Positions 1 to 64,000 of a DNA stretch of 64,000 bases are shown here, in pieces. A model generated the notes under the pieces. That model had not been told where the DNA came from. It made no database searches and saw nothing but the letters and a program-made list of their open reading frames with translations. Source of the stretch: Burkholderiaceae bacterium (lineage in GTDB: Bacteria > Pseudomonadota > Gammaproteobacteria > Burkholderiales > Burkholderiaceae_C); contig JAHCKM010000002.1 of NCBI GenBank assembly GCA_026125795.1, positions 1,054,001 to 1,118,000 on the forward strand, given 5' to 3'. Each line of letters begins with the position of its first letter. Position 1 is the stretch's first letter. The position numbers and the translations under genes are program-made.

Positions 1-822
1 CACCTCGCGGCCGCTGAATCCGCCCTCGGCCCCGCAGGGGTCTTCGGCGTAGGCCACCACGCCGCGCATGCGCTGGCCGAGGCGGATCGCCTCCTTCAGC
101 AGCCAGCCGCCGTTCGGGTCGAGCGTCACGCGCGCGTCCGGGAAACGCTCGTGCAGTGCCGTCACCGCATCGACCTCGGCGTCGCCAGCCAGCACGCCGC
201 CCTTGAGCTTGAAGTCGTTGAAGCCGTAACGCTCGCGCGCCGCCTCGGCCAGGCGCAGCACGGCCTCGGGCGTCATCGCGGTCTCGTGGCGGACGCGGAA
301 CCAGGCGTTGTCGGCCTCGGGGTCGCTGACGTAGGGCAGATCGGTCTTCGCCTTGTCGCCGACGAAGAACAGGTAGCCGAGCATCTCGACCGAGTCGCGC
401 TGCTGCCCTTCGCCGAGCAGCGCGGCGACCGGCAGGCCGAGGTGCTGGCCGAGCAGGTCGAGCAGCGCCGACTCGACCGCGGTGACGGCGTGGATCGTCG
501 TGCGCAGGTCGAAGGTCTGCAGGCCGCGGCCGCCGCTGTCGCGGTCGGCGAAACGCTGCTGCATCTGGCGCAGCACGGCCTGCACGTTGCCGATCGGCTG
601 GCCGACCACCAGCGCGGCGGCGTCTTCCAGCGTCTGGCGGATCTTCTCGCCGCCGGGCACCTCGCCGACACCGGTGTTCCCGGCGCTGTCGGTCAGGACC
701 AGCAGGTTGCGGGTGAAGAACGGGCCGTGCGCGCCGCTGAGGTTCAGCAGCATGCTGTCGCGGCCTGCGACGGGAATCGCGCGCAGCGCGGTGACGCGCG
801 GCGCGGCAAGGGCGGGGCTCAT
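1..822 (-). CDS. gudD: glucarate dehydratase (partial, C-terminus outside window)
   Basis: Converts D-glucarate to 5-dehydro-4-deoxy-D-glucarate in the cytoplasm; it is a Mg2+ enzyme of the enolase superfamily. The 274 visible codons run from ATG at 822 to the window edge. They carry family signatures: a [18 protein letters not shown] block near residue 22, [27 protein letters not shown], the FKLKGG catalytic-lysine motif, LDPNGGW, and the metal-binding Asp/Glu region around YAEDPCGAE. The family is about 440 residues long, so roughly the last 170 are missing only because the window ends. It is the most distal visible gene of the leftward glucarate cluster, 25 bp after the receptor gene, and its product is the substrate of kdgD. 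Confidence 0.95.
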
Positions 823-847
823 GCGTGCGGCTCCGGTGGACGAATGG

Positions 848-1809
848 CTAGTTTGCCGTGATCTTGCGCGCCTCGATCAGCTTCTTCCAGCGCGCGTACT
901 CGCTGGCCTGGAAGGCGGCGAACTGCTCCGGCGTGTTGCCGACGATCTCCAGCCCCACCGAGGTGAACTGCTGCCGGATCTGCGGATCGTTCAGCGCCGC
1001 GACCACGGCCGCGTGGAACTTGAGCTTGATGTCCTCGGGCAGGCCCTTGGGCGCGGCGATCGCCTGCCAGGAGTAGACGTCGACGTTCTTCACGCCGGCC
1101 TCGGCCATCGTGGGCACCTCGGGCAGCACCGGCGAGCGCTTCGCGCCGGTGACCGCGAGCGCCCGCAGCTTGCCGGCCTTGATGTGCTGGAAGACGGTGT
1201 TGACGTTCTGGAACGAGGCGTCGACCTGGCCGCCGAGCAGGTCCGACACGGCCGGACCGCCGCCCTTGTAGGGGATGTGCAGGCCGGTGGTGCCGCTCTC
1301 GAGCCAGTACAGCTCGGCGGTGAGGTGGTCGCTCGAGCCGTTGCCCGAGGAGGCGAAGCTCATCTTGTCCGGGTTGGCCTTCTGCCAGGCCATCACGTCG
1401 GCGAGCGACTTGTGCGGCGACGCCGCCGGCACCACCAGCACGTTGGGCGCCTGCACCGCGACGGTGATCAGGTCGAAGTCGTGCAGCGCGTCGTACTGCA
1501 CGTTCTTGATCAGGTGCGGCGCGATGACGAACGGGCCCAGCGAGGAGACGAAGAAGGTGTAGCCGTCCGGCGGCGAACGCTTGACCGCCGCCGCGCCGAT
1601 CGTGCCGGTGGCGCCGGCCTTGTTGTCGACGACGAAGGTCTGGCCGAAGGTCTTGGTCAGCGAGGCGCCAGCGCGCGCGCGATCTGGTCGGTGGCCCCGC
1701 CGGGCGGGAACGGCACGACGAGCGTGACGGGCTTGTTCGGCCAGGCTTGTGCTTGCGCGGCGGTGGTGAGCGCCAGGCCGAAGCCGAGCGCGATGAGATG
1801 TTTCTTCAT
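848..1809 (-). pseudogene. TctC/Bug-family tripartite tricarboxylate receptor, frameshifted
   Basis: Periplasmic solute-binding receptor of the tripartite tricarboxylate transporter (Bug) family. The ATG at 1807-1809 starts a normal signal peptide ending AQA, followed by [26 protein letters not shown], the family's conserved N-terminus. The frame then hits a stop at about 1660. A one-base deletion near 1664-1668 separates this start from the remaining frame, which continues with [18 protein letters not shown] and runs to 848 with all later family features. The total of 962 bp is one short of 321 codons. It lies between kdgD and gudD, so it probably recognised glucarate or galactarate. Either it is a recent pseudogene or the base was lost in sequencing; an otherwise intact sequence fits both. 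Confidence 0.85.
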
Positions 1810-1846
1810 CGGTGTCTCCAGGTGTGTGGGGCGAGGGGAGAAACGG

Positions 1847-2761
1847 TCACTGCGGACCGAGCTTGGAAATCAGCGCACCCAGTTGCTCGCGCTCCGCCGG
1901 CTCGAGATCCGACAGCGGCGGACGCACCGGGCCCGCGCTGTGGCCGGCCAGGGTGGCGCCGGCCTTCACGATGCTGACCGCGTAGCCTTGGCCGCGGTTG
2001 CGGATCTCGAGATATGGCAGGAAGAACGTATCGAGCAGTCGATCGGTGGTTGCGGTGTCGTTGTTGGCGAGCGCGCGATAGAACTGCATCGCGGTGCGCG
2101 GGATGAAGTTGAAGACCGCCGACGAGTACACCGGGCAGCCCATCGCCTTGTAGGCGCCGGCGAACACCTCCGCGGTGGGCAGGCCGCCGAGGTAGGCAAA
2201 GCGGTCGCCCAGGCGCTGGCGGATGGCGACGAAGGCCTCGATGTCGCCCACGCCGTCCTTGAATCCGACCAGGTTCGGGCAGCGCGCGGCCAGTTGCTCC
2301 AGCGAGGCCGGGCTCAGGCGACAGGCGCCGCGGTTGTAGACGATCACGCCGAACTTCACGCTGCGGCACACCGCCTCGACATGCGCGACCAGGCCCTCCT
2401 GGGTGGCCTCGGTCAGGTAGTGCGGCAGCAGCAGCAGGCCCTGTGCACCCAGGCGCTCGGCCTCGCGGGCGTACTGGATGGCCAGCGTGGTGCCGCCGCC
2501 GGCACCGGCGACGATGGGCACGCGGCCGCGGCAGGTCTCGACCGCGGTCTTCACCACCTCGGCGTACTCGGTCGGCTCGAGCGAGAAGAACTCGCCGGTG
2601 CCGCCGGCGGCGAACAGCACGCTCGCGCCGTAGGGCATCAGCCACTCCAGGCGCTCGGCATAGGGCTTGGGCGCGAAACGAAGTTCGCGATCGAAGTCGG
2701 TGAGCGGAAACGACAGCAGGCCGGTGGAGATCGCGGTCTTGAGTTCTCGGGGGCTGGTCAT
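1847..2761 (-). CDS. kdgD: 5-dehydro-4-deoxyglucarate dehydratase
   Basis: Dehydrates and decarboxylates 5-dehydro-4-deoxy-D-glucarate to alpha-ketoglutarate semialdehyde, the step after glucarate dehydratase. The 304 residues match the family length of the DapA/N-acetylneuraminate lyase superfamily. Visible motifs are [14 protein letters not shown] (the GxxGE substrate loop, near residue 53), VIVYNRG with the conserved Tyr, and [10 protein letters not shown] with the Schiff-base Lys. First gene of the glucarate operon, directly downstream of two palindromic LacI-type operators; the receptor and gudD follow on the same strand. The dehydrogenase for the semialdehyde is not in the window. Confidence 0.95.
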
Positions 2762-2795
2762 GGGTTCTCGATGGAAGGTTTCCGGGTGTTGTTGA

Positions 2796-2809
2796 TGGTA
2801 GCGCTACCA
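2796..2809. promoter_or_regulatory. LacI-family operator 1 (kdgD promoter)
   Basis: Perfect 14-bp palindrome TGGTAGCGCTACCA with the central CG step typical of LacI/GalR operators. It lies 35 bp upstream of the kdgD start. A second copy is centred 27 bp further upstream, and a third copy precedes the LacI-type regulator gene, so repression of kdgD by that regulator is likely. Confidence 0.85.
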
Positions 2810-2822
2810 AACAATGCGGAAA

Positions 2823-2836
2823 TGGTAGCGCTACCG
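2823..2836. promoter_or_regulatory. LacI-family operator 2 (kdgD promoter)
   Basis: TGGTAGCGCTACCG; the inner 12 bp GGTAGCGCTACC are a perfect palindrome identical to operator 1. It sits between the 3' end of the lacI-type gene and kdgD. Two sites this close suggest cooperative binding or blocking of the promoter. Confidence 0.8.
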
Positions 2837-2910
2837 CCAATAGGGTGCAAGCGTTTGTCGACGCCGCGGAGCCGCCGTCTGGCGCGCCAAGCCCAACGGG
2901 TGGGCCAAGA

Positions 2911-3942
2911 TCAGGTGCTGGCGCGCTCGACGATCGAGAAGCCGATGTCGACGATCCGCGGCTCGACGGTGCGGCCTTCGGCGCGCTCGCAGATGAACTG
3001 CGCGGCCTGACGCCCGATCGACCCGCCGTCGATGTGGACCGTGGTCAGCGCCGGGTCCAGATCGGCCGCGAACTCCTGATCGCCGAAGCCGACCACCGCC
3101 AGCTGCTCGGGCACTTTCACGCCGCACACACGTGCTTCGGTCAACACGCCCAGCGCCAGCAGGTCGGAGCTGCAAAACACGGCATCGAGCGACGGGTCCG
3201 CTGCGAGCAGGTCGGCCAGGGCCGCGCGGCCGGACTTCAACGTGGTCGGTGCCGGCACGATCGCTGTGCTGACCGGGGACAGGCCCAGCGTCCGCGCCGC
3301 AGCCTCAAAAGCCGCCAGCCGCCGCCGGGCGCGCTCGTCGCTGCCGGCCAGGGCGGCGAAGCGGCGTCGCCCCTTGGAGTGCAGAAAGCGCGCCACGGCG
3401 CGGCCCACCTCGGCGTGCGAGAAGCCCACCAGCATGTCGATCGGATTGGCGGTGAGGTCCCAGGTCTCGACCACCGGGATCCCGCTGGCCAGCAGGCGCC
3501 GCTTGCCATCGGCCGATCGCATGATGCCGGTGAGCACGATGCCGTCGGGGCGCCGGCCGATGATGGCTTCGAGCAGCGCGTCTTCGCGCGTGCCGTCGTA
3601 GCCCGCCTGCCCCAGCATCAGCTGATAGCCGTGCTCGGCCAGCGCCTCGGTCAGCGAATGCACGGTCTCGAGGAATACCGGGCCGGAAATCGTCGGCACC
3701 ACCGCGGCCACCAGCCGGCTGCGCGTGGAGGCCAGCCCGCCGGCGAGGCGATTGGGGACGTAGCCGGTGCGAGCGATGGCCGCGCGCACTTTCGCGAGCA
3801 CCGCTTCGGATACGCGATCCGGCGTGTTGACCGCGCGCGACGCGGTGATCGGCGCGACGCCGGCCAGCTTGGCCACGTCATGCAGGGTCACGGCGCCGCT
3901 GCGGCGGCGCGTGCGACGGGCGGCGGGGTCGGTGGTGGCCAT
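2911..3942 (-). CDS. LacI-family transcriptional regulator of the glucarate cluster
   Basis: 343 residues. The N-terminal helix-turn-helix and hinge helix are clear: VTLHDVAKLAGVAPITASRAVN at about residues 18-39 and RTGYVPNRLAGGLAS with the minor-groove hinge near residue 63. A periplasmic-binding-protein-like sensor domain follows (VAAVVPTISGPVFLE to DPALTTVHIDG). The ATG at 3942 is chosen because the longer frame adds 44 residues with no family similarity that would cover the operator. The product probably represses kdgD and itself and is relieved by a glucarate or galactarate catabolite. It resembles the GntR-like (gluconate) branch of LacI proteins; the exact inducer cannot be read. Confidence 0.92.
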   Translation of the reverse strand: MATTDPAARRTRRRSGAVTLHDVAKLAGVAPITASRAVNTPDRVSEAVLAKVRAAIARTGYVPNRLAGGLASTRSRLVAAVVPTISGPVFLETVHSLTEALAEHGYQLMLGQAGYDGTREDALLEAIIGRRPDGIVLTGIMRSADGKRRLLASGIPVVETWDLTANPIDMLVGFSHAEVGRAVARFLHSKGRRRFAALAGSDERARRRLAAFEAAARTLGLSPVSTAIVPAPTTLKSGRAALADLLAADPSLDAVFCSSDLLALGVLTEARVCGVKVPEQLAVVGFGDQEFAADLDPALTTVHIDGGSIGRQAAQFICERAEGRTVEPRIVDIGFSIVERAST

Positions 3943-3960
3943 CGGGCGATAGTAGCCCAA

Positions 3961-3974
3961 TGGCAGCGCTACCA
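3961..3974. promoter_or_regulatory. LacI-family operator 3 (autoregulatory)
   Basis: TGGCAGCGCTACCA differs by one base from the perfect palindrome found twice before kdgD. It begins 19 bp upstream of the regulator's start codon, which is the usual place for an autoregulatory site. Confidence 0.75.
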
Positions 3975-3985
3975 AAGCCCTCCGC

Positions 3986-4618
3986 TTACAGCGCCATCGC
4001 CGGCCGTTGCGCCATCGCAGCACGCCAGCGCACCAGGTGTGGATGCATTTCGCCGGGCTTGACCTTGACGACACGCGCGAAGTCCACCGCCACCACCGCG
4101 GTGATGTCGCAGAGGCTGAAGCGATCGGCGGCGATGAAGTCGCGGTCTGCCAGACGGGCGTTCAGCGTGGCAAAGAACTGCTGCACTCGCGCCAGACCGC
4201 GCTGCGCCAGCTCGGGGATCTGTGCGTAGTCCACCGGACCCGGCAGCGCGCGGTTGGCCATGGCCGGCGAGCCGTTGCGCAGCGCCTCGGCGATTGCCAT
4301 CAACCCTTCGAACTCGATGCGCCAGTTCCAGCTCGCGATCTCGGCCTTCTCGGCCGGCGTGGTGCCGAGCAGCGGCGGCTGCGGGTAACGTGCCTCGACG
4401 TACGCCGTGATGCCGGCGTTGTCCGTCAGCGTGAGGCCGTCGTCGGTGCACAGCGTCGGCACCGTGCAGTGCGGGTTGATGCGGCGGTAGGCCTCGCCCA
4501 GCTGCTCGCCGCTGCGCAGGTCGACCTGCACCGTCTCGTGCGCCACGCCTTTCTCGGCGAGCAGGATGCGCGCGCGGCGCGGGCTGGGGGCGGAGGAGCA
4601 GTCGTACAGCGTGATCAT
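3986..4618 (-). CDS. glutathione S-transferase family protein
   Basis: 210 residues. The N-terminal thioredoxin-like domain starts MITLYDCSSAPSPRRARILL, with the cis-Pro in CTVPTL (near residue 54) and the glutathione gamma-glutamyl-binding TDNAGI (E/D-S equivalent) near residue 66. A helical C-terminal domain has the FSLCDITA N-capping motif. Its ATG overlaps the stop of the upstream FAD monooxygenase by four bases (ATGA), so the two are translated together. In such a cluster it could isomerise or conjugate a product of aromatic breakdown, as maleylpyruvate isomerases do, but nothing here proves a specific reaction. Confidence 0.9.
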   Translation of the reverse strand: MITLYDCSSAPSPRRARILLAEKGVAHETVQVDLRSGEQLGEAYRRINPHCTVPTLCTDDGLTLTDNAGITAYVEARYPQPPLLGTTPAEKAEIASWNWRIEFEGLMAIAEALRNGSPAMANRALPGPVDYAQIPELAQRGLARVQQFFATLNARLADRDFIAADRFSLCDITAVVAVDFARVVKVKPGEMHPHLVRWRAAMAQRPAMAL

Positions 4619-5808
4619 GCGGCGTGCCTTTCAAGGTCGGCGTCGAGGTCGTGTGCGTACAGCCAGGCGCTCTGGCGCAACGGGTTGCCGCCCGCCAGCT
4701 CGGCGTCGCGCTGCGCCTGCTCGGGTCCATCGGGCAAATGGTTGCGTTGCTCGCGGCCGCGGCTCATCAGCTGCACCTGGCTGGCGCGCGGCCGGCGGAT
4801 CGCCTCGTAGCGCTGCAGCGCCTGCGGCACCGACGCGCGGTCGGCCTGCCGCAGGCAGGCGGCCAGCACGTAGGCATCCTCCAATGCCTGCGCCGCCCCC
4901 TGCGCGAAGAACGGCAGCATCGCGTGCGCCGCATCGCCCAGCAGCGTCACGCGGCCGGCGCTCCAGCGATCGAGCGGGTTGCGGTCGTACAGCGCCCAGC
5001 GCTTGGTGTTGCTGGCCGAGACGATGAGCTGCTGCACGCGCTCGTCCCAGCCGCTGAACTCGGCGCTCAGGTCGGCGATGTCGCCGTCGGCGGTCCACGA
5101 TTCGTCCCGCCAGTCGCCGGCCGGCACGATGGCCACTACGTTGACCAGCTGTCCGGCGCGGACCGGGTAGTGCACGAAATGCCGGCCCGGTCCGAGCCAC
5201 AGCGTCTGCACCGGTCGCAACGACATCGCGGGGGCCTTGTCGGCCGGCACCAGGCAGCGGAAGGCGCACGAGCCCGAGAAGCGCGCGTCGAGCCGTGCCA
5301 CCGCTGACTGCACGGTCGAGTGGATGCCGTCGGCGCCGATCACCACGTCGGCGATGACCCGGGTCTGGGCGCCGTCTCGCTGCACGAACTTCAGCTCGAC
5401 ACCATTGTTGTCTTGCTGCAGCGCCGTGCAGCGATGGTCGAGCCGCAGCTGCTCGCGCGGCCACGCGCGCTGCAGCAGGTTCAGCAGATCGGCGCGGTGC
5501 GCCACGTAGCAGTGCGCGCCGTACAGCCGCTCGCACTGCTCCCCCATCGGCTGCACGAACAACACGCGCCCGTCTTCCCAGCGCCTGAATTCCCACGCCG
5601 CCTCCAGCCGCACGGCAGACTCCGACAGCCGGCTCGCGAGCCCGATGCGATCGAGCGCACGGACCATGTTGGGCGACACGACGATGCCGGCGCCGACCTC
5701 GCGCAGGTTCTGTGCCTGCTCGTACACGGTGGCATCGAGCCCCGCCTGCCGGAGGAAGAGTGCCGTCGCCAGGCCCCCGAGGCCGGCGCCCACGATCGCG
5801 ATTCGCAT
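4615..5808 (-). CDS. FAD-dependent aromatic-type monooxygenase
   Basis: 397 residues of the class A flavoprotein monooxygenases (salicylate 1-hydroxylase / 3-hydroxybenzoate 6-hydroxylase group). All three fingerprints are present: the dinucleotide fold MRIAIVGAGLGGLATAL at the N-terminus, the DG motif in VVIGADGIHSTV near residue 160, and the GD motif in VTLLGDAAHAMLPFFAQGAA near residue 290. It uses NAD(P)H and O2 to hydroxylate an aromatic or heteroaromatic acid. It begins 25 bp downstream of the TRAP large subunit and overlaps the glutathione transferase, so it is part of the TRAP operon. Exact substrate unknown. Confidence 0.9.
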   Translation of the reverse strand: MRIAIVGAGLGGLATALFLRQAGLDATVYEQAQNLREVGAGIVVSPNMVRALDRIGLASRLSESAVRLEAAWEFRRWEDGRVLFVQPMGEQCERLYGAHCYVAHRADLLNLLQRAWPREQLRLDHRCTALQQDNNGVELKFVQRDGAQTRVIADVVIGADGIHSTVQSAVARLDARFSGSCAFRCLVPADKAPAMSLRPVQTLWLGPGRHFVHYPVRAGQLVNVVAIVPAGDWRDESWTADGDIADLSAEFSGWDERVQQLIVSASNTKRWALYDRNPLDRWSAGRVTLLGDAAHAMLPFFAQGAAQALEDAYVLAACLRQADRASVPQALQRYEAIRRPRASQVQLMSRGREQRNHLPDGPEQAQRDAELAGGNPLRQSAWLYAHDLDADLERHAA

Positions 5809-5833
5809 CCGGCAAGCCTACAACGGCCGGCGG

Positions 5834-7129
5834 CTACCCCCTGTAGCCCAGCAGCCGCGGCAGCCAGAGCACGAGATCCGGCCACAGCATGATGGCCGCC
5901 AGCGCGCCGACCATCACGCCGAGAAACGGCAGCACCTCGCGCACCAGAGCGGTCAATGACACGTTGGCGATCTTGTTCATCATGAACAGCAGCAGGCCGA
6001 ACGGCGGCGTGACGAGGCCGATCATGATGTTGACGACGCACATGACGCCGAAGTGCACCAGATCGATACCGAGCGCGGATGCGGCCGGGATCAACACCGG
6101 CAGGATCACCAGGATGATGGTCGTGCCTTCGAGGAAGCAGCCGAGCACCAGCAGCAGCACGTTGACGCTGAGCAGGAACAGCAGCGGCGTGAGTTGCCAG
6201 GCCGCGAGGGCGGCGCTCAGCGTTCTCGGGATGTTCTCCGACGTGATGACGAAGTTGAACACCAGCGCACCGGCGATCAGCATGCCGATCGACACCGTGA
6301 CCCGTGCGCTGCTGGCCAGCGAGCGGTAGATGTCGCCCGGAGCCACGCTGCGGTAGACCAGCGCCGACACCAGCAGCGCGTAGGCCGCGGCCACCGCGGC
6401 CGCCTCGGTAGGCGTGGTGATGCCGCTGTACATGCAGCCGAGCAGGATCACCGGCATCAGCAGCGCCGGCATCGCCTGCCAGGTGATGCGCGGCATCTCC
6501 GACAGCGGCACGCGTTGCTCCACCGGGAAACGGCGCCGCTTGGCCACGGCGGCGATCAGCGTGCTCTGCACCGCGCCGAGCAGCAGGCCCGGCACCACAC
6601 CGCCGAGGAACAGATAGCCCACCGACGTGTCCGACACCAGCGCGTACAGCACCAGCGGAATCGACGGCGGAAGTATCGGCCCGATCACCGCCGACACGCA
6701 GGTCAGCGCGGCGGCGAACGCCGGCGGGTACTTGCCGTCGCGCGTCATCATCGACTGCATCAGCTTGCCCGAGCCCGCGGCGTCGGCGAGCGCCGAGCCC
6801 GACATGCTGGCGAACACGATGCTCTGCGCCACGTTGACCTGCGCCAGCCCGCCGCGAAAGCGCCCCACCAGTGCGTTGCAGAAGCGCAGCAGCCTGTCCA
6901 TGATGCTGCCGGTGTTCATGAACTCGGCCGCCAGGATGAACAGCGGGATCGCCAGCAGCAGCTGGCTGCTCATCATGCCGTTGAGCAGCTGCTCGGCGGC
7001 GGTGCCCATGTCGAGCCCCTTCATGAACAGCCACAGGATCGAGCCGCCGATCATCGCGTAGCCCACCGGCAGGCCGGCCAGGCTCAACACGACGATCGCG
7101 AGCACCGCAAGCGCGAACGGCGCGGTCAT
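5834..7129 (-). CDS. TRAP transporter large permease (DctM family)
   Basis: 431-residue inner-membrane subunit of a tripartite ATP-independent periplasmic transporter; it carries the substrate, driven by the ion gradient. Twelve or so hydrophobic segments are visible, with family motifs such as GLPVGYAMI at the start, AEFMNTGSIMDRLL, FASMSGSALADAAGSGKLM, IGPILPPSIPLVLY, TPTEAAAVAA and GLVTPPFGLLLF. The ATG at 7129 is chosen because the family starts MTAPFALAVLAIVV; an in-frame extension to 7207 runs into the spacer. A small open frame from the spacer ends in a TGA overlapping this ATG. Confidence 0.95.
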   Translation of the reverse strand: MTAPFALAVLAIVVLSLAGLPVGYAMIGGSILWLFMKGLDMGTAAEQLLNGMMSSQLLLAIPLFILAAEFMNTGSIMDRLLRFCNALVGRFRGGLAQVNVAQSIVFASMSGSALADAAGSGKLMQSMMTRDGKYPPAFAAALTCVSAVIGPILPPSIPLVLYALVSDTSVGYLFLGGVVPGLLLGAVQSTLIAAVAKRRRFPVEQRVPLSEMPRITWQAMPALLMPVILLGCMYSGITTPTEAAAVAAAYALLVSALVYRSVAPGDIYRSLASSARVTVSIGMLIAGALVFNFVITSENIPRTLSAALAAWQLTPLLFLLSVNVLLLVLGCFLEGTTIILVILPVLIPAASALGIDLVHFGVMCVVNIMIGLVTPPFGLLLFMMNKIANVSLTALVREVLPFLGVMVGALAAIMLWPDLVLWLPRLLGYRG

Positions 7130-7140
7130 TGGAGCCCCCC

Positions 7141-7180
7141 GCTCGACGGGTACGTCGAGCGACCCCCCGTGGGGGGTAAG
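7141..7180. repeat. two adjacent hairpins
   Basis: GCTCGACG-GGTA-CGTCGAGC (8-bp arms) is followed directly by ACCCCCC-GT-GGGGGGT (7-bp arms). Both are perfect. They lie between the TRAP small and large subunit genes and could slow ribosomes, protect the mRNA, or set the ratio of subunits. No U-tract follows, so a simple intrinsic terminator is unlikely. Confidence 0.7.
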
Positions 7181-7185
7181 CACGG

Positions 7186-7214
7186 GCCCGATTTGTCCAG
7201 TGGACAAATCGGGC
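7186..7214. repeat. 29-bp perfect palindrome, TCCAGTGGA core
   Basis: Two 14-base arms flank a single central G at 7200, with the core TTTGTCCAGTGGACAAA. A second palindrome with the same nine-base core but other arms is at 43112-43138. It lies in the dctQ-dctM spacer and reads the same on both strands. It could form a long hairpin in RNA or bind a dimeric protein. Confidence 0.85.
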
Positions 7215-7291
7215 GTGCGAACGGCCGGCTCCGGAGCGGCCGCGCGCTCGGCCCGCGCGCCTTCGGCATGCGCCTCGTCATGCCGGATCCC

Positions 7292-7810
7292 TCACAGCGC
7301 CGAGCCGGTCTTGGCGACATCGACCTCTTCGGGCGCCGCGCCGCGCAGCAGGCACACGAGCGCGCCGAGGTAGCGCACGACGATCGCGACGGCGAACACG
7401 ATATAGATCGAGTACAGCACGTCGAGCCGGATCTTCAGGTACGAGCTGCTCTCCACTTTCATGAAGGTCACGTATTTCCAGGTGGCCGGCATCGCCATGC
7501 CGAACAGCACGATGGCGGCGATCGCCACCGCGATGCCGAGCACGCGCCGCCCGCGGGCCCCGAGGCGCGCCGGGATCAGGTCGAGGCGAATCGCTTCGTG
7601 CTCCCTGAGCCAGAACGCCGAGCCGATCAGCGTCATGTACAGCCACGCCACCACCGACAGCTCCGACGACCAGCCGATCGGAAAGTTGAAGAAGTAGCGA
7701 AACACGATCTGCACGATGAACGCGACGAACATCACGCCGAGCAGCGCGGCGACGATGTTCTCCGCGCGCCGCCGGATCCACCCGACGACACGGTCGATGC
7801 TGGGATGCAT
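7292..7810 (-). CDS. TRAP transporter small permease (DctQ family)
   Basis: 172 residues with four hydrophobic segments, the standard DctQ layout: NIVAALLGVMFVAFIVQIVFRY, a second around SSELSVVAWLYMTLIGSAFWL, a third around VLGIAVAIAAIVLFGMAM, and a last around DVLYSIYIVFAVAIVVRYL. The motif WSxExxVxxxxWxxxxGsA of the family is recognisable. The start ATG at 7810 follows a GGAGGGGCTCC-rich leader; upstream in-frame codons do not look coding. It sits between the binding protein and DctM. The 162-bp gap to DctM is unusually long for this pair and full of hairpins. Confidence 0.93.
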   Translation of the reverse strand: MHPSIDRVVGWIRRRAENIVAALLGVMFVAFIVQIVFRYFFNFPIGWSSELSVVAWLYMTLIGSAFWLREHEAIRLDLIPARLGARGRRVLGIAVAIAAIVLFGMAMPATWKYVTFMKVESSSYLKIRLDVLYSIYIVFAVAIVVRYLGALVCLLRGAAPEEVDVAKTGSAL

Positions 7811-7865
7811 GGAGCCCCTCCGATGACTGAGCGGGACCGGCGCTGCGTGTGCCGGCCCGCGCACG

Positions 7866-8852
7866 CTACTTCATCGCGTTGACTTTTTCGAGCAGGCCCT
7901 TGGGCCACGCCTTGGCTTCGTCGGACGCCAGGTACACCTTCTGCGCATGCGTGCGGAACGCCGCGAGGTCGGGCACGTAGACGTCGAGCCCTTGCTGCTT
8001 GAACGAGTTGGCCAGCTCGGATTCGCGTTTGAGGTGCTCGGCCGTGCTCCAGGCCACCGCCTTGTCGACCGCCGCCTGGAAGGTCTTCTGCTTGGCGCCG
8101 AGCGCGTTCCACGCCTTCTGGCTCATCGACAGCACGTCGTAGCCCACCAGGTGCGACGTCAGCACGATCTGCGACATCACCTCGTAGAACTTCATGTTCT
8201 GCACGTTCGGCAGCGGGTTGTCCTGGCCGTCGATGGCACCGGTCTGCAGGCCGGTGTAGGTTTCGGCGTAGGCCATCGGCGTCGGGTTGGCGCCGAGCGA
8301 GCGCCCGAGCAGCTGCCAGGCGTCGCCGGGCGGCATGCGCAGCTTGACGCCGGCCATGTCGGCTGGGGTCTGAATCTTCTTCTTCACCTTGAGGCCGACC
8401 TGGCGCGTGCCGAAGAACACCGGCGCCAGCAGCTTGATCTTGAGCTGCTCTTCGGCCATCTGCTTCATCTCGGCGCCGAGCGGGCCGGAGAAGAAGGCGT
8501 TGAGGTGGTTGGCATCGCGGAACAGGTAGGCCGACGTCAGGATCGACCACGCCGGGAGCTGCTTGGAGATGTCCTGCGGCGCGATGTTGCCGATCTCGAG
8601 GTTGTCGCGCTGCAGTGCCACCAGCTCGGTGCCCTGCTTGAACAGCGTGCCGCCGAAGTGCGGCTCGATCGTCAGGTCGGCCTCCACCTCCTTGGCCAGC
8701 ATGCGCACCATGTCGGCACGGATGTCCTTGTCGGAAAATACCGCCGCCAGCCGCAGCGTGGGCTTGCCCTGCGCCAGCGCGGGCAGGGCGGATGCGCCGG
8801 CGAGCGCACCCGCGGCCTTCAACAGATCACGACGTCCAAAGCGGTGTTGCAT
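7866..8852 (-). CDS. TRAP transporter substrate-binding protein (DctP family)
   Basis: 328 residues. The N-terminus RRDLLKAAGALAGASALPALAQG is a twin-arginine-type signal peptide, so the protein may be exported folded. The mature part has DctP family features: LRLAAVFSDKD, MRMPPGDA-like KLRMPPGDAWQ near residue 170 with the substrate-carboxylate Arg, and PMAYAETYTGLQTGAIDGQDNPLPNV, the signature DctP block. It captures an organic acid in the periplasm. The transporter genes follow in the order P-Q-M. The AroQ-like gene lies 36 bp upstream on the same strand. Confidence 0.95.
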   Translation of the reverse strand: MQHRFGRRDLLKAAGALAGASALPALAQGKPTLRLAAVFSDKDIRADMVRMLAKEVEADLTIEPHFGGTLFKQGTELVALQRDNLEIGNIAPQDISKQLPAWSILTSAYLFRDANHLNAFFSGPLGAEMKQMAEEQLKIKLLAPVFFGTRQVGLKVKKKIQTPADMAGVKLRMPPGDAWQLLGRSLGANPTPMAYAETYTGLQTGAIDGQDNPLPNVQNMKFYEVMSQIVLTSHLVGYDVLSMSQKAWNALGAKQKTFQAAVDKAVAWSTAEHLKRESELANSFKQQGLDVYVPDLAAFRTHAQKVYLASDEAKAWPKGLLEKVNAMK

Positions 8853-8888
8853 GTGTGTCTCCTCTAGGGGTGGATCGATTGCACGACT

Positions 8889-9353
8889 TCAGGACTTGCC
8901 GCTGCGCTGCGCAGACAGCGCTTCGGCCACGGCCCGCACGGCCAGCAGGTAGCCGGTGGGCCCGAGCCCGCAGATCACGCCGGTGGCGGCCTGCGACACC
9001 AGCGAGTGCGTGTACGGTGGGGGACGCCGGTGGATGTTGGTGAGGTGCACCTCGATCAGCGGCTGGCGCAGCAGCTTGAGCGCGTCGAGCACCGGCACGC
9101 AACCGAACGAGAAGCCCGCCGGGTTGATGATCACCGCGGCCTCGCGCAGCGCGGCCTCCTGGATCCAGTCGACCATCACGCCCTCGTGATTGGTCTGGCG
9201 GAAGTCGCATGCGAGCTTCAGCTCCGCGGCCAGGCGCTCGGTGCGCTGCTGGATCTCGTCGAGTGTGGCTGTGCCGTAGAGGTCGGGCTCGCGGCGGCCG
9301 AGCATGTTGAGGTTCGGGCCGTTGAGCACGAACAGGGGGCATGGGCTTTCCAT
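8889..9353 (-). CDS. type II 3-dehydroquinate dehydratase-like protein (AroQ family)
   Basis: About 154 residues from ATG at 9353 (an ATG at 9362 is also possible). It has the AroQ fold signatures: FVLNGPNLNMLGRREPDLYG with the catalytic Tyr, FRQTNHEG, IINP, LIEVHLTNIH with the catalytic His, and GLGPTGYLLA. Two usually invariant substrate contacts differ: the NPGAYTH loop reads NPAGFSF, which replaces its His with Phe, and the FRHHS arginine reads YTHS. True AroQ makes 3-dehydroshikimate from 3-dehydroquinate. Here, as first gene of a TRAP catabolic operon with divergent IclR control, it is either a quinate-pathway enzyme or a relative acting on another hydroxy acid. Confidence 0.8.
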   Translation of the reverse strand: MESPCPLFVLNGPNLNMLGRREPDLYGTATLDEIQQRTERLAAELKLACDFRQTNHEGVMVDWIQEAALREAAVIINPAGFSFGCVPVLDALKLLRQPLIEVHLTNIHRRPPPYTHSLVSQAATGVICGLGPTGYLLAVRAVAEALSAQRSGKS

Positions 9354-9385
9354 TCCTCGCATTCTCGAAATCGCACAGAATGCCA

Positions 9386-9398
9386 TTCCAAACTGGAA
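9386..9398. promoter_or_regulatory. candidate IclR operator
   Basis: Inverted repeat TTCCA-AAC-TGGAA in the 72-bp gap between the divergent aroQ-like and iclR genes. IclR-type regulators bind short palindromes of this kind (E. coli IclR sites contain TGGAA/TTCCA half sites). Position and symmetry are seen; the binding is inferred. Confidence 0.5.
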
Positions 9399-9425
9399 AC
9401 ACGTGCCGCATCACGGAATTCACCC

Positions 9426-10217
9426 ATGACGCTCGGACTCGATCGCGGCCTCGCACTGCTGGAGCGGTTGTGCGGACAACCGGAGGGCATGCCGCTCACC
9501 GCGCTGGCCGACGAGCTCGACATGCCGCGCAGCGCGTGCCACCGGCTGCTGAGCGAGCTGCAGCGGCGCGGCTACGTGCGCCAGACGCGCAGCCAGGGCG
9601 ACTACATGCTCACCGCCAAGCTGGCGTCGATGGGCCTGGGTTTCCTCAGCAGCTCGGGGATCGTCGACATCGCCGAGCCGCTGCTCGAACGCCTGGCCCA
9701 GTCGTCGGGCGAACTGGTGCGGCTGTCGATCATCGACGGCGATCGGCTCACCTGGGTGGCCAAGGCGCAGGGCTCGCGCAAGGGCCTGCGCTACGACCCC
9801 GACATGGGCCAGGACGCGAGGCTGTCGTGCACCGCATCGGGCCATGCCTGGCTGCTCACGCTGAGCGACGAGCGCGCGCTCGAGCTGGTGACGCGCCAGG
9901 GCTTCGGCAAGCCCAAGGACTATGGCCCGAAGGCACCGGCCACCGTGAAGGCGCTGCTCGGCTTCCTGCATGCGGCGCGCGTGCGCGGCTACGCGACCAT
10001 CGACGAGGTGTTCGCGCCCGGCATGGCGGCGATGGCCGCGCCGGTGATGCGCGGCGGCGAGGCGATCGGCGTGATCAGCATCGCCGGCCCGCGCATGCGG
10101 CTGACGCCGGCGCGCATGCAGGCGCTGGCGCCGGCGCTGCTGGCCGCCACGGCCGAGCTCGGGCCGATCAGCCGTGCCTCGACGCTGTTCGGGCGGCCGC
10201 CGCTGGGTAAAGCATGA
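9426..10217 (+). CDS. IclR-family transcriptional regulator
   Basis: 263 residues. The N-terminal winged helix (LDRGLALLERLCGQPEGMPL, then DMPRSACHRLLSELQRRGYV) is followed by the IclR effector domain (IVDIAEPLLERLAQSSGELV, SCTASGHAWLL, GYATIDEVFAPGMAAMAAPV). It is divergent from the AroQ-like/TRAP operon and shares a short regulatory gap containing a palindrome, so it most likely controls that operon in response to the transported acid. The stop TGA lies inside an ATGA that opens the 70-bp repeat element leading to the D-aminoacylase gene. Confidence 0.93.
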   Translation: MTLGLDRGLALLERLCGQPEGMPLTALADELDMPRSACHRLLSELQRRGYVRQTRSQGDYMLTAKLASMGLGFLSSSGIVDIAEPLLERLAQSSGELVRLSIIDGDRLTWVAKAQGSRKGLRYDPDMGQDARLSCTASGHAWLLTLSDERALELVTRQGFGKPKDYGPKAPATVKALLGFLHAARVRGYATIDEVFAPGMAAMAAPVMRGGEAIGVISIAGPRMRLTPARMQALAPALLAATAELGPISRASTLFGRPPLGKA

Positions 10218-10285
10218 GCCCCGCCCGGCCGCCCGAAGGGGCTCATTCCCTCTCGGATGGACAGGCGCGAAGCGCCAAGGGTGCA
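10216..10285 (+). repeat. 70-bp open-frame repeat, copy A (intergenic)
   Basis: This sequence recurs at 31081-31150 on the opposite strand with 67 of 70 identical bases. It contains GAGCCCC/GGGGCTC arms and a GGCGC-GAA-GCGCC hairpin. It starts at the iclR stop codon and almost fills the space before the D-aminoacylase gene. From ATG at 10214 it reads SPARPPEGAHSLSDG and onward to a TGA at 10289-10291; that TGA overlaps a TTG in frame with the D-aminoacylase. Copy B is translated in this same frame inside another gene. Confidence 0.9.
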
Positions 10286-10299
10286 TATTGACGGACACG

Positions 10300-11766
10300 A
10301 TGGACACGCACCACCACCTGCTGATCCGCGGCGGCACCATCGTCGACGGCACCAAGGCGCCGCGCTACGACGCCGATGTGGCGATCCGCGATGGCCGCAT
10401 CGTGTCTATCGGCGAGCTCGCCGGGCACAGCGCCGATCGTGTGATCGACGCCACCGGTCGCATCGTCGCACCGGGCTTCATCGACTCGCACACGCACGAC
10501 GACCAGGCGGTGTTGAGCCAGCCGGAGCTGCCGTTCAAAGTCTCGCAGGGCGTCACCACCGTGGTGGCCGGCAACTGCGGCATCAGCGCCGCGCCGCTGT
10601 CCGCCGACATGGAGCTGCCGATGCCGCTCAGCCTGATCGACGCGCCGCGCGAGGCGCGCCACGGCAGCTTCAGGTCGTACTTCGACGCGCTGCGCGCGCG
10701 GCCCTCATCGGTGAATGTCGCGGCGCTGGTGGGGCACTCGACGCTGCGCGCCGCCGTGATGGCCGAGCTCGACCGGCCGGCCAACGCGGGCGAGATCGCC
10801 GCGATGCAGGCGCACGTCGAGGAGGCGATGCAAGCCGGTGCGATCGGACTGTCGACCGGCACGTTCTATCCGCCGGCCGCCAAAGCCACCACCGAAGAGA
10901 TCATCGAAGTCGGCCGTCCGCTGTCGGCTCGCAAGGCGCTGGTCGTGACGCACATGCGCGACGAGGGTGATCGCGTGATGGAGGCGCTCGACGAGACGTT
11001 TCGCATCGGCCGCGCGCTCGACGTGCCGGTGGTGGTGTCGCACCACAAGGTGCAGAACACGCGCAACCACGGCCGCACGAAGGAAACGCTGGCGTTCATC
11101 CAGCAATCGATGCAGCACCAGTGCATCGGCCTGGACTGCTACCCGTACACCGCCGGCTCGACGATGATCCGCACCGACCGCGGCATGCTCGACGCGCGCA
11201 TCCTGATCGCCTCGAGCGTGCCGCATCCGGAGATGGCCGGGCGCGACCTGAAGGACGTCGCGGCCGAGTGGGGCGTCAGCGGCAAGGAGGCGGCCGAACG
11301 CCTGCAGCCCGGCACCGCGATCTACTTCATGATGGACGAGGCCGACGTGCAGCGCATCCTCGCGTTCGACGACACGATGATCGGCTCCGACGGCATCCCG
11401 GTGGGCGAAAAGCCCCACCCGCGGCTGTGGGGCACCTTCCCGCGCGTGCTCGGCCACTATTGCCGCGACCTGGGGCTGTTTGCGCTCGAGACGGCGATCT
11501 GGAAGATGACGGGTCTGACCGCGCGCACGTTCGGCTTGCGCGAACGCGGCAGCCTGCAGGTGGGCCACCATGCCGACGTGGTGATCTTCGATGCCTCCAA
11601 GATCCGCGATGCGGCGGACTACACCCACCCCACGCTGCCGGCCCAAGGCATCGTCACCGTGATCGTCAACGGCGCTGTCACGTGGCACGACGGCGCGCAC
11701 ACCGGTGCGCGCGCTGGGCAGGTGATCACGCGCGCGGACGCATCGCCGCCTAGCGGCTCGGCGTGA
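10300..11766 (+). CDS. D-aminoacylase / N-acyl-D-amino-acid deacylase family amidohydrolase
   Basis: 488 residues. It hydrolyses N-acyl-D-amino acids or related amides; the family is metal-dependent, with a TIM barrel flanked by a beta-sandwich. Visible motifs are GGTIVDGTKAPRYDADVAIRDGRI, the HxH pair in PGFIDSHTHDD near residue 65, the metal-bridging Cys region VVAGNCGIS, STGTFYPPA, THMRDEGDRV, VVVSHHKVQ, and the late Asp in MIGSDGIP. ATG at 10300 is chosen; a TTG four codons upstream overlaps the stop of the preceding repeat frame. It lies downstream of iclR on the same strand and overlaps the DUF4863 gene tail-to-tail by 17 bp. Confidence 0.92.
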   Translation: MDTHHHLLIRGGTIVDGTKAPRYDADVAIRDGRIVSIGELAGHSADRVIDATGRIVAPGFIDSHTHDDQAVLSQPELPFKVSQGVTTVVAGNCGISAAPLSADMELPMPLSLIDAPREARHGSFRSYFDALRARPSSVNVAALVGHSTLRAAVMAELDRPANAGEIAAMQAHVEEAMQAGAIGLSTGTFYPPAAKATTEEIIEVGRPLSARKALVVTHMRDEGDRVMEALDETFRIGRALDVPVVVSHHKVQNTRNHGRTKETLAFIQQSMQHQCIGLDCYPYTAGSTMIRTDRGMLDARILIASSVPHPEMAGRDLKDVAAEWGVSGKEAAERLQPGTAIYFMMDEADVQRILAFDDTMIGSDGIPVGEKPHPRLWGTFPRVLGHYCRDLGLFALETAIWKMTGLTARTFGLRERGSLQVGHHADVVIFDASKIRDAADYTHPTLPAQGIVTVIVNGAVTWHDGAHTGARAGQVITRADASPPSGSA

Positions 11767-12220
11767 ACTCGATCGCACCACCCGGCAGCAGGTAGAGCAC
11801 CAGCGCGCGACCCTGCGCCACCGTGGGCCGGTGCGCACTGCCCGCCGGCATCACCACCCAGCCGGCGTTGCGCCCGTCGAACGTGGCGTCGCCGTCGAGC
11901 GGCATCACGAGATCGATCTCGCCGTTGGGGTGCACGTGGTGTGGGCCGGCGATGTCTCGCATGTCGACCACGTCCACCGAGAAACCGTGCAGGTCGTCGG
12001 CCGGTCTGAAGATGCGGCCGTAGCGAATGCCGCCGCCTTCGCGGTTGCACAGCCAGCCGTCTCTCACGCCGGCCTCGCAGCTCGCCTTCAACGTCTCATA
12101 GGTGGCGCTGCCCGCTCCGTGCGTCGCGTTGAGCCAGGCGTCGAGTTTGCCATCAAGCGCTTGATCCTTGATCTGCGCCGTCAGCGCAGCGATCTGCGTG
12201 CGGAATCGTTCCGGGGTCAT
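11750..12220 (-). CDS. DUF4863 / PnbB-like cupin-type protein
   Basis: 156 residues. An N-terminal helical part (RFRTQIAALTAQIKDQALDGK) precedes a small beta-rich domain with a likely metal site: GPHHVHPNGEIDLVMPLDG gives the cupin-like HxH(x)nE pattern, and SAHRPTV a further His. It resembles the DUF4863 family, to which p-hydroxylaminobenzoate lyase (PnbB) belongs to my knowledge. The lyase reaction is therefore possible but not shown. It is convergent with the D-aminoacylase gene and starts 66 bp from the divergent cyclase-type regulator. Confidence 0.75.
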   Translation of the reverse strand: MTPERFRTQIAALTAQIKDQALDGKLDAWLNATHGAGSATYETLKASCEAGVRDGWLCNREGGGIRYGRIFRPADDLHGFSVDVVDMRDIAGPHHVHPNGEIDLVMPLDGDATFDGRNAGWVVMPAGSAHRPTVAQGRALVLYLLPGGAIEFTPSR

Positions 12221-12286
12221 GCTGTGCCTCCGTGGGTCCTATCGTAGGGGGTGACGGTTTTGCCGTGCCAACCATAATGCGCGTCG

Positions 12287-15200
12287 ATGATCCGCTGCAT
12301 CCGTTGCGCGCACGACAACCCGGTTGCACAAAAGTTCTGCGGTGAGTGCGGCACGCCGCTGCAGGGTCCATTGGCCGCGGGCGCATCGGCCCAAAGTCTA
12401 GCGGCGGTCTACACGCCGCCGCATCTCGCGAAAGGCGCGCTGTCCTATCGCTTCGCGCTGGAGGGCGAACGCAAGCGGGTCACGGTGATGTTCTGCGACA
12501 TCGCCGACTCCACGCCGCTGGCTTCACGGGTCGGTGCCGAGGGGATGCACGGCCTGCTCAACCTGTTCTTCGAGCGGTCACTGGCCGAGGTGCATCGTTA
12601 CGAGGGCACCGTCAACCAGTTCCTCGGTGACGGCTTCATGGCGTTGTTCGGCGCGCCGATCGCGCACGAAGACCATGCGCGGCGCGCGCTGCTCGCGGCC
12701 CATGCGATCCAGCAGCAGATGCGCGATGCGGCCAGCCAGGGCCAACCCCTCGGCGAGTTGCAGCTGCGCATGGGCCTCAACACCGGCACGGTGGTGGTCG
12801 GCAAGATCGGCGACAACCTGCGCATGGACTACACCGCGATCGGCGACACCACCAACCTCGCTGCGCGTCTGCAGGGCCATGCGCAGCCCGGCACCATCCG
12901 CGTCAGCGATTCCACCCGGCGCGCTGCGGCGGCGCACTTTGAGTTCGACGATCTCGGCCGGCATGCGCTCAAGGGCATTGACGAGCCGGTGCCGGTTTTC
13001 GCCCCCATGGCAGCGCGCCCGGCCGGCAAGTCGGATTCGCAGATGCGGTCAGGCGGCATCGCCTCGGCCTTGGTTGGCCGCGAGCCTGAACTGGCCGCCT
13101 TGTCGCGCTCGCTCGACGGATTGCGCCAGGGCCATGGCGGCGTGGTGCTGCTGCGCGGTGAACCGGGCGCAGGCAAGTCACGCTTGCTGGCCGAGGCGCG
13201 GCGCCAACCGGCGGCGCAATCGGTGTTGTGGCTCGAGGGCCGCTGCGTATCGTTCGGGCGCGGCTTGAGCTACTGGCCGTTCATCGAGATCCTGCGCGGC
13301 GCATTCCAGATCGACGAGGGTGATGCCGAGACCGAGGCGCTGCGCAAGCTCGAGGCCGGCGTGCGCACGCTGTTCGATGCCCGCGCCGCGGAGATCGTGC
13401 CCTACGTGGCCACCGTGATGTCGCTTGCGCTCGGCGGCGAGCACGAGCAGCGCGTGAAGTTCCTCGACGCGCAGGCGATGAAGCGCCAGGTCTTCCTGAG
13501 CATGCGGCTGCTCTTCGAGCGACTGGCGCAGCGGCAGCCCACGCTGCTGGTGCTGGAGGACTGGCACTGGGTCGACCAATCGTCGATCGCGCTGTGCGAG
13601 CACCTGCTGCCGCTGGCCGAGAGCCGGCCGTTGTCGTTGTGGCTCAGCACGCGTGCCGAGCCGGCCGAGCCCGCGGCGCGCACGCGGGCGGCGGCGCTGG
13701 CGCTGCGCGGGGTGCGCTTCGAGGAGATCGCGCTGGCGTTGCTCGCGCCCGAGCACAGCGGGGCGCTGATCCACAACCTGGTCGGTGCCGGCGGTCTGCC
13801 CGAGAGCGTGCGCGAGCAGATCCAGCGGCGCACCGAAGGCAATCCGTTCTTCATCGAGGAAGTCATCCGGGCCTTCATCGCCGACGGCACGCTGGTCGAG
13901 GACAAGCGCGCGTCGGGTTGGCGGCTGGCGCGGCCGCCGGCGGGCGTGACCATTCCCGACACCGTGCAGGGCGTGATCGTCGCGCGCATCGACCGGCTCG
14001 ACGAGAGCGTGAAGAACGTGCTCAAGCTGGCGTCGGTCATCGGCCGCAGCTTCTTCCTACGCGTGCTGCAGGCGATTGCCGACGCCGCCGATGCCGTCGA
14101 GCCGGGCCTAGGCCGTCTCGAGGAGACCGAGCTGATCCAGCTGCGCCAGCGTGCCCCCGAGATCGAATACATGTTCAAGCACGCGCTGGTGCAGGAGGCG
14201 GCGTACGACAGCATGCTGGCCGAGCGCCGTCGAGCGATCCACCGCAGCGTGGCGCAGGCCATCGAGCGGCTGTTTCCCGAGCGTTGCGGCGACGAGTTCG
14301 CGAGCCTGCTCGCCTACCACTACGCGTGTGCGCAGGACTGGCCCAAGGCGCAGACGTTCCTGCTTGCCGCCGGCGACCAGGCCGGCCGCGTGGCCGCCGA
14401 TGCAGAGGCGCTGGAGCATTACCGGCAGGCCGAAGCGACCTTCATGAAGGTGGCGGCACGCGAGCTCACGCCGCTGCAGCGCGCCACGATGGACCGCAAG
14501 CTCGGCCAGGCGTTTCACGGCGTGGGCAACCACGACGAAGCGGTGGCGCACTACACGCGTGCGCTGGCCCATCTGGGTATCCGCTATCCGCAGACCCGAG
14601 GCGGCGTGCGGCGCGAGATCGCGCGCTACATGGCCGGGCACTTTCTGCGTCGTGGTCTGCCGCGCTTCATGCGGCCGGCGCTGGACGCCCACGTGGCGCA
14701 GGAGGCGTCGACCATCTGCGAAGCGCGCATGTGGCTGGACTTCTTTTTCGATGAAGAACGGCTCGCGCTCGACAGCCTGGTCGGGCTCGACGTCGGCGAG
14801 CGAAGCGGCGATGCGCGCATTGAAAGCCGCGGCCTCGCGGCGCTCGGGTTGGTGCTGCTGACGTTTGGTGCCAACCGCCTCGCCAAGCGGTCTCTGCTGG
14901 AATCGATCGCCATGGCAACCCGTGCCCATGCGCCCGCGGAACGGGCCTTGGCGCTGTACACGCGCGGGTGGTTCGAGTGGGCCACTGGATCACTCGACGA
15001 TGGCATGCGGTCGCTCGAGCAATCGGCTTCGGCGTGCCGGGCGTTTGGCGATCTTCGCAGTTGGGCCGGCGCGACGGCTCAACTGATCTGGGTGCTGGCC
15101 CATCGCAGCGAGTATGCGCGTGCGACGAGCCTGGCTGCCGAACTGGTCCGCGTGGGTCAGGGGACGAACGATCCGCACCTCGAGTCGTGGGGCCTGGTCT

Positions 15201-16033
15201 GCCTTGCCAATCTGGAGCGAATGGTCGGCCCGCTGGACCAAGCCTTGCAGCGCATCGAACACGCGCGTCGCCTCTGCCAGCGGCTCTCCGCGTGGCGCAT
15301 GCATGCCAACGCCGGAGGCGTGATGGCCAAGTGCCTGCTGAAGCAGGGCCGGATCGCGCAGGCCCGGGAGGTGCTGCACGAGTCGATGCGCGTGCTCGAG
15401 GCCAGGGGCATGAAAGACCTGTTCTACATCGAGTCGATTGCGGCGCTCACCGAGCTTTGCCTGCTCGAGGCCGAGCGCAGCGACGGCGGTGCGCGCAAGG
15501 CCGCCTTGCGCGCCGCGCGTTCCGCCTGCGCCAAGGCGCTCAAGTGCGCCGACCGGGCTGCGGCGGCATGGCGCCCCGAAACGCTGCGCTTGCACGGCAC
15601 CCTGGCGTGGCTCGACCACGCCGAAGCCGCGGCGATCCGCCGCTGGCGCCAGAGCATCGAGACCGCCGAGCAGATGAAGCTGCCGCTCGACCGTGCGCGC
15701 GGCCTGCTCGAGATGGGCGAGCGCACCGGCGACGCATCGCTGGTGGAGCAGGCGTGCGGCGTCTTCGAGGCGATCGGCGCCCACGTCGATCGGGCCTTCG
15801 GCCTGCACGAGTCGGCCCGTCTGGCGTCCGTTGGGGGCGCGCACACCGACGAGGCGCTGCGGCGCTACGACGCCGCGATTGACGCGCTCGAAGCCGTCAA
15901 GGCCGATCACGCCAGCGGGCTCGCGCGCCGCGAGCGCGACGAGCTGGCGCGAGGGCGGTCCGCGGACTCGCGAGGGTCGCAAACACCCGACGTGGCATCC
16001 TCCAGTGCCGACTCGTCGGGGAGAACGCCTTGA
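12287..16033 (+). CDS. class III adenylate/guanylate cyclase-AAA ATPase-TPR regulator
   Basis: 1248 residues in four parts. A zinc ribbon has CxxC pairs at residues 4-7 and 18-21. A class III cyclase domain covers about 60-240: VTVMFCDIADSTPLA carries the first metal Asp, FLGDGFMALFG the second, followed by GLNTGTVVVGKIG and the AIGDTTNLAARLQ block. A STAND-type ATPase begins at VGREPEL near 263, with Walker A GEPGAGKS near 290 and Walker B LLVLEDWHWVD near 420. The rest, about 650-1230, is a TPR-like helical array. It would make cAMP or act as a large signalling switch. Its stop overlaps the next gene's TTG start by four bases, so both are translated together. Confidence 0.93.
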   Translation: MIRCIRCAHDNPVAQKFCGECGTPLQGPLAAGASAQSLAAVYTPPHLAKGALSYRFALEGERKRVTVMFCDIADSTPLASRVGAEGMHGLLNLFFERSLAEVHRYEGTVNQFLGDGFMALFGAPIAHEDHARRALLAAHAIQQQMRDAASQGQPLGELQLRMGLNTGTVVVGKIGDNLRMDYTAIGDTTNLAARLQGHAQPGTIRVSDSTRRAAAAHFEFDDLGRHALKGIDEPVPVFAPMAARPAGKSDSQMRSGGIASALVGREPELAALSRSLDGLRQGHGGVVLLRGEPGAGKSRLLAEARRQPAAQSVLWLEGRCVSFGRGLSYWPFIEILRGAFQIDEGDAETEALRKLEAGVRTLFDARAAEIVPYVATVMSLALGGEHEQRVKFLDAQAMKRQVFLSMRLLFERLAQRQPTLLVLEDWHWVDQSSIALCEHLLPLAESRPLSLWLSTRAEPAEPAARTRAAALALRGVRFEEIALALLAPEHSGALIHNLVGAGGLPESVREQIQRRTEGNPFFIEEVIRAFIADGTLVEDKRASGWRLARPPAGVTIPDTVQGVIVARIDRLDESVKNVLKLASVIGRSFFLRVLQAIADAADAVEPGLGRLEETELIQLRQRAPEIEYMFKHALVQEAAYDSMLAERRRAIHRSVAQAIERLFPERCGDEFASLLAYHYACAQDWPKAQTFLLAAGDQAGRVAADAEALEHYRQAEATFMKVAARELTPLQRATMDRKLGQAFHGVGNHDEAVAHYTRALAHLGIRYPQTRGGVRREIARYMAGHFLRRGLPRFMRPALDAHVAQEASTICEARMWLDFFFDEERLALDSLVGLDVGERSGDARIESRGLAALGLVLLTFGANRLAKRSLLESIAMATRAHAPAERALALYTRGWFEWATGSLDDGMRSLEQSASACRAFGDLRSWAGATAQLIWVLAHRSEYARATSLAAELVRVGQGTNDPHLESWGLVCLANLERMVGPLDQALQRIEHARRLCQRLSAWRMHANAGGVMAKCLLKQGRIAQAREVLHESMRVLEARGMKDLFYIESIAALTELCLLEAERSDGGARKAALRAARSACAKALKCADRAAAAWRPETLRLHGTLAWLDHAEAAAIRRWRQSIETAEQMKLPLDRARGLLEMGERTGDASLVEQACGVFEAIGAHVDRAFGLHESARLASVGGAHTDEALRRYDAAIDALEAVKADHASGLARRERDELARGRSADSRGSQTPDVASSSADSSGRTP

Positions 16034-17277
16034 ACGCCAAACGCGCCTCGCCGCACCGCGCGTACGACGTGGTGCTGTATGGCGCCACGGGTTTCGTCGG
16101 CCGCCAGACGGTGGCGCATTTCGCCGCGCATGCCGGTGATGTGCGCTGGGCCCTGGCCGGCCGCTCGGCGCAAAAGCTCGAGCAGGTGCGCCAGGCTTGC
16201 GGGCCGGGCGCTGCGAACGCCGGCGTTCTGGTGGCCGACGCGGCCGATCAAAAGGCGTTGGACGCCGTGGCCGCCAGCACGGCCGTGGTGTTGAGCACCG
16301 CAGGACCGTTCGCGCTCTACGGCAGCGGACTGGTCGCGGCCTGCGTGGCGCACCGCACGCACTACGTGGACATCACCGGCGAAACGCCGTGGGTGCGCGA
16401 GCTGATCGATCGCCACCACGCGCAAGCCGCACGCGACGGCACCCGCATCATCCCGTGCTGCGGCTTCGACTCGGTGCCGTCGGACCTTGGAGCGTGGCTC
16501 GTTGCCGAGGCGGTGTGGCATCAGTACCGTGAGCCGTGCGTCAGCGTGAAGGCCTGCCACTCGATGCGCGGCGGTCTCAACGGCGGCACGCTGGCCTCGG
16601 CGCTGAACCTGATGGAGTCCGGGCAGGGCCAACGTTTGGCCGACTTGTTTCTGCTCAACCCGCCGGGAAGCGTGCCGCGCCATCCCGCCGAGCATGCCGA
16701 TCCCGTGGCACCGCACCGCGACGCCGATTTCGACGCCTGGGTCGGCCCGTTCGTGATGGGCCCGGTCAACACACGCGTCGTGCGCCGCACCGCTGCGTTG
16801 ATGAAGGCACGCGGCGACGCCGCGTACGGCGGGCCCTTCCAATACCAGGAGTACCTGCGTTTCGGTCGTGGGCCGCTGGCGGCGGCAAGCGCCGCGGGCA
16901 TCACCGTGGGCATGAGCATGGGGCAGGCCGCGCTGCGCTTCAAGGCCGCACGCTCGCTGGCCCGATCGATGGCCGTGGCACCCGGCCACGGGCCGTCGGA
17001 ACGCACCATGGACGGGGGCTCGTTTCGCTGCGAGCTCATCGGCAAGACGGCCAGCGGCAAGATCGTGCGCGGCCGCATCGCGGGGCAGGGCGACCCTGGC
17101 AACCGCGCCACCACCCAGTTCGTCTGCGAGTCGGCGCTTGCGCTGGCCCTGCAAGCGCCAGCGCTGCCGGGTGGCGCCCATGGCGGCGGCGTGCTCACGC
17201 CGGCGAGCGGGCTGGGCAGGGTGCTGGCGCAGCGCCTGGCGGCCAGAGGAATCACCGTGGAGCCGCTGTCCGCTTGA
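16030..17277 (+). CDS. saccharopine dehydrogenase-like / trans-acting enoyl reductase family protein
   Basis: 415 residues from a TTG start that overlaps the cyclase stop (TTGA). The N-terminal Rossmann fold reads YDVVLYGATGFVGRQTVAHF, then LAGRSAQKLEQV, and the family block THYVDITGETPWVRELIDRHH. CCGFDSVPSDLGAW is typical of the group that includes mycobacterial trans-acting enoyl reductases. It probably reduces or oxidises a lipid or amino-acid substrate with NAD(P)H. Actinobacterial homologues serve in complex-lipid synthesis, but no such genes are next to it here. Confidence 0.87.
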   Translation: MNAKRASPHRAYDVVLYGATGFVGRQTVAHFAAHAGDVRWALAGRSAQKLEQVRQACGPGAANAGVLVADAADQKALDAVAASTAVVLSTAGPFALYGSGLVAACVAHRTHYVDITGETPWVRELIDRHHAQAARDGTRIIPCCGFDSVPSDLGAWLVAEAVWHQYREPCVSVKACHSMRGGLNGGTLASALNLMESGQGQRLADLFLLNPPGSVPRHPAEHADPVAPHRDADFDAWVGPFVMGPVNTRVVRRTAALMKARGDAAYGGPFQYQEYLRFGRGPLAAASAAGITVGMSMGQAALRFKAARSLARSMAVAPGHGPSERTMDGGSFRCELIGKTASGKIVRGRIAGQGDPGNRATTQFVCESALALALQAPALPGGAHGGGVLTPASGLGRVLAQRLAARGITVEPLSA

Positions 17278-17290
17278 TCGATGCGGCAGG

Positions 17291-18172
17291 CTATGGCGCC
17301 GGCGCCACCTTGTCCTGCGTCTTGGTGTCGAAGTCGCTGGCGTCGTGCCGCTCGTGCAGTTGGCTCGACGGCTGGCCCCAGGTGCGGTTGACCATGCGGC
17401 CGCGCTTGACCGCGGGGCGCTGGGCGATCGTTTCGGTCCAGCGTTGCACGTGACGGTACTGCTGCACCTGCAGGAAGTCGCCCGCGTCGTACAGCAAGCC
17501 CTTGGCGAGTGCGCCGTACCACGGCCACACCGCGATGTCGGCCACGGTGTAGGTGTCTCCGGCGAGGTATTCGCTGTCGGCCAGGCGGCGGTCCAGCACG
17601 TCGAGCTGGCGCTTGACCTCCATGGCATAACGATCGATCGCGTACTCGATCTTCTCCGGCGCGTAGGCGTAGAAGTGGCCGAAGCCGCCGCCGAGGTACG
17701 GTGCCGCGCCCATCTGCCACATCAGCCAGGACAGGCACTCGGCCCGTGCCGGATCGCCCGGCCGCGGCAGGAACGCCGAATCGAACTTCTCCGCCAGGTG
17801 CAGCAGGATCGCGCCGGACTCGAACACGCGCACCGGCTGCGCGCCGCTGCGATCGAGCAGCGCGGGGATCTTGGAGTTGGGATTCACCGCGACGAAGCCG
17901 CTTCCGAACTGCTCGCCCGAGTTGATGCGGATCAGCCAGGCGTCGTACTCGGCCCCGGTGTGGCCGAGCGCGAGCAGCTCCTCGAGCATCACCGTGACCT
18001 TGACGCCGTTGGGCGTGGCCAGCGAATACAGCTGCAGCGGGTGGCGGCCGACCGGCAACTCCTTGTCGTGCGTGGCACCGGCCACGGGCCGGTTGATCTT
18101 GGCGAAACGGCCGCCGCTTTCTTTGGTCCAGGTCCAGACTCTGGGCGGTGTGTACGGGGACGTGGAGTCCAT
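17291..18172 (-). CDS. yghU: YghU-type glutathione S-transferase / disulfide-bond oxidoreductase
   Basis: 293 residues. The family's long N-terminal extension (YTPPRVWTWTKESGGRFAKINRPVAGATHDK) precedes the thioredoxin-like domain (HPLQLYSLATPNGVKVTVMLEE, NPNSKIPAL, VFESGAILLHLAEKF). The helical domain has WLMWQMGAAPYLGGGFGHF and YTVADIAVWPWYG. YghU binds two glutathiones and reduces small disulfides and peroxides in the cytoplasm. The ATG at 18172 is chosen; 47 upstream in-frame codons lack family similarity. It stands alone and is convergent with the reductase gene. Confidence 0.93.
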   Translation of the reverse strand: MDSTSPYTPPRVWTWTKESGGRFAKINRPVAGATHDKELPVGRHPLQLYSLATPNGVKVTVMLEELLALGHTGAEYDAWLIRINSGEQFGSGFVAVNPNSKIPALLDRSGAQPVRVFESGAILLHLAEKFDSAFLPRPGDPARAECLSWLMWQMGAAPYLGGGFGHFYAYAPEKIEYAIDRYAMEVKRQLDVLDRRLADSEYLAGDTYTVADIAVWPWYGALAKGLLYDAGDFLQVQQYRHVQRWTETIAQRPAVKRGRMVNRTWGQPSSQLHERHDASDFDTKTQDKVAPAP

Positions 18173-18333
18173 GGCATCTCCAGGGCGATTCGCGGGAGTA
18201 TGTGTCGAGCGGCATGGCCGGAACTTTCGGGGGACATTGCGGCAGGCCGCCGTCGTGGCCGCGATCTGATGCACATCAACGCCGCACGCGCGTCGCACGG
18301 CTACACCTTGCACGGCGACATAGGGGAACCCGA

Positions 18334-18786
18334 ATGGACGACGCGATCAGGCAAAAGATCCTCTCGCTGCTGGATCAGCACCGCATCATGACCATCGCCA
18401 CGCTGCGGCCCGATGGCTGGCCTCAGGCGACGACGGTGGGTTATGCGAGCGAGGGCCTGACGCTGTACTTTCTGTGCGGGCTGCAGAGCCAGAAGGCGGC
18501 CAACCTGGCGCGCGACGATCGGGTGTCGATCACGATCGATCACGACACGCCGCAGGTGATGGAGATCACCGGTCTGTCCATGGCGGCACACGCGCGGCCG
18601 GTCACCGACGATGCCGAGGCGCGCAAGGTGATGGGCTTGTTGTTCCGCAAGTACCCGGAGCAGGCCGGTCTTTCGCTGCCGATGCCCGAGCCGTCGGAAG
18701 TGCGCATCTTTCGCGTGACGCCGATCGTGGTCTCGGTGCTCGACTACACCAAGGGGTTCGCGCACACCGATCTCGTGCACTGCTGA
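18334..18786 (+). CDS. pyridoxamine 5'-phosphate oxidase-family flavin-binding protein
   Basis: 150 residues forming a single split-barrel flavin domain: ILSLLDQHRIMTIATLRPDGWPQATTVGYAS and LYFLCGLQSQKAANLARDDRVSITID are typical. Such small members bind FMN or F420 and often have unknown substrates. ATG at 18334 follows AGGGGAAC. Its stop lies 14 bp from the GTG of the downstream c-type cytochrome-like gene. Confidence 0.88.
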   Translation: MDDAIRQKILSLLDQHRIMTIATLRPDGWPQATTVGYASEGLTLYFLCGLQSQKAANLARDDRVSITIDHDTPQVMEITGLSMAAHARPVTDDAEARKVMGLLFRKYPEQAGLSLPMPEPSEVRIFRVTPIVVSVLDYTKGFAHTDLVHC

Positions 18787-18802
18787 TGCGGAGCGCGACG
18801 GC

Positions 18803-19297
18803 GTGCAACGGACCGTGTGTTCTCTCATCGGGCTGCTGGCGGCGGCGGGAGCAGCCGCCACCGGCGAACCGGCGCGTGACCTGCATGCCTACTGGCACGA
18901 CCGGTGCCTGCCGTGTCACGCCGAGGCGGGTGCGTTCGCGCGCAGCACTTTGGCGGTGGTCGACGGCAAGCTGGTGGGCCGTCACCACCGCGATCGGCTC
19001 GACGGATTCCTGCGCCAGCACTACCTCACCGACGAACTGGTCGCGCCGGTGATGGCGATGCTGGCGGCGCAGGCCGCCACCGCGCCGCGCTTCAAGGAGC
19101 GGTGCGGCGCCTGCCACGGCACTGCCGCCGATTTCTCACGCAAGTCGCTGGTGGTGGAGCAAGGCGTGCTCAAGGGTCGCAAGAGCGGCCAGCCGGTGTC
19201 GGACTACCTGGCTCGCCATGGCGGTCTTGGGCCGGCCGAGGTGTCGCCGATGGTCCAGACCCTGGAGCGGGTGTTGTTGGAGGTGGGTACGCGTTGA
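18803..19297 (+). CDS. exported protein with two CxxCH haem-binding motifs
   Basis: 164 residues from a GTG start. A signal peptide (VCSLIGLLAAAGAAATG) is followed by two c-type haem motifs, RCLPCH near residue 37 and RCGACH near residue 104. These fit a periplasmic dihaem cytochrome c-like protein. Each motif is followed by a similar stretch (ARSTLAVVDGKLVGRHHRDRL and SRKSLVVEQGVLKGRKSGQP), so the protein looks like an internal duplication of a 65-residue unit. Electron-transfer partner unknown. Confidence 0.78.
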   Translation: MQRTVCSLIGLLAAAGAAATGEPARDLHAYWHDRCLPCHAEAGAFARSTLAVVDGKLVGRHHRDRLDGFLRQHYLTDELVAPVMAMLAAQAATAPRFKERCGACHGTAADFSRKSLVVEQGVLKGRKSGQPVSDYLARHGGLGPAEVSPMVQTLERVLLEVGTR

Positions 19298-19437
19298 GCC
19301 ATCGGTGATGGCGCTGCGCACGGCGGATTTCACGCAATCGCTGCCGCCGTGGCGCCTGCGGGGTGTGCACGGCCGCCGACGCCGCCAAGAATGTCCACCT
19401 GGCCGCGCCGCCCTGCTTCACGAGCAAAGGATTCCTC

Positions 19438-20082
19438 ATGCACCTGGTCACTCGGTTCGCGGGAATGCTGTTGTCGCTCCTCTCGTTGTGGGGGTGTTCG
19501 AGCACGGTCACGGTGCCGGTGCCGCCGCGCGTGGACCTGCAGGGCTTCAACACGCTGGGACTGGTGGATTTCACATCCAACGCCACGCCGTCGATCAACG
19601 CGCAGACCACACGCGAGTTCGGCACGCACATCCACGCCGCGCAACCGGGCACGCGCATCGTCAAGCTCGGCAGCCGCGAGTCGCTGCTGGCCTCGGTGGG
19701 CCGGCGCGAGTTCGACGCCCAGGCGTTGCGCAGGATCGGCGCCAAGTACGGCGTGGAGGCCATCTTCGTCGGCGCGCTGAACTACTCCGAGCCGAAGACC
19801 GAGGTGACGATCACCGATGTGGCCAAGCTCGAAGGCGGCGTGCGCGTCGACCTGCGCGGTGACATCCACATCGAGCTGATGGAGACACGCAGCGGTGCCA
19901 GCATGTGGAGCAGCTCGGCCTGGGCGCGGCGCCAGCTCGGCCGGATGAACGTGTCAGCCGAGCACGGCGTGAGCGCGTCTGGCCGCGGTGTGTCCAACCC
20001 GCGCGAAGAGATGGTGCCCTCGCTCGTGTACCACCTCACCGAGGACTTCCGTCCGACGTCGGTGCGGCAGAAGGTCAACTAG
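19438..20082 (+). CDS. putative outer-membrane lipoprotein
   Basis: 214 residues. Signal peptide MHLVTRFAGMLLSLLSLWGC with lipobox LWGC at residue 20 and SS after the Cys, which favours outer-membrane sorting. The mature part contains GFNTLGLVDFTSNATPS, then ALRRIGAKYGVEAIFVGALNYSEPKTEV and LMETRSGASMWSSSAWARR. That pattern of finding a value in a named system and formatting it resembles GNA1162/CsgG-like periplasmic lipoproteins. Function unknown; it stands alone. Confidence 0.7.
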   Translation: MHLVTRFAGMLLSLLSLWGCSSTVTVPVPPRVDLQGFNTLGLVDFTSNATPSINAQTTREFGTHIHAAQPGTRIVKLGSRESLLASVGRREFDAQALRRIGAKYGVEAIFVGALNYSEPKTEVTITDVAKLEGGVRVDLRGDIHIELMETRSGASMWSSSAWARRQLGRMNVSAEHGVSASGRGVSNPREEMVPSLVYHLTEDFRPTSVRQKVN

Positions 20083-20218
20083 CAGGGCACACGTTCAGCA
20101 GGTCACGCGTGCGCATCACGCGCAGCTTGGCCCCCGCGCGCCGTTGTCCACGCACCGGGTGCGCCTTTTGGCGAGGCCGCACACTGCTTGCATGTCGTCG
20201 CCCGCCCATGAGGCTGCC

Positions 20219-20605
20219 ATGTCCAGCAGGCCCGTCAAGGTTCCCGATGCCAGGCACCCGATCACCGTGCGGCCCAATGCGGCACGCGTGATCGTCAAGG
20301 CCGCGGGTCGGGTGATCGCCGACACACGCGCGGCGCTCACGTTGCGCGAGGCCACCTACCCGGCGGTGCACTACATCCCGCGCCAGGACGTCGATCTGTC
20401 GCAACTGCAGCGCAACGAGTACAGCACCTACTGTCCCTACAAGGGCGACTGCGCCTACTACGACATCCCGGCCCTGGGCGAGCGCGGCGACAACGCGGTG
20501 TGGACCTACGAGCTGCCGTTCGATGCCGTGGCGCCGATCCGCGAGCACCTGGCGTTTTATCCCGACCGGGTCGACTCGATCACCGAGGTGCAGCAAGAAG
20601 ACTGA
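20219..20605 (+). CDS. DUF427 family protein
   Basis: 128 residues, the usual length. Family motifs are RVIVKAAGRVIADTRAALTLREATYPAVHYIPRQDVD, NEYSTYCPYKGDCAYYDI with the conserved Cys-Pro-(F/Y)-K-G, and AFYPDRVDSI at the end. DUF427 proteins form a beta barrel with a likely metal or ligand site and have no firm function. An ATG nine codons upstream (20192) is an alternative start. The 175 bp after the stop contain nothing I can support. Confidence 0.88.
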   Translation: MSSRPVKVPDARHPITVRPNAARVIVKAAGRVIADTRAALTLREATYPAVHYIPRQDVDLSQLQRNEYSTYCPYKGDCAYYDIPALGERGDNAVWTYELPFDAVAPIREHLAFYPDRVDSITEVQQED

Positions 20606-20780
20606 AGCGCCCGGTCGGTGGATGGCCCGCCGCAACGGGCGGCATGGTGGTCACCGCCCGGCAGGATGCAAAGCAGGCCAGCGCCTCGGCCGATCGAAGC
20701 GCCGCCGCGGCGAACCAGACCGGCACGGCGAGCGCGCCGCAGCGCGACGACACCCGGGTGGCGCGCAAACCGCGTTGACG

Positions 20781-22352
20781 CTATCGCACCGCAGGCGGCG
20801 GCGTCCACTGGTAGCACCAGGTCTCGCTCATCGGTTGGCCGCGAAACGCGAGATAGGCGCGCAACTCGACCGGCGCGGCGCTCTCATCGGGCAGCTTGAG
20901 ATCGAACATCGCGCGATAGCCCTGGATCGACTTCAGCGGCCGCGCGGACGTGAGCTCCACCGTGCCTCTTGACGTGGTGATCACCGGTGCCATCTGCGAC
21001 TCGTCGCCCACCAGCGACAGGTCGCCGCCTTCGAAATCGATCGTGAAGCGCCACGACACGTATTTGCGCTTCTGTCCCACGATGCCGCCGATGCCGGTGC
21101 GCGTGGCCGCCACACGCGCCGCGGGTGGCTGCACGGGCGGCTTGCCGCTCCAGTGCAATCGGTAGGTGAACAGCCGTTCCTCGCCGGCCCGCGGCTTGGC
21201 CGCCGGTGTCCAGAACGCGACGATGTTGTCGTTGGTCTCGTCGTCGGTGGGCAACTCCACGAGCTGCACGGTGCCCTTGCCCCACGAGCCCCGCGGTTCC
21301 ACCCACAGGCTCGGGCGCTTGTCGTAGAACGCGCCGTCGTCCTGGTAGTGGTCAAAGTCGCGGTCGCGCTGCAGCAGGCCGAAGCCGCGCGGGTTCTCGT
21401 CGGTGAACGCGCTGAAGCGGATGGTCGACGGGTTGGCCAGCGGACGCCACAGCCACTCGCCCGAGCCGGCCCACATCGACAGGCCGTCGGAGTCGTGGAT
21501 CTCGGGCCGCCAGTCGTTGGCCATGCGGCGGTCGTTCTCGCCGTGCTGGAACATGCTGGTCAATGTGGCGATGCCCACGCGCTCGATGTCGACGCGCGGG
21601 TACAGCGCGGCGTCCACGTCCATCACCAGGCGGTCGCCCGGATGGATGTCGAAGCGGTAGGCGCCGGCGACGCTGGGTGAGTCCATCAGCGCGTACACCG
21701 TCAGCATCGACGAGGTGGCGGCCGGCCGCTCGAGCCAGAAGTCGGTGAAGCGCGGAAACTCCTCGGCGCCGCCGGAGTCGATCGCCAGCCCGCGCGCCGA
21801 CAGGCCGTATTGACGCTCGCCGCCCACCGCGCGGAAGTAGCTCGCGCCCTGGAACGCGGCCACGTCGTTGCGCCAGTCGCTGTGGAAGTTGACGCGAAAG
21901 CCCGCAAAGCCGAGGTCCCGCGGCATGCGCGACGCATGCAGGCCGCTCTTGCCGTAATCGAACATCTCGGGGTCGTAGGCCAGTTCCTGCGCCATGCCGT
22001 CGGCCACCTCGTGCATGCGCACCGGCGCGTCGGTGAACATGCCCAGGTGAAAGAACTTGACGCGAAAGCGCCTTCCGGCATCGCCCCACAGCGCATGGTC
22101 CTCGCGGTAGCGGATCGCCTGATGGCGGTCGTAATCGAGCGCAAGCACCTCATCGGGAAGCCTGGCGGTGGATTTCACGTAGGGGCGGCCGGCCAGCGCG
22201 CGCGCGCGGCCCTTGAGCCACGCGTAGTCAAAGGGTTGCGGCTGGCCCAGCTTCTTCAGCGGCGTGGCCTTGTCTGCGGCAAATCCTGCCGCAGCGGGCA
22301 GGCCCAGGGCAGCCAGCGCAGCGGCTCTGTGGGTGAATTCGCGGCGTCGCAT
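20781..22352 (-). CDS. opgD: glucan biosynthesis protein D
   Basis: 523 residues. The N-terminus MRRREFTHRAAALAALGLPAAAGFAA is a twin-arginine signal, as in E. coli OpgD. The mature protein matches the family throughout: FFHLGMFTDAPVRMH, DLGFAGFRV, GASYFRAVGGERQYGLSARGLAID, IHDSDGLSMWAGSGEWLWRPL, NPRGFGLLQRDRDFDHYQDD, and RPSLWVEPRGSWGKGTV. It modifies periplasmic beta-glucans (osmoregulated periplasmic glucans). ATG at 22352 is chosen because the twin arginines then fall in the right place. No opgGH neighbours are visible. Confidence 0.95.
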   Translation of the reverse strand: MRRREFTHRAAALAALGLPAAAGFAADKATPLKKLGQPQPFDYAWLKGRARALAGRPYVKSTARLPDEVLALDYDRHQAIRYREDHALWGDAGRRFRVKFFHLGMFTDAPVRMHEVADGMAQELAYDPEMFDYGKSGLHASRMPRDLGFAGFRVNFHSDWRNDVAAFQGASYFRAVGGERQYGLSARGLAIDSGGAEEFPRFTDFWLERPAATSSMLTVYALMDSPSVAGAYRFDIHPGDRLVMDVDAALYPRVDIERVGIATLTSMFQHGENDRRMANDWRPEIHDSDGLSMWAGSGEWLWRPLANPSTIRFSAFTDENPRGFGLLQRDRDFDHYQDDGAFYDKRPSLWVEPRGSWGKGTVQLVELPTDDETNDNIVAFWTPAAKPRAGEERLFTYRLHWSGKPPVQPPAARVAATRTGIGGIVGQKRKYVSWRFTIDFEGGDLSLVGDESQMAPVITTSRGTVELTSARPLKSIQGYRAMFDLKLPDESAAPVELRAYLAFRGQPMSETWCYQWTPPPAVR

Positions 22353-22506
22353 CGGGTCGCGGGTCCTTTTCGTGCAAAAACGGATTCTGACTACACGAAG
22401 CATGCCAGCGCCGCATGTAAGCGCTCGTTGCAGGGGCACGCGGCGCTCGTGAAGCATTGACACACGCAGGGTTCAACTTCCCGCGCGCGCTGCCGAGACT
22501 TCGCAG

Positions 22507-23952
22507 GTGGAACACCTGCTTCGCATCCACCAGCGGCTGGCGCCCGTGCTCGCCGGGTCCGGCGGCCATGCCCAGACCGCCGCGCGCATCGTGGGCGCGT
22601 TCTGCGAGGCGCTCGGCTGGGCCTGCGGCACCCTGTGGTCGCGCGATGCCGACGCGGCCGACCGCTTGGTGTGCCTGGGCTCATGGGGCGTGAACACGCC
22701 GGGCATCGTCGAATACCTGCAGCACAACAACGGCCGGCGTCCGATCCTCAACAACGCCGGCATCGTGGGTTCGGCGTGGCTCGGCGGAGCCCCGGTATGG
22801 GTGGGCGACATCACGCAGGACGAGACCTTTCGCCGTGTGCCGATCGCAGTGCGCGCCGGACTGCGCAGCGCAATGGCCTTTCCGGTGGCCGCCGGCGCAC
22901 AGGCGCTCGGCGTGGTCGAGCTCTACAGCAGCGACGCGCAGCCGCGCGACGAATCGCTGCTCGCGGGCCTGGGCCTGCTGGGCGGGCATATCGGACAGTT
23001 CCTGCTGCGCGCGCAGGCACAGGCACAACTGGCCGAGAGCGAAAAGCGCTTGCGCAGCCTCACCGCGCTGTCGTCGGACTGGTTCTGGGAGATGGATGCG
23101 CAGCTGCGCTTCGTGCGCTTCGAGGGTCATGGCATCACGAGAAGCGGCGCCGAGATGGCGCCGGCCTGGATCGGCCAGCGCCACTGGGAAGTGGAAGGCC
23201 TGGTGCCCGGCGGCGACTGGAACGACCATCGGGCCCGGCTGGAGCGGCGCGAGCCGTTTCGCGACTTCGAGGCCGTGTGGCGCGATGCCAAGGGCGAGAT
23301 GGTGCACATCACCGCCCACGGCGATCCGATCCACGACGCCAACGGGCAGTTCACCGGCTACCGCGGCACGGCGCGCGACACCAGCGTGTACAAGCAGGCG
23401 GCGCAACGCATCCAGTACCTGTCGACGCACGACGAGCTGACCGGCCTGCCCAACCGCGCCGCGTTGCGGCAGCTCGTGAGCCAGGCGATCGAGCTGGCCA
23501 AGCGCTACGAGCGTTGCTTCGCGGTGCTGCTGCTCAATGTCGACCGCTTCCAGCGCATGAACGACAGCCTGGGCCGCGACGCCGGAGACGCGTTGCTGCG
23601 CGAGCTGGGCGCGCGGCTGAAGAAGCAACTGCGCGCCAGCGACGTGGTGGCGCGGCTCGACGGCGACGAGTTTGCCGTGCTCGCCCACGAGCTGCCCACA
23701 CCGCAGCAGGCCGAGCCGATCGCGCGCAAGCTGCTCGACGCGGTCAGCGCGCCGATGGTGCTGCCCGGGCATGGCGAATTCCGCATCACCGCCTGCGTCG
23801 GCACGGCAAGCTACCCGATGGACGGGCCCGACGAGCGCACGCTGATGAAACACGCCGGCGTCGCGCTGCGTGCCGCCAAGCGCGAGGGCATGAACCGACT
23901 GCGTTGCCACGACGGCAGCACCCCAGCCCCGACCGAACGCAGCGCGCCCTGA
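22507..23952 (+). CDS. GAF-PAS-GGDEF domain protein
   Basis: 481 residues from a GTG start. An N-terminal GAF domain (about 10-175) is followed by a PAS domain (about 185-305: LTALSSDWFWEMDAQLRFV to GYRGTARDTS). A C-terminal GGDEF domain starts at LSTHDELTGLPNRAAL near 310. The signature reads LDGDEFAVL, so the first Gly of GGDEF is Asp. Metal-binding Asp in LLNVDRFQRMNDSLG is kept. No EAL domain and no membrane segment, so it is a cytoplasmic sensor; it may make c-di-GMP or only bind it. It is divergent from opgD. Confidence 0.9.
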   Translation: MEHLLRIHQRLAPVLAGSGGHAQTAARIVGAFCEALGWACGTLWSRDADAADRLVCLGSWGVNTPGIVEYLQHNNGRRPILNNAGIVGSAWLGGAPVWVGDITQDETFRRVPIAVRAGLRSAMAFPVAAGAQALGVVELYSSDAQPRDESLLAGLGLLGGHIGQFLLRAQAQAQLAESEKRLRSLTALSSDWFWEMDAQLRFVRFEGHGITRSGAEMAPAWIGQRHWEVEGLVPGGDWNDHRARLERREPFRDFEAVWRDAKGEMVHITAHGDPIHDANGQFTGYRGTARDTSVYKQAAQRIQYLSTHDELTGLPNRAALRQLVSQAIELAKRYERCFAVLLLNVDRFQRMNDSLGRDAGDALLRELGARLKKQLRASDVVARLDGDEFAVLAHELPTPQQAEPIARKLLDAVSAPMVLPGHGEFRITACVGTASYPMDGPDERTLMKHAGVALRAAKREGMNRLRCHDGSTPAPTERSAP

Positions 23953-24011
23953 GGCCGCGAAGACCCCGTCTGCGGCATGCTTGCAGGCCGGGCACAATGC
24001 CCGCTCGGCCG

Positions 24012-25298
24012 ATGCGGATCTCCAACCTGTTGCTCATTGGTACGCTCGGCATGGCGTCGCCGCTGCCGACGCTCGCTCAGCGCGCCGCCGACCTGGCCGT
24101 GACTGCACCGCCAGACGGCATCACGGTGGCCGCAGAAGGGCCGAGCGTCGACGTGCCTTGGATCGTGAGCCCCGAGGTGCGTGGTCACGGCGGCGTGCAG
24201 GTGCTGCGCACCGTGCACGACGAGCCCCACTTCCTGTTGCGCGTCGGCGCCGGCTATGCCGCCGTGCGCTCAACCGGCGCCGTGCCGCCGCTGCAACCGC
24301 CGCCGGCGCGGCGCTGGAACATCGAGGGCTCGGCGCTTGCGCTGCGCCACGAGGGCGGTGAGCTCTACGCGTCGATGGAACGGCGCAACTGGGGTCCGGG
24401 CTGGACGGGCAGTCTGATCCTCGACGGCGCGGCCCAGCCGGTGGCGGCGCTGGGTTGGCGGCGCCCCAAGCCGCAGCCCAGCGACCACGCCTGGCTGCGC
24501 TGGCTCGGCCCGTGGACGGCCGACGTATTCTTCGGGCGGCTGTTCGGCCATGTCGATCCGCGCCAGCCGGCGCTGATCGGCATGCGGTTGCAGTTGCAGC
24601 CGTTCGACAACCTGCAGTTCGGCTTGTCGCGTGCATTGCAGTGGGGCGGCAGCGGCCGGCAGGAGAACCTGCCGTCGTTGCTGCGCGGGCTGGCGGGCTG
24701 GGACAACACCGGCACGCGGGGGATCACCTCGGAGAACCAGCCGGGCAACCAGCTTGCCGGCTACGACTGGCGCCTGGCGTTCGGGCCGCAGCGCCAGTGG
24801 GGCTTCTACGGGCAGGCGATCGGCGAAGACGAGAACGGCTACCTGCCGAGCGCGTTGATCGCGCAGCTGGGCTTCGATTCACGCATCGTCGTGCAGGGCG
24901 TGGAGTGCACCGGCTTCGTCGAGTGGAACGACCTCGTCGCCGGCCACGCCTATGGCAGCAGCCGCCGGCCGCCGGGCATCACCTACACGAGCAGCGTGTA
25001 CCCGCAGGGCTACACGCATGACCGCATGCCGCTCGGCCACCCGGCGGGCGGCGACGTGCAGCTGGCGAGCGCCGGCCTGATCGCGCGTGCGGGTCGGTTG
25101 CACCTCAAGGGAGTGGCCTCGCGCGGCAAGGCGCTGCCCAGCGCGCAACGCTTCGCACCCGGCACGATCACCGGGTTCAACGGCAGCCTTGCGTTCGACA
25201 TCGATGCGCGTCAGCAGGTGGGTGCCGCGCTGTGGTGGTGGCGCGATGCCGCCGAACTCCAGCGCGCCGGGCAGCTCTGGTGGCGCTGGTTGTGGTGA
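24012..25298 (+). CDS. Wzi-like capsule assembly outer-membrane beta-barrel protein
   Basis: 428 residues with signal peptide MRISNLLLIGTLGMASPLPTLAQ. The mature protein has the Wzi (capsule assembly) look: SALALRHEGGELYASMERRNWGPGW, MRLQLQPFDNLQFGLSRALQWGGSG, and ENQPGNQLAGYDWRLAF, typical amphipathic strands with aromatic girdles, and a C-terminal strand ending in aromatic residues. Wzi is an outer-membrane lectin that anchors surface polysaccharide. No capsule genes are next to it, so its polysaccharide is unknown. An ATG at 23997 is an alternative start. Confidence 0.82.
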   Translation: MRISNLLLIGTLGMASPLPTLAQRAADLAVTAPPDGITVAAEGPSVDVPWIVSPEVRGHGGVQVLRTVHDEPHFLLRVGAGYAAVRSTGAVPPLQPPPARRWNIEGSALALRHEGGELYASMERRNWGPGWTGSLILDGAAQPVAALGWRRPKPQPSDHAWLRWLGPWTADVFFGRLFGHVDPRQPALIGMRLQLQPFDNLQFGLSRALQWGGSGRQENLPSLLRGLAGWDNTGTRGITSENQPGNQLAGYDWRLAFGPQRQWGFYGQAIGEDENGYLPSALIAQLGFDSRIVVQGVECTGFVEWNDLVAGHAYGSSRRPPGITYTSSVYPQGYTHDRMPLGHPAGGDVQLASAGLIARAGRLHLKGVASRGKALPSAQRFAPGTITGFNGSLAFDIDARQQVGAALWWWRDAAELQRAGQLWWRWLW

Positions 25299-25446
25299 CG
25301 CGGCGCGTCGCGCACCCGCCGACGGCGCGTGCCAGAACCCGATCGGCGCATCGGCCGGCGCGCGGATGCGCAACAATCGCCCTCGACGCGGCCGCCGCGC
25401 GCCCGGGGGTGCGCGGCCGCGATCAGTGCCAACCAGGAGACCCACG

Positions 25447-26121
25447 ATGAAGCTCTATTACCACCCGATCTCGACCACCAGCCGTCCGGTGATGCTGTTT
25501 GCCGCCGAGAGCCGCATCCCGCTGGAGCTGCAGGTGGTGGACCTGTTCACCGGCGAGCACGTGAAGCCGCCGTATGCGCAGATCAACCCGAACAAGCTGA
25601 TCCCCACGCTGGACGACGACGGCTTCATCCTGACCGAGAACTCGGCCATCCTGAAGTACCTGGCCGACAAGATCGACTCGCCGGCCTACCCCAAGGACCT
25701 GAAGCAACGCGCCCGCGTCAATGAACGCATGGACTGGACCAGCACGCAGCTGTGCAGCGACCTGGTCTACGCGCTGGTGTACCCGCAGATCTTCGACTCG
25801 CACAAGCGCCGCAGCGACGAGGCACAGACCGCCACGCTGGAGCGCGGCCGCGAGCGTGCCAATGTGTGGCTGAAAGTGCTCGACGAGCACGTGCTGGGCC
25901 CGAAGAACAACTACCTGTGCGGCGACGCGATCACGATCGCCGACTACCACGCGGCTTCCTACGTGCACCTGGCCGAGGTGATCGGCAGCGACCTTGCGGC
26001 CTATCCCAATGTGAAGCGCTGGCTGGGTCGCATGAAGTCGCTGAAGAGCTGGCCGCAGGTGTTCGAGGTGATCGACGGTTTTGCCGCGTCGCTCAAGGGC
26101 AAGCCGATGGTCGCGGTGTGA
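25447..26121 (+). CDS. glutathione S-transferase family protein
   Basis: 224 residues starting after AGGAGACCCACG, a good ribosome site. The N-terminal domain reads MKLYYHPISTTSRPVMLFAAES, with INPNKLIPTL (cis-Pro) and ILTENSAILKYLA (Glu-Ser glutathione contact near residue 65). The helical domain has ITIADYHAASYVHL. It ends 16 bp before a glyoxalase-fold gene on the same strand, suggesting a shared role with glutathione conjugates. Confidence 0.92.
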   Translation: MKLYYHPISTTSRPVMLFAAESRIPLELQVVDLFTGEHVKPPYAQINPNKLIPTLDDDGFILTENSAILKYLADKIDSPAYPKDLKQRARVNERMDWTSTQLCSDLVYALVYPQIFDSHKRRSDEAQTATLERGRERANVWLKVLDEHVLGPKNNYLCGDAITIADYHAASYVHLAEVIGSDLAAYPNVKRWLGRMKSLKSWPQVFEVIDGFAASLKGKPMVAV

Positions 26122-26137
26122 GGGCGGGGGTGGCGCC

Positions 26138-26629
26138 ATGATCAAGGGCCTGCACCACAATGCCTACCGCTGTCGGGACTCCGAGGAGACGAGGGCCTTC
26201 TACGAAGACTTTCTCGGCCTGCGGCTGGTCAACGCGCTCGATCTGAGCGAGACCAAGACCGGCCGCCCGACGCACACGCTGCACACGTTCTATCAACTCG
26301 ATGACGGCTCGTGCCTGGCGTTTTTCGAGACCGATGACTTTCCGTTCGAGTTCAAGCCGCAGCACGACTACGACCTGCACATCGCTTTGGAGGTGGCCCC
26401 CGAGTCGCTGCGCACGATGCTGCAGAAGGGCCGCGAGGCCGGCATGGAGGTGCGCGGCCCGTCGGACCACGGCATGATCGACTCGATCTACTTCCGCGAT
26501 CCGAACGGATATGTGATCGAGCTGTGCGCCAAGCGGCCCGGCCACGATGCAGCGATGAATCCCGCGCTCAATGGCGCGCGGGCCACGCTGCAGCGCTGGT
26601 CGGCGGCCAAGGGTCGACAGGCGGCGTGA
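26138..26629 (+). CDS. VOC-superfamily (glyoxalase/dioxygenase fold) protein
   Basis: 163 residues with a glyoxalase-like fold: IKGLHHNAYRCRDSEETRAFYEDFLGLRLV at the N-terminus supplies the first metal His, YDLHIALEV the second, and DPNGYVIELCA the Glu ligand. The ternary pattern fits a metal enzyme of the vicinal oxygen chelate group. It follows a glutathione transferase by 16 bp and is convergent with the LysR gene. The substrate cannot be told from sequence. Confidence 0.88.
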   Translation: MIKGLHHNAYRCRDSEETRAFYEDFLGLRLVNALDLSETKTGRPTHTLHTFYQLDDGSCLAFFETDDFPFEFKPQHDYDLHIALEVAPESLRTMLQKGREAGMEVRGPSDHGMIDSIYFRDPNGYVIELCAKRPGHDAAMNPALNGARATLQRWSAAKGRQAA

Positions 26630-26630
26630 A

Positions 26631-27653
26631 TCAGCGGCTGCTGTCGGGCAGCGGCTCGGAGTCGCTGTGTCGCGGCCGGCCGGCACGCCCGCGCCGACCG
26701 GCGAGCGGACAGGCCGCAAACGCCTTGCACGTGGCGCCGCCTTCGGCCAGCCGCTGGAGTTCCAGCGGCACCGCCTGCGCAAGGTAGGCGCCGAGCGCGC
26801 GCACGCGCGCGTTGCCCCGCACGTCAGGGTGATGGAGCAGCCATAGGTTCATCGCCGGACCCTGGATCGGCGTGGTCACGCGCACCAGAGCCGGCTCCTG
26901 AGCAGCAGCGAAAGTGGGTAGCAGCGCGGCGCCGATGCCGGCGGCCGCGGCCCTCATCAGCCCGCTCATCGAATCGAGCCGCAAGCGCGGCCGCACCTGC
27001 GGCAACGCTTCGGCGAACCACCTGGCGATCTGGAAGTGCGAGATACGCTCGTCAAAGCCGACCCACGGCAGTTCGGCCAGCACCGGTGCGCCGCGCCGCC
27101 TTCCGAGCACGGCCCTGGATGCAAACACGGCGTACTGCATCACCGCGATGCGCCGGCCGGCCAGCGTCTCGGGCGGTTGCATTGTCGCGCGCAGCGCCAA
27201 GTCGGCCTCCCGGCGTGTCAGATCGACGCTGCGATGGGCGAGGTCGCACTCGATCTCGATGCCGGAGTGCTCGGCGAGAAAGCGCCGCAACAGCGGCAGC
27301 AGCAGGTGGCCGGCCAGGAGTTCGCTGGTGGCGATGCGGATCGTGCCTTCGAGGCGCGCATCGGCGCCGCTGATCGCACGTTCGGCGGCCAGCGCGGCGC
27401 TTTCCATCTCCGAGGCCGCACGCGCCACCGCCTCGCCTTGCGCATTGGGCGTCCAGCCGCTGCGCGAGCGCTCGAACAGCCGCGCGCCGAGACGCCGTTC
27501 GGCGTGCTCGATGCGGCGGAACACGGTGGAGTGGCGCAGGTCGAGCGCACGCGCGGCACCGGCCAGGCTGCCCGCGCGCGACACGGCGAGCACGGTGCGC
27601 AGTTCGTTCCAGTCCAGCGCGCCTGTGCGTTCATGCAAATTGGGTTTGCTCAT
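26631..27653 (-). CDS. LysR-family transcriptional regulator
   Basis: About 340 residues. The winged helix reads LDWNELRTVLAVSRAGSLAGAARALDLRHSTVFRRIEHAERRLGARLFER, followed by the co-inducer domain (LEGTIRIATSELLAGHLLLPLL to GLMRAAAAGIGAALLP). ATG at 27653 is chosen; one nine codons further upstream is possible. It is divergent from the SDR gene, the usual arrangement for a LysR regulator and its target. Confidence 0.9.
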   Translation of the reverse strand: MSKPNLHERTGALDWNELRTVLAVSRAGSLAGAARALDLRHSTVFRRIEHAERRLGARLFERSRSGWTPNAQGEAVARAASEMESAALAAERAISGADARLEGTIRIATSELLAGHLLLPLLRRFLAEHSGIEIECDLAHRSVDLTRREADLALRATMQPPETLAGRRIAVMQYAVFASRAVLGRRRGAPVLAELPWVGFDERISHFQIARWFAEALPQVRPRLRLDSMSGLMRAAAAGIGAALLPTFAAAQEPALVRVTTPIQGPAMNLWLLHHPDVRGNARVRALGAYLAQAVPLELQRLAEGGATCKAFAACPLAGRRGRAGRPRHSDSEPLPDSSR

Positions 27654-27736
27654 TTCTGGAATGGTTTTGCGGGAAAGCACAGCTTACCGTGCACACCACC
27701 GCCATCCCGTTAGCAACCCCTGACCCAGGAATCCAC

Positions 27737-28486
27737 ATGAACCGATTTGAAGACAAGACCGTTCTCATCACCGGCGGCACCAGCGGCATCGGTCTGGCCA
27801 CGGCCGAGCGCCTGGTGCGCGAAGGCGCGCACGTGATCCTCACCGGATCACGCGCGGCGTCCATCGACAAGGCCAAGGCCGTGCTCGGCGAACGCGCGCA
27901 CTGTGTGATCAACGACGCCGGCGATGCCGCAGCGCCGCGAGCGCTCGTGCAAGCCGTCAAGGCGGTGACGGACCGCCTCGACGGCGTCTTCTTCAATGCC
28001 GGCTTTGGCCGGTTTCAGCCGCTGGAAGCCGTGTCGGCCGCGGAGTTCGATGCGCAGTATGCGGTCAACGTGCGTGGGCCGCTGCTGCAGGCGCAGGCGC
28101 TGGCGCCGCTGTTGGTCGACGAGGGCGCGGTGCTGCTCAACACCTCGGTGGCGCGCGAGAAGGGCTTTGCCGCGATGTCGATCTATGCCTCCACCAAGGG
28201 CGCCGTGCGCACACTGACGCGAGTGCTGGCGCGCGAGCTGGCGCCACGGCGCGTCCGCGTGAACGCGGTCAGCCCGGGGCCGATCGAGACGGCGTTCTTC
28301 CAGCGCACCGGCATGCCGCAGCAGGCGATCGACGAGTTTGGTGCCGCCGTGCTGGCGTCGGTGCCGCTGGGCCGCTTCGGCAGGCCGGCCGAGGTGGCCG
28401 CCGTGGCGGCATTCCTGCTGTCGAACGATGCCTCCTTCGTCACAGGCGCGGAGTACGCGGTCGACGGCGGCATCGCACAGCTGTAG
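27737..28486 (+). CDS. short-chain dehydrogenase/reductase
   Basis: 249 residues of a classical SDR: TGGTSGIG cofactor loop at 12-19, the NAG motif as FFNAGFG near 86, catalytic Ser in LLNTSVA, YASTK with Tyr and Lys near 150, and VNAVSPGPIETAFF. The C-terminus SFVTGAEYAVDGGIAQL is typical. Start follows AGGAATCC. Likely oxidises or reduces an alcohol/ketone with NAD(P)H under control of the divergent LysR regulator. Confidence 0.92.
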   Translation: MNRFEDKTVLITGGTSGIGLATAERLVREGAHVILTGSRAASIDKAKAVLGERAHCVINDAGDAAAPRALVQAVKAVTDRLDGVFFNAGFGRFQPLEAVSAAEFDAQYAVNVRGPLLQAQALAPLLVDEGAVLLNTSVAREKGFAAMSIYASTKGAVRTLTRVLARELAPRRVRVNAVSPGPIETAFFQRTGMPQQAIDEFGAAVLASVPLGRFGRPAEVAAVAAFLLSNDASFVTGAEYAVDGGIAQL

Positions 28487-28491
28487 GGCGC

Positions 28492-28704
28492 TCAGAGATC
28501 GATCTCGGTCGACACCTGAGCCACGACGGCGTGGCCCGGCGCCGATGCCATGCGCGCTGCCTGGCGTGCCGCGGTCTGCGCCATAAGCTGGCTCTGATGC
28601 GGCTCGGCCACCCCGATCAGGCCGCTGAGGGTGGCCATGGCCATGAAGACCGCCAGCGCAGCGGCCGTGGCGCGGATCGCGACGGGCAGTTGGATGCTGT
28701 TCAT
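28492..28704 (-). CDS. small hypothetical exported or membrane protein
   Basis: 70 residues. ATG at 28704 follows AGGAGCCGAC, a strong ribosome site, which decides the start over the longer frame. The N-terminal half MNSIQLPVAIRATAAALAVFMAMATLSGLIG is one hydrophobic segment and may be a signal peptide; the rest is polar and Ala/Gln-rich. No family recognised. It is convergent with the SDR gene and divergent from the hydrolase gene. Confidence 0.55.
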   Translation of the reverse strand: MNSIQLPVAIRATAAALAVFMAMATLSGLIGVAEPHQSQLMAQTAARQAARMASAPGHAVVAQVSTEIDL

Positions 28705-28833
28705 GTCGGCTCCTCGGTCTGGATCGGTATGGATGCCACTGTGCCGACACGCATCGCGCGGATCGATTGCGCACGCCACACCGCGCGCGTTCAGTATTGA
28801 ACGCGCCGGTGTTCACCATCACACTCACCGCTC

Positions 28834-29739
28834 ATGACGGCGATGCAACCGCTTCAGTCGATCCGGGCCGGCGTGCTCGACGTCGCGTACTTCGAGGCCG
28901 GCCCGGCGCATGGCAAGCCGGTGCTGCTGATGCACGGCTTTCCTTATGACATCCACGCGTATACCGGCGTGGCTGCGCTGCTGGCAGCCCAGGGCTGCCG
29001 GGTGATCGTGCCGTTCCTGCGCGGCTTCGGCGACACGCGCTTCCTCGACGCGGCCACGCCGCGCTCGGGCGAGCAGGCCGCGCTCGGCGCCGATCTGCTC
29101 GCGCTCCTGGACGCGCTGGCGCTACCGTGCGCGCTGCTCGCGGGGTACGACTGGGGCGGCCGCGCCGCCTGCGTGGTGGCGGCGTTGTGGCCCGAGCGTT
29201 GCACCGGACTCGTGAGCTACAACAGCTACAACATCCAGCACGTCGCCAGCGCGATGCGTCCCCTGTCGCCCGACAGCGAGCGGCGGCTGTGGTACCAGTA
29301 CTACTTTCACAGCGAACGCGGCCGCGCCGGACTGGCAGCCGACCGCCGCTCGCTGTGCAAGCTGCTGTGGCAGACCTGGTCGCCCACATGGGCGTTCGAC
29401 GATGCCACCTTCGAGCGCAGCGCCGCGGCCTTCGACAACCCTGACTTCGTCGACGTGGTGATCCACTCGTACCGCCATCGTTTCGGCCTGGTCGCCGGAG
29501 ACCCTGCGTACGCCGCGATCGAGCAGCGGCTGGCGGCGCAACCGCCGATCGGCGTGCCGACGATCACCTTTGACGGCACCGATGACGGCGTGCGGCCGCC
29601 GGCCGATGCGGCGCAGGACGAGCTGCGTTTCACCGGCCCGCGCTCGCACCGCATCGTGCCCGGCGTGGGCCACAACATGCCGCAGGAGAACCCGCGCCTG
29701 TTCGCCGACGCGGTGCTCGAGCTGGCGAACGGCGCCTGA
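28834..29739 (+). CDS. alpha/beta hydrolase (epoxide hydrolase / haloalkane dehalogenase group)
   Basis: 301 residues of an alpha/beta hydrolase. The oxyanion loop is VLLMHGFPYD near residue 33; the nucleophile elbow LLAGYDWGGRAA near residue 107 has Asp rather than Ser. That points to the epoxide hydrolase or dehalogenase branch, where an ester intermediate forms on Asp. The late acid (DGTDDGV) and catalytic His (GVGHNMPQE) are also present. The gene has no partner in an operon. Confidence 0.87.
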   Translation: MTAMQPLQSIRAGVLDVAYFEAGPAHGKPVLLMHGFPYDIHAYTGVAALLAAQGCRVIVPFLRGFGDTRFLDAATPRSGEQAALGADLLALLDALALPCALLAGYDWGGRAACVVAALWPERCTGLVSYNSYNIQHVASAMRPLSPDSERRLWYQYYFHSERGRAGLAADRRSLCKLLWQTWSPTWAFDDATFERSAAAFDNPDFVDVVIHSYRHRFGLVAGDPAYAAIEQRLAAQPPIGVPTITFDGTDDGVRPPADAAQDELRFTGPRSHRIVPGVGHNMPQENPRLFADAVLELANGA

Positions 29740-29831
29740 CAGGGCGTTCGTGACGGGCGCGATGCATGCGCGTGCTGGCGCCGCGCGCGACATCACGTAG
29801 AGTGCATCGCGAACCCGAAAGACGCGACACC

Positions 29832-30524
29832 ATGATCTTCAGTCACTCCAACGCCTTGCGGCAGGCCTTTCCCGAGCTGGCGGCCGGCGTGATCCATGCC
29901 GAAGGCATCCATGCGCAGGCCCAGGTCGACGCCGCGCTGGCGCGCCACACCGCCAGCGCGCTGGCGCTCCTGCAGGGCCGCACCGAGTCGGACCTGCCCG
30001 CCATCCAGGCCTGGCGCCGCGCGTTCCAGCGCATGGGGCTCAAGCCCACGCAGTACCGCTGTGCCTCGGAGGCACTGCTGCGCCGCCTGCGCAAGGAGGG
30101 TGACCTGCCGCGCCTGCACCCGCTGGTGGACCTGTGCAATGCGCTTTCGGTGGCACATGCCATCCCGGTCGCGGCGCTCGACCTCGACCGGGTCAGCGGC
30201 AACCTGCAGGTGCGGCATGCCGATGGCAGCGAGGACTACCTGTCGTTCAGCGGCGAGCACGAACATCCGGAGCCGGGCGAGGTGACCTTCGCCGATGACG
30301 CCGGCCGTTCTCATGCACGCCGCTGGACCAATCGGCAAAGCGCCTTGTCGGCGATCCAGCCCTCGACTGCGCGCGTGTTGATCGTGGCCGAGGCCTTGCA
30401 CGCCGGTGCCGCCGACGATGTGCGGCGGCTGATCGACACGCTGGGCAGCGAGCTTCAGGCGCTGTTCGGTGTGCCGGTGCGCAGCGCGATGCTGTCGAAC
30501 GAGGCACCCGGCTTCGAGTGCTGA
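29832..30524 (+). CDS. stand-alone B3/B4 tRNA-binding-domain protein
   Basis: 230 residues that match the B3/B4 editing domain of phenylalanyl-tRNA synthetase beta chain, without the rest of the enzyme: AIQAWRRAFQRMGLKPTQYRCASEALLRRLRKEGDLPRLHPLVDLCNALSV and the C-terminal EVTFADDAGRSHARRWTNRQS are the typical blocks. Such free-standing proteins may edit mischarged tRNA or have taken up another role. ATG at 29832 follows GACGCGACACC. Confidence 0.85.
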   Translation: MIFSHSNALRQAFPELAAGVIHAEGIHAQAQVDAALARHTASALALLQGRTESDLPAIQAWRRAFQRMGLKPTQYRCASEALLRRLRKEGDLPRLHPLVDLCNALSVAHAIPVAALDLDRVSGNLQVRHADGSEDYLSFSGEHEHPEPGEVTFADDAGRSHARRWTNRQSALSAIQPSTARVLIVAEALHAGAADDVRRLIDTLGSELQALFGVPVRSAMLSNEAPGFEC

Positions 30525-30528
30525 AGCT

Positions 30529-31806
30529 TCACCCCGTGCGCCGCAACGCCTGGGCACAGGCGAACGCACTGGCCCAGGCCCACTGGAAGTTGTAGCCGCC
30601 CAGCCACCCGGTCACGTCGACCACCTCGCCGATGAAGTACAGGCCCGGCACGCGGCGGCTTTGCATCGATTGCGAGCTCAGCTCGCGGGTGTCGACACCG
30701 CCTGCGGTGACCTCGGCCTTGCGGTAGCCCTCGTTGCCGCTGGGCACCAGCGTCCAGCGCTGCAGCCCGGCCGCGAGCGTGCCGAGGTCGCGGTCGCGCA
30801 TCTCGGCGAGCGGCTGCTGCGCGTCGATGCGATGGATCGCGAGCCAGGTGTCGGCGAGCCGTCGCGGCAGCAGATCGGCCAGCACGCTGCCCAGCCGGCG
30901 CTTGGAACCGGCCTTCGCGGCGATCAGTTGCTGCCGCAGGTCGCATGTGGGCGCCAGGTTGATGTGCAGCGCAGCGCCGGCGCGCCAGTGGGTCGAGATC
31001 TGCAGGATCGCCGGGCCGCTCAGGCCGCGGTGCGTGAACAGCAGGTCTTCGTCGAATGTGATGTCGCTGCCGGATATTGGTGCACCCTTGGCGCTTCGCG
31101 CCCGTCCTTCCGAGAGGGATTGAGCCCCTTCGGGCGGCCGGGCGGGGCTCGCACCGATGTTCACCGGCAGCGACAGCCCCGACAACGCCGCAAACGGCGC
31201 CCACAACGCGGCGTCGAACGTGAGCGGCACCAGCGCCGGGCGCGGCTCGATCAGCCCGTGGCCGAACTGGCGCGCCAGCCGGTAGCCGAAGTCGCTGGCG
31301 CCGATCTTCGGGATCGAAAGTCCGCCGCAGGCCACCACCAGCTGCGGCGCACGCACCGGGCCGCGCGTGGTGTCGAGCTCGAAGCCGTCGCCTTCGGCGT
31401 GTCGCACCGCCTGCACGGTGCACGGCTGCCAGCGCTCGACCGCGCCGCGCGCGCATTCGGCCAGCAGCAGGTCAATGATCTGCTGGCTCGAGCCGTCGCA
31501 GAACAGCTGGCCCTTGTGCTTTTCGTGCCACGCGATGCCGTGGCGCTCCACCAGCGCAATGAACTGCTGCGGCGTGTAGCGTGCCAGCGCCGAACGGCAG
31601 AAGTCGGGATTGGCCGACGTGAAGTTCGCCGGCATGACCTCGCGGTTGGTGAAGTTGCAGCGTCCGCCGCCGGAGATGCGGATCTTCTCCGCGACGCTTG
31701 CCGCGTGATCGATCAGCAGCACGCGCACGCCGCGCTGGCCGGCGAGACCCGCGCAATGCAGGCCGGCCGCGCCGGCGCCGATGATGACCGCGTCAGCCTG
31801 GCGCAT
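30529..31806 (-). CDS. BaiN/HI0933-family NAD(P)/FAD-dependent oxidoreductase with repeat insertion
   Basis: 425 residues. Typical family members (E. coli YhiN-like) are about 400. Signatures are VIIGAGAAGLHCAGLA, KIRISGGGRCNFTN, FCDGSSQQI, VVACGGLSIPKIGASDFGYRLA, FTHRGLSGPAILQIS, and GLYFIGEVVDVTGWLGGYNFQWAWASA. Residues about 219-242 come from the 70-bp repeat (31081-31150) and fall in the loop between the LSLPVNI strand and ITFDEDLLFTHRG. Homologues have only a few residues there. The frame stays open, so the enzyme may still fold. It is convergent with the B3/B4 gene. Confidence 0.92.
   Translation of the reverse strand: MRQADAVIIGAGAAGLHCAGLAGQRGVRVLLIDHAASVAEKIRISGGGRCNFTNREVMPANFTSANPDFCRSALARYTPQQFIALVERHGIAWHEKHKGQLFCDGSSQQIIDLLLAECARGAVERWQPCTVQAVRHAEGDGFELDTTRGPVRAPQLVVACGGLSIPKIGASDFGYRLARQFGHGLIEPRPALVPLTFDAALWAPFAALSGLSLPVNIGASPARPPEGAQSLSEGRARSAKGAPISGSDITFDEDLLFTHRGLSGPAILQISTHWRAGAALHINLAPTCDLRQQLIAAKAGSKRRLGSVLADLLPRRLADTWLAIHRIDAQQPLAEMRDRDLGTLAAGLQRWTLVPSGNEGYRKAEVTAGGVDTRELSSQSMQSRRVPGLYFIGEVVDVTGWLGGYNFQWAWASAFACAQALRRTG
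31081..31150 (-). repeat. 70-bp open-frame repeat, copy B (inside a gene)
   Basis: Reverse-strand copy of 10216-10285, 67 of 70 bases identical. It lies inside the BaiN-like gene and is translated in the frame that copy A keeps open: copy B reads SPARPPEGAQSLSEGRARSA and copy A SPARPPEGAHSLSDGQARSA. The three base changes give H/Q, D/E and Q/R. Mobile or gene-converted sequence with frame selection would look like this. Confidence 0.9.
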
Positions 31807-31842
31807 CGGCGCGCATCATAGGCGGCGCCTGCGCGCCGGGCC

Positions 31843-32547
31843 TCAGGGGTCGGTGCGCGTCAGCGCCTGCGGCCACAGCGCGGCCGCCGCGCCGAAGATG
31901 GAGCCGCCGGCCAGCGCCTGGCCGTCGTGCACGAGCTCGATCCACGCCAGCGTGTCGTGGTGCGCGCCCGGAATGCGGTCCTTCGAACGCTCGGCCGCCA
32001 GCCAGCGGTGCAGCCGTGGGTACAGCGCCGCGTGGCGCCGCTGCACCCAGGCCAGGCCGACGAGATCGGCATAACCTTCCTCGCGCCGTGTCGAGCGCAT
32101 CTGCACATAGGCCTGGCGGTCTTCGGCGTTCAACGATGCCGGTTCGCGCGCGACAAAGCCGGCCGGCAGGCCGTGCCAGGTGCCATCGAGGTAGCGTCTG
32201 CAGTGGCCCAGCTCGTGCGCGGCCATCAGCTCGAGCGCGGCGTCGAGCAGCCCGGCATCGATGCGTGCCAGCGTGGCCTCGGCCTCGGCGTTGCCGCGCA
32301 TCGACAACACCAGCTTGCAGCGCCCGTCGACAAAGCCCAATGCGAGCGGGGCGGCGCCGGGCGCGTCCTGCGGCTGCACGACGATGTCGAGCGGCATGTC
32401 CTGCGCCTTGGCGAAGGCCACGACCGGTGCGGCGCCGGTCAGCCAACGCACCTCGGTGACGGTGAGATCGGCTGCCGCAACCATCGACGACGCCAGCCAG
32501 CACAAGCCTGCGAACCACCCGCTGCGCACTGCGCACTCCTCCTGCAC
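31843..32547 (-). CDS. exported protein with HExxH zinc-protease motif
   Basis: 234 residues. The N-terminus (VRSGWFAGLCWLASSMVAAA) looks like a signal peptide, so the protein likely acts in the periplasm. LMAAHELGHCRRYLD at about 108-122 contains HExxH (His111, Glu112, His115), the zincin motif, and a downstream REEGYADLVG supplies a plausible third ligand, as in gluzincins. No known family is clear. The start is less certain because a Met (MVAAADL) follows within the hydrophobic segment. Confidence 0.72.
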   Translation of the reverse strand: MQEECAVRSGWFAGLCWLASSMVAAADLTVTEVRWLTGAAPVVAFAKAQDMPLDIVVQPQDAPGAAPLALGFVDGRCKLVLSMRGNAEAEATLARIDAGLLDAALELMAAHELGHCRRYLDGTWHGLPAGFVAREPASLNAEDRQAYVQMRSTRREEGYADLVGLAWVQRRHAALYPRLHRWLAAERSKDRIPGAHHDTLAWIELVHDGQALAGGSIFGAAAALWPQALTRTDP

Positions 32548-32751
32548 GACCTTCGTGCGACAAGGCGCACATGGTCGGGGCAGACGTGGCCGTGGCGCAT
32601 GGGAGGCGGCGTCGCACGCGCGATCTGCGTGCGCTGCGCACGATTCGAGCCGCCGGCCACGGATGCTGGCACGCGCGTTGCCGGCGGATGCGTGCGGCGC
32701 GCCGCTTTCAGCCTATGCTCGCCGTACCGCTGTCTTGAAGGAGCATCTGCC

Positions 32752-33372
32752 ATGGCCGTGAACCGCAAACTCCATGCGCTGCTGTGCGCCACGCTGGGCG
32801 CCGGCGTGGTGGGCTGTGCGTCCACGCAACTCGATGCGCAGTGGTCCGACCCGCAGCTCGCGCCCAACCCGCTGCGCGGCGCGCGCGTGATGGTGGTGTG
32901 CGAGGCCTATGACCTCGCCGTCAAGCGCATCTGCCAGGATCAGATGGCCGCCGAGGTGGTGGCGCGCGGCGGCACCGCGGTGCCGGGGCCCGAGGCGAGC
33001 GAGGGCGCGCCGGTGCGCCCGCTCAACAACGACCAGTACCTTGGCGCCGCGCGCACTGCCGGCGCCAAGGCGGTGCTGACGCATTCGATCACCACCGCCG
33101 ACGTCAGCACCGGATCAGGCGTGTCGATCGGCATCGGTGCGTTCGGCATCGGCGGCGGCAGCGTGCGCGGCGGCGCCGGCGTGTCGGTGCCGGTGGGCGG
33201 CCAGCGCACGAACACCGGCTATGCGATCAACAGCCGCGTCACCGAAGTGGCCAGCGGCAAGCTGCTGTGGACCGCCAAGGCGAGCGCCGCGCCGTCGTCG
33301 GACGTGAGCGCTCAGCTGTCGGAGCTGCACAAGGTGGTGTTCGGCGCGGCCGACAAGGCGAACTTGTTCTAG
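32752..33372 (+). CDS. putative lipoprotein
   Basis: 206 residues. Signal peptide KLHALLCATLGAGVVGC with lipobox VVGC and the next residues ASTQ. ATG at 32752 follows GAAGGAGCATCTGCC, a good ribosome site. The mature domain has a GARVMVVCEAYDLAVKRICQD block, a Gly-rich stretch (GVSIGIGAFGIGGGSVRGG), and AINSRVTEVASGKLLWTAKAS, which resembles periplasmic lipoproteins related to outer-membrane or curli-type factors. No function can be assigned. It ends 10 bp from the convergent lyase gene. Confidence 0.7.
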   Translation: MAVNRKLHALLCATLGAGVVGCASTQLDAQWSDPQLAPNPLRGARVMVVCEAYDLAVKRICQDQMAAEVVARGGTAVPGPEASEGAPVRPLNNDQYLGAARTAGAKAVLTHSITTADVSTGSGVSIGIGAFGIGGGSVRGGAGVSVPVGGQRTNTGYAINSRVTEVASGKLLWTAKASAAPSSDVSAQLSELHKVVFGAADKANLF

Positions 33373-33382
33373 GGCGGCCGGT

Positions 33383-34240
33383 TCACTCGTAGCGCTTGCC
33401 GAGCGCCAGCAGCTCCGGCGTGCCGATCAGCGCATTGAGGCCGTCGAAGTCGAGCATGCGTTCGCGCATCGCTGCGCTGCTGCCGTGTGCGTGCAGGCTG
33501 GCGTAGTAGACCTGCAGCGTGTGTGCCACCGCACGCGCCGTGCCGCCCGGAAAGATCACCATGCGAAAGCCGCGTGCGCCGAGCTCGGCGGCGCTTTGCA
33601 TCGGCGTCTGTCCACCCTCGACCATGTTGGCCAGCAGCGGCACGCGCGACGCAAAGCGCCGGCACGCCGCGTCCATCTGCTGCGGCGAGCGCAGCGCCTC
33701 GACGAACAGCGCGTCGACACCGCATTGCAGATAGGCCTCGGCGCGGTCGAGGGCGGATTCGAGCCCCTCGACCGCGACCGCATCGGTGCGCGCCAGGATC
33801 AGCGTGCCAGCGTGGCGCCGCGCATCGAGGGCCGCCCGCAGCTTGCCGCGCATCTCGTCGATCGGCACGACGCTCTTGCCATCGAGGTGTCCGCAGCGCT
33901 TGGGGAAGGTCTGGTCCTCGAGCTGGATCATCGCGGCGCCGGCGCGCTCGAGCCCTTGCACCGTGCGCCGCACGTTGAGCGCGTTGCCGAAGCCGGTGTC
34001 GGCGTCGACGATCACCGGCGTGGTCACGCGCTCGGTGATGCGCGCCAGCGTCTCCTCGACCTCGCTGTAGGTGGTGAGTCCGACGTCGGAGCGGCCGAGC
34101 CGCGTGTAGGCGATCGAGGCGCCCGACAGGTACAACGCTTCGAATCCGGCGCGTTCGGCGATCAGCGCCGACAGCGCGTCGTAGACGCCGGGTGCGAGCA
34201 GCACGCGCGGTTGCGCCAGGCGTTGTTGCAGCGAGCTCAT
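33383..34240 (-). CDS. PEP mutase/isocitrate lyase-family lyase
   Basis: 285 residues of the PEPM/ICL superfamily, which cleaves C-C bonds next to carboxylates. Motifs are APGVYDALSALIAERAGFEALYLSGASIA (first strand and substrate Ser), VDADTGFGN (Mg2+ Asp near residue 80), QLEDQTFPKRCGHLDGK with the lyase Cys at about 116, and ILARTDAVAV. The KRCGH signature belongs to lyases (methylisocitrate, dimethylmalate) rather than to mutases. It is the last gene of the big operon and overlaps the flavoprotein by ATGA. Likely role: split a hydroxylated dicarboxylate or tricarboxylate into pyruvate or a similar keto acid and a smaller acid. Confidence 0.88.
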   Translation of the reverse strand: MSSLQQRLAQPRVLLAPGVYDALSALIAERAGFEALYLSGASIAYTRLGRSDVGLTTYSEVEETLARITERVTTPVIVDADTGFGNALNVRRTVQGLERAGAAMIQLEDQTFPKRCGHLDGKSVVPIDEMRGKLRAALDARRHAGTLILARTDAVAVEGLESALDRAEAYLQCGVDALFVEALRSPQQMDAACRRFASRVPLLANMVEGGQTPMQSAAELGARGFRMVIFPGGTARAVAHTLQVYYASLHAHGSSAAMRERMLDFDGLNALIGTPELLALGKRYE

Positions 34241-35607
34241 CCACCGCTCTCCAGTTGTCGTGCGGCGCTGTGCGCCGCGATGAAGCCGCCTGCCACGGCG
34301 CTCAACAGGCCGTTGCCCGACAGATAGCCCTGTATCGCAGGGCCTGACACGCCGCGCGCGGCGCCGCCGGCGGCGAGCAGGTTGGGCAGTGGCGTGCCCG
34401 AGCCGCGCAGCACACGCGCCTGGGCGTCGATGTCGAGTCCGCCTTGCGTGTGGAACAGCGCTCCGGTGACCTTGATCGCGAAATAGGGCGGCCTGAGCTG
34501 TGTGCCGGCGAGCGTGTCGCCGAGCGCCGATGCATCGCAGCCGATGTGCGCCGCGAGCCGTGCCGTGTCGCCGGCCGTGCGCACCGCGCCGGCGCTCTCG
34601 GCGGCCACGAAGTCGGGAAAGTCGCGGGCCAGCGCGAGCAGCCGCTGGTTGAACACGTCCCATGCCACGCCGCCCGGTTGCGCCAGCACCTGCACCGCGG
34701 CCTCGGAGTAGCCCTGCGTCTCGTCGTGGAAGCGCTGGCCCCGTGCGTTGACCTGGATTCCGCCTTCGGTCATCAACGCCCAGGTGATCAACGCGCCCTG
34801 GGGCACCGCCCACGAGCCGTGGCCCTGGCACGCCGCCATGTCGGCCAGCCGCGCGCCGAGCGCGCGCCCCCACGCGACGGCGCTGCCGTCGTTGCCGGCG
34901 TGGCCGGCGAACACCGCGTCGCGCATCTCGGGCAGCCACTCGCGCACCATGGCCGCGTTGCCGCCGAAGCCATTGCATGCCAGCAGCAGCACACGGCAGG
35001 CGAGGTGGTCGATGCGCCCATCGGGCCGTTCGTAGCCGATGCCCACCACGCGGTCCTCACCATCGCACCACAGCTGGCGCACCAGTGCGCGTGTCAGCAC
35101 CATGGCGCCGGCGCGCGTGGCGGCGGCCTCCAGCGCATCGAGCAATGCCGCGCCGGTGCGCGCCGGCAGCGTATGCATGCGCCGGCACGTGTGGCCAGGG
35201 TAGAGAAAGCCGTCGAGCAGCTCGAATTGCAATCCATGACGCTGTTGCAGCGTGTCAATCGCCGCCGTGATCGCGTGGGTGTACGCGCTGACCAGGTGCG
35301 GCGCCGCCATGCCCTGGGCCTTGGCCTGGATGTCGGCGGCGAACCGTGCCGCGCTGTCATCGTGCACCCCGGCCGCGCGCTGCACCGCGGTACCGGCGGC
35401 CGGGATGAAACCCGACGACAACGCGGTCGAGCCGCGCGGGATCGGGTCGCGCTCCAGCAGCACGCAGTCGATGCCCGCGTCGCGCAGCAACAGCGCGGCG
35501 GTGAGGCCGCAGGCGCCAGCACCGACGATGGCCACCGGCACGTCGGGCGTGCCTGCCGGCATGGCCTGCGCACGGCACACGCTGGGTTCGCTCAACGCGC
35601 GGTCCAC
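34237..35607 (-). CDS. FAD-dependent oxidoreductase, fumarate reductase/KstD type
   Basis: 456 residues. The N-terminal dinucleotide fold (VPVAIVGAGACGLTAALLLRDAGIDCVLLERD) and the C-terminal FAD loop (LLAAGGAARGVSGPAIQGYLSGNGLLSAVAGGFIA) frame a FAD-binding_2 family enzyme. The class interconverts C-C single and double bonds next to carbonyl or carboxyl groups (fumarate reductase, tricarballylate dehydrogenase, ketosteroid dehydrogenase). The upstream stop is one base from the GTG start; an ATG 15 codons in is an alternative. In the operon order it would dehydrogenate the ring-opened acid to an unsaturated acid for the LeuCD-like hydratase. Confidence 0.85.
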   Translation of the reverse strand: MDRALSEPSVCRAQAMPAGTPDVPVAIVGAGACGLTAALLLRDAGIDCVLLERDPIPRGSTALSSGFIPAAGTAVQRAAGVHDDSAARFAADIQAKAQGMAAPHLVSAYTHAITAAIDTLQQRHGLQFELLDGFLYPGHTCRRMHTLPARTGAALLDALEAAATRAGAMVLTRALVRQLWCDGEDRVVGIGYERPDGRIDHLACRVLLLACNGFGGNAAMVREWLPEMRDAVFAGHAGNDGSAVAWGRALGARLADMAACQGHGSWAVPQGALITWALMTEGGIQVNARGQRFHDETQGYSEAAVQVLAQPGGVAWDVFNQRLLALARDFPDFVAAESAGAVRTAGDTARLAAHIGCDASALGDTLAGTQLRPPYFAIKVTGALFHTQGGLDIDAQARVLRGSGTPLPNLLAAGGAARGVSGPAIQGYLSGNGLLSAVAGGFIAAHSAARQLESGG

Positions 35608-35608
35608 G

Positions 35609-37078
35609 TCAGGTGGGGCGGTGCAGGTATTGTCCGCGCGGCTTGCCGAGCACCTGCCCGTTCTCGAAGATCTTGTGGCCGCGCAGGAACGTGGCGTCGA
35701 CGCGCGCCGACAGCTCGATGCCTTCGAACGGCGTGTAGCCCTGCGTCGACGGCGAGTCCTCGGCTCGGATGGTCCAGGTGTGCGACGGGTCGACGATCGC
35801 GATGTCGGCGTCGAAACCCTCGGCGATGTCGCCCTTGCGGTTCAAGCCGTAGCGCTGCGCGGGATTCCAGCTCGTCACGCGCGCCATGTGGTTGTAGCCC
35901 ATGCCGCGCCGGGAGCCTTCAGTCACCAGCGCGGGCAGCAGGTACTCGGTGCCGCCGAAGCCCGACTTGGCCATCCAGATGTTGCCGAAGTAGCGCTTGG
36001 GGATCTTGGTCTCGTGCCGGCAGCAGGCATGGTCGGAGCACACCCAGTCGAGCTCGCCGGCGAGCAGCGCGTCCCACAGGAACTCCACGTCCTCGCGCGG
36101 CCGGATCGGCGGGTTGACCTTGGCAAGCTCGGCCGCCTTTGACGTGATGTCGAGCACCAGGTGGCCGATCGTCACCTCGCGCCGGAAATCGATGTGCGGG
36201 AACACCTCGGCCATCGTCATCGCCGCCTGCACCGCCTTGCGCGAGCTCAGGTGCAGCAGGTTGATGTTGGGCAGCGCCGCCTCGTTGGCCAGGTAGGCCG
36301 CCGTGAACACCGCCAGCCCTTCGCTGTGCGGGGGGCGCGACGCGCTGTAGGCGGCCAGCCCCTTCATCGACTTGTCCTTCTCGACGATCTTGGTGTACGC
36401 CGTCATGATCTCGGCCGTTTCGCAGTGCAGCGACAGCGAGATCTGCCGCGCGCGGTCGGCGAACCGCTCGCGCGCCGCCTGCAGCCCGCGCATGATGAAC
36501 TCGAAGTGCGCCACGTCGTAGCGCTCGTCGTCGCCGATCATCAGGAACTGGCGCTGCGAGTCGCTGGCGCCGTGCAGGCCGTGCGAACCGTAGAACATGA
36601 AGATCTTGAAGCTCGCGACGCCGTGCTTGTCGATCAGCATCGGCAGCTCGTCGATGTGCTTGCGCTCCATCGGCGCCAGATGAAAGCCGTAGTCGACGTG
36701 GAAGCGGTCCTTGGCGAGCTTGAGCACCTCGGGAAAGAACTTGGCGTACGGCCCGCCCTTGTTGAGGTAGTACTGCCCGGTGCGAAAGTAGTTGAGGCTC
36801 GACGTCGCGCCACCCATCGCGGCGGCCTTGCTCTCGCTGACGGCGTCTTCGTCCAATGGCGAGTAGATGCCGCAATGCATGTGCGCGTCGACCACGCCGG
36901 GAAAGGCGAGCCGACCATTGCCTTCGTAGACGCTCTTCGCTCGCGTCGGCTCGATCGCCGGCGCCACCTTGGCCACGCAACCATCCCGGATCGCGATGTC
37001 GGCCTCGTGCACCACGTTGCCGTGCGGCCGCACGACGCGCACGTTGCGGATCAACAGGTCGAACTTCGGAGCGCTCAT
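35609..37078 (-). CDS. cyclic amidohydrolase (dihydroorotase/hydantoinase family)
   Basis: 489 residues of a TIM-barrel metal amidohydrolase. VVDAHMHCG supplies the HxH pair (His66, His68); the Lys in ASFKIFMFYG near 158 is the likely carboxylated bridge. SLSLHCET near 225 and INLLHLSS near 280 give the other His ligands, and WVCSDHAC near 365 the catalytic Asp. Nearest known relatives are hydantoinases/dihydropyrimidinases and imidases, which open cyclic amides and imides. ATG at 37078 overlaps the stop of the LeuD-like gene (ATGA). Substrate unresolved. Confidence 0.88.
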   Translation of the reverse strand: MSAPKFDLLIRNVRVVRPHGNVVHEADIAIRDGCVAKVAPAIEPTRAKSVYEGNGRLAFPGVVDAHMHCGIYSPLDEDAVSESKAAAMGGATSSLNYFRTGQYYLNKGGPYAKFFPEVLKLAKDRFHVDYGFHLAPMERKHIDELPMLIDKHGVASFKIFMFYGSHGLHGASDSQRQFLMIGDDERYDVAHFEFIMRGLQAARERFADRARQISLSLHCETAEIMTAYTKIVEKDKSMKGLAAYSASRPPHSEGLAVFTAAYLANEAALPNINLLHLSSRKAVQAAMTMAEVFPHIDFRREVTIGHLVLDITSKAAELAKVNPPIRPREDVEFLWDALLAGELDWVCSDHACCRHETKIPKRYFGNIWMAKSGFGGTEYLLPALVTEGSRRGMGYNHMARVTSWNPAQRYGLNRKGDIAEGFDADIAIVDPSHTWTIRAEDSPSTQGYTPFEGIELSARVDATFLRGHKIFENGQVLGKPRGQYLHRPT

Positions 37079-37554
37079 GCCTTGGTTTCCATCCGTCGTT
37101 TGAGTTGATTCATCAGGCCGCCGTCCTCGACGAGGTCGAGCAGCAGCTTCGAGATCGGCTTGCACGCGAGCACCTCGCCACCAGCCCGGCGCACGTGGCC
37201 GCTGTGCGCATCGAAAGTGATCGATTCACCGTCTTCAATGCGTGCGGCATCGGGGCAGGTGAGCAGCAGCAGGCCCACGTTGAATGCGTTGCGGTGGAAC
37301 AGCCCCGCATAGTTCGGCGCGATCACCGCCGCAATGCCCAGGTGCACCAGCACGCTGGCAGCCTGCTCGCGCGACGAGCCGATGCCGAAGTTGGGACCGG
37401 CCACGATCACGTCGCCAGGCTTCACTTGTTGTGCGAACTCGGGGCGGATCCCTTCGAGGCAATGGCGCGCGATGGTGTCGAGGCCGTGCTTCATCGCATG
37501 ACCGGGCGCCAGTTGGTCGGTGTCGACGTCGGCTGGTAGGCGCCACGTTCTCAC
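37075..37554 (-). CDS. LeuD-like small subunit of an aconitase-family hydratase
   Basis: 159 residues with the swivelling-domain motifs: DVDTDQLAPGHAM at the N-terminus, GPNFGIGSSREQA (substrate-binding Arg/Ser loop near residue 57), and NYAGLFHRNAFNVGL. It pairs with the LeuC-like large subunit 550 bp away on the same strand; together they form a [4Fe-4S] hydro-lyase. Because a lyase and a flavoprotein are in the same operon, dimethylmaleate/mesaconate-type hydration fits better than leucine synthesis. The long gap to its partner is filled by the first large repeat. Confidence 0.88.
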   Translation of the reverse strand: MRTWRLPADVDTDQLAPGHAMKHGLDTIARHCLEGIRPEFAQQVKPGDVIVAGPNFGIGSSREQAASVLVHLGIAAVIAPNYAGLFHRNAFNVGLLLLTCPDAARIEDGESITFDAHSGHVRRAGGEVLACKPISKLLLDLVEDGGLMNQLKRRMETKA

Positions 37555-37564
37555 TTGCCAGCCT

Positions 37565-38100
37565 CCGAGCGCGCAAAGCCGCGGCCGGGTATGCGCCGGC
37601 GCTCGTGTACGGCGGTCGGCCCTGCGGGCCGACTCCCCTGCGCTCCTCGATCACATGGCCCGCGTCGAAACTTGCTCCGCTCGCTGCGTTCGCTATGCTC
37701 GAACAGTCGACGCGAGTCAGAGGTTGAAGCGCGCGCTGCGCGCGCGCGGCCATGCGCTCTGCGGTGCTCGGCGCCGCACAATGTCGCTGCCGGCGCATAC
37801 CCGACCGCGGCTTTGCCACCACCGCCGAGGTATTTGTCGACAAGCACCTCGGTCGTACTGCGCGGTGGGCGGTACCCGGGGTGGGCGACTTGTGGGGCGG
37901 CGAGGAGCGGAGCGGCGCGAGGGGAAGTCCGGCGCCTACGGCGCCGGACCGGCGAGAAGCCATGAAGCGGCGGCCCGTTCAGGGCCGCTGCGAGCGGCAT
38001 CACAGCCGCCCTCGTGACGGGAGCACCGCAGCGCAGTCGGCGCGCAGCGCCGACCGACCCAGCAGGAGCCCACCCCGGGTACCGCCCGCCGCGCCGCGCC
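37565..38100. repeat. large intergenic repeat, copy 1 (536 bp, contains a 27-bp inverted repeat)
   Basis: Diverged direct repeat of 42694-43314, lying between the LeuD-like and LeuC-like genes. A 27-base arm at 37860-37886 and its complement at 38068-38094 (26 of 27 match) enclose a 181-bp inner region. Inside are smaller hairpins such as GTCCGGCGC-CTAC-GGCGCCGGAC. Long parts are almost identical to copy 2. No protein homology; open frames through it are not kept between copies. Confidence 0.85.
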
Positions 38101-38104
38101 ACAC

Positions 38105-39373
38105 TCACGCCAGCACCTCACGTGCATCAGAGACGCGACCCATCAGCGCCGACGCGGCAACGGTATAGGGTGAGCCCAGGTAAACGCGAGCATCGGCCGC
38201 ACCCATGCGCCCCTTGAAGTTCCGCGCAGTCGACGAGATCACCGTGCTGCCCTCGGGAATCGCGTGCCCGTAGCCGGCGCAAGCGCCGCAGGCGCTGGGC
38301 AACAGCGTCGCACCAGCCTCGACCAGAATGGACATCGTCCCGTCTCCTTCAGCGACGCCGCGTTCCTGCATGCTGGCGGGTGCCACCAGCAGTTGCACAC
38401 CCGCTGCGACCTTGCGGCCCTTCAGCACGCTCGCCGCCGCGCGCAGGTCGTCGAGCTTGGCGCCGGTGCAGGCGCCGATGTAGGCCACGTCGATCGGGGT
38501 GGCGTCAAGCGATGACACCGGCTGCACGTTGGCCGGGCTGTGCGGCAGCGCCACTTGCGGCGCCAACGCTGATGCGTCGAAGTCGTGCCGCTCGTCGGCG
38601 CTGCCGTCGTCGCTGCGCCAATGGTCGAAGTCAATGCCCGACACGTCGACGTCGTGGTCGACGAGCCAGTGGCGCGTGGTCGAGTCCGGCGCGATCAGGC
38701 CCACCTGCGCCCCGAGCTCGGCGCTCATGTTGGCCAGTGTCATGCGCTCGGCCATCGACAGTGCGGCCACCGCATCGCCGGCGTACTCCACCGCCTGGTA
38801 GCGGCCGCCGTTCATGCCGAAACGGCCGAGCATCGCGAGCATCATGTCCTTGGCGCTCACGCCGCGTGCCAGGCGGCCGCGCCAGTGCATCAGGATCGTC
38901 TGCGGCACCTCGAGCCAGATCTGGCCGGTGACCACCACGCCGAGCATTTCGGTGGCGCCGATGCCGAACATGTAGGCGCCGAACGCGCCGCCGGTGGGCG
39001 AGTGCGAATCGCCGCCGACGCAGAACATGCCCGGGTGGATGTGGCCGCGCTCGGGCACGACGATGTGGCAGATGCCCTGGCTGTCGTAGACGTGCGGCAA
39101 TGCCTGCTCGGCGGCCCAGTCGCGCGCGATGCGCACGATGCGGCGCGACTCGTCGTCGCGCTCGGGCACGTAGTGATCGAGCACCAGCACCACCTTGCGC
39201 TTGTCCCAGATCTGCGCCTCGAGCTCCGCCAGCATTGGCTGCAGGCGCCGCGGTCCGCTGGAGTCGTGGAACATCGCGAGGTCGACCGAGCACGTCACCG
39301 TTTCGCCGGGCAACACGCTGGCACGGCCTGCCGCGCGGGCGATCAGTTTTTGCGCCAGGGTCGTTGCGGTCAT
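38105..39373 (-). CDS. LeuC-like large subunit of an aconitase-family hydratase
   Basis: 422 residues, the length of the homoaconitase/dimethylmaleate hydratase large subunits. Motifs are VDLAMFHDSSGPRR, VLVLDHYVPE, GMFCVGGDSHSPTGGAFGAYMFGIGATEM, and the iron-sulfur cysteines in YIGACTGAK near residue 300 and SACGACAGYG near 363. Acts with the LeuD-like subunit as a [4Fe-4S] hydro-lyase. It follows the ABC ATPase gene by 15 bp on the same strand. Confidence 0.9.
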   Translation of the reverse strand: MTATTLAQKLIARAAGRASVLPGETVTCSVDLAMFHDSSGPRRLQPMLAELEAQIWDKRKVVLVLDHYVPERDDESRRIVRIARDWAAEQALPHVYDSQGICHIVVPERGHIHPGMFCVGGDSHSPTGGAFGAYMFGIGATEMLGVVVTGQIWLEVPQTILMHWRGRLARGVSAKDMMLAMLGRFGMNGGRYQAVEYAGDAVAALSMAERMTLANMSAELGAQVGLIAPDSTTRHWLVDHDVDVSGIDFDHWRSDDGSADERHDFDASALAPQVALPHSPANVQPVSSLDATPIDVAYIGACTGAKLDDLRAAASVLKGRKVAAGVQLLVAPASMQERGVAEGDGTMSILVEAGATLLPSACGACAGYGHAIPEGSTVISSTARNFKGRMGAADARVYLGSPYTVAASALMGRVSDAREVLA

Positions 39374-39388
39374 GTCGAGAACCCCAGG

Positions 39389-40104
39389 CTACAGACCCAG
39401 GTAGGCCCGCTTCAGTTCGCTCGACGCCAGCAGCTCCTGCGGCGTGCCGGCAAAACGCTGCAGGCCGTTTTCGAGCACGACGGCGCGTTGCGCGATCGCC
39501 AGCGACTGGGCCACGTTCTGTTCCACCAGCAGCACCGAAAGCCCATCGGCATGCAGGCGCTGGATCAGCGCGAACAGCTCCTCGACCAGCAGCGGCGACA
39601 GTCCGAGCGACGGCTCGTCGAGGATCAGCAACCGCGGCTCGGCCATCAGGCCGCGGCCGATCGCCAGCATCTGCTGCTCGCCGCCGCTCATCGTGCCGGC
39701 CTTCTGCCCCACGCGTTCGGCCAGGCGCGGAAACGTGGCGAACACGCGTTCCAGGTTGGCCGCGCGCCGCTCGCGAGCTCGCGCGAACGCGCCGAGCTCG
39801 AGGTTCTCGCGCACGCTCAGGTTCGGAAAGATGCGCCGGCCCTCGGGCACCTGGATCAGCCCGGCCTTCACCACGTCTCGGTAGTGGCGGTTGGTGAGAT
39901 CGGTGCCGTCGAAGCGCACTTGGCCGCCGCTGGCCGGCACGAGGCCGCAGACGATGCTGTTCAGCGTGGTCTTGCCGGCACCGTTGCTGCCCAGCAGCGC
40001 CACGATCTCGCCGCGCTTGACCTGCAGGTCGACGCCGCGCAGCACGTCGGCGCGGCCATAGCCGCCGCGCAGGCCTTGCACGTCCAACAGCGCCGGGCCT
40101 GAGT

Positions 40105-40108
<4 letters not shown>
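39389..40108 (-). CDS. livF: branched-chain-type ABC transporter ATP-binding protein
   Basis: 239 residues. Walker A GSNGAGKTT near residue 38, signature SGGEQQ near 139, Walker B LLILDEPSLGLSP near 156, and the H-loop-like LLVEQN. Smaller and with the LivF VPEGRRIF element, so the LivF partner. ATG overlaps the LivG stop (ATGA). It energises uptake with LivG at the inner membrane. Confidence 0.95.
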
Positions 40109-40846
<738 letters not shown>

Positions 40847-40854
<8 letters not shown>

Positions 40855-41812
40855 GCAGCCTCCTCTGCCACCATGCGCGCAATGAATCACCGGCACCGGC
40901 CAGCCCGCGCGGCATGAACATCACGATCACCACCAGCACCGAGCCGTAGATCACCAGGTTGAGCCCGGGCAGGTTGCCGAACAGGTTGCGCGTGCCTTCG
41001 GCGAGCGCGTGGAGCACCGCGGCGCCGAGCACCGGACCCCACAGCGTGCCCATCCCGCCGACGATGGCCCCGACCAGCGCCTCGACGCTGACGTGGGGCC
41101 CGAACGCGATGGCCGGATCGATGTACTGGAACACCTGCAGATAGAACGCTCCGGCCGCGCCCATGAAGACGGCCGACAGCACGGTGGCGGCGAGCTTGGT
41201 GCGCCGCGGGTCGACGCCCACCGCGCGCGCCGCATCCTCGTTGTCGCGCACCGCCTGCAGCCGCGCGCCGAAGCGCGAGTGTCGCAGCCACGCGCTGACG
41301 AGCAGGGCAGCGACCACGCAGCCGAGCACGAGGCCGACGAAGCCCTTGCGCGAGGCGAACTGCAGGTTGGCCGCCGATTCCTTCAGCGGCAGCATCATTC
41401 CGACGCCACCACCGGTGAAGCCGGCCGACACCGCGAGGATGCGAAACACCTCGGCAAACGCCAGCGTCACGAGCGCGAAGTACGAGCCCTTGAGGCCGTA
41501 GCGAAACACCAGCGCGCCGACACCGGCGCCGACCAGCGCCGCCGCCGCGATTGCGAGCGCAAAAGCCGCCCACGCGTTGAAGCCGTGCGTCACCTGTGCG
41601 ATCACGCTGGCGTACGCGCCGACGCCGAAGAACAGCGCATGGCCGAACGAGAACTGCCCGCCAAAGCCGCCGAGCAGGTTCCACGCCAGCGCGAGCAGCG
41701 CCGCGTACAGCGTCATCATCAGGGCGTTGAGCCACACGCCCGACTGCAGCCACAGCGTCAGCGCGATCACGGCGAGCGCGAAGATCGCGATGCCGGTGAG
41801 ATCACGGCTCAT
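40847..41812 (-). CDS. livM: branched-chain-type ABC transporter permease
   Basis: 321 residues with about nine to ten hydrophobic segments and LivM motifs: LALAWNLLGGFGGQFSFGHALFFGVGAYAS and SRFGARLQAVRDNEDAARAVGVDPRRTKLAA, the cytoplasmic coupling loop that docks on the ATPase. ATG overlaps the LivH stop (ATGA). Transport path for the substrate together with LivH. Confidence 0.95.
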
Positions 41813-42678
41813 GCGCGGGCCCCGAACAAGCCGGTGGGCCGGAACAGCAGCACCGCGATGAAGATCGCGAAGATGCCGATCTGGCCCAGCGATTCGCCGA
41901 GGAACAGCCCGCCCAGCGACTCCACCACGCCGATCAACAGTCCTCCGATCAAGGCACCGGCAAAGCTGCCCATGCCACCGAGCACGACGATCGTGAAGGC
42001 CACCAGCACGAAGCCGGCGCCGACCTGGGGGTTCACGTAGTAGGCGGGCAGCAAAAAGCACGCCGCCGCGCCGAGGCAGGCCAGCCCGATGCCGAAGCTC
42101 ATCGCATAAACGTGGTCGACGTCGATGCCCATCAGCTTGGCGCCGGTCTTCTCCTTGGCCACCGCGCGGATCGCGCGGCCGAGGTCCGTGCGCGTGACGA
42201 TAACGAGCATCAGCGCCGACGTGACGAGCGCGCCGACAAACGCCACGATCTTCGGCAGCGCGATGAACGCCGGGCCGATTTGCAGCGTGCTGAGCGTGTA
42301 GGCCGTGTCGATCGTGCGCGTGTCGCTCTTGAACGCCATCAGCGCGAGGTTCTCCAGCACGATCGCCAGGCCGAGCGTCACCAGCAGGATGTTCTCGTCC
42401 TTACCGTGGCTGGCGCGGTTGATCACGCCGCGCTGAAGGGCGTAGCCGAGCACGAACATCGCCGGCACCATGATCGGCAGCGCCAGGTAGGGATCGATGC
42501 CCCACGCGGTCTTCAGCCCGTATACGCCGTACAGCGCCACCATCAGCGCCGCCCCGTGCGCGAAGTTGATGATGTGCAGCACGCCGTAGATCAGCGTGAG
42601 GCCGAGCGCGACGAGCGCATACACGGCGCCGGTGGTCAGGCCGTTGAGTATCGACGCGAAGAGGATGTCGATGCTCAT
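41809..42678 (-). CDS. livH: branched-chain-type ABC transporter permease
   Basis: 289 residues, eight or so hydrophobic segments, LivH motifs NGLTTGAVYALVALGLTLIYGVLHIINFAHGA, and the coupling loop DLGRAIRAVAKEKTGAKLMGIDVDHVYAMSFGIG. It is first of the contiguous transporter block; a 654-bp gap with the second large repeat separates it from the binding protein gene. Confidence 0.95.
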   Translation of the reverse strand: MSIDILFASILNGLTTGAVYALVALGLTLIYGVLHIINFAHGAALMVALYGVYGLKTAWGIDPYLALPIMVPAMFVLGYALQRGVINRASHGKDENILLVTLGLAIVLENLALMAFKSDTRTIDTAYTLSTLQIGPAFIALPKIVAFVGALVTSALMLVIVTRTDLGRAIRAVAKEKTGAKLMGIDVDHVYAMSFGIGLACLGAAACFLLPAYYVNPQVGAGFVLVAFTIVVLGGMGSFAGALIGGLLIGVVESLGGLFLGESLGQIGIFAIFIAVLLFRPTGLFGARA

Positions 42679-42693
42679 GGCTGCTTGCTGCGA

Positions 42694-43314
42694 CCGAGCG
42701 AGGCAAAGCCGCGGCCGGGTGTGCGCCGGCGCTCGGCTGCGGCAGCCCCTCGCTGCGCGAGGGGTACCCTGCGGTACTCAGTCTCACGGCCCGGGTCGAT
42801 ACTCCCGCCGCTCACTGCGTTCGCTGTGGTCGAACAGTCGACGCGAGTCAGATGTTGAAGCGCGCGCTTCGCGCGCGCGGCCGCGAGCCTTGCGTTCCTC
42901 GGCGCCGCAGATGTCGCTGCCAGCACACACCCGACCACGGCTTCGCCGGCACATCGGTGGCATGCATCGACAAAGACCGCGAGCGTCTCTGCGCGGTGGG
43001 CGGTACCCGGGGTGGGCGACTTGTGGGGCGGTGAGAAGCGCAGCAGCGCAATGGGAAGTCCGGCGCGCTTTGGGCGCCGGACCGGCGAGAAGCCATGAAG
43101 CCGAGCTCGGACACGAACAGTCCAGTGGACTGTTCGTGCCTGGCGAGGGGCCGGGCCCCCTGGCCCGGCGCGGCCTGCAAGGCGTGGCCCGTTCAGGGCC
43201 GCTGCGAGCGGCATCGCAGCCGCCCTTGTGATGCGAGCATCGCAACGAAGTCGGCGCGCAGCGCCGACCGACCCAGTAGGAGCCCACCCCGGGTACCGCC
43301 CGCCGCGCCGCGCC
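42694..43314. repeat. large intergenic repeat, copy 2 (621 bp, contains a 27-bp inverted repeat)
   Basis: Direct repeat of 37565-38100. Inverted arms at 42991-43017 and 43282-43308 match the arms of copy 1. The hairpin GTCCGGCGC-GCTTTG-GGCGCCGGAC keeps the stem of copy 1 with another loop. Compared with copy 1 it has about 85 extra bases around 43100-43185 that contain the palindrome at 43112-43138. It lies between the binding protein and permease genes of one operon. Confidence 0.85.
43112..43138. repeat. 27-bp perfect palindrome, TCCAGTGGA core
   Basis: Two 13-base arms around a central G at 43125, core ACAGTCCAGTGGACTGT. It shares TCCAGTGGA with the palindrome at 7186-7214, while the outer arms differ and stay complementary. 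It sits in the extra 85 bases of large repeat copy 2, so it may have arrived by insertion. Confidence 0.85.
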
Positions 43315-43332
43315 GACACCACAACCAAGATC

Positions 43333-44532
43333 TCAACTGCGCATCGGAAACACCGGCTCCGCCTCCCGGTACTCGCGCGGCACGATCACCCGGATATCGC
43401 CCTTGATCACCTGCGTCATCAGCGGTTGCGCCCCGGTGTTCTGCCCATTCTCGAACCGGGTCGGCCCGTAGGGCATGAAGTGGTCGCTGAACGTGCTCTT
43501 GCCCAATGCATCGACGATCGCCGCGCGATCAGCGCTCTTGGCACGCTCGATCGCATCGGCCAGCAGGCGCACCGCGGTGTAGGTGTTGAACACCTCGTAG
43601 CTGTAGAACAGATTCTTCGCCTCGGTGCGCTTCTTCAGCTCCAGCGCGCGCTTGTCCCTGGGGTTGAACCAGTGGTTGCAGTCGATGATGCCGTTGGCGG
43701 CGTCGGGGAACTCCTTCAGGAACTTGTAGCTCGACGCGGCGCCGCCGAGCACCGAGTAGATCGCCTTGGGCGCCACCTTCTGCTGCTGCATCGTGCGCAC
43801 CAGCAGCGCGTACTCGTTGTAGTAGTTGGCCGGGATCACGATGTCGGGATTGACCGACTTCATGCGCAGCACGATGTTGTTGAAGTCGCGCGTCGGGTTG
43901 GCGTGCTTGATCACCTCCTTGACCTCGTAGCCGAAGCCGGGCAGCTCCTTGGCCAGCAGGTTGGCGGTGCCGGTGCCGAACAGGCTCTCCTCGTGGATGA
44001 TCATCACGGTCTTCGCCGGCTTGCCGGCCGCGGTGTTGAGCACGTGCAGGTTCGACATCGCGATCTGCGCGCAGGTGCGGTAGCCGGGGCCGAAGCGGAA
44101 CGTGTTCTTCAGCCCGCGCTCGACGATCTGGTCGGCCACGCCCACGTCCACCACGTGCGGCAGGTTGTACTTGGCGGCGGCCTGCGTGGTGGCCAGGCAG
44201 ATCGCGCTGGCGTAGGCGCCCACCACCGCGGCGCAGCCGGCCTCGTTCATCTTCTCGATCTCGGCCGCGCCGGCCTGCGGCGTGCTCTGCGCGTCGCCCA
44301 GCATCACCTCGAGCTTGGCGCCGCCGAGCGCCTTGATGCCGGTCTTGTTGATGTCGTCCACCGCCATCAACGCGCCCTCGCGGCACTGCTGGCCGGAGTA
44401 GGCGAGGGCGCCGGTCACCGGGTGCAGGATGCCGACCTTCACGGCCCTGGGCTGCGCGCCGCCCACCAGCGGAAAGGCCAGCGCCGATGCCGCGGCGGCC
44501 GATTGGCGGATGAAGGTGCGACGGTTGCTCAT
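43333..44532 (-). CDS. branched-chain-type ABC transporter substrate-binding protein
   Basis: 399 residues. Signal peptide MSNRRTFIRQSAAAASALAFPLVGGA with a twin-arginine-like RRTF. Type I periplasmic-binding fold: VKVGILHPVTGALAYSGQQCREGALMAVDDIN, then VVGAYASAICLATTQAAAKYNLPHVVDVGVAD and the HEESLFGTGTANLLAK block. The family binds branched-chain amino acids but also many aromatic and dicarboxylic acids or amides; this member travels with a degradative operon. Names the uptake step of the pathway. Confidence 0.93.
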   Translation of the reverse strand: MSNRRTFIRQSAAAASALAFPLVGGAQPRAVKVGILHPVTGALAYSGQQCREGALMAVDDINKTGIKALGGAKLEVMLGDAQSTPQAGAAEIEKMNEAGCAAVVGAYASAICLATTQAAAKYNLPHVVDVGVADQIVERGLKNTFRFGPGYRTCAQIAMSNLHVLNTAAGKPAKTVMIIHEESLFGTGTANLLAKELPGFGYEVKEVIKHANPTRDFNNIVLRMKSVNPDIVIPANYYNEYALLVRTMQQQKVAPKAIYSVLGGAASSYKFLKEFPDAANGIIDCNHWFNPRDKRALELKKRTEAKNLFYSYEVFNTYTAVRLLADAIERAKSADRAAIVDALGKSTFSDHFMPYGPTRFENGQNTGAQPLMTQVIKGDIRVIVPREYREAEPVFPMRS

Positions 44533-44563
44533 GGCGAAGGCTCCTGTTGTTGAGAGAGGTCCA

Positions 44564-45349
44564 TCAGTGGAACTGCGCCGACAGCTCGGTGCTGACCCAC
44601 ACCTTGGCGGCGACGCCGCCCACGCGAGACAACTGCATCTGGTACTGGTAGCGGTCAGGCCGATACAGGCCCTGCAGCCATTGCACCGGCCGCTCGTCGG
44701 TGTCGTAGACCAGGCGGTCCACCGCGAGCAGTGCGGTGCCCGGGGCCACGTCGAGGCGGGCTGCCACGGCGTCGTCGGCAGGGCAGGCCGAGATGCTTTG
44801 CGTGGCGCGGCCGATGTGCACGCCGGCGCGCTCCAGCAGCAGCAGGATCGGCTCGCGCGCCAGCTCGCGCCGGCCGAAGCCTTGCGCCAACTCCTGCGGC
44901 ACCCACGTGGTGATGTGCGACAGCGGGCCTTCGTGCGTGGCGCGCACGCGTGCCGCTCGCTGCACCCTCGCACGGACCGGCAGACCGAGCCGCTGCGCCA
45001 CGGCGGCCGGCGCAACGACCACGTCGCACGACAGCACCTTCACCTGCGTCTGCAGGCCCATGTGCACGATGTTTCCCAGCAGGCCGGGCAGGCGGCCGGC
45101 CGCAACGGCGGCCGGCGCGCCATGACCATCGTGGCGGCGCGGCCGGGTGCCCCGTCCGGGGCGGCGGTCGATCAGGCCCTCCGACGCGAGGCGCTCGAGG
45201 GCCTTGCGCACGGTGGCGCGTGCCACGCCGAACTGCTGCACCAGACTCAGCTCGGGCGGCAGTCCGTCGCTGAAGCGGCCCTCGGCCAGCTGCTCGCGCA
45301 ACACCAGGTAGACCTGGTGGTACTTGGGCAGCGGCACGGCGGGCGCCAT
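44564..45349 (-). CDS. GntR-family regulator with UTRA domain (HutC subfamily)
   Basis: 261 residues. Winged helix PLPKYHQVYLVLREQLAEGRFSDGLPPELSLVQQFGVARATVRKALERLASEGLIDRRPGRGT, followed by a UTRA effector domain (RRELAREPILLLLERAGVHIGRATQSISACPADD, PGTALLAVDRLVYDTDERPVQWLQGLYRPDRYQYQM). Proposed repressor of the operon that follows on the same strand, sensing a substrate or intermediate. An inverted repeat lies 25 bp upstream of its start. Confidence 0.92.
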   Translation of the reverse strand: MAPAVPLPKYHQVYLVLREQLAEGRFSDGLPPELSLVQQFGVARATVRKALERLASEGLIDRRPGRGTRPRRHDGHGAPAAVAAGRLPGLLGNIVHMGLQTQVKVLSCDVVVAPAAVAQRLGLPVRARVQRAARVRATHEGPLSHITTWVPQELAQGFGRRELAREPILLLLERAGVHIGRATQSISACPADDAVAARLDVAPGTALLAVDRLVYDTDERPVQWLQGLYRPDRYQYQMQLSRVGGVAAKVWVSTELSAQFH

Positions 45350-45374
45350 GGTGGACGAGCCTGCGTCAGTCCCA

Positions 45375-45394
45375 TTGTCCAGTCAATAGGACAA
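45375..45394. promoter_or_regulatory. candidate GntR operator
   Basis: TTGTCC and GGACAA arms separated by eight bases, in the 91-bp gap between the alpha/beta hydrolase and the GntR-type gene. Autoregulation by such a regulator is common. The half site resembles the TTTGTCC arm of the palindrome at 7186-7214, which may be a coincidence. Confidence 0.5.
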
Positions 45395-45440
45395 ATACGG
45401 CGCGGCGGTCGTCGCGGCTCGGATCCGGCACCTGCGCGCC

Positions 45441-46355
45441 TCAGGCCATCGCCGGCCGGCCGCTCGGCCCCCAGATGGACTCCGGACGCGTGCGCGGATC
45501 GCGCGCCGGCCATCGCCCGGACGCGACCTGCAGCACGAACCCCTCGAGCAGCTGGTTGAAGCGCAGCGGCTCCTCCAGGTTCACCGCATGGCCGGTGCAC
45601 GGCATGATCGCGAGGCCGGCGGTCGGTATCGTGCGCTTGAGCAGCAGCGAAGGCTCCAGGCACGGCTCGTCCTCGTCGCCGCACACCACCAACACCGGCA
45701 CGTCGATCAGAGCCAGCGCATCGGTGAGGTCATACAGACACGGCCGTCGCGCCTGATAACCCTCCATCGTGCAGGCCGAGCCGGCGGCCGAGTGCGATGC
45801 AAACTGCCGCTCGAAGTCGGCGAATCCGCGCGGATCCTTGCGCAGGTATTGCAGGCGTGACGGTCCATGGCCATAGGTGGCCGCCACGTGCGGCATGCCC
45901 TCGCGCCGCATCTGCTGCGCCAGCGCCGTGCAATCGTGCTGGAAACGCCGGTACAGCGCCGGGTGCGCGCCGGAACCGACGCCCACCAGCGTCAGCGACA
46001 GCGCGCGCGACGCGGCCCCTTGCGTGCCGTGCTGCAGGCCGAAGTGCAGCGCCGCAAACGCGCCCATCGAGCAGCCCACAACGTGCGCGTGGCGGATGTC
46101 GAGCGCATGGAGCACCGCGGTGATGTCGTCGCGCTGCCGCTGCTGCACGTAGCGCTCGGCGCTTTCCGGCACGTCGCTCGGTGGGTAGCCCCGCGCGTTG
46201 TACGCGATGCAGCGGTGGGTGCGCGCAAAGTGGCGCAGCTGCGGCTCCCAGCTGCGGTGGTCGCCGGCGAACTCGTGCACGAACACGATCGGCGTGCCGC
46301 TGCCAACCTCCTCGTAGTGCAGGCTGACGCCGTCGTCGGTGCGCAGGAAGGGCAT
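45441..46355 (-). CDS. alpha/beta hydrolase
   Basis: 304 residues. The nucleophile elbow GCSMGA near 98, the acid in VLVVCGDEDEPC near 231, and the His in MPCTGHAVNLEE near 260 form a triad. The oxyanion loop reads VHEFAGDHRSW where HG is the norm (VHEF). Resembles 3-oxoadipate enol-lactonase-type hydrolases. It is upstream of the GntR gene on the same strand, with a possible operator between them, so it may be transcribed separately. ATG at 46355 is preferred to a longer frame. Confidence 0.87.
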   Translation of the reverse strand: MPFLRTDDGVSLHYEEVGSGTPIVFVHEFAGDHRSWEPQLRHFARTHRCIAYNARGYPPSDVPESAERYVQQRQRDDITAVLHALDIRHAHVVGCSMGAFAALHFGLQHGTQGAASRALSLTLVGVGSGAHPALYRRFQHDCTALAQQMRREGMPHVAATYGHGPSRLQYLRKDPRGFADFERQFASHSAAGSACTMEGYQARRPCLYDLTDALALIDVPVLVVCGDEDEPCLEPSLLLKRTIPTAGLAIMPCTGHAVNLEEPLRFNQLLEGFVLQVASGRWPARDPRTRPESIWGPSGRPAMA

Positions 46356-46465
46356 GGTCGCTGCTCCGCCTTGTAGAGGGTTGCTCGCGACATTAGATTG
46401 AGCATCGCGAACCCGACCACCCGGGTCTGCCCGATGTGCAAGTGCGCCGCGGCTGATCACACTGC

Positions 46466-46738
46466 GTGGCGAAGCCCGAGCTGCACATGTCCACGTGGGT
46501 CGTCATTCTCCCCGGCGGCATCCGGATCACGGTCACGCCGCGCCGCTGGCTTGCGGCGGCGCTGTGCGCCTTGCTGGCGCTGCTGCTCTGGGGTTTCGTG
46601 GCGGTGCTGCAGCAAGGCGTCGAGCGCGGCAACCGGATGCGCGCCGAGCAGTTGCGCGCGGCCACGCAACCGCCTGCAGCCAAGGCGCCTCGCACGGGTG
46701 CGGTGAAGACGGCCCGGGCCGAGCCGCAGCAGCCCTAG
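46466..46738 (+). CDS. small single-pass membrane protein, unknown
   Basis: 90 residues from GTG at 46466 (ATG at 46487 is an alternative). STWVVILPGGIRITVTPRRW is followed by one membrane helix, LAAALCALLALLLWGFVAVL, and a polar Ala/Pro/Gln-rich tail. No family recognised. Its last codon touches the tandem hairpin array. Confidence 0.5.
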   Translation: MAKPELHMSTWVVILPGGIRITVTPRRWLAAALCALLALLLWGFVAVLQQGVERGNRMRAEQLRAATQPPAAKAPRTGAVKTARAEPQQP

Positions 46739-46854
46739 GGCGCCGCCTGCGGCGCCCGGACTCCCCTAAGGCGCCGCCTGCGGCGCCCGAACTCCCCCAG
46801 GGCGCCGCTTGTGGCGCCGAGTTCCCTGGGCCCCGCTTGCGGCGCCCGGTTCAG
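46738..46854. repeat. tandem GC hairpin array between convergent genes
   Basis: Three units of 30-32 bp plus a partial fourth: GGCGCCGC-CTG-CGGCGCC stems, each followed by a short CGGACTCCCC-like link. The array fills the space between the small membrane gene and the convergent amidohydrolase and covers the stop codon of the latter. It may end transcription from both sides. Confidence 0.85.
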
Positions 46855-48452
46855 TTGGGCCCGAACAGGTCCTGCGCGATGCCTGCGGCCGAGAACAGGT
46901 AGTCGCGCGAGGCTTCGATCTCGCGGCGCAGCCGGTTGAGGTTGACGTCGAGCAGGCGACCCTTCCACTTGCGGATCTTGCCTGCGACGATCACCGTCTC
47001 GACGTTGGTGCGCTCCATCAGCGACACCACGGCGCCGGGCACGTGGTTGAGCGGCGCCACGTTGATCGCCTGCGCGTCGAGGATGATGATGTCGGCTTCC
47101 TTGCCGGGCGTGAGCGAACCCACCTTCTTGTCGAGGCGCAGGTCTTTCGCGCCGTTGACAGTGGCATAGCGGATCACGTCGCGCGTGTTGAGCAGCTTGG
47201 GCACGTTGGGGCCTGGCGTCGGCCACTGGTTGGGCGGATTGAAGTCGCCCTGCTCGAGCACCATCTGGTTGGCCACCATGCGCTGCATCGTCATCATCGA
47301 GCGCATCTGGGTGAAGAAGTCGGCCGTCATCGTGCACTCCACGTCGACGCTGAGCGACGGCTCGATCCCGAGCTGCTGCAGCTTGACGATCGGCGGGATG
47401 CCGTGGCGCATGTTCATCTCGATCGGCACCGCCAGCGACACCGATGCCCCGACGTCCTTGACCTTCTGCCATGCCAGATCGGACATGCCGGTCATGTGGA
47501 TGAACAAGTTGTCGCTGCCGATGCCCAGCGTGCCGCTGTCGCCGCCCTTGTGCTGCGCGAGCAGGTCGAACACCGGCCGCATGCCGAAAGGCGACAGGAT
47601 GTGCGCTGCGATCGGCAGCCCCAGCTCGCGCCCGATCTGCCATGCCTTTTCGTACGCGGGCAGGTAGATCTCGCCGCCCATGATCATCGTCACCAGCTGG
47701 TCGTCGGACCTGAACCAGCGGTCGCGGATGCGCGTCGCGTCGGTCGGGTACTGGTTGTTTGGGTGGGTGCCGATCACCGCCGCGCCCGCGCTCTCGAAAT
47801 AGCCGAACGCGGCGCGCCGCCCGGTGTCGAACAGCGCCTGGATCGCGGCATCGGAGTGCTGCGGCGAATGGTGGATCTGCGACACGTCGTGCACCGTGGT
47901 CACGCCGTCGTCGAGTTGCGCCAGGCCGCCGAACAGATGATTGATGTACACGTCCTGCGGCCGGTAAACCGGAGCGAAGCGCAGCAGGATGTTCTCGAAG
48001 TAGGTCTGGTTGCCGCTCGGTGTGTTGGAGCCGTCGTTGATCAGCAGGCCATCGGCCAGCCAGCTGCGCAGCGCGGTCTCGAACAGGTGGTGGTGGGTGT
48101 CGATGAAGCCCGGCATCACGATGCGGCCGCGCGCGTCGATCACCGCGGCGCCGCCGGCATGGATGTGCTTGCCGACCGCAACGATCTTCTTGCCTTCGAC
48201 CAGCACGTCGCCGGTGGCGAAATCGCCGACACGCGGATCCATCGACATCACGGCACCGCCGCGGATCACGTATCGCCGGCCGTGGCGGCCGCTGTGCTCG
48301 GGCCCGTCGTCGTCGCCGTGCGCACGCGCCGGCCGGTTGAACAGGCTCAGGCCCGCCGCCGCGGCCACGCCGGTGGCGCTCGTGGTCTTGAAGAACTGCC
48401 GGCGTGATGCCGCATGCGGCTGCAGCCAACCGCGCTCGCACAGTTTGCACAT
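46851..48452 (-). CDS. Tat-exported amidohydrolase (chlorohydrolase/cytosine deaminase-like)
   Basis: 533 residues. N-terminus MCKLCERGWLQPHAASRRQFFKTTSATG has a CxxC and a twin-arginine motif (SRRQFFK), followed by GVAAAAGLSLF. The amidohydrolase core has the HxH pair in GFIDTHHHLFE near 128-133, AAHILSPFG (a further His) near 275, NLFIHMTG near 311, and the late GKEADIIILDAQAINVAP strand. Such enzymes hydrolyse amides or deaminate rings; export by Tat is unusual for this group. It is convergent with the small membrane gene and divergent from the XRE-type gene; the 272-bp gap between them contains no gene I can support. Confidence 0.87.
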   Translation of the reverse strand: MCKLCERGWLQPHAASRRQFFKTTSATGVAAAAGLSLFNRPARAHGDDDGPEHSGRHGRRYVIRGGAVMSMDPRVGDFATGDVLVEGKKIVAVGKHIHAGGAAVIDARGRIVMPGFIDTHHHLFETALRSWLADGLLINDGSNTPSGNQTYFENILLRFAPVYRPQDVYINHLFGGLAQLDDGVTTVHDVSQIHHSPQHSDAAIQALFDTGRRAAFGYFESAGAAVIGTHPNNQYPTDATRIRDRWFRSDDQLVTMIMGGEIYLPAYEKAWQIGRELGLPIAAHILSPFGMRPVFDLLAQHKGGDSGTLGIGSDNLFIHMTGMSDLAWQKVKDVGASVSLAVPIEMNMRHGIPPIVKLQQLGIEPSLSVDVECTMTADFFTQMRSMMTMQRMVANQMVLEQGDFNPPNQWPTPGPNVPKLLNTRDVIRYATVNGAKDLRLDKKVGSLTPGKEADIIILDAQAINVAPLNHVPGAVVSLMERTNVETVIVAGKIRKWKGRLLDVNLNRLRREIEASRDYLFSAAGIAQDLFGPN

Positions 48453-48724
48453 GGGTTGTCTCCTGGTTGTGCGGCGCACCCGGGTGCGCCGGTGTTCGTG
48501 TGCGAGCGATTCTGCGCCCGGCATTTCGGCCCGCGACACAAAATCGACACCCCATCGATCGGGTCGATCTGGGCCGGTGACCGCGTCGATGGGCCCGACT
48601 TGGCGACCGGGGGTGGTAGAAGCGGCCTGTGCAAAAACTGCAAGCGCCACCGGATCCCACGCCGCGACACCGATGGTCACACGGGTATCGGGAGGGGGAC
48701 GGCGCTGTTGGCACAATGGCGTCC

Positions 48725-49165
48725 ATGCCCAACATTGCGTCTGTCCTTAAAACCGAAATCGCCCGCGTTGCTCGCAAGGAGGTCCGCGGCGAAACCGTCC
48801 CCCTGAAGAAGGCCGTCAGCGCCTATCGCTCCGAGATCGCGCGCCTCAAGCGGCGCGCGCAGGCGCTGGAGCAGCAGTTGCGCCGCCTCAGCAAGAGCAG
48901 CGCGAGGGCGGCCCCGGTGTCCAACGGCCACGACCAGGCGGACGACCAGCCCTTTCGCTTCAGCGCCAAGGGCCTGGCGTCGCACCGCAAGCGCCTGGGC
49001 CTGTCGGCCCACGACTGCGGCCTGCTGCTCGGTGCTTCGGGCCAGTCGGTGTACAAGTGGGAAGAGGGCGACGTGCGACCACGCGCCAAGCACATGCCGG
49101 CGATCGCCGCGTTGCGCAACATGGGCAAGAAGGAAGCCGCCGCGCGCTTGGCAGAGTTGCGCTAG
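48725..49165 (+). CDS. XRE-type helix-turn-helix regulator
   Basis: 146 residues. N-terminal half is a coiled, charged helix (VARKEVRGETVPLKKAVSAYRSEIARLKRRAQALEQQLRR), C-terminal half a Cro/CI-type helix-turn-helix: FSAKGLASHRKRLGLSAHDCGLLLGASGQSVYKWEEGDVRPR. ATG at 48716, three codons upstream, is an alternative. It is divergent from the Tat amidohydrolase and 48 bp upstream of the DUF937 gene. Confidence 0.82.
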   Translation: MPNIASVLKTEIARVARKEVRGETVPLKKAVSAYRSEIARLKRRAQALEQQLRRLSKSSARAAPVSNGHDQADDQPFRFSAKGLASHRKRLGLSAHDCGLLLGASGQSVYKWEEGDVRPRAKHMPAIAALRNMGKKEAAARLAELR

Positions 49166-49213
49166 CGCCCTACGATCGGCGCGCAGGGCGGGTCGCCCTG
49201 TCAAGGAGCCTGC

Positions 49214-49801
49214 ATGCAGATCACCGACGTGCTCGCCCAGATGGGCGGACTGCAATCCATCGCGCGCGAACTCGGCGTCAGCGAGGGCCAGGCGGCCGAC
49301 GGCGTCGAAGCGCTGTTGCCCGCCATCCTCGGCGGCTTCAAGAAGCAGGCGCAGTCTCAGCCCAGCGGACTCGACGGCCTGGCCGGTGTGCTCGGTCAAC
49401 TCGGCGGTGGCGGCCTGCTCGACAACGTGTTGTCGCCGCAGCCCACCGACGTGAGCCGCGGCAACGACGTGCTGGGCCAGATCTTCGGTTCACGCGACGT
49501 GAGCCGCACGGTGGCCGCCGACGCGGCGTCGCGCACCGGCCTCGATCCGTCGCTGCTGAAGCAGATGTTGCCGATGCTCGCGATGCTGGTGGCCGGCTTC
49601 ATGGCCAAGCAGCAGGGCGGCGCGGCGCAGGCGCCGTCGGCGTCCGGTGGGCTGGGCGACCTGCTGGGCGGCTTGCTCGGCGGGGCGGCGCCGGGTGGGG
49701 CCGCTGCGCGCGGCGGCGGACTTGGCGCGCTGCTCGACATGAACGGCGACGGCAACGCGCTCGACGACATCCTGCGCCTGGCCGGCAAGGCGATGCGCTG
49801 A
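49214..49801 (+). CDS. DUF937 / YidB-like protein
   Basis: 195 residues. N-terminal block MQITDVLAQMGGLQSIARELGVSEGQAADGVEALLPAILGGFKK is the DUF937 signature, followed by Gly-rich linkers and a hydrophobic helical stretch (LLKQMLPMLAMLVAGFMAKQQ). The end DMNGDGNALDDIL resembles a single calcium-binding (dockerin/EF-type) loop. Function unknown. Confidence 0.85.
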   Translation: MQITDVLAQMGGLQSIARELGVSEGQAADGVEALLPAILGGFKKQAQSQPSGLDGLAGVLGQLGGGGLLDNVLSPQPTDVSRGNDVLGQIFGSRDVSRTVAADAASRTGLDPSLLKQMLPMLAMLVAGFMAKQQGGAAQAPSASGGLGDLLGGLLGGAAPGGAAARGGGLGALLDMNGDGNALDDILRLAGKAMR

Positions 49802-49835
49802 ACCGATGGCCCGGCGCTGAAGCCGGGCGCGCCGC

Positions 49836-50720
49836 TCACAGAGACGGCGTCCGGTGCGCGGTGATGTGCGCGGCGATGCAGAACCACCGGCCGCCGCGCT
49901 TGTGCCAGATGTCGGTGTAGCGGCTCACGCCCTTGCGGCCGTCCTTCAGCTCGTAGGCATTCTCGGCGTGGATCAGGGCCACGTCGTGAAAGCGCCGCAC
50001 CTGCACACGGCCGACCGGAAACGACCGCATGGCGGTGGCGAACGTCGGCTGCGCAAAGCGCTGCAGCGCGGCGGCGCGGTCGTTCAGCGAGCCGTCGCTC
50101 GACACCACCAGGTAGTCCGGCGCGAGGTGCGCCGCGTACCAGGCCACGTCGGCGTCGCGAAACGCCTGCACGTAGCTCTCGTTGAGCGCATGCAGCAGGC
50201 GCGTGTCGTCCAAATCCGGGTCCTGCCCCGGCCACGCCGCGTGCGCCGGCACGCTGCCGCGGCGCGCCGCCACCTCCACATCGTCGCGCAGCGGCGTGTG
50301 CTGCACGCTCACCAACTGCCACGCGGTCGCGTTCCAGACATGGACGTCGGTGTAACGGACGCGCGCCGGTCTGCCGGCACGGTCGGGCACGGTGAACACG
50401 CCGTGCACCAACGCCACCGGCCCGAGCAGCCGCACGATCGCGCCCTGGTGGGACGCGTGCGGCAGCGGCGGCTGGCGGCGCGTGTGCAGCACGAACTCGG
50501 CGCGCCTGCGCCAAGAGCCGTCGCTGTCGGTGAGCAGGAAGTCCTGATGCGTCAGCGCTTCCATCAGGTCGCCGCTGACGTCGACGGTGGCGCTGACGAA
50601 GCGATGGTTGAGGGCGCGTAACTGCGCCTCGGCGAGCTCCGGTTCGGGGACCGGTGCCGCCTGCGTCGCGCCGACGAGACCCGACAGCACGAACAGTGCG
50701 GGAAGTGCAGACACAGCCAT
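49836..50720 (-). CDS. tandem NTF2-like (SnoaL/DUF4440) protein, exported
   Basis: 294 residues. A signal peptide (ALPALFVLSGLVGATQA) and two similar NTF2-like domains: the first around LNHRFVSATVDVSGDLMEALTHQDFLLTDSDGSW, the second around LNESYVQAFRDADVAWYAAHLAPDYLVVSSDGSL. Both end in an RYTDxHxW/RYTDIWHKRGGRWF pattern, so it is an internal duplication of a DUF4440 unit. Such proteins bind small hydrophobic ligands or act as isomerases. It lies 27 bp downstream of the AraC gene. Confidence 0.8.
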   Translation of the reverse strand: MAVSALPALFVLSGLVGATQAAPVPEPELAEAQLRALNHRFVSATVDVSGDLMEALTHQDFLLTDSDGSWRRRAEFVLHTRRQPPLPHASHQGAIVRLLGPVALVHGVFTVPDRAGRPARVRYTDVHVWNATAWQLVSVQHTPLRDDVEVAARRGSVPAHAAWPGQDPDLDDTRLLHALNESYVQAFRDADVAWYAAHLAPDYLVVSSDGSLNDRAAALQRFAQPTFATAMRSFPVGRVQVRRFHDVALIHAENAYELKDGRKGVSRYTDIWHKRGGRWFCIAAHITAHRTPSL

Positions 50721-50747
50721 TTCAATCTCCTCGTTGAACCGAGGAGG

Positions 50748-51686
50748 CTATGCAGTGACCGGATCCGGCGCTGTCGCGATCTTGCGCAGTTGGCGCGCCG
50801 TGGTGGCGCGCGCCTCGCGCCGCAGCTGCTGCGGCGTGTGGCCGAAGAAGGCGCGGAACCGCGCCGTGAAGTGGCTGTGGCTGGCAAAGCCCGCATCGAG
50901 CGCGATCTCGGTGAGGCCGGCATCGGAATCGAGCACGGCATCGAGCGCGCGTGCCAGGCGCGCGCGGATCACGTGGTCGTGTACCGAGAGGCCCAGTTCG
51001 GCGCGGAACAAATGCGCCAGATGGCCCGGCGACACGTTGGCCAGCGCGCCGAGCGCGCTCAGCGTCCAGCGCCGTTCGGGATCGGCTCCGATCGCTTCGA
51101 CGACGCGCGCGACGCGACGCGTGCGCCGCCACGAGCCGGGCGTGGCCCGAACCCTCGAGCGCAACTGCCGATCCCTGCGCGCGGCTGCCAACGCGGCTTG
51201 CAGCAGATCGAGAGCGCGTACCTCCGCCTCGAACGCATCGACCGCATCGGTGGCCAAGCGCTGCCACAGCAGGCTGCGCGCCAGCATCACCACCGGCGGC
51301 AGCGGCGTGTGGGTGCTGAAGGTCGATTCGTCGAAACCGCCGCCCGACATCGCTTCGGGCATCATCTGCGCCAGCGCGGCGCTGGTGAAGCGCAGCGCCA
51401 GGCATTCGTCGCCGATGCAGCCCGGAAAGCTCAGGCGGTACGGCTTGTCGGCCGAGATCAGCAGCGCGTGGCTCGGCGTGGCGATCGCGTGGCGGCGCGG
51501 CCCGTCGTGCTTGGCGAACACGCCGGCCAGCGGCAGCGCCAGCACGTTGAGCGCCGACGTCTCCAGCTCGCCGCACGCGCTCGATGCGGGGCGCACGGCG
51601 ATGTAGCCGATTTGCAGCCACTCGCCATCGAACAGCGTGCGCTGCATCAGCGACGAGGCGGTGTCGTCGTGTTTCACGCTGCCCAT
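50748..51686 (-). CDS. AraC-family transcriptional regulator
   Basis: 312 residues. A C-terminal double helix-turn-helix (RRWTLSALGALANVSPGHLAHLFRAELGLSVHDHVIRARLARAL, then LTEIALDAGFASHSHFTARFRAFFGHTPQQLRRE) and an N-terminal cupin-like sensing domain. ATG overlaps the last base of the patatin stop (TGATG), so the two are co-translated, which ties this regulator to the lipase. The longer frame upstream is a shadow of the patatin gene. Confidence 0.92.
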   Translation of the reverse strand: MGSVKHDDTASSLMQRTLFDGEWLQIGYIAVRPASSACGELETSALNVLALPLAGVFAKHDGPRRHAIATPSHALLISADKPYRLSFPGCIGDECLALRFTSAALAQMMPEAMSGGGFDESTFSTHTPLPPVVMLARSLLWQRLATDAVDAFEAEVRALDLLQAALAAARRDRQLRSRVRATPGSWRRTRRVARVVEAIGADPERRWTLSALGALANVSPGHLAHLFRAELGLSVHDHVIRARLARALDAVLDSDAGLTEIALDAGFASHSHFTARFRAFFGHTPQQLRREARATTARQLRKIATAPDPVTA

Positions 51687-52588
51687 CACGCCGCCAGGGG
51701 TCGGGTATCGGGCGGGCGCGCCTGACGCAGCAGCCCCGTGATCGCGCCCAGTTGCGCGCGCGCGGCGCGGCGGCCGGCCTCGAACAGGTAGGGCATCGCG
51801 CGAGTCTCCCACAGTCCCACGTGGCGATCCAGGCCGAGTTCGATCTCGAACACGCGCTGCCCGGCGTGGCGCGCCGCATCGATGCGCGCCCGCTGCAGGT
51901 TGTTGATCAGCGCGGTGCCGGCCTGCGCGACCAGGCGCGATGCGCGGTCGATGCGCCGCGGCATGACGCCCCTGAACCCCAGCGTCAGCACCACTGACGC
52001 ATCGGACGCCACGGCCACCGGCAGCGGATCGGACACCACGCCGTCGACCAGGCGGCGTCCGTCGACCTCGACGCTCGGAAAGAGCAACGGCACCGCGATG
52101 CTGGCGCGCAGCGCCGGCACGAGCGCGCCGTGGCGCAGCACCACGCGCTCGCCGCTGCCGGCCTCGGTGGCGACCACGCGCAGCGGCGTGGGCAGATCCT
52201 CGAGCCGCCGATCGCCGAACGCGACGCGCAGGCGTTGTGCAATGCGTGCGTCGTCGCGCAGCGCGAACCCAGCGTCGAAGCCGAACCAGCGCGGCGCCAG
52301 CAGCTGCACATAGGCGCGCCAGCGGTGCTGCTGCGTCAGATCGGCCGACCACAATGACGTGGCCGTCGCCAGCGCCTCGCGGCTCGAAAGACCCAGCGCC
52401 AGCGTGGCGCCGAACAGCGCCCCCGAGCTGCAGCCGACGATCAAATCGGGCCGTATCCCCTCGGCGTCGAGCACCTCGGCGATGCCCAGCGCGGCAATGC
52501 TGCGCACGCCGCCGCTGCCGAGCACCAGAGCCATGCGCGGTCGCGCGCTTGCGTCATCCAACACCACGTGCCTCCTTGGCAAAGGCAC
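51686..52588 (-). CDS. patatin-like phospholipase
   Basis: 300 residues. GSGGVRS oxyanion loop near 24, nucleophile elbow VGCSSGA near 53, and the catalytic Asp in LVDGVVSDPLPV near 186 make the Ser-Asp dyad. Likely cytoplasmic or membrane-associated lipid acyl hydrolase. An ATG 18 codons downstream, just before LVLGSGG, is an alternative start. It lies between the MddA-like gene and the AraC gene on the same strand. Confidence 0.88.
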   Translation of the reverse strand: MPLPRRHVVLDDASARPRMALVLGSGGVRSIAALGIAEVLDAEGIRPDLIVGCSSGALFGATLALGLSSREALATATSLWSADLTQQHRWRAYVQLLAPRWFGFDAGFALRDDARIAQRLRVAFGDRRLEDLPTPLRVVATEAGSGERVVLRHGALVPALRASIAVPLLFPSVEVDGRRLVDGVVSDPLPVAVASDASVVLTLGFRGVMPRRIDRASRLVAQAGTALINNLQRARIDAARHAGQRVFEIELGLDRHVGLWETRAMPYLFEAGRRAARAQLGAITGLLRQARPPDTRPLAA

Positions 52589-52642
52589 GAAGACTAGGCC
52601 GATGGCACTGCGCGCGCTGTCACGATCCGATGCAGTTGATGC

Positions 52643-53410
52643 TCAGTCGCCCACGTGACCGTGCCGACCGCCCTTGCGCAAGCGCGGGATCAGCATGCCC
52701 ACCTGGCCGCGGTAGGCGTGGTAGCGGGCGCCGAACTGCGCGATCAGGTCGCGCTCCTCGAACCAGATGCCGACCAGGATGTAGCCGGTGGTCGCGATGG
52801 CGAACAACAGATGCCCCGCGCTCATCTGCGGCGTGGACCAGAACGCAATCACGAAGCCGAGGTAGATCGGATGCCGCACGTGGCGATAAAACAGCGGCGT
52901 GCGGAACTCCGGTGCGGGAATCTCACGCCGCAGCAGCTGCGCCAACACCTGGCGCAGGCCGAACAGCTCGAAGTGGTTGATCAGGAAGGTGCTGATCAAG
53001 AGCACCGCCCAGCCAAGCCAGAACATCAGGTGCAGCGCCACGCGGCCCGCCGGATGCTCGACGTTCCAGATCACCGGTTCGGCGATCGGGCGCCATAACC
53101 ACAGCAGCAGCGCCAGCACCGCGGTGGCGGCCAACACGAAGGTGCTGCGCTCCATCGGCTCGGGCACGAAACGCGTCCACCAGCGCTTGAAGCCGCGGCG
53201 CGCCATCACGCTGTGCTGCACCGCGAAGGCGCCGAGCAGCAGCAGGTTGACGATCAGCGCTTCGGCCAACGGCACCGGCGCGCCGCTGTCGATCGTCTTG
53301 GGCAGCAGCGGCAGGTTGCCGACGAAGCCGATCGCGTAGACGAACGTGGCGAGAAAGAACACGTAGACGAGCACGCCATACAGGAAAGCAAGAACGCCCA
53401 TGGCAAACAC
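52643..53410 (-). CDS. MddA-like methanethiol S-methyltransferase / isoprenylcysteine methyltransferase-type membrane protein
   Basis: 255 residues, about six hydrophobic segments. The C-terminal half FRTPLFYRHVRHPIYLGFVIAFWSTPQMSAGHLLFAIATTGYILVGIWFEERDLIAQFGARYHAYR contains the RHP..lG and EERdL elements of integral-membrane methyltransferases. The whole length and these blocks fit MddA, which makes dimethylsulfide from methanethiol; NnrU-type relatives are the alternative. It is third in the leftward run begun by TetR. Confidence 0.78.
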   Translation of the reverse strand: MFAMGVLAFLYGVLVYVFFLATFVYAIGFVGNLPLLPKTIDSGAPVPLAEALIVNLLLLGAFAVQHSVMARRGFKRWWTRFVPEPMERSTFVLAATAVLALLLWLWRPIAEPVIWNVEHPAGRVALHLMFWLGWAVLLISTFLINHFELFGLRQVLAQLLRREIPAPEFRTPLFYRHVRHPIYLGFVIAFWSTPQMSAGHLLFAIATTGYILVGIWFEERDLIAQFGARYHAYRGQVGMLIPRLRKGGRHGHVGD

Positions 53411-53465
53411 TCCAATCGATGATGACGGGTTGAGCGGATGGAAGGCCGTGGTTCGATCGGGCCGC

Positions 53466-55634
53466 TCAACGGGCCCAGTCGCGGTTGTCGAGCACCTGCG
53501 CGATGCGCAGGGCGGCGCGCCGTGCGCCGTCGGTTTCCACCGGCCTATAACGCACCGGCTCGTGCATCGCGGCCAGCGCGCGCTCGGCCAGCGTGTCGGG
53601 GTCGAGCGTGGCGTAGTCGAGCGAGCGGTCGGCCTGGTAGTTGGCCAGGCGGCGGCGCACGTGCACGCACTGCTCGAAGTGGTGCTGCAGCGGAAAGCTC
53701 AGGAACGGCCGACGCGTGGCCACCAGCTCCATCGTGGTCGACAGGCCGCCTTGCACCAGCGCCAGGTCGCAGCACGCCAGGTGCTCGTACAGGTTGTGCA
53801 CGTAGGGCTTGACCTCGAGGCCCGGCAGCTGCGGAAACGCCTTGGGGTCGAGCCGAGGCCCGGCCACCAGCACCATCCGCAACTCCGGCACCTGCAGCTT
53901 CATGCGCGGAAACGCCTGCGCAATGCGCTGCAGCAGATGGCGCCCGGTCGACGTGCCGCCGACCGAGGCGATCGCCACCTTCTCGTGCGGCTTGTAGCCG
54001 TGCAGCGCGCGCAGCCGTTCGGTGTCGGCCAAGGTCTTGGGGTCGAACGGCAGGCAGTAGCCGCAGTAGCAGAAGTTCTTGTCGGTCCACTCGCGGATGC
54101 GGGGCAGGCCGGGGCCGAACGGCGCTTCGGTCACGTCGTCGCGGTTGCCGACGAAGATCGCCGCGTCGCGCAGGTACGGATAACGCGCCACGTGCTCGAT
54201 GTCGTCGGCGTTGCGGTCGGCGCAAAGCAGCGCCTCGCGCTCGTCAGTCGGGTCCATCGGCAGGCAGCCGACGAAGTCGGTGAGAAACACGAATGGCTGG
54301 CGCTTGAGCTCCGGGTTCTCGTGGTAGTGGTAGTCCACGTCCCACGACTCGTCGCCGATCACGATGTCGTAGTGCTCAGCTTGCATCAGATCGACGAACG
54401 CCATGAAGTTGTTGGTCATGATCTCGTCCATCGTGCGCAGCGCGAAGAACGCGTTGAGGTCGTGCTCGCCGGCCAGACCTTCGAAGTGCTGGCTCTCGTT
54501 GGCCAGCCGCTTGGTGATCGGGTGCAGCCGCTCGCCCTCGCGTTCGAGGTAACGCGCCGCCGGGTCGACGGTGAACCAGTCGATCTGCAGGTCGGGCTGC
54601 AGCTGGCGCAGCTCGCGCGCGATCGCCAGGTCGCGCTGCGCGTGGCCGAGGCCGATCGGGCTGGAGATGAATAGCGCCTTGCGTTGGCGTTTCATGCCGC
54701 GCACCCACGTGCGTGCTTGCGGCATGCCGCCGACGAACTCGCGCACGGCGCGGTTGAACGCCACCGGGTCGCGCGCCGCCGTCACGTGGCCGCCGCCGGC
54801 GATCGTCAGCAACCGTGCACCGGGCACCAGCTCGTGGATCTCGCGTCCTTTGGCATAGGGCACGCGGCGGTCGTCGTCGCCGTGGATCACCAGCGTGGGG
54901 CAGCGCACGCGGCGCGCATGGTCGCGCAGGTCATTGTCGATCCATGCCCGGCGCACCCACTGGATCACCTCGCGGCGGGTCGCCCAGGCATAGCGCACAC
55001 CGTCTTCATACGGTTTGGTCGAATGCGGTTCACTGAAGATGCAGGACATGAAGTAATCGACATAGGCCGCCCAGTCGCGCTCGACCAGCGCGGTTTCCAT
55101 CGCCATGCGCTTGGCCATCGCCTCGCCGTTGATTCGTGATTCGACGAAGCCGCCTTGCGTGATCACGTGCGTCACGCGCTGCGGCTGGTCGGCCGCGACC
55201 TTGAGGACGATCATCGCCGCCGCCGAGATGCCGACCAGCGCCGCGCGATCGATTGCGAAGGCGTCGAGCACCGCGACGAAGTCGTCGTGGAAGTGATCGA
55301 AACTGTAGTGCTGCTGGCCCTGCGGCCGGTCGGAGCGGCCGTTGCCGCGCCCGTCCATCGTCAGCACGCGGAAGTGCTGCGACAGGTACGGAACCGTGCC
55401 CTTCAGCATCTGCGAGTGAACGATCTGGAACGGCTGCGCGAACGCGATCCACGGCCCGCTCGTGCCCCACTGCGCCGCATAGAGCTTGACGCCGTCGCGC
55501 TCGACCAAACGCTCCTGCGCCGGCTGCACGGTCTGGAACGGCACGCGTTCGGCCTCGGGCACCGCACCGGCTGCGGGCAAGGGCCCGGCGATGCGATGAA
55601 AGCGCTCGGGCCAGGAGTCGTCGTTCGATGCCAT
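53466..55634 (-). CDS. fusion of alpha/beta hydrolase and glycosyltransferase
   Basis: 722 residues in two complete enzymes. Residues about 45-300 form an alpha/beta hydrolase: RVLTMDGRGNGRSDRP, the nucleophile elbow VGISAAAM near 125, LVIHGDDDRRVP with the acid, and IAGGGHVTAARD with the His. From residue 314 (MKRQRKALFISSPIGLGHAQRDLAIAREL) a GT-B UDP-glycosyltransferase follows (GxGH loop, and donor-site ALVQGGLSTTMELVATRRPFLSF near 640). GGAGGTGCCG upstream of ATG at 55634 decides the start over 55646. No ribosome site precedes Met314, so the fusion is real. Overlaps almost the TetR stop; the two functions may act on one metabolite. Confidence 0.85.
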   Translation of the reverse strand: MASNDDSWPERFHRIAGPLPAAGAVPEAERVPFQTVQPAQERLVERDGVKLYAAQWGTSGPWIAFAQPFQIVHSQMLKGTVPYLSQHFRVLTMDGRGNGRSDRPQGQQHYSFDHFHDDFVAVLDAFAIDRAALVGISAAAMIVLKVAADQPQRVTHVITQGGFVESRINGEAMAKRMAMETALVERDWAAYVDYFMSCIFSEPHSTKPYEDGVRYAWATRREVIQWVRRAWIDNDLRDHARRVRCPTLVIHGDDDRRVPYAKGREIHELVPGARLLTIAGGGHVTAARDPVAFNRAVREFVGGMPQARTWVRGMKRQRKALFISSPIGLGHAQRDLAIARELRQLQPDLQIDWFTVDPAARYLEREGERLHPITKRLANESQHFEGLAGEHDLNAFFALRTMDEIMTNNFMAFVDLMQAEHYDIVIGDESWDVDYHYHENPELKRQPFVFLTDFVGCLPMDPTDEREALLCADRNADDIEHVARYPYLRDAAIFVGNRDDVTEAPFGPGLPRIREWTDKNFCYCGYCLPFDPKTLADTERLRALHGYKPHEKVAIASVGGTSTGRHLLQRIAQAFPRMKLQVPELRMVLVAGPRLDPKAFPQLPGLEVKPYVHNLYEHLACCDLALVQGGLSTTMELVATRRPFLSFPLQHHFEQCVHVRRRLANYQADRSLDYATLDPDTLAERALAAMHEPVRYRPVETDGARRAALRIAQVLDNRDWAR

Positions 55635-55645
55635 CGGCACCTCCA

Positions 55646-56383
55646 TCAACGGTGGGTCTTGCGGGCGGCAGCCTTGCGAGCGGGCCTGCGTTCGGGTTCG
55701 GCTGCGGCGGCCGCGGCGCGAGCGTCGAGCGACTCGAGCAGCCACTGCACCGCGTCGAGCGCGGCGCGGTGCGTCAGCTGTTCTTCCTTCACGCCGAGCA
55801 GGTCGGCGAACTCCATGCCGAGCCAGAACTCCGAGATCCAGCAGGCGATCACCTCGGCGCTGAGAACGCGCGGCAACTCGACGCCGTGCGTCTGCGCGGC
55901 GTCCAGGGCCTCGCGCACCGCTTGCAGCACGAGCTGTTTCCAGGCCAGCAGGCGCGGCAGGAACTTGTCGCGCAGCTCCGCGTTGGACAGGCTCGCTGCC
56001 CACAGCTCGGCCTGCACGCGCACGAAGCCCGAGCCGAGGTCGCTCTCGTAGAAGCGGCGCGCGTCGGCCCACTTCTGCGCGAAGACGCCGGGCGCCTGGT
56101 ACATCGACGACTGGCGCGCCAGCAGGCGCTGGTTGGCCGCGTCGAGCACCGCGATCACCAGCTGGTCCTTGGTGCGGAAGTGGTAGTTGATCAGCGCGTG
56201 GTTGACGCCCGCGTCGCGTGCGATCTCGCGCACGCTGAGCGCGGCATAGCCCTCGCTGGCCAGGCGCCGGAACGCCGCCGCCAGGATCTTGGCGCGGGTG
56301 TCGGCGCTGTCGATTTCGTCGAACAGGCGCGGCGCGGCGGGCTTGTGCGCGACGCGGGCCCGGGCGGAGGGCGACTTGTCCAT
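55646..56383 (-). CDS. TetR-family transcriptional regulator
   Basis: 245 residues. HTH: DTRAKILAAAFRRLASEGYAALSVREIARDAGVNHALINYHFRTKDQLVIAVLDAA. The C-terminal ligand domain contains YQAPGVFAQKWADARRFYESDLGSGFVRVQAELWAAS, and the tail ends in AARKAAARKTHR. Precedes the hydrolase-glycosyltransferase fusion by a few bases on the same strand and is divergent from the RraA-like gene. Likely local repressor of the fusion and itself. Confidence 0.9.
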   Translation of the reverse strand: MDKSPSARARVAHKPAAPRLFDEIDSADTRAKILAAAFRRLASEGYAALSVREIARDAGVNHALINYHFRTKDQLVIAVLDAANQRLLARQSSMYQAPGVFAQKWADARRFYESDLGSGFVRVQAELWAASLSNAELRDKFLPRLLAWKQLVLQAVREALDAAQTHGVELPRVLSAEVIACWISEFWLGMEFADLLGVKEEQLTHRAALDAVQWLLESLDARAAAAAAEPERRPARKAAARKTHR

Positions 56384-56416
56384 CTGGTTTGAACGAACGG
56401 TTTATACAGATGTTTA

Positions 56417-56445
56417 AATCTAGAGCCGCTGTTGCTCGTTGTCAA
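56417..56445 (-). promoter_or_regulatory. predicted sigma70 promoter of the TetR gene
   Basis: On the minus strand a perfect TTGACA (56440-56445), a 17-bp spacer, and TAGATT (56417-56422) point toward the TetR start at 56383. The downstream TTTAAAC/AAACCGTTCGTT region, AT-rich by local standards, could hold its operator. Confidence 0.6.
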
Positions 56446-56612
56446 GAACCCCCAATGGGGGCTCTGCCGGCCCGCACCGAGCTGCAGCCGTCCCAACTCT
56501 TTGCCCGTGCCTGGGTGATGCGGCCGCCGGATTCGTTCTGAGGCCACACACAGCGGGGACCTCGGCGCGCTCGGCCACAATGGCGGTCCGTCAAACGCCG
56601 CAGGCCACCGCG

Positions 56613-57344
56613 ATGCCCGTGCCCTCGTTGCCTCTCGATCCCCAGGTGGTGCAGGCCCTGGGCGGCGTGTCGACCGCCACGCTGACCACGGTGCTGCTCA
56701 AACACGGGCTGCGCAACGTCTGGCTGCGCGGCACGCGGCCGCTCGCCGCCGGTTATCCGCGCCTGGTCGGCCGCGCCTTCACGTTGCGCTTCGTGCCCGC
56801 GCGCGAGGATCTGGCCACGCCGGCGTCGTGGGGCAACCCGATTTCGACGCGCGCGGCGATCGAGGCGATGCCGGCGGGCTGCATCGCGGTGGTGGGCGCG
56901 ATGGGCACGACCGACGCCGGCATCTTCGGCGACATCCTGTGCGCGCGCATGCAGCGCCGCGGCGTGGCCGCGCTGGTGACCGACGGCGTCGTGCGCGACG
57001 TGGCCGGCGTGCTCGGCACGCAGTTGCCGGTGTGGTGCCAGGGCACGGCGGCACCGCCGTCGGTGGCCGGGCTCACTTTCGTCGGCTGGCAGGAGCCCGT
57101 GGGCTGCGGCGGCGTCGCGGTGTTCCCCAACGACGTGATCGTGGTCGATCAGGATGGCGCGGTGCTGATCCCGCAGGCGATGCTGGCCGAAGTGGTCGAC
57201 GCATCGGTCGAGCAGGAGCGGCTCGAGGGCTGGATCATGACGCAGGTCGATGCCGGCGCCGCGCTGCCGGGGCTGTATCCGCCCAACGACGACAACAAGG
57301 CGCGCTACCAGGCCTGGGTGAAGCTGCAGAACGCCAACCCATGA
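56613..57344 (+). CDS. RraA-family protein
   Basis: 243 residues. VSTATLTTVLLKHGLRNVWLRGTRPL, GRAFTLRFVPARED, and AALVTDGVVRDVAGV with the D..R..R-like metal/substrate Asp-Arg are typical of RraA-like proteins, a family that includes 4-hydroxy-4-methyl-2-oxoglutarate aldolases and RNase E regulators. The aldolase role is favoured because a dienelactone hydrolase-type gene follows. ATG at 56580 is an alternative start. Its stop codon forms ATGA with the following micro-ORF. Confidence 0.85.
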   Translation: MPVPSLPLDPQVVQALGGVSTATLTTVLLKHGLRNVWLRGTRPLAAGYPRLVGRAFTLRFVPAREDLATPASWGNPISTRAAIEAMPAGCIAVVGAMGTTDAGIFGDILCARMQRRGVAALVTDGVVRDVAGVLGTQLPVWCQGTAAPPSVAGLTFVGWQEPVGCGGVAVFPNDVIVVDQDGAVLIPQAMLAEVVDASVEQERLEGWIMTQVDAGAALPGLYPPNDDNKARYQAWVKLQNANP

Positions 57345-57442
57345 GCCGCCCGGCCGCTCCGAAGGCGAATTCCGGAGCGCGCAAGCGCGGAGGATGCCCA
57401 ATGAGCCGTCCGGCCGCCCCCAAGGCAACGGAGTCCGCATGA
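57341..57442 (+). other. 33-codon micro-ORF made of two 60-bp-spaced repeats
   Basis: ATG at 57341 overlaps the RraA-like stop, and its TGA overlaps the dienelactone hydrolase ATG at 57439, so it fills the spacer between ATGA junctions. It contains MSRPAAPKA twice, 60 bp apart (57341 and 57401). ATGAGCC-GCCCGGCCGC-CCGAAGG recalls the start of the 70-bp repeat. It may be a translated linker, a coupling device or a repeat with no product. Confidence 0.4.
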
Positions 57443-58170
57443 TCGAGCACCACGTCGACATCCCCACCGCCGACGGCGCGATGAACACCTTCGTCGTGTT
57501 TCCCGACGAGGGCGGGCCGTTTCCGGTGGTGCTGTTCTACATGGACGCACCGGGCAAGCGCGAGGAGCTGAACGACATGGCGCGGCGCCTTGCCGCGGTG
57601 GGCTACTTCGTCGTGCTGCCCAACCTGTACTACCGCCGCACGCGCGACTACTGGCTGAAGGAACGCACCGAGGCCAACCTGGCGGTGATGTTCGAGCACA
57701 TGAACTCGCTCGGCTACGACACCACGGTGCGCGACACCGAAGCGATGTTGGCCTACGTCGACGCCCAGCCGCAGGCCGACGCCACGCGCATCGGGGCGGT
57801 GGGCTATTGCATGAGCGGCCCATTCGTCGTGTGGGCCGGCGCGTCGTTGCCCGAGCGCGTGCGCTGCATCGCGTCGATCCATGGCGCCAACATGGTCACC
57901 GATCAGCCGACGTCGCCGCACCGCATGGTGCGCCAGTTGAAATGCGAGGCCTACTTCGCCTGCGCGGAGATCGACAAGTGGGCGTCGCCGCAGCAGGTGG
58001 CGCAACTGCAGTCTTCGCTACAGGATGCCGGCGTCAAGCACCGCGTGGAGTGGTTCCCCGGTGCCGAGCACGGTTTCGTGTTTCCGCAGCGCGCCTGTTA
58101 CGACAAGGCCTCGGCCGAGCGCCACTGGGTGCGGCTGTTCGCGCTGCTCGAGCGCAACCTGCGCAGTTGA
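57439..58170 (+). CDS. dienelactone hydrolase family protein
   Basis: 243 residues of the dienelactone hydrolase family. Nucleophile elbow IGAVGYCMSG near 116-125 with Cys, as in true dienelactone hydrolases; later the acid in CAEIDKWASP and the His in FPGAEHGFVFP near 210. Hydrolyses a lactone or ester in ring-cleavage pathways. It follows the RraA-like gene via a micro-ORF with ATGA overlaps. Confidence 0.9.
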   Translation: MIEHHVDIPTADGAMNTFVVFPDEGGPFPVVLFYMDAPGKREELNDMARRLAAVGYFVVLPNLYYRRTRDYWLKERTEANLAVMFEHMNSLGYDTTVRDTEAMLAYVDAQPQADATRIGAVGYCMSGPFVVWAGASLPERVRCIASIHGANMVTDQPTSPHRMVRQLKCEAYFACAEIDKWASPQQVAQLQSSLQDAGVKHRVEWFPGAEHGFVFPQRACYDKASAERHWVRLFALLERNLRS

Positions 58171-58254
58171 GGCAGATCAACGCCGGCGCCCGCGGTGGTG
58201 CTGCGCGGCACGGCGTGGCACCGCTGCCCGAGTTGCAGCGGCGACAATGCCTCG

Positions 58255-59835
58255 ATGCGAGGTCTGCGTGCGGTCCGGCGTGTCGGCTGCATCGTGCTGG
58301 CCGGTGCGGCGCTGTGCGGCTCGGCCGTGGCGGCCACGGCCTCGGGCTGGTTCGATGGCCCGCAGCCCGCAGCCGTGGCACACGATGCGCTCGAGTTGCT
58401 GCGTGATGCGGCGAGCCATGGACTCGACCCGCTCGACTACGACACCGCGGCGCTGGCCGATGCGCTGGCGCGCGCCCGCGCAGGCGCGGCACCGGAGGCG
58501 GCTGAGCGGCTGGAGCGACAACTCAGCGCCGCGATGATGCGCTACCTGCAGGATCTGCATGCGGGCCGCGTCGAGCCTGCGCGCTCCAAGGCAAAGTTCC
58601 AGGCGCCGGCGCGCGACGCGTTCGACGCGCAGGCCCTGCTGGCGTGGGCGTTGTCCAACCGGCGTGTGTCCGAGCTGCCGAGCCGCGCGGCGCCGCAACT
58701 GCCGCAGTACGAGCGGCTGCGCAACGCGCTGGCCCACCATCGATCGCTGGCCGGCCACCCGGCCTGGGCGCAGGCGTTGCCGCCGCTGCCGGCCGGGCGC
58801 CGCGGCGAGCGCCCCAAGGTCGAGCCGGGGCAGGCCTATGACGGCCTGCCGCTGCTGGTGCAACGGCTGGTTGCGCTGGGCGATCTGCCTGCCGTGCCGC
58901 CGCGCGCAGCGCTGCAATACGAGGCGCCGTTGATGCAGGCCGTGCGCACGTTTCAGCGCCGCCATGGCATCGCCGACGACGGCGTGATCGGCGCCGCGAC
59001 GCTGGCGCAACTGCAGGTGCATCCCGCGGCGCGCGTGCGCCAGATCGAGCTGGCGCTGGAGCGGCTGCGCTGGACGCCGCTGATGCAGCAGCCGCGCATG
59101 ATCGTGATCAACATTCCGGAGTTCGTGCTGCGAGCCTACGAATGGCGCGACGGTCGCATCGCGGTTCGCCAGGCGATGAAAGTGATCGTCGGCAAGGCGA
59201 TGGACACGCGCACGCCGCTGATCGAGGCCGACCTGCGCTTCATCGAGTTCAACCCCTACTGGAACGTGCCGCCGTCGATCGCGCGCGCCGAGCTGGTGCC
59301 GCGGCTGCGGCGCGACCCCGGCTACTGGCAACGCGAAGGCTTTGAGTTCGTGGCGCCGGACGGACACGTCGACACGCTGTGGTCGCCCGCCGCGCTTGAT
59401 GCGGTGGTGGCCGGCCGGCTGCGCATCCGCCAACGGCCCGGACCGCGCAACGCGCTGGGCGACATCAAGTTCGTGTTTCCCAACCACGACAACATCTACT
59501 TGCACCACACGCCGGCCACCGAGCTGTTCGAGCGCACGCGGCGCGACTTCAGCCACGGCTGCATCCGGGTCGAGCAGCCGGTGGAACTGGCGGCATTCGT
59601 GCTGCATGACATGCCGCAGTGGGACGAGGCGGGGATCCGCGAGGCCATGGCGCGGGGCGTTTCGGCTACGCTGCGCCTGGCAAGTCCGGTGCGCGTGCTC
59701 ATCGCCTACGGCACGGCACTGGTGAAGGACGATCGCGTGCACTTCTTCGACGACCTCTACGGGCACGACCGCGCACTGGACGCGGCGCTGCGCAGCGTGT
59801 CGCTGCGGCGGCAATCCGAACCCCTGACACCATGA
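58255..59835 (+). CDS. L,D-transpeptidase (YcbB/LdtD type)
   Basis: 526 residues. Signal peptide VGCIVLAGAALCGSAVAATA. A scaffold domain, a peptidoglycan-binding repeat (AVRTFQRRHGIADDGVIGAATLAQLQVHPAA near 235-262), and a YkuD catalytic domain with SHGCIRVEQP near 433-440 (catalytic Cys, with His in YLHHTP upstream). Makes 3-3 cross-links in peptidoglycan in the periplasm. Its stop overlaps the DUF882 start (ATGA), as in E. coli ycbB-ycbK. Confidence 0.93.
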   Translation: MRGLRAVRRVGCIVLAGAALCGSAVAATASGWFDGPQPAAVAHDALELLRDAASHGLDPLDYDTAALADALARARAGAAPEAAERLERQLSAAMMRYLQDLHAGRVEPARSKAKFQAPARDAFDAQALLAWALSNRRVSELPSRAAPQLPQYERLRNALAHHRSLAGHPAWAQALPPLPAGRRGERPKVEPGQAYDGLPLLVQRLVALGDLPAVPPRAALQYEAPLMQAVRTFQRRHGIADDGVIGAATLAQLQVHPAARVRQIELALERLRWTPLMQQPRMIVINIPEFVLRAYEWRDGRIAVRQAMKVIVGKAMDTRTPLIEADLRFIEFNPYWNVPPSIARAELVPRLRRDPGYWQREGFEFVAPDGHVDTLWSPAALDAVVAGRLRIRQRPGPRNALGDIKFVFPNHDNIYLHHTPATELFERTRRDFSHGCIRVEQPVELAAFVLHDMPQWDEAGIREAMARGVSATLRLASPVRVLIAYGTALVKDDRVHFFDDLYGHDRALDAALRSVSLRRQSEPLTP

Positions 59836-60383
59836 CGCAAGAACCTGTCCTGTCGCGCCGCACGCTGCTGCGCCGTTCGATGCGTGCGGCCGCATTGACC
59901 GCCGGCGCCGTGCTGGCGCTGCCGGTGCGGGCCGCCGCGCCGCGTTCATTGGCGCTGGTGCACACGCACACCGGCGAGCGCATCGAGCTGGCGTACGCGA
60001 GCGGACCGGCCTACGACCCTGGCGCGCTCGCCGCACTCAACCACTTCCTGCGCGACCACTACAGCGGCGAGGTCGGGACCATCGACCCCACGTTGTTCGA
60101 CCAGTTGCACCGCGTGCAGCTTGCGGTGGGGGTGTCGCGGCCGTTCGAGGTGATCTCGGGCTACCGCTGCCCGGCCACCAACGACCGGCTGCGCACCTCG
60201 CGCGGAGGCGGCGTGGCGCGTGGCAGCCTGCACCTGCAGGGGCGCGCGATCGACGTCCGGCTCACCGGCGTGCCCGTGGCGCAGCTGCGCGACGCGGCGC
60301 TGGCTTTGCGCGCTGGCGGCGTCGGCTTCTATCCGCGCGAGCGCTTCGTGCACCTGGATACCGGGCGCGTGCGCACCTGGTGA
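59832..60383 (+). CDS. DUF882 (YcbK/M15-like) zinc peptidase, Tat-exported
   Basis: 183 residues. N-terminus LSRRTLLRRSMRAAALTAGAVLALPVRA is a twin-arginine signal. FEVISGYRCPATNDRL and SLHLQGRAIDVRL carry the His/Asp, and FVHLDTGRVRTW at the end the last His, of a MEPM-like zinc peptidase. Co-translated with the L,D-transpeptidase, so it probably trims peptidoglycan. Confidence 0.92.
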   Translation: MTQEPVLSRRTLLRRSMRAAALTAGAVLALPVRAAAPRSLALVHTHTGERIELAYASGPAYDPGALAALNHFLRDHYSGEVGTIDPTLFDQLHRVQLAVGVSRPFEVISGYRCPATNDRLRTSRGGGVARGSLHLQGRAIDVRLTGVPVAQLRDAALALRAGGVGFYPRERFVHLDTGRVRTW

Positions 60384-60501
60384 TCCGGCCGCGGGAGCCG
60401 CCGTCGGCGAATCGCGCCTGGTTTGTCGCCGCGCAAAGTCCTGGGCGGGGACCGCTCGATACTGCACCGGCGGGGCCGTTGACCCGCGACGGGGCAGTAC
60501 C

Positions 60502-62220
60502 ATGTCAACAGCGCAGCACAATCCCAGACCCTGGTTGAGTCGGTATCCGGCCGGCATTCCGGCCGAGATCGACACGCGGGCACACCGTTCGCTGAAGGAC
60601 GTGCTGGCAGCGAGTTGTCAGCGCTTTGCCGCGTTGCCGGCGTTCGCGTCGATGGGCACCACCATCAGCTACCGCGAGCTCGACCAGCAGAGCCGGGCAT
60701 TCGCAGCCTGGCTGCGGCAGAAAGCCGGATTGCGCGCGGGCGAGCGGGTGGCGCTGATGATGCCCAACCTGCTGCAGTACCCGGTGGCCTTGTTCGGTGT
60801 GTTGCGCGCCGGGCTCGTGGTGGTGAACACCAATCCGCTTTACTCCGCGCGCGAGCTCGAACACCAGCTGAAAGATTCCGGTGCAACGGCCATCGTCGTG
60901 CTGGAGAACTTCGCGCACACGCTGGCGCAGGTGATCGGCTCGACCGCGGTGCGCACGGTGATCACCACGCAGGTGGGCGATCGGCTCCCGACCCTCAAGC
61001 GAATGCTGACCAACGCCGTGGTCAAGCACGTGAAGCACATGGTGCCGGCCTGGCAGCTGACCCGTGCGATCGACTTCAACACCGTGCTCGCCGAAGGTCA
61101 GACGCTGGCGCTCGACGATGTGGCGCTCGGCGCCGATGACCTTGCCTTTCTGCAGTACACCGGCGGCACCACCGGGGTGGCCAAGGGCGCGATGCTGACG
61201 CACGGCAACATGGTGGCCAACGTGCTGCAGGTCGCGGCCTGGGTCGCGCCGAACCTGCGCGACGGCGAAGAAACGCTGGTCATCCCGTTGCCGCTGTACC
61301 ACGTGTTCGCGCTGACCTCGTGCCTGTCGTTCGTGCTGAAGGGCGCGCGATCGGTGCTGGTGGCCAATCCGCGCGACCTGCGTGCCTTCGTCGACGTGCT
61401 GCGGCACACGCCGTTCACCGCGATCATCGGCGTCAACACGCTGTTTCGTGCCTTGCTCGACGCGCCGGGCTTCGACACCATCGACTGGAAGCACCTCAAG
61501 GTGGCGGTGGCCGGCGGCATGGCGGTGCAGCGTGTGGTGGCCCACCGCTGGAAAGAGCGCACCGGCATTGCATTGCTCGAGGGCTACGGCCTGACCGAGA
61601 CCTCGCCGGTGGCGATCGCCAATCCGATCGACATCCAGGAGTGGAGCGGGCAGATCGGGGTGCCGATACCGAACACCGAGGCCACGATCCTCGACGACGC
61701 CGGCCAGCCGGTGCCGCAGGGCGAGGTGGGCGAGATCTGCCTGCGCGGCCCGCAGGTGATGAAGGGCTATTGGCAGCGCCCCGACGAGACCGCCAAGGTG
61801 TTCACCGCCGACGGCTGGCTGCGCACCGGCGACATGGGGGTGATGGACGAGCGCGGCTCCATCCGCATCACCGACCGCAAGAAGGACATGATCATCGTCT
61901 CGGGCTTCAAGGTGTTTCCCAACGAGGTGGAAGACGTGGTCGCGCTGCACCCGGGCGTGCTCGAGGTCGGCGCCATCGGCGTGCCCGATGCGCGCGCCGG
62001 CGAGGCGGTGAAGATCGTCGTCGTGCCGAAGGATCCGCAGCTCACCGCCGAAGAACTGCTGCAGCATTGCAGGCAGCACCTCACCGGCTACAAGGTGCCG
62101 CGGTTCGTCGAGTTCCGCAACGAGCCGCTGCCCAAGACGCCGATCGGCAAGATCCTGCGCCGCGCGTTGCGCGATCAGCAGGCCGCGGCGGCACAGGCGG
62201 CGCCGGCCGCCGCAGGATGA
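60502..62220 (+). CDS. fadD: acyl-CoA synthetase (AMP-forming), FadD type
   Basis: 572 residues. P-loop YTGGTTGVAKGAMLTHGN near 220, adenylate motifs GYGLTETSP near 365 and GWLRTGDMG near 440, and a late KDMIIVSGFKVFPNEVED. Activates fatty acids to CoA thioesters for degradation at the inner membrane. Its stop overlaps the histidine kinase start by four bases (ATGA), so the two are co-translated. Confidence 0.95.
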   Translation: MSTAQHNPRPWLSRYPAGIPAEIDTRAHRSLKDVLAASCQRFAALPAFASMGTTISYRELDQQSRAFAAWLRQKAGLRAGERVALMMPNLLQYPVALFGVLRAGLVVVNTNPLYSARELEHQLKDSGATAIVVLENFAHTLAQVIGSTAVRTVITTQVGDRLPTLKRMLTNAVVKHVKHMVPAWQLTRAIDFNTVLAEGQTLALDDVALGADDLAFLQYTGGTTGVAKGAMLTHGNMVANVLQVAAWVAPNLRDGEETLVIPLPLYHVFALTSCLSFVLKGARSVLVANPRDLRAFVDVLRHTPFTAIIGVNTLFRALLDAPGFDTIDWKHLKVAVAGGMAVQRVVAHRWKERTGIALLEGYGLTETSPVAIANPIDIQEWSGQIGVPIPNTEATILDDAGQPVPQGEVGEICLRGPQVMKGYWQRPDETAKVFTADGWLRTGDMGVMDERGSIRITDRKKDMIIVSGFKVFPNEVEDVVALHPGVLEVGAIGVPDARAGEAVKIVVVPKDPQLTAEELLQHCRQHLTGYKVPRFVEFRNEPLPKTPIGKILRRALRDQQAAAAQAAPAAAG

Positions 62221-63761
62221 GCGCGCACGGCGCAGACAAGGCGGAGCGCAGCACCGCGGACTACGTTCGGCTGCTGGTGGAGCGGTTGCCGTCGATGCTG
62301 GCTTATTGGGATCGCGACCTCGTGTGTCGCTATGCCAACCCGGCCTACGCACGCTGGTTCGGCGTCGATCCTCAACGGCTGGTGGGCACGTCGCTCTCGG
62401 GGTTGTTGGGGTCCGCACTCTTCGCGAAGAACGAGCCCTACATCCGCGCCGCGCTGCGCGGTGAGCAGCAGGTGTTCGAGCGCGTGGTGCCGGGCCCGGG
62501 CGGTGTCAATCGGCACAGCCTCGCCACCTACATCCCCGACATCGTCGATGGCCGCACGCTCGGGTTCATCGCGCACGTGACCGAGGTGTCGCCGCTGAAG
62601 GACACCGAGGAGCGGCTGCGCTCGGAGATCGCGCAACGCGAGCGCGCCAACGAGCTGCTGCGCCGCAGCGAGTCGGCGCTGCGCGAGGCCCAGCGGCTCG
62701 GTCGCATCGGCAGCTGGGATTGGGCGTTCAAGCAGGAGCGCATGGAGTGGTCGGAGGAGATGTACCGCATCTACGGCCGCGACCCGGCGCAGCCGCCTCC
62801 GACCTATCTCGAGCTGGAAGCGCTGTACACCCCGGAGAGCTGGACACGCCTGCTGGACGCGATCTCGATGTCGATCGAAAGCGGAAAACCGTTCCAGATC
62901 GAGGCTGAGTACCGTCGACCCGACGGCGGCACCGGCTGGGTCGAGGCGCGCGGCGAGGCGGTGCGCGACGCCGACGGCAAGATCGAACGCTTTCGCGGCA
63001 CGGTGCTGGAGATCACGCCGCGGCGGCAGATGGAGCAGGCGCGCATCCGGCAGCAGGTGGCCGAGGCGGCCAACCGCAACAAGACCGCGCTGCTGTCGTG
63101 GGTCAGCCATGACATGCGCACGCCGCTCAACGGCATCCTGGGCGTCGCGCAGCTGTGCCTGGCGGACCCGTCGCTCGCGCCCAAACATCGGGAATGGTCC
63201 GAGATCGTCTTGCGCAGCGGCCAGCACATGCTCGAACTGGTCGACGAGTTTCTCGACCTGGCGGCCGCCGAGGCCGGGCAGATCGCGCTGCGTGCCAGCG
63301 AGTTCGACCTGCTGGCGTTGTTGCGTGACAGCCTGACGCAGGCCGGTCACGCGGCGCGTGAGCGCGGGCCCATCGAGTTGACCGGGCCACCGGCCGACGC
63401 ACCGCCGATCGTGATGGTGGGCGACCCCAAGCGGATCAAGCAGGTGATCGACAACCTCCTGTCCAATGCGGTGAAGTACACACCGGTCGGCGGCGCGGTG
63501 GCCGCCGGCGCGACGGTTCACGCCGAGACGGTGGAGCTCGTCGTGCGCGACACCGGCATCGGCATCTCGGCCGATCAGGCGCAGAACCTGTTCGTCGCCT
63601 TCGAACGGCTCGGTGCCGAGCGTCGCGGCATCGCCGGCACCGGCCTCGGTCTGGCGTTCACCAAGCGCATCGTGGAGTTGATGGGCGGGCGCATCGAGGT
63701 TCACAGCCGGCCCGGCGAGGGCAGCGAGTTCCGCGTCGAGCTGCCGCGCGTGCGCCGTTGA
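62217..63761 (+). CDS. PAS-domain sensor histidine kinase
   Basis: 514 residues. Two PAS domains (about 17-130 and 165-270; FERVVPGPGGVNRHSLATYIPD and RRPDGGTGWVEARGEAVRDADGK), then HisKA with SWVSHDMRTPLNGILG (His near 299) and HATPase with DNLLSNAVKYTP, DTGIGIS and GTGLGLAF. No membrane helix and no receiver domain; it must pair with a response regulator outside the window. Co-translated with the acyl-CoA ligase. Confidence 0.93.
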   Translation: MSAHGADKAERSTADYVRLLVERLPSMLAYWDRDLVCRYANPAYARWFGVDPQRLVGTSLSGLLGSALFAKNEPYIRAALRGEQQVFERVVPGPGGVNRHSLATYIPDIVDGRTLGFIAHVTEVSPLKDTEERLRSEIAQRERANELLRRSESALREAQRLGRIGSWDWAFKQERMEWSEEMYRIYGRDPAQPPPTYLELEALYTPESWTRLLDAISMSIESGKPFQIEAEYRRPDGGTGWVEARGEAVRDADGKIERFRGTVLEITPRRQMEQARIRQQVAEAANRNKTALLSWVSHDMRTPLNGILGVAQLCLADPSLAPKHREWSEIVLRSGQHMLELVDEFLDLAAAEAGQIALRASEFDLLALLRDSLTQAGHAARERGPIELTGPPADAPPIVMVGDPKRIKQVIDNLLSNAVKYTPVGGAVAAGATVHAETVELVVRDTGIGISADQAQNLFVAFERLGAERRGIAGTGLGLAFTKRIVELMGGRIEVHSRPGEGSEFRVELPRVRR

Positions 63762-63779
63762 CCGGTGCCCGCGCCCGCT

Positions 63780-64000
63780 TCAGCGGCCGCAGCCGCCGGG
63801 CACCACCGGGTGGCGCGCCGTCACGCAGCGATCGACCTTCACGTCCATCAACTTGGCACGCCCGTTCTCGACGCGCCAGGCAATCGTGAACGGCTTGACC
63901 TTGCCGGCCTTCGTCATCACGTACGCATAGGCGATCTGCCCGGTGCTGTCGTCCTCGAACGTGGCGCCGACCACGCGCCACGCGCGCTCGAGCCGATCGG
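63780..64000 (-). CDS. hypothetical protein (partial, N-terminus outside window)
   Basis: Seventy-three codons remain; the frame is open to the window edge. It reads DRLERAWRVVGATFEDDSTG, then QIAYAYVMTKAGKVKPFTIAWRVENG, and ends HPVVPGGCGR. No family recognised. It is convergent with the histidine kinase gene. Confidence 0.6.
   Translation of the reverse strand, partial: DRLERAWRVVGATFEDDSTGQIAYAYVMTKAGKVKPFTIAWRVENGRAKLMDVKVDRCVTARHPVVPGGCGR

What the first reader, a model, noticed from the sequence alone, without database searches (positions are those of the whole stretch)
33383..45349. Long operon whose gene order spells out a new-looking catabolic route
Seen: ten co-directional genes (the last six of eight junctions overlap or nearly touch) encode a GntR/UTRA regulator, a Liv-type ABC transporter, LeuC-like and LeuD-like hydratase subunits, a cyclic amidohydrolase, a fumarate-reductase-type flavoprotein and a PEPM/ICL-family lyase with KRCGH. 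Known: the hydratase and lyase families together occur in nicotinate fermentation (dimethylmaleate hydratase, dimethylmalate lyase), where an amidohydrolase (enamidase) also takes part. Inferred: a cyclic amide or imide is imported, opened, dehydrogenated, hydrated and cleaved in order. The other nicotinate enzymes are missing, so the substrate is probably different.
Basis: partly seen in the sequence, partly recalled or inferred. Interest (0 to 1): 0.8.

Follow-up and report, generated by a model that had tools for sequence, protein, structure and literature searches.

The report
Modular operon for degrading cyclic amides
This operon looks like a bacterial pathway that opens a ring-shaped nitrogen compound and cuts the product into ordinary metabolites; the same pathway recurs in distant microbes with its individual enzymes swapped for unrelated ones, which points to a real nutrient route whose starting compound is still unknown.

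Summary
The gene set is real: eleven (not ten) co-directional genes; eight junctions are close and two contain a dispersed 550-650 bp repeat, one of them between leuC and leuD. Curated cut-offs for leucine-synthesis LeuC, PrpB, hydantoinase and allantoinase are all missed, and a canonical LeuC lies elsewhere in the genome. The strongest evidence is comparative. Among 63 loci around related LeuC genes, the zinc cyclic amidohydrolase (22) and a HyuA/HyuB pair (15, each with an isochorismatase-type amidase) never occur together; 26 have neither. The flavoprotein and LivK track the ring opener (29/37 each, against 1/26 and 0/26). Among 25 other genomes anchored on the flavoprotein, 18 carry one of three unrelated ring openers (amidohydrolase 3, HyuAB 10, PuuE-type 5), none two, and 13 have opener, hydratase and PEPM-type lyase. 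Rhodococcus and Haloferax plasmids carry versions with further substitutions. The substrate is unknown. Methyl-substituted cyclic imides are my preferred guess; tetrapyrrole-derived imides are the boldest version.

The parts
44564..45349 (-). GntR/UTRA transcriptional regulator
   Evidence: Pfam UTRA 114.9 bits and GntR 61.3 bits; a relative in 52 of 63 related loci
43333..44532 (-). LivK-type periplasmic substrate-binding protein
   Evidence: Peripla_BP_6 E 2.7e-42; in 29 of 37 loci with a ring opener and 0 of 26 without
42690..43320 (.). copy of a dispersed repeat lying between livK and livH
   Evidence: DNA search of the own genome: many copies, best other copy 89% over query 7-628
41809..42678 (-). 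LivH-type permease
   Evidence: BPD_transp_2 E 2.7e-37; up to 90% identity at the same place in related loci
40847..41812 (-). LivM-type permease
   Evidence: BPD_transp_2 E 2.9e-38; overlaps livH by 4 bp
40105..40854 (-). LivG-type ATPase
   Evidence: ABC_tran 98.4 bits and BCA_ABC_TP_C 43.9 bits
39389..40108 (-). LivF-type ATPase
   Evidence: ABC_tran 109.1 bits; best NCBIfam match LivF, 241 bits, below its cut-off of 441
38105..39373 (-). LeuC-like hydratase large subunit (archaeal IPMI/homoaconitase type, not LeuC of leucine synthesis)
   Evidence: NF001614 506.1 (cut-off 385) and hacA_fam 402.4 (385.7) met; leuC TIGR00170 238.3 (560.25) not met; three Cys in the usual cluster motifs invariant in 80 sequences
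37555..38104 (.). second copy of the dispersed repeat, between leuC and leuD
   Evidence: matches at G000:C2:1091565-1091968 and 1091972-1092104
37075..37554 (-). LeuD/DmdB-family hydratase small subunit
   Evidence: TIGR02087 'LeuD/DmdB family' 157.2 bits, cut-off 108.95; Met21-Lys22 in the loop that reads YLRT in homoaconitase 2pkp
35609..37078 (-). cyclic amidohydrolase (ring opener) with a complete set of binuclear-site residues
   Evidence: H66, H68, K158, H218, H276 and D349 invariant in 27 sequences and aligned with allantoinase 3hm7; below allantoinase and hydantoinase cut-offs
34237..35607 (-). FAD flavoprotein of the flavocytochrome c / ketosteroid dehydrogenase fold
   Evidence: model pLDDT 90.1; fold matches tied between KstD, fumarate reductase, urocanate reductase and cyclohexanone dehydrogenase; H263, W276, Y300, H386, Y428 invariant in 34 close relatives
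33383..34240 (-). PEP-mutase/isocitrate-lyase-family C-C lyase (KRCGH)
   Evidence: prpB model 285.7 against cut-off 354.4; PEP_mutase Pfam 150.8; found in 57 of 63 related loci

Best explanation
The operon encodes uptake and breakdown of a small cyclic amide, most likely a five-membered cyclic imide carrying a methyl group next to a carbonyl. Inferred steps: (1) the Liv-type transporter imports the ring compound and GntR/UTRA senses it or a product. (2) The flavoprotein dehydrogenates the C-C bond next to a carbonyl (succinimide-like to maleimide-like), probably on the ring or the half-amide, not on the free diacid. (3) The zinc amidohydrolase opens the ring to a half-amide. (4) A second amide hydrolysis, assigned to an isochorismatase-type amidase in the HyuAB and PuuE versions and unassigned in this genome, gives a substituted maleate. 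(5) The LeuCD-like hydratase adds water, giving a substituted malate. (6) The PEPM-type lyase cleaves this to an oxo acid (pyruvate, if a methyl group sits on the hydroxyl carbon) and a carboxylic acid. Shown here: gene content, active-site residues, mutual exclusion and co-occurrence of modules. Inferred: all reactions, their order and the substrate.
For: Mutual exclusion: amidohydrolase in 22 and HyuAB in 15 of 63 LeuC loci, both in 0; isochorismatase in 15/15 HyuAB loci, 0/22 amidohydrolase loci and 0/26 others; PuuE-type in 0 of 63. Flavoprotein-anchored sample of 25 other genomes: amidohydrolase 3, HyuAB 10, PuuE-type 5, two or more 0; opener + hydratase + PEPM lyase in 13; controls clean. 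PuuE-type openers rest on PDB and NCBIfam matches; that fold group is reported to contain cyclic imide hydrolases (PMC9304392, passages). MmgE/PrpD in the place of LeuCD in Roseomonas. Rhodococcus version with CoA transferase, RipC-like CoA-ester lyase and MmgE/PrpD beside the same amidohydrolase at 61%. Haloferax version with flavoprotein, isochorismatase, amidohydrolase, CoA transferase, HMG-CoA-lyase family and LeuCD.
Against: No second amidase lies in the operon, and the genome's best relative of the isochorismatase is 30% identical, so step 4 is a gap here. The flavoprotein is missing in 8 of 37 opener loci, so it may be optional. Seven of 25 flavoprotein genomes show no opener at the thresholds used; L180 and L179 are short contigs and L185 lacks the residue signature, but L159 and L160, counted as opener-positive, lack it too, and L159 counts as HyuAB only through a distant (37% identical) HyuA query. 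Of 7 genomes with the amidohydrolase among 399, three besides the four with flavoprotein and LeuC differ: in G059 it stands apart from its flavoprotein and LeuCD, in G280 no flavoprotein was found nearby, and G305 is a 3.6 kb contig with a CoA transferase. Two plasmid records outside the samples hold two opener kinds within 10 kb of the flavoprotein (Acidiphilium: PuuE-type and HyuAB; Rhodococcus: amidohydrolase and HyuAB), though these HyuA are only 37-39% identical to the pathway type. The isochorismatase is nearest to RutB, biuret hydrolase and other amidases, which would also fit a ureide ring. Nothing here identifies the substrate.
Confidence: 0.6

Rival explanations
1. The ring is a ureide (hydantoin or dihydropyrimidine type), not an imide: the amidohydrolase or HyuAB opens it to an N-carbamoyl acid, the isochorismatase-type enzyme removes the carbamoyl group, and the hydratase and lyase process the carbon skeleton.
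For: Nearest models of the amidohydrolase are allantoinase, hydantoinase and ErtD hydantoin-5-propionate amidohydrolase; solved relatives of the isochorismatase include RutB, biuret hydrolase and an N-carbamoylsarcosine-amidase-related protein; the Haloferax cluster lies 2.75 kb from a hut operon with a histidine ammonia-lyase.
Against: A ureide would leave an amino acid, and no ammonia-lyase or transaminase was in the operon or recurred next to the flavoprotein in the annotated records seen; single cases exist (hutH in Haloferax, gabT about 24 kb from the Rhodococcus flavoprotein). An MFS transporter, a VOC protein and a regulator separate the Haloferax cluster from hut, so that closeness may be chance.
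Confidence: 0.2
2. The hydratase-lyase core is a general pathway for alkylmaleates/alkylmalates (citraconate-like or dimethylmaleate-like acids), and the ring openers are attached in different lineages for different, unrelated amides. (This overlaps with the best explanation; the odds are not exclusive.)
For: 26 of 63 loci have the core without any of the three openers, 22 of these 26 with a Bug/TctC binding protein and 0 with LivK.
Against: The flavoprotein keeps Y300, Y428, H263 and H386 with all three openers and in the Rhodococcus and Haloferax copies, and shares regulator and transporter types, which suggests one substrate class.
Confidence: 0.3
3. Variant of the nicotinate fermentation pathway (dimethylmaleate hydratase and dimethylmalate lyase).
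For: LeuD matches the LeuD/DmdB family model; 2,3-dimethylmalate lyase 3fa3 is among the lyase's solved relatives, below PrpB.
Against: None of the eleven operon genes matched a mutase, isomerase or hydroxynicotinate reductase model; the amidohydrolase matches allantoinases and hydantoinases best.
Confidence: 0.05
4. Leucine, 2-methylcitrate or pyrimidine genes that are adjacent by accident.
For: Each gene belongs to a large family with such members.
Against: The pathway-specific cut-offs are missed, a canonical LeuC is elsewhere, and order and module exclusion recur across many genera.
Confidence: 0.03

Closest known systems
Nicotinate fermentation, lower half (Eubacterium barkeri DmdAB hydratase and Dml lyase)
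   Same: A LeuCD/DmdB-family hydratase followed by a PEPM/ICL-family lyase; an amidohydrolase opens a ring earlier in the route (pathway details recalled).
   Different: No B12 mutase, isomerase or hydroxynicotinate reductase in the operon; uses a flavoprotein and Liv-type import; the opener is allantoinase/hydantoinase-like.
Aspergillus nidulans hxn nicotinate pathway (HxnM cyclic imidase, HxnN amidase)
   Same: A cyclic imide is opened to a half-amide, then an amidase gives the diacid (PMC9304392, passages read); HxnM is reported there as related to HpPgdA and PuuE, the fold of the PuuE-type opener here.
   Different: Ends at 2-hydroxyglutarate; no hydratase or lyase of these families mentioned in the passages; the window's opener is of another fold.
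2-methylcitrate cycle (PrpB) and tricarballylate use (TcuA)
   Same: Flavin dehydrogenation, aconitase-family hydration and PEPM-type cleavage are the same kinds of step.
   Different: Cut-offs of PrpB and TcuA are missed; a ring opener is added.
Itaconate degradation (RipABC) and caprolactamase CapAB
   Same: The Rhodococcus version uses a RipC-like lyase (154.6 bits) and a CoA transferase; HyuA/HyuB are nearest to CapA/CapB (524.1 and 290.5 bits).
   Different: All are below the curated cut-offs (375 and 1000).

Membership tests
Leucine biosynthesis LeuCD | Large subunit passes TIGR00170 leuC (560.25) | tested here: not met
   238.3 bits; the genome's other LeuC scores 765.3
Archaeal IPMI/homoaconitase/DmdAB-type hydratases | Passes subfamily models of large and small subunit | tested here: met
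   NF001614 506.1 of 385, hacA_fam 402.4 of 385.7, TIGR02087 157.2 of 108.95; IPMI_arch TIGR02086 397.2 is just below its 410.15
Archaeal IPMI/homoaconitase/DmdAB-type hydratases | Activity on a given maleate/malate pair | not testable with these tools
   the loop differs from IPMI/citramalate isomerase 3vba and homoaconitase 2pkp
Methylisocitrate lyase PrpB | Passes TIGR02317 (354.4) | tested here: not met
   285.7 bits
Dihydropyrimidinase/D-hydantoinase and allantoinase | Passes TIGR02033 (393.25) or TIGR03178 (357.85) | tested here: not met
   195.3 and 221.1 bits
Cyclic amidohydrolases with carboxylated lysine | HxH, Lys, two His and Asp metal ligands present | tested here: met
   H66, H68, K158, H218, H276, D349 invariant in 27 sequences, aligned with 3hm7; that they are the metal ligands is recalled
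Fumarate reductase (flavocytochrome c) | Catalytic Arg402 and substrate Arg544 | tested here: not met
   Tyr300 at Arg402 (the 1jrz Arg402Tyr mutant aligns Tyr on Tyr); no Arg in the aligned segment of Arg544; roles of these Arg recalled
Fumarate reductase / KstD fold | Fold | tested here: met
Nicotinate fermentation cluster | Methyleneglutarate mutase, methylitaconate isomerase and hydroxynicotinate reductase encoded with the hydratase and lyase | tested here: not met
   none among the operon genes; rest of the genome not searched

The most novel reading that the evidence does not exclude
The pathway mineralises methyl-substituted cyclic imides released when chlorophyll, haem or bilins are broken down (hematinic acid, methylethylmaleimide and their dihydro forms). 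Each pyrrole of these pigments bears one methyl group (recalled), so hydration and cleavage would give pyruvate plus glutarate or butyrate; hematinic acid is chemically the imide of a methyl-homoaconitate, which matches the homoaconitase-type hydratase with a Lys where homoaconitase has Arg; the flavoprotein would handle the dihydro forms from the reduced ring D. Hematinic acid was found in leaves and, by the literature cited there, maleimides too in senescent leaves and lake sediments, although that study itself could not detect maleimides (PMC7318184, passages). It would be a missing last stage of tetrapyrrole turnover.
Probability: 0.12. Interest if true: 0.92.

Novelty: new variant of a known kind. 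Interest (0 to 1): 0.62.

Why it matters
A pathway found in alpha- and betaproteobacteria, with an actinobacterial and a haloarchaeal version, whose enzymes are replaced by unrelated ones, is good evidence for a nutrient that many microbes meet; I found no description of it in the searches listed. The module pattern turns a list of generically annotated genes ('3-isopropylmalate dehydratase', 'dihydroorotase family', 'PEP mutase family', 'hydantoinase') into one testable pathway with a small set of candidate substrates. If the substrate is a tetrapyrrole imide it would close a gap in how pigments made and degraded on a 10^12 kg per year scale (PMC7318184, passage) return to central metabolism.

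Tried and rejected
Tetrapyrrole link through CpeT: the amidohydrolase of G280 lies beside LeuCD and a secreted-looking CpeT/CpcT-family (bilin lyase family) protein, and a weak DUF3598_N match lies upstream (22.7 bits, cut-off 22). CpeT occurs in 5 of 399 Burkholderiales genomes. Around the copies of G250 and G152 and the second G280 copy the panel found no pathway gene beyond one 25% amidase match (L125, L126, L128); the 3.7 kb contig of G126 had no panel match (L127); the marginal match in G327 was not followed. I treat CpeT as a hint only.

Amidohydrolase structure: the model was poor (pLDDT 57.3) and was not used for a fold search.

Upstream genes 45441-46358 (alpha/beta hydrolase) and 46851-48716 (ATZ-like amidohydrolase): no match in the related loci, so left out. 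Downstream 31927-33372 (+): no Pfam match at E<=0.001.

HyuB of the own genome (C3, 679 bits): its HyuA/HyuB are only 33/31% identical to the pathway pair, so not counted as the pathway type.

Literature: ten searches. By titles and abstract openings, no listed paper described this gene set; (five family names, three required) returned 0 papers. Lists were cut (30 of 44; 15 of 73; 12 of 36; 10 of 11). The library holds open-licence PMC papers only, so older and subscription work on imide metabolism is not covered. PMC7318184 and PMC9304392 were seen as passages only; all others as search listings.

A phylum-wide search for the amidohydrolase (E<=1e-90) found it only in the own genome and G323 among 398 genomes; it gave no new context.

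Weak points of the counts: the 80 LeuC loci were the best 80 of 321, so close relatives are over-represented; 17 of the 80 were left out of the tally because less than 7 kb lay downstream. G241 had two flavoprotein matches and only one was examined. In one search two flavoproteins (L110, L181) were dropped because the matched stretch contained a stop. Thresholds (45% identity for openers and lyase, 42% for PuuE-type, 10 kb) were set by me after seeing the listings.
Full report
OBSERVATION. The window lies in a 6.57 Mb genome (G000:C2) of about 70% GC. The minus-strand run 45349-33383 holds eleven genes: GntR/UTRA, LivK-, LivH-, LivM-, LivG- and LivF-type genes, LeuC-like, LeuD-like, cyclic amidohydrolase, flavoprotein, lyase (reading frames and starts checked). 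Eight junctions are tight; two contain a 550-650 bp repeat (37555-38104 and 42690-43320) that has many copies elsewhere in the genome. No Rfam family at gathering score and no tRNA lies in the window.

WHAT IT IS NOT. The LeuC-like protein passes broad subfamily models (NF001614 506.1 bits, hacA_fam 402.4) but not leucine-synthesis LeuC (238.3 of 560.25). LeuD passes the LeuD/DmdB family model. The lyase misses PrpB (285.7 of 354.4), and the amidohydrolase misses allantoinase (221.1 of 357.85) and hydantoinase (195.3 of 393.25). A separate canonical LeuC (765.3 bits) is encoded on contig 1. A second pair like this LeuCD (69 and 62% identity) sits with a GntR gene on contig 4 without a lyase, flavoprotein or opener; the neighbour beyond its LeuD matches pyrE.

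MODULES, FIRST SAMPLE. The nearest LeuC genes in GTDB genomes gave 80 loci (best 80 of 321). In the 63 loci with at least 7 kb downstream, leuD is present in 63, the lyase in 57, the amidohydrolase in 22, and HyuA/HyuB in 15, always with an isochorismatase-type gene (15/15; 0/22 in amidohydrolase loci; 0/26 in the rest). No locus has both openers; 26 have neither, and the PuuE-type opener described below is in 0 of 63. The flavoprotein is present in 18/22 amidohydrolase and 11/15 HyuAB loci but 1/26 of the rest, LivK in 16/22, 13/15 and 0/26; a Bug/TctC binding protein is present in 22/26 of the loci with neither opener, 11/22 and 4/15 of the others. So a hydratase-lyase core that can stand alone is joined, in some lineages, by a ring opener, usually a flavoprotein, and a different importer.

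MODULES, SECOND SAMPLE. The flavoprotein profile (34 sequences) was searched in even samples of the phylum (13 of 398 genomes) and the order (16 of 399) at E<=1e-120; 26 genomes in all, 25 without the window's own, at least two of them also in the first sample. Within 10 kb of the flavoprotein, 3 have the amidohydrolase, 10 HyuAB (one, L159, only through a distant HyuA query) and 5 a pair of PuuE-type deacetylase-fold proteins; 18 have one and none has two. An isochorismatase-type gene accompanies 13 of the 15 HyuAB or PuuE loci and 0 of 3 amidohydrolase loci. A hydratase (archaeal-type LeuC, bacterial-type LeuC or MmgE/PrpD) is present in 15, the PEPM lyase in 15, and opener plus hydratase plus lyase in 13. 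The seven without an opener are L178, L179, L180, L182, L183, L184 and L185; L179 and L180 are short contigs and L185 lacks the residue signature, while L159 and L160, counted as opener-positive, lack it too. Eleven control regions, two of which hold LeuCD, show no opener at 45% identity or more, no flavoprotein and no PEPM lyase.

AMIDOHYDROLASE ALONE. At E<=1e-100 the amidohydrolase is in 7 of 399 genomes of the order. Four (own, G323, G356, G396) have it with flavoprotein and LeuC. In G059 it is not near LeuCD or the flavoprotein, which is on another contig; in G280 it is near a bacterial-type LeuCD, MmgE/PrpD and an amidase, with no flavoprotein in the fetched stretch; in G305 the contig is 3.6 kb and holds a CoA-transferase gene next to it.

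OTHER VERSIONS. Plasmid records show further versions: Burkholderia plantarii (PuuE-type pair, isochorismatase, LeuCD, flavoprotein, lyase), Azospirillum oryzae, Sulfitobacter pontiacus (HyuAB plus a tautomerase), Tistrella, Roseomonas (MmgE/PrpD where LeuCD would be), Acidiphilium (PuuE-type pair, LeuCD, HMG-CoA-lyase family and CoA transferase, with a second, distant HyuAB 7 kb away), Neorhizobium (no opener in the fetched stretch). In Rhodococcus gordoniae pDND3A the same amidohydrolase (61%) and a 39% flavoprotein lie with distant HyuAB (39/29%), an amidase, MmgE/PrpD, a CoA transferase and a RipC-like CoA-ester lyase. In Haloferax gibbonsii pHG2 a 44% flavoprotein lies with an isochorismatase, a cyclic amidohydrolase, a CoA transferase, an HMG-CoA-lyase-family enzyme and LeuCD. 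So exclusion of openers held in both samples, while two records outside them carry a second, distant HyuAB. The PuuE assignment rests on PDB and NCBIfam matches, below the PuuE cut-off.

SUBSTRATE. Unknown. In the small hydratase subunit the loop that reads YLRT in homoaconitase 2pkp reads AMKH here and most often YMKF in relatives, with Lys in 64, Gln in 13 and Arg in 1 of 78 at the Arg position. That this Arg binds the extra carboxylate of homoaconitate is recalled; if so, a third carboxylate is possible. Together with the homoaconitase-type models and a lyase that would release pyruvate from a methyl-bearing carbon, this suggests hematinic-acid-like imides. Hematinic acid was found in leaves, and maleimides are cited for senescent leaves and sediments, though that study could not detect maleimides itself (PMC7318184, passages). 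A CpeT-family gene beside the amidohydrolase in one genome is a single, unreplicated hint. I give this reading 0.12.

GAPS. No second amidase is in the operon, and the nearest isochorismatase-type gene in the genome is 30% identical. The flavoprotein is absent from 8 of 37 opener loci. Reaction order, substrate and transcription are untested.

VERDICT. A real and widespread operon; the chemistry class is well supported, the substrate open. New variant of a known kind, interest 0.62.

Noticed in passing
window 42690-43320 and 37555-38104: A 550-650 bp repeat occurs in many dispersed copies in this genome (near-full-length copies 78-89% identical, many partial ones, some pieces also matching inverted) and has landed twice inside this operon; no Rfam match at gathering score in the window.
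   Followed up: partly
L009 8.9-11.9 kb (G000:C4): Second LeuCD-like pair (69/62% identity to the window's) with its own GntR gene and no lyase, flavoprotein or opener; the gene beyond LeuD matches pyrE.
   Followed up: partly
L112 7861-9105: Secreted-looking CpeT/CpcT-family (bilin lyase family) protein between LeuD and a relative of the window's amidohydrolase, on a contig that also holds MmgE/PrpD, a CoA ligase, an amidase, an RPE65-type oxygenase and a weak DUF3598_N match (L115).
   Followed up: partly
L189 0.5-17.2 kb: The haloarchaeal version of the pathway lies close to a histidine-utilisation (hut) operon and carries an F420-type LLM oxidoreductase.
   Followed up: no
L131 4124-4690, L132 223-714, L153, L158: A tautomerase-family gene recurs in some versions of the cluster; it might move a double bond between alkylidene and ring positions.
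   Followed up: no
L020 7636-8733 and L027 13311-14399: A beta-lactamase-family (PF00144) hydrolase gene on the opposite strand sits between amidohydrolase and flavoprotein in two Rubrivivax loci; possible second amidase.
   Followed up: no
L090 6.9-11.5 kb: Streptomyces plasmid with the amidohydrolase (62%) next to an NMT1/THI5-type ABC transporter; the panel found no other pathway enzyme in the fetched 21 kb.
   Followed up: partly
window 46851-48716 and 45441-46358: An ATZ/TRZ-type amidohydrolase and an alpha/beta hydrolase lie upstream on the same strand but had no match in the related loci.
   Followed up: partly
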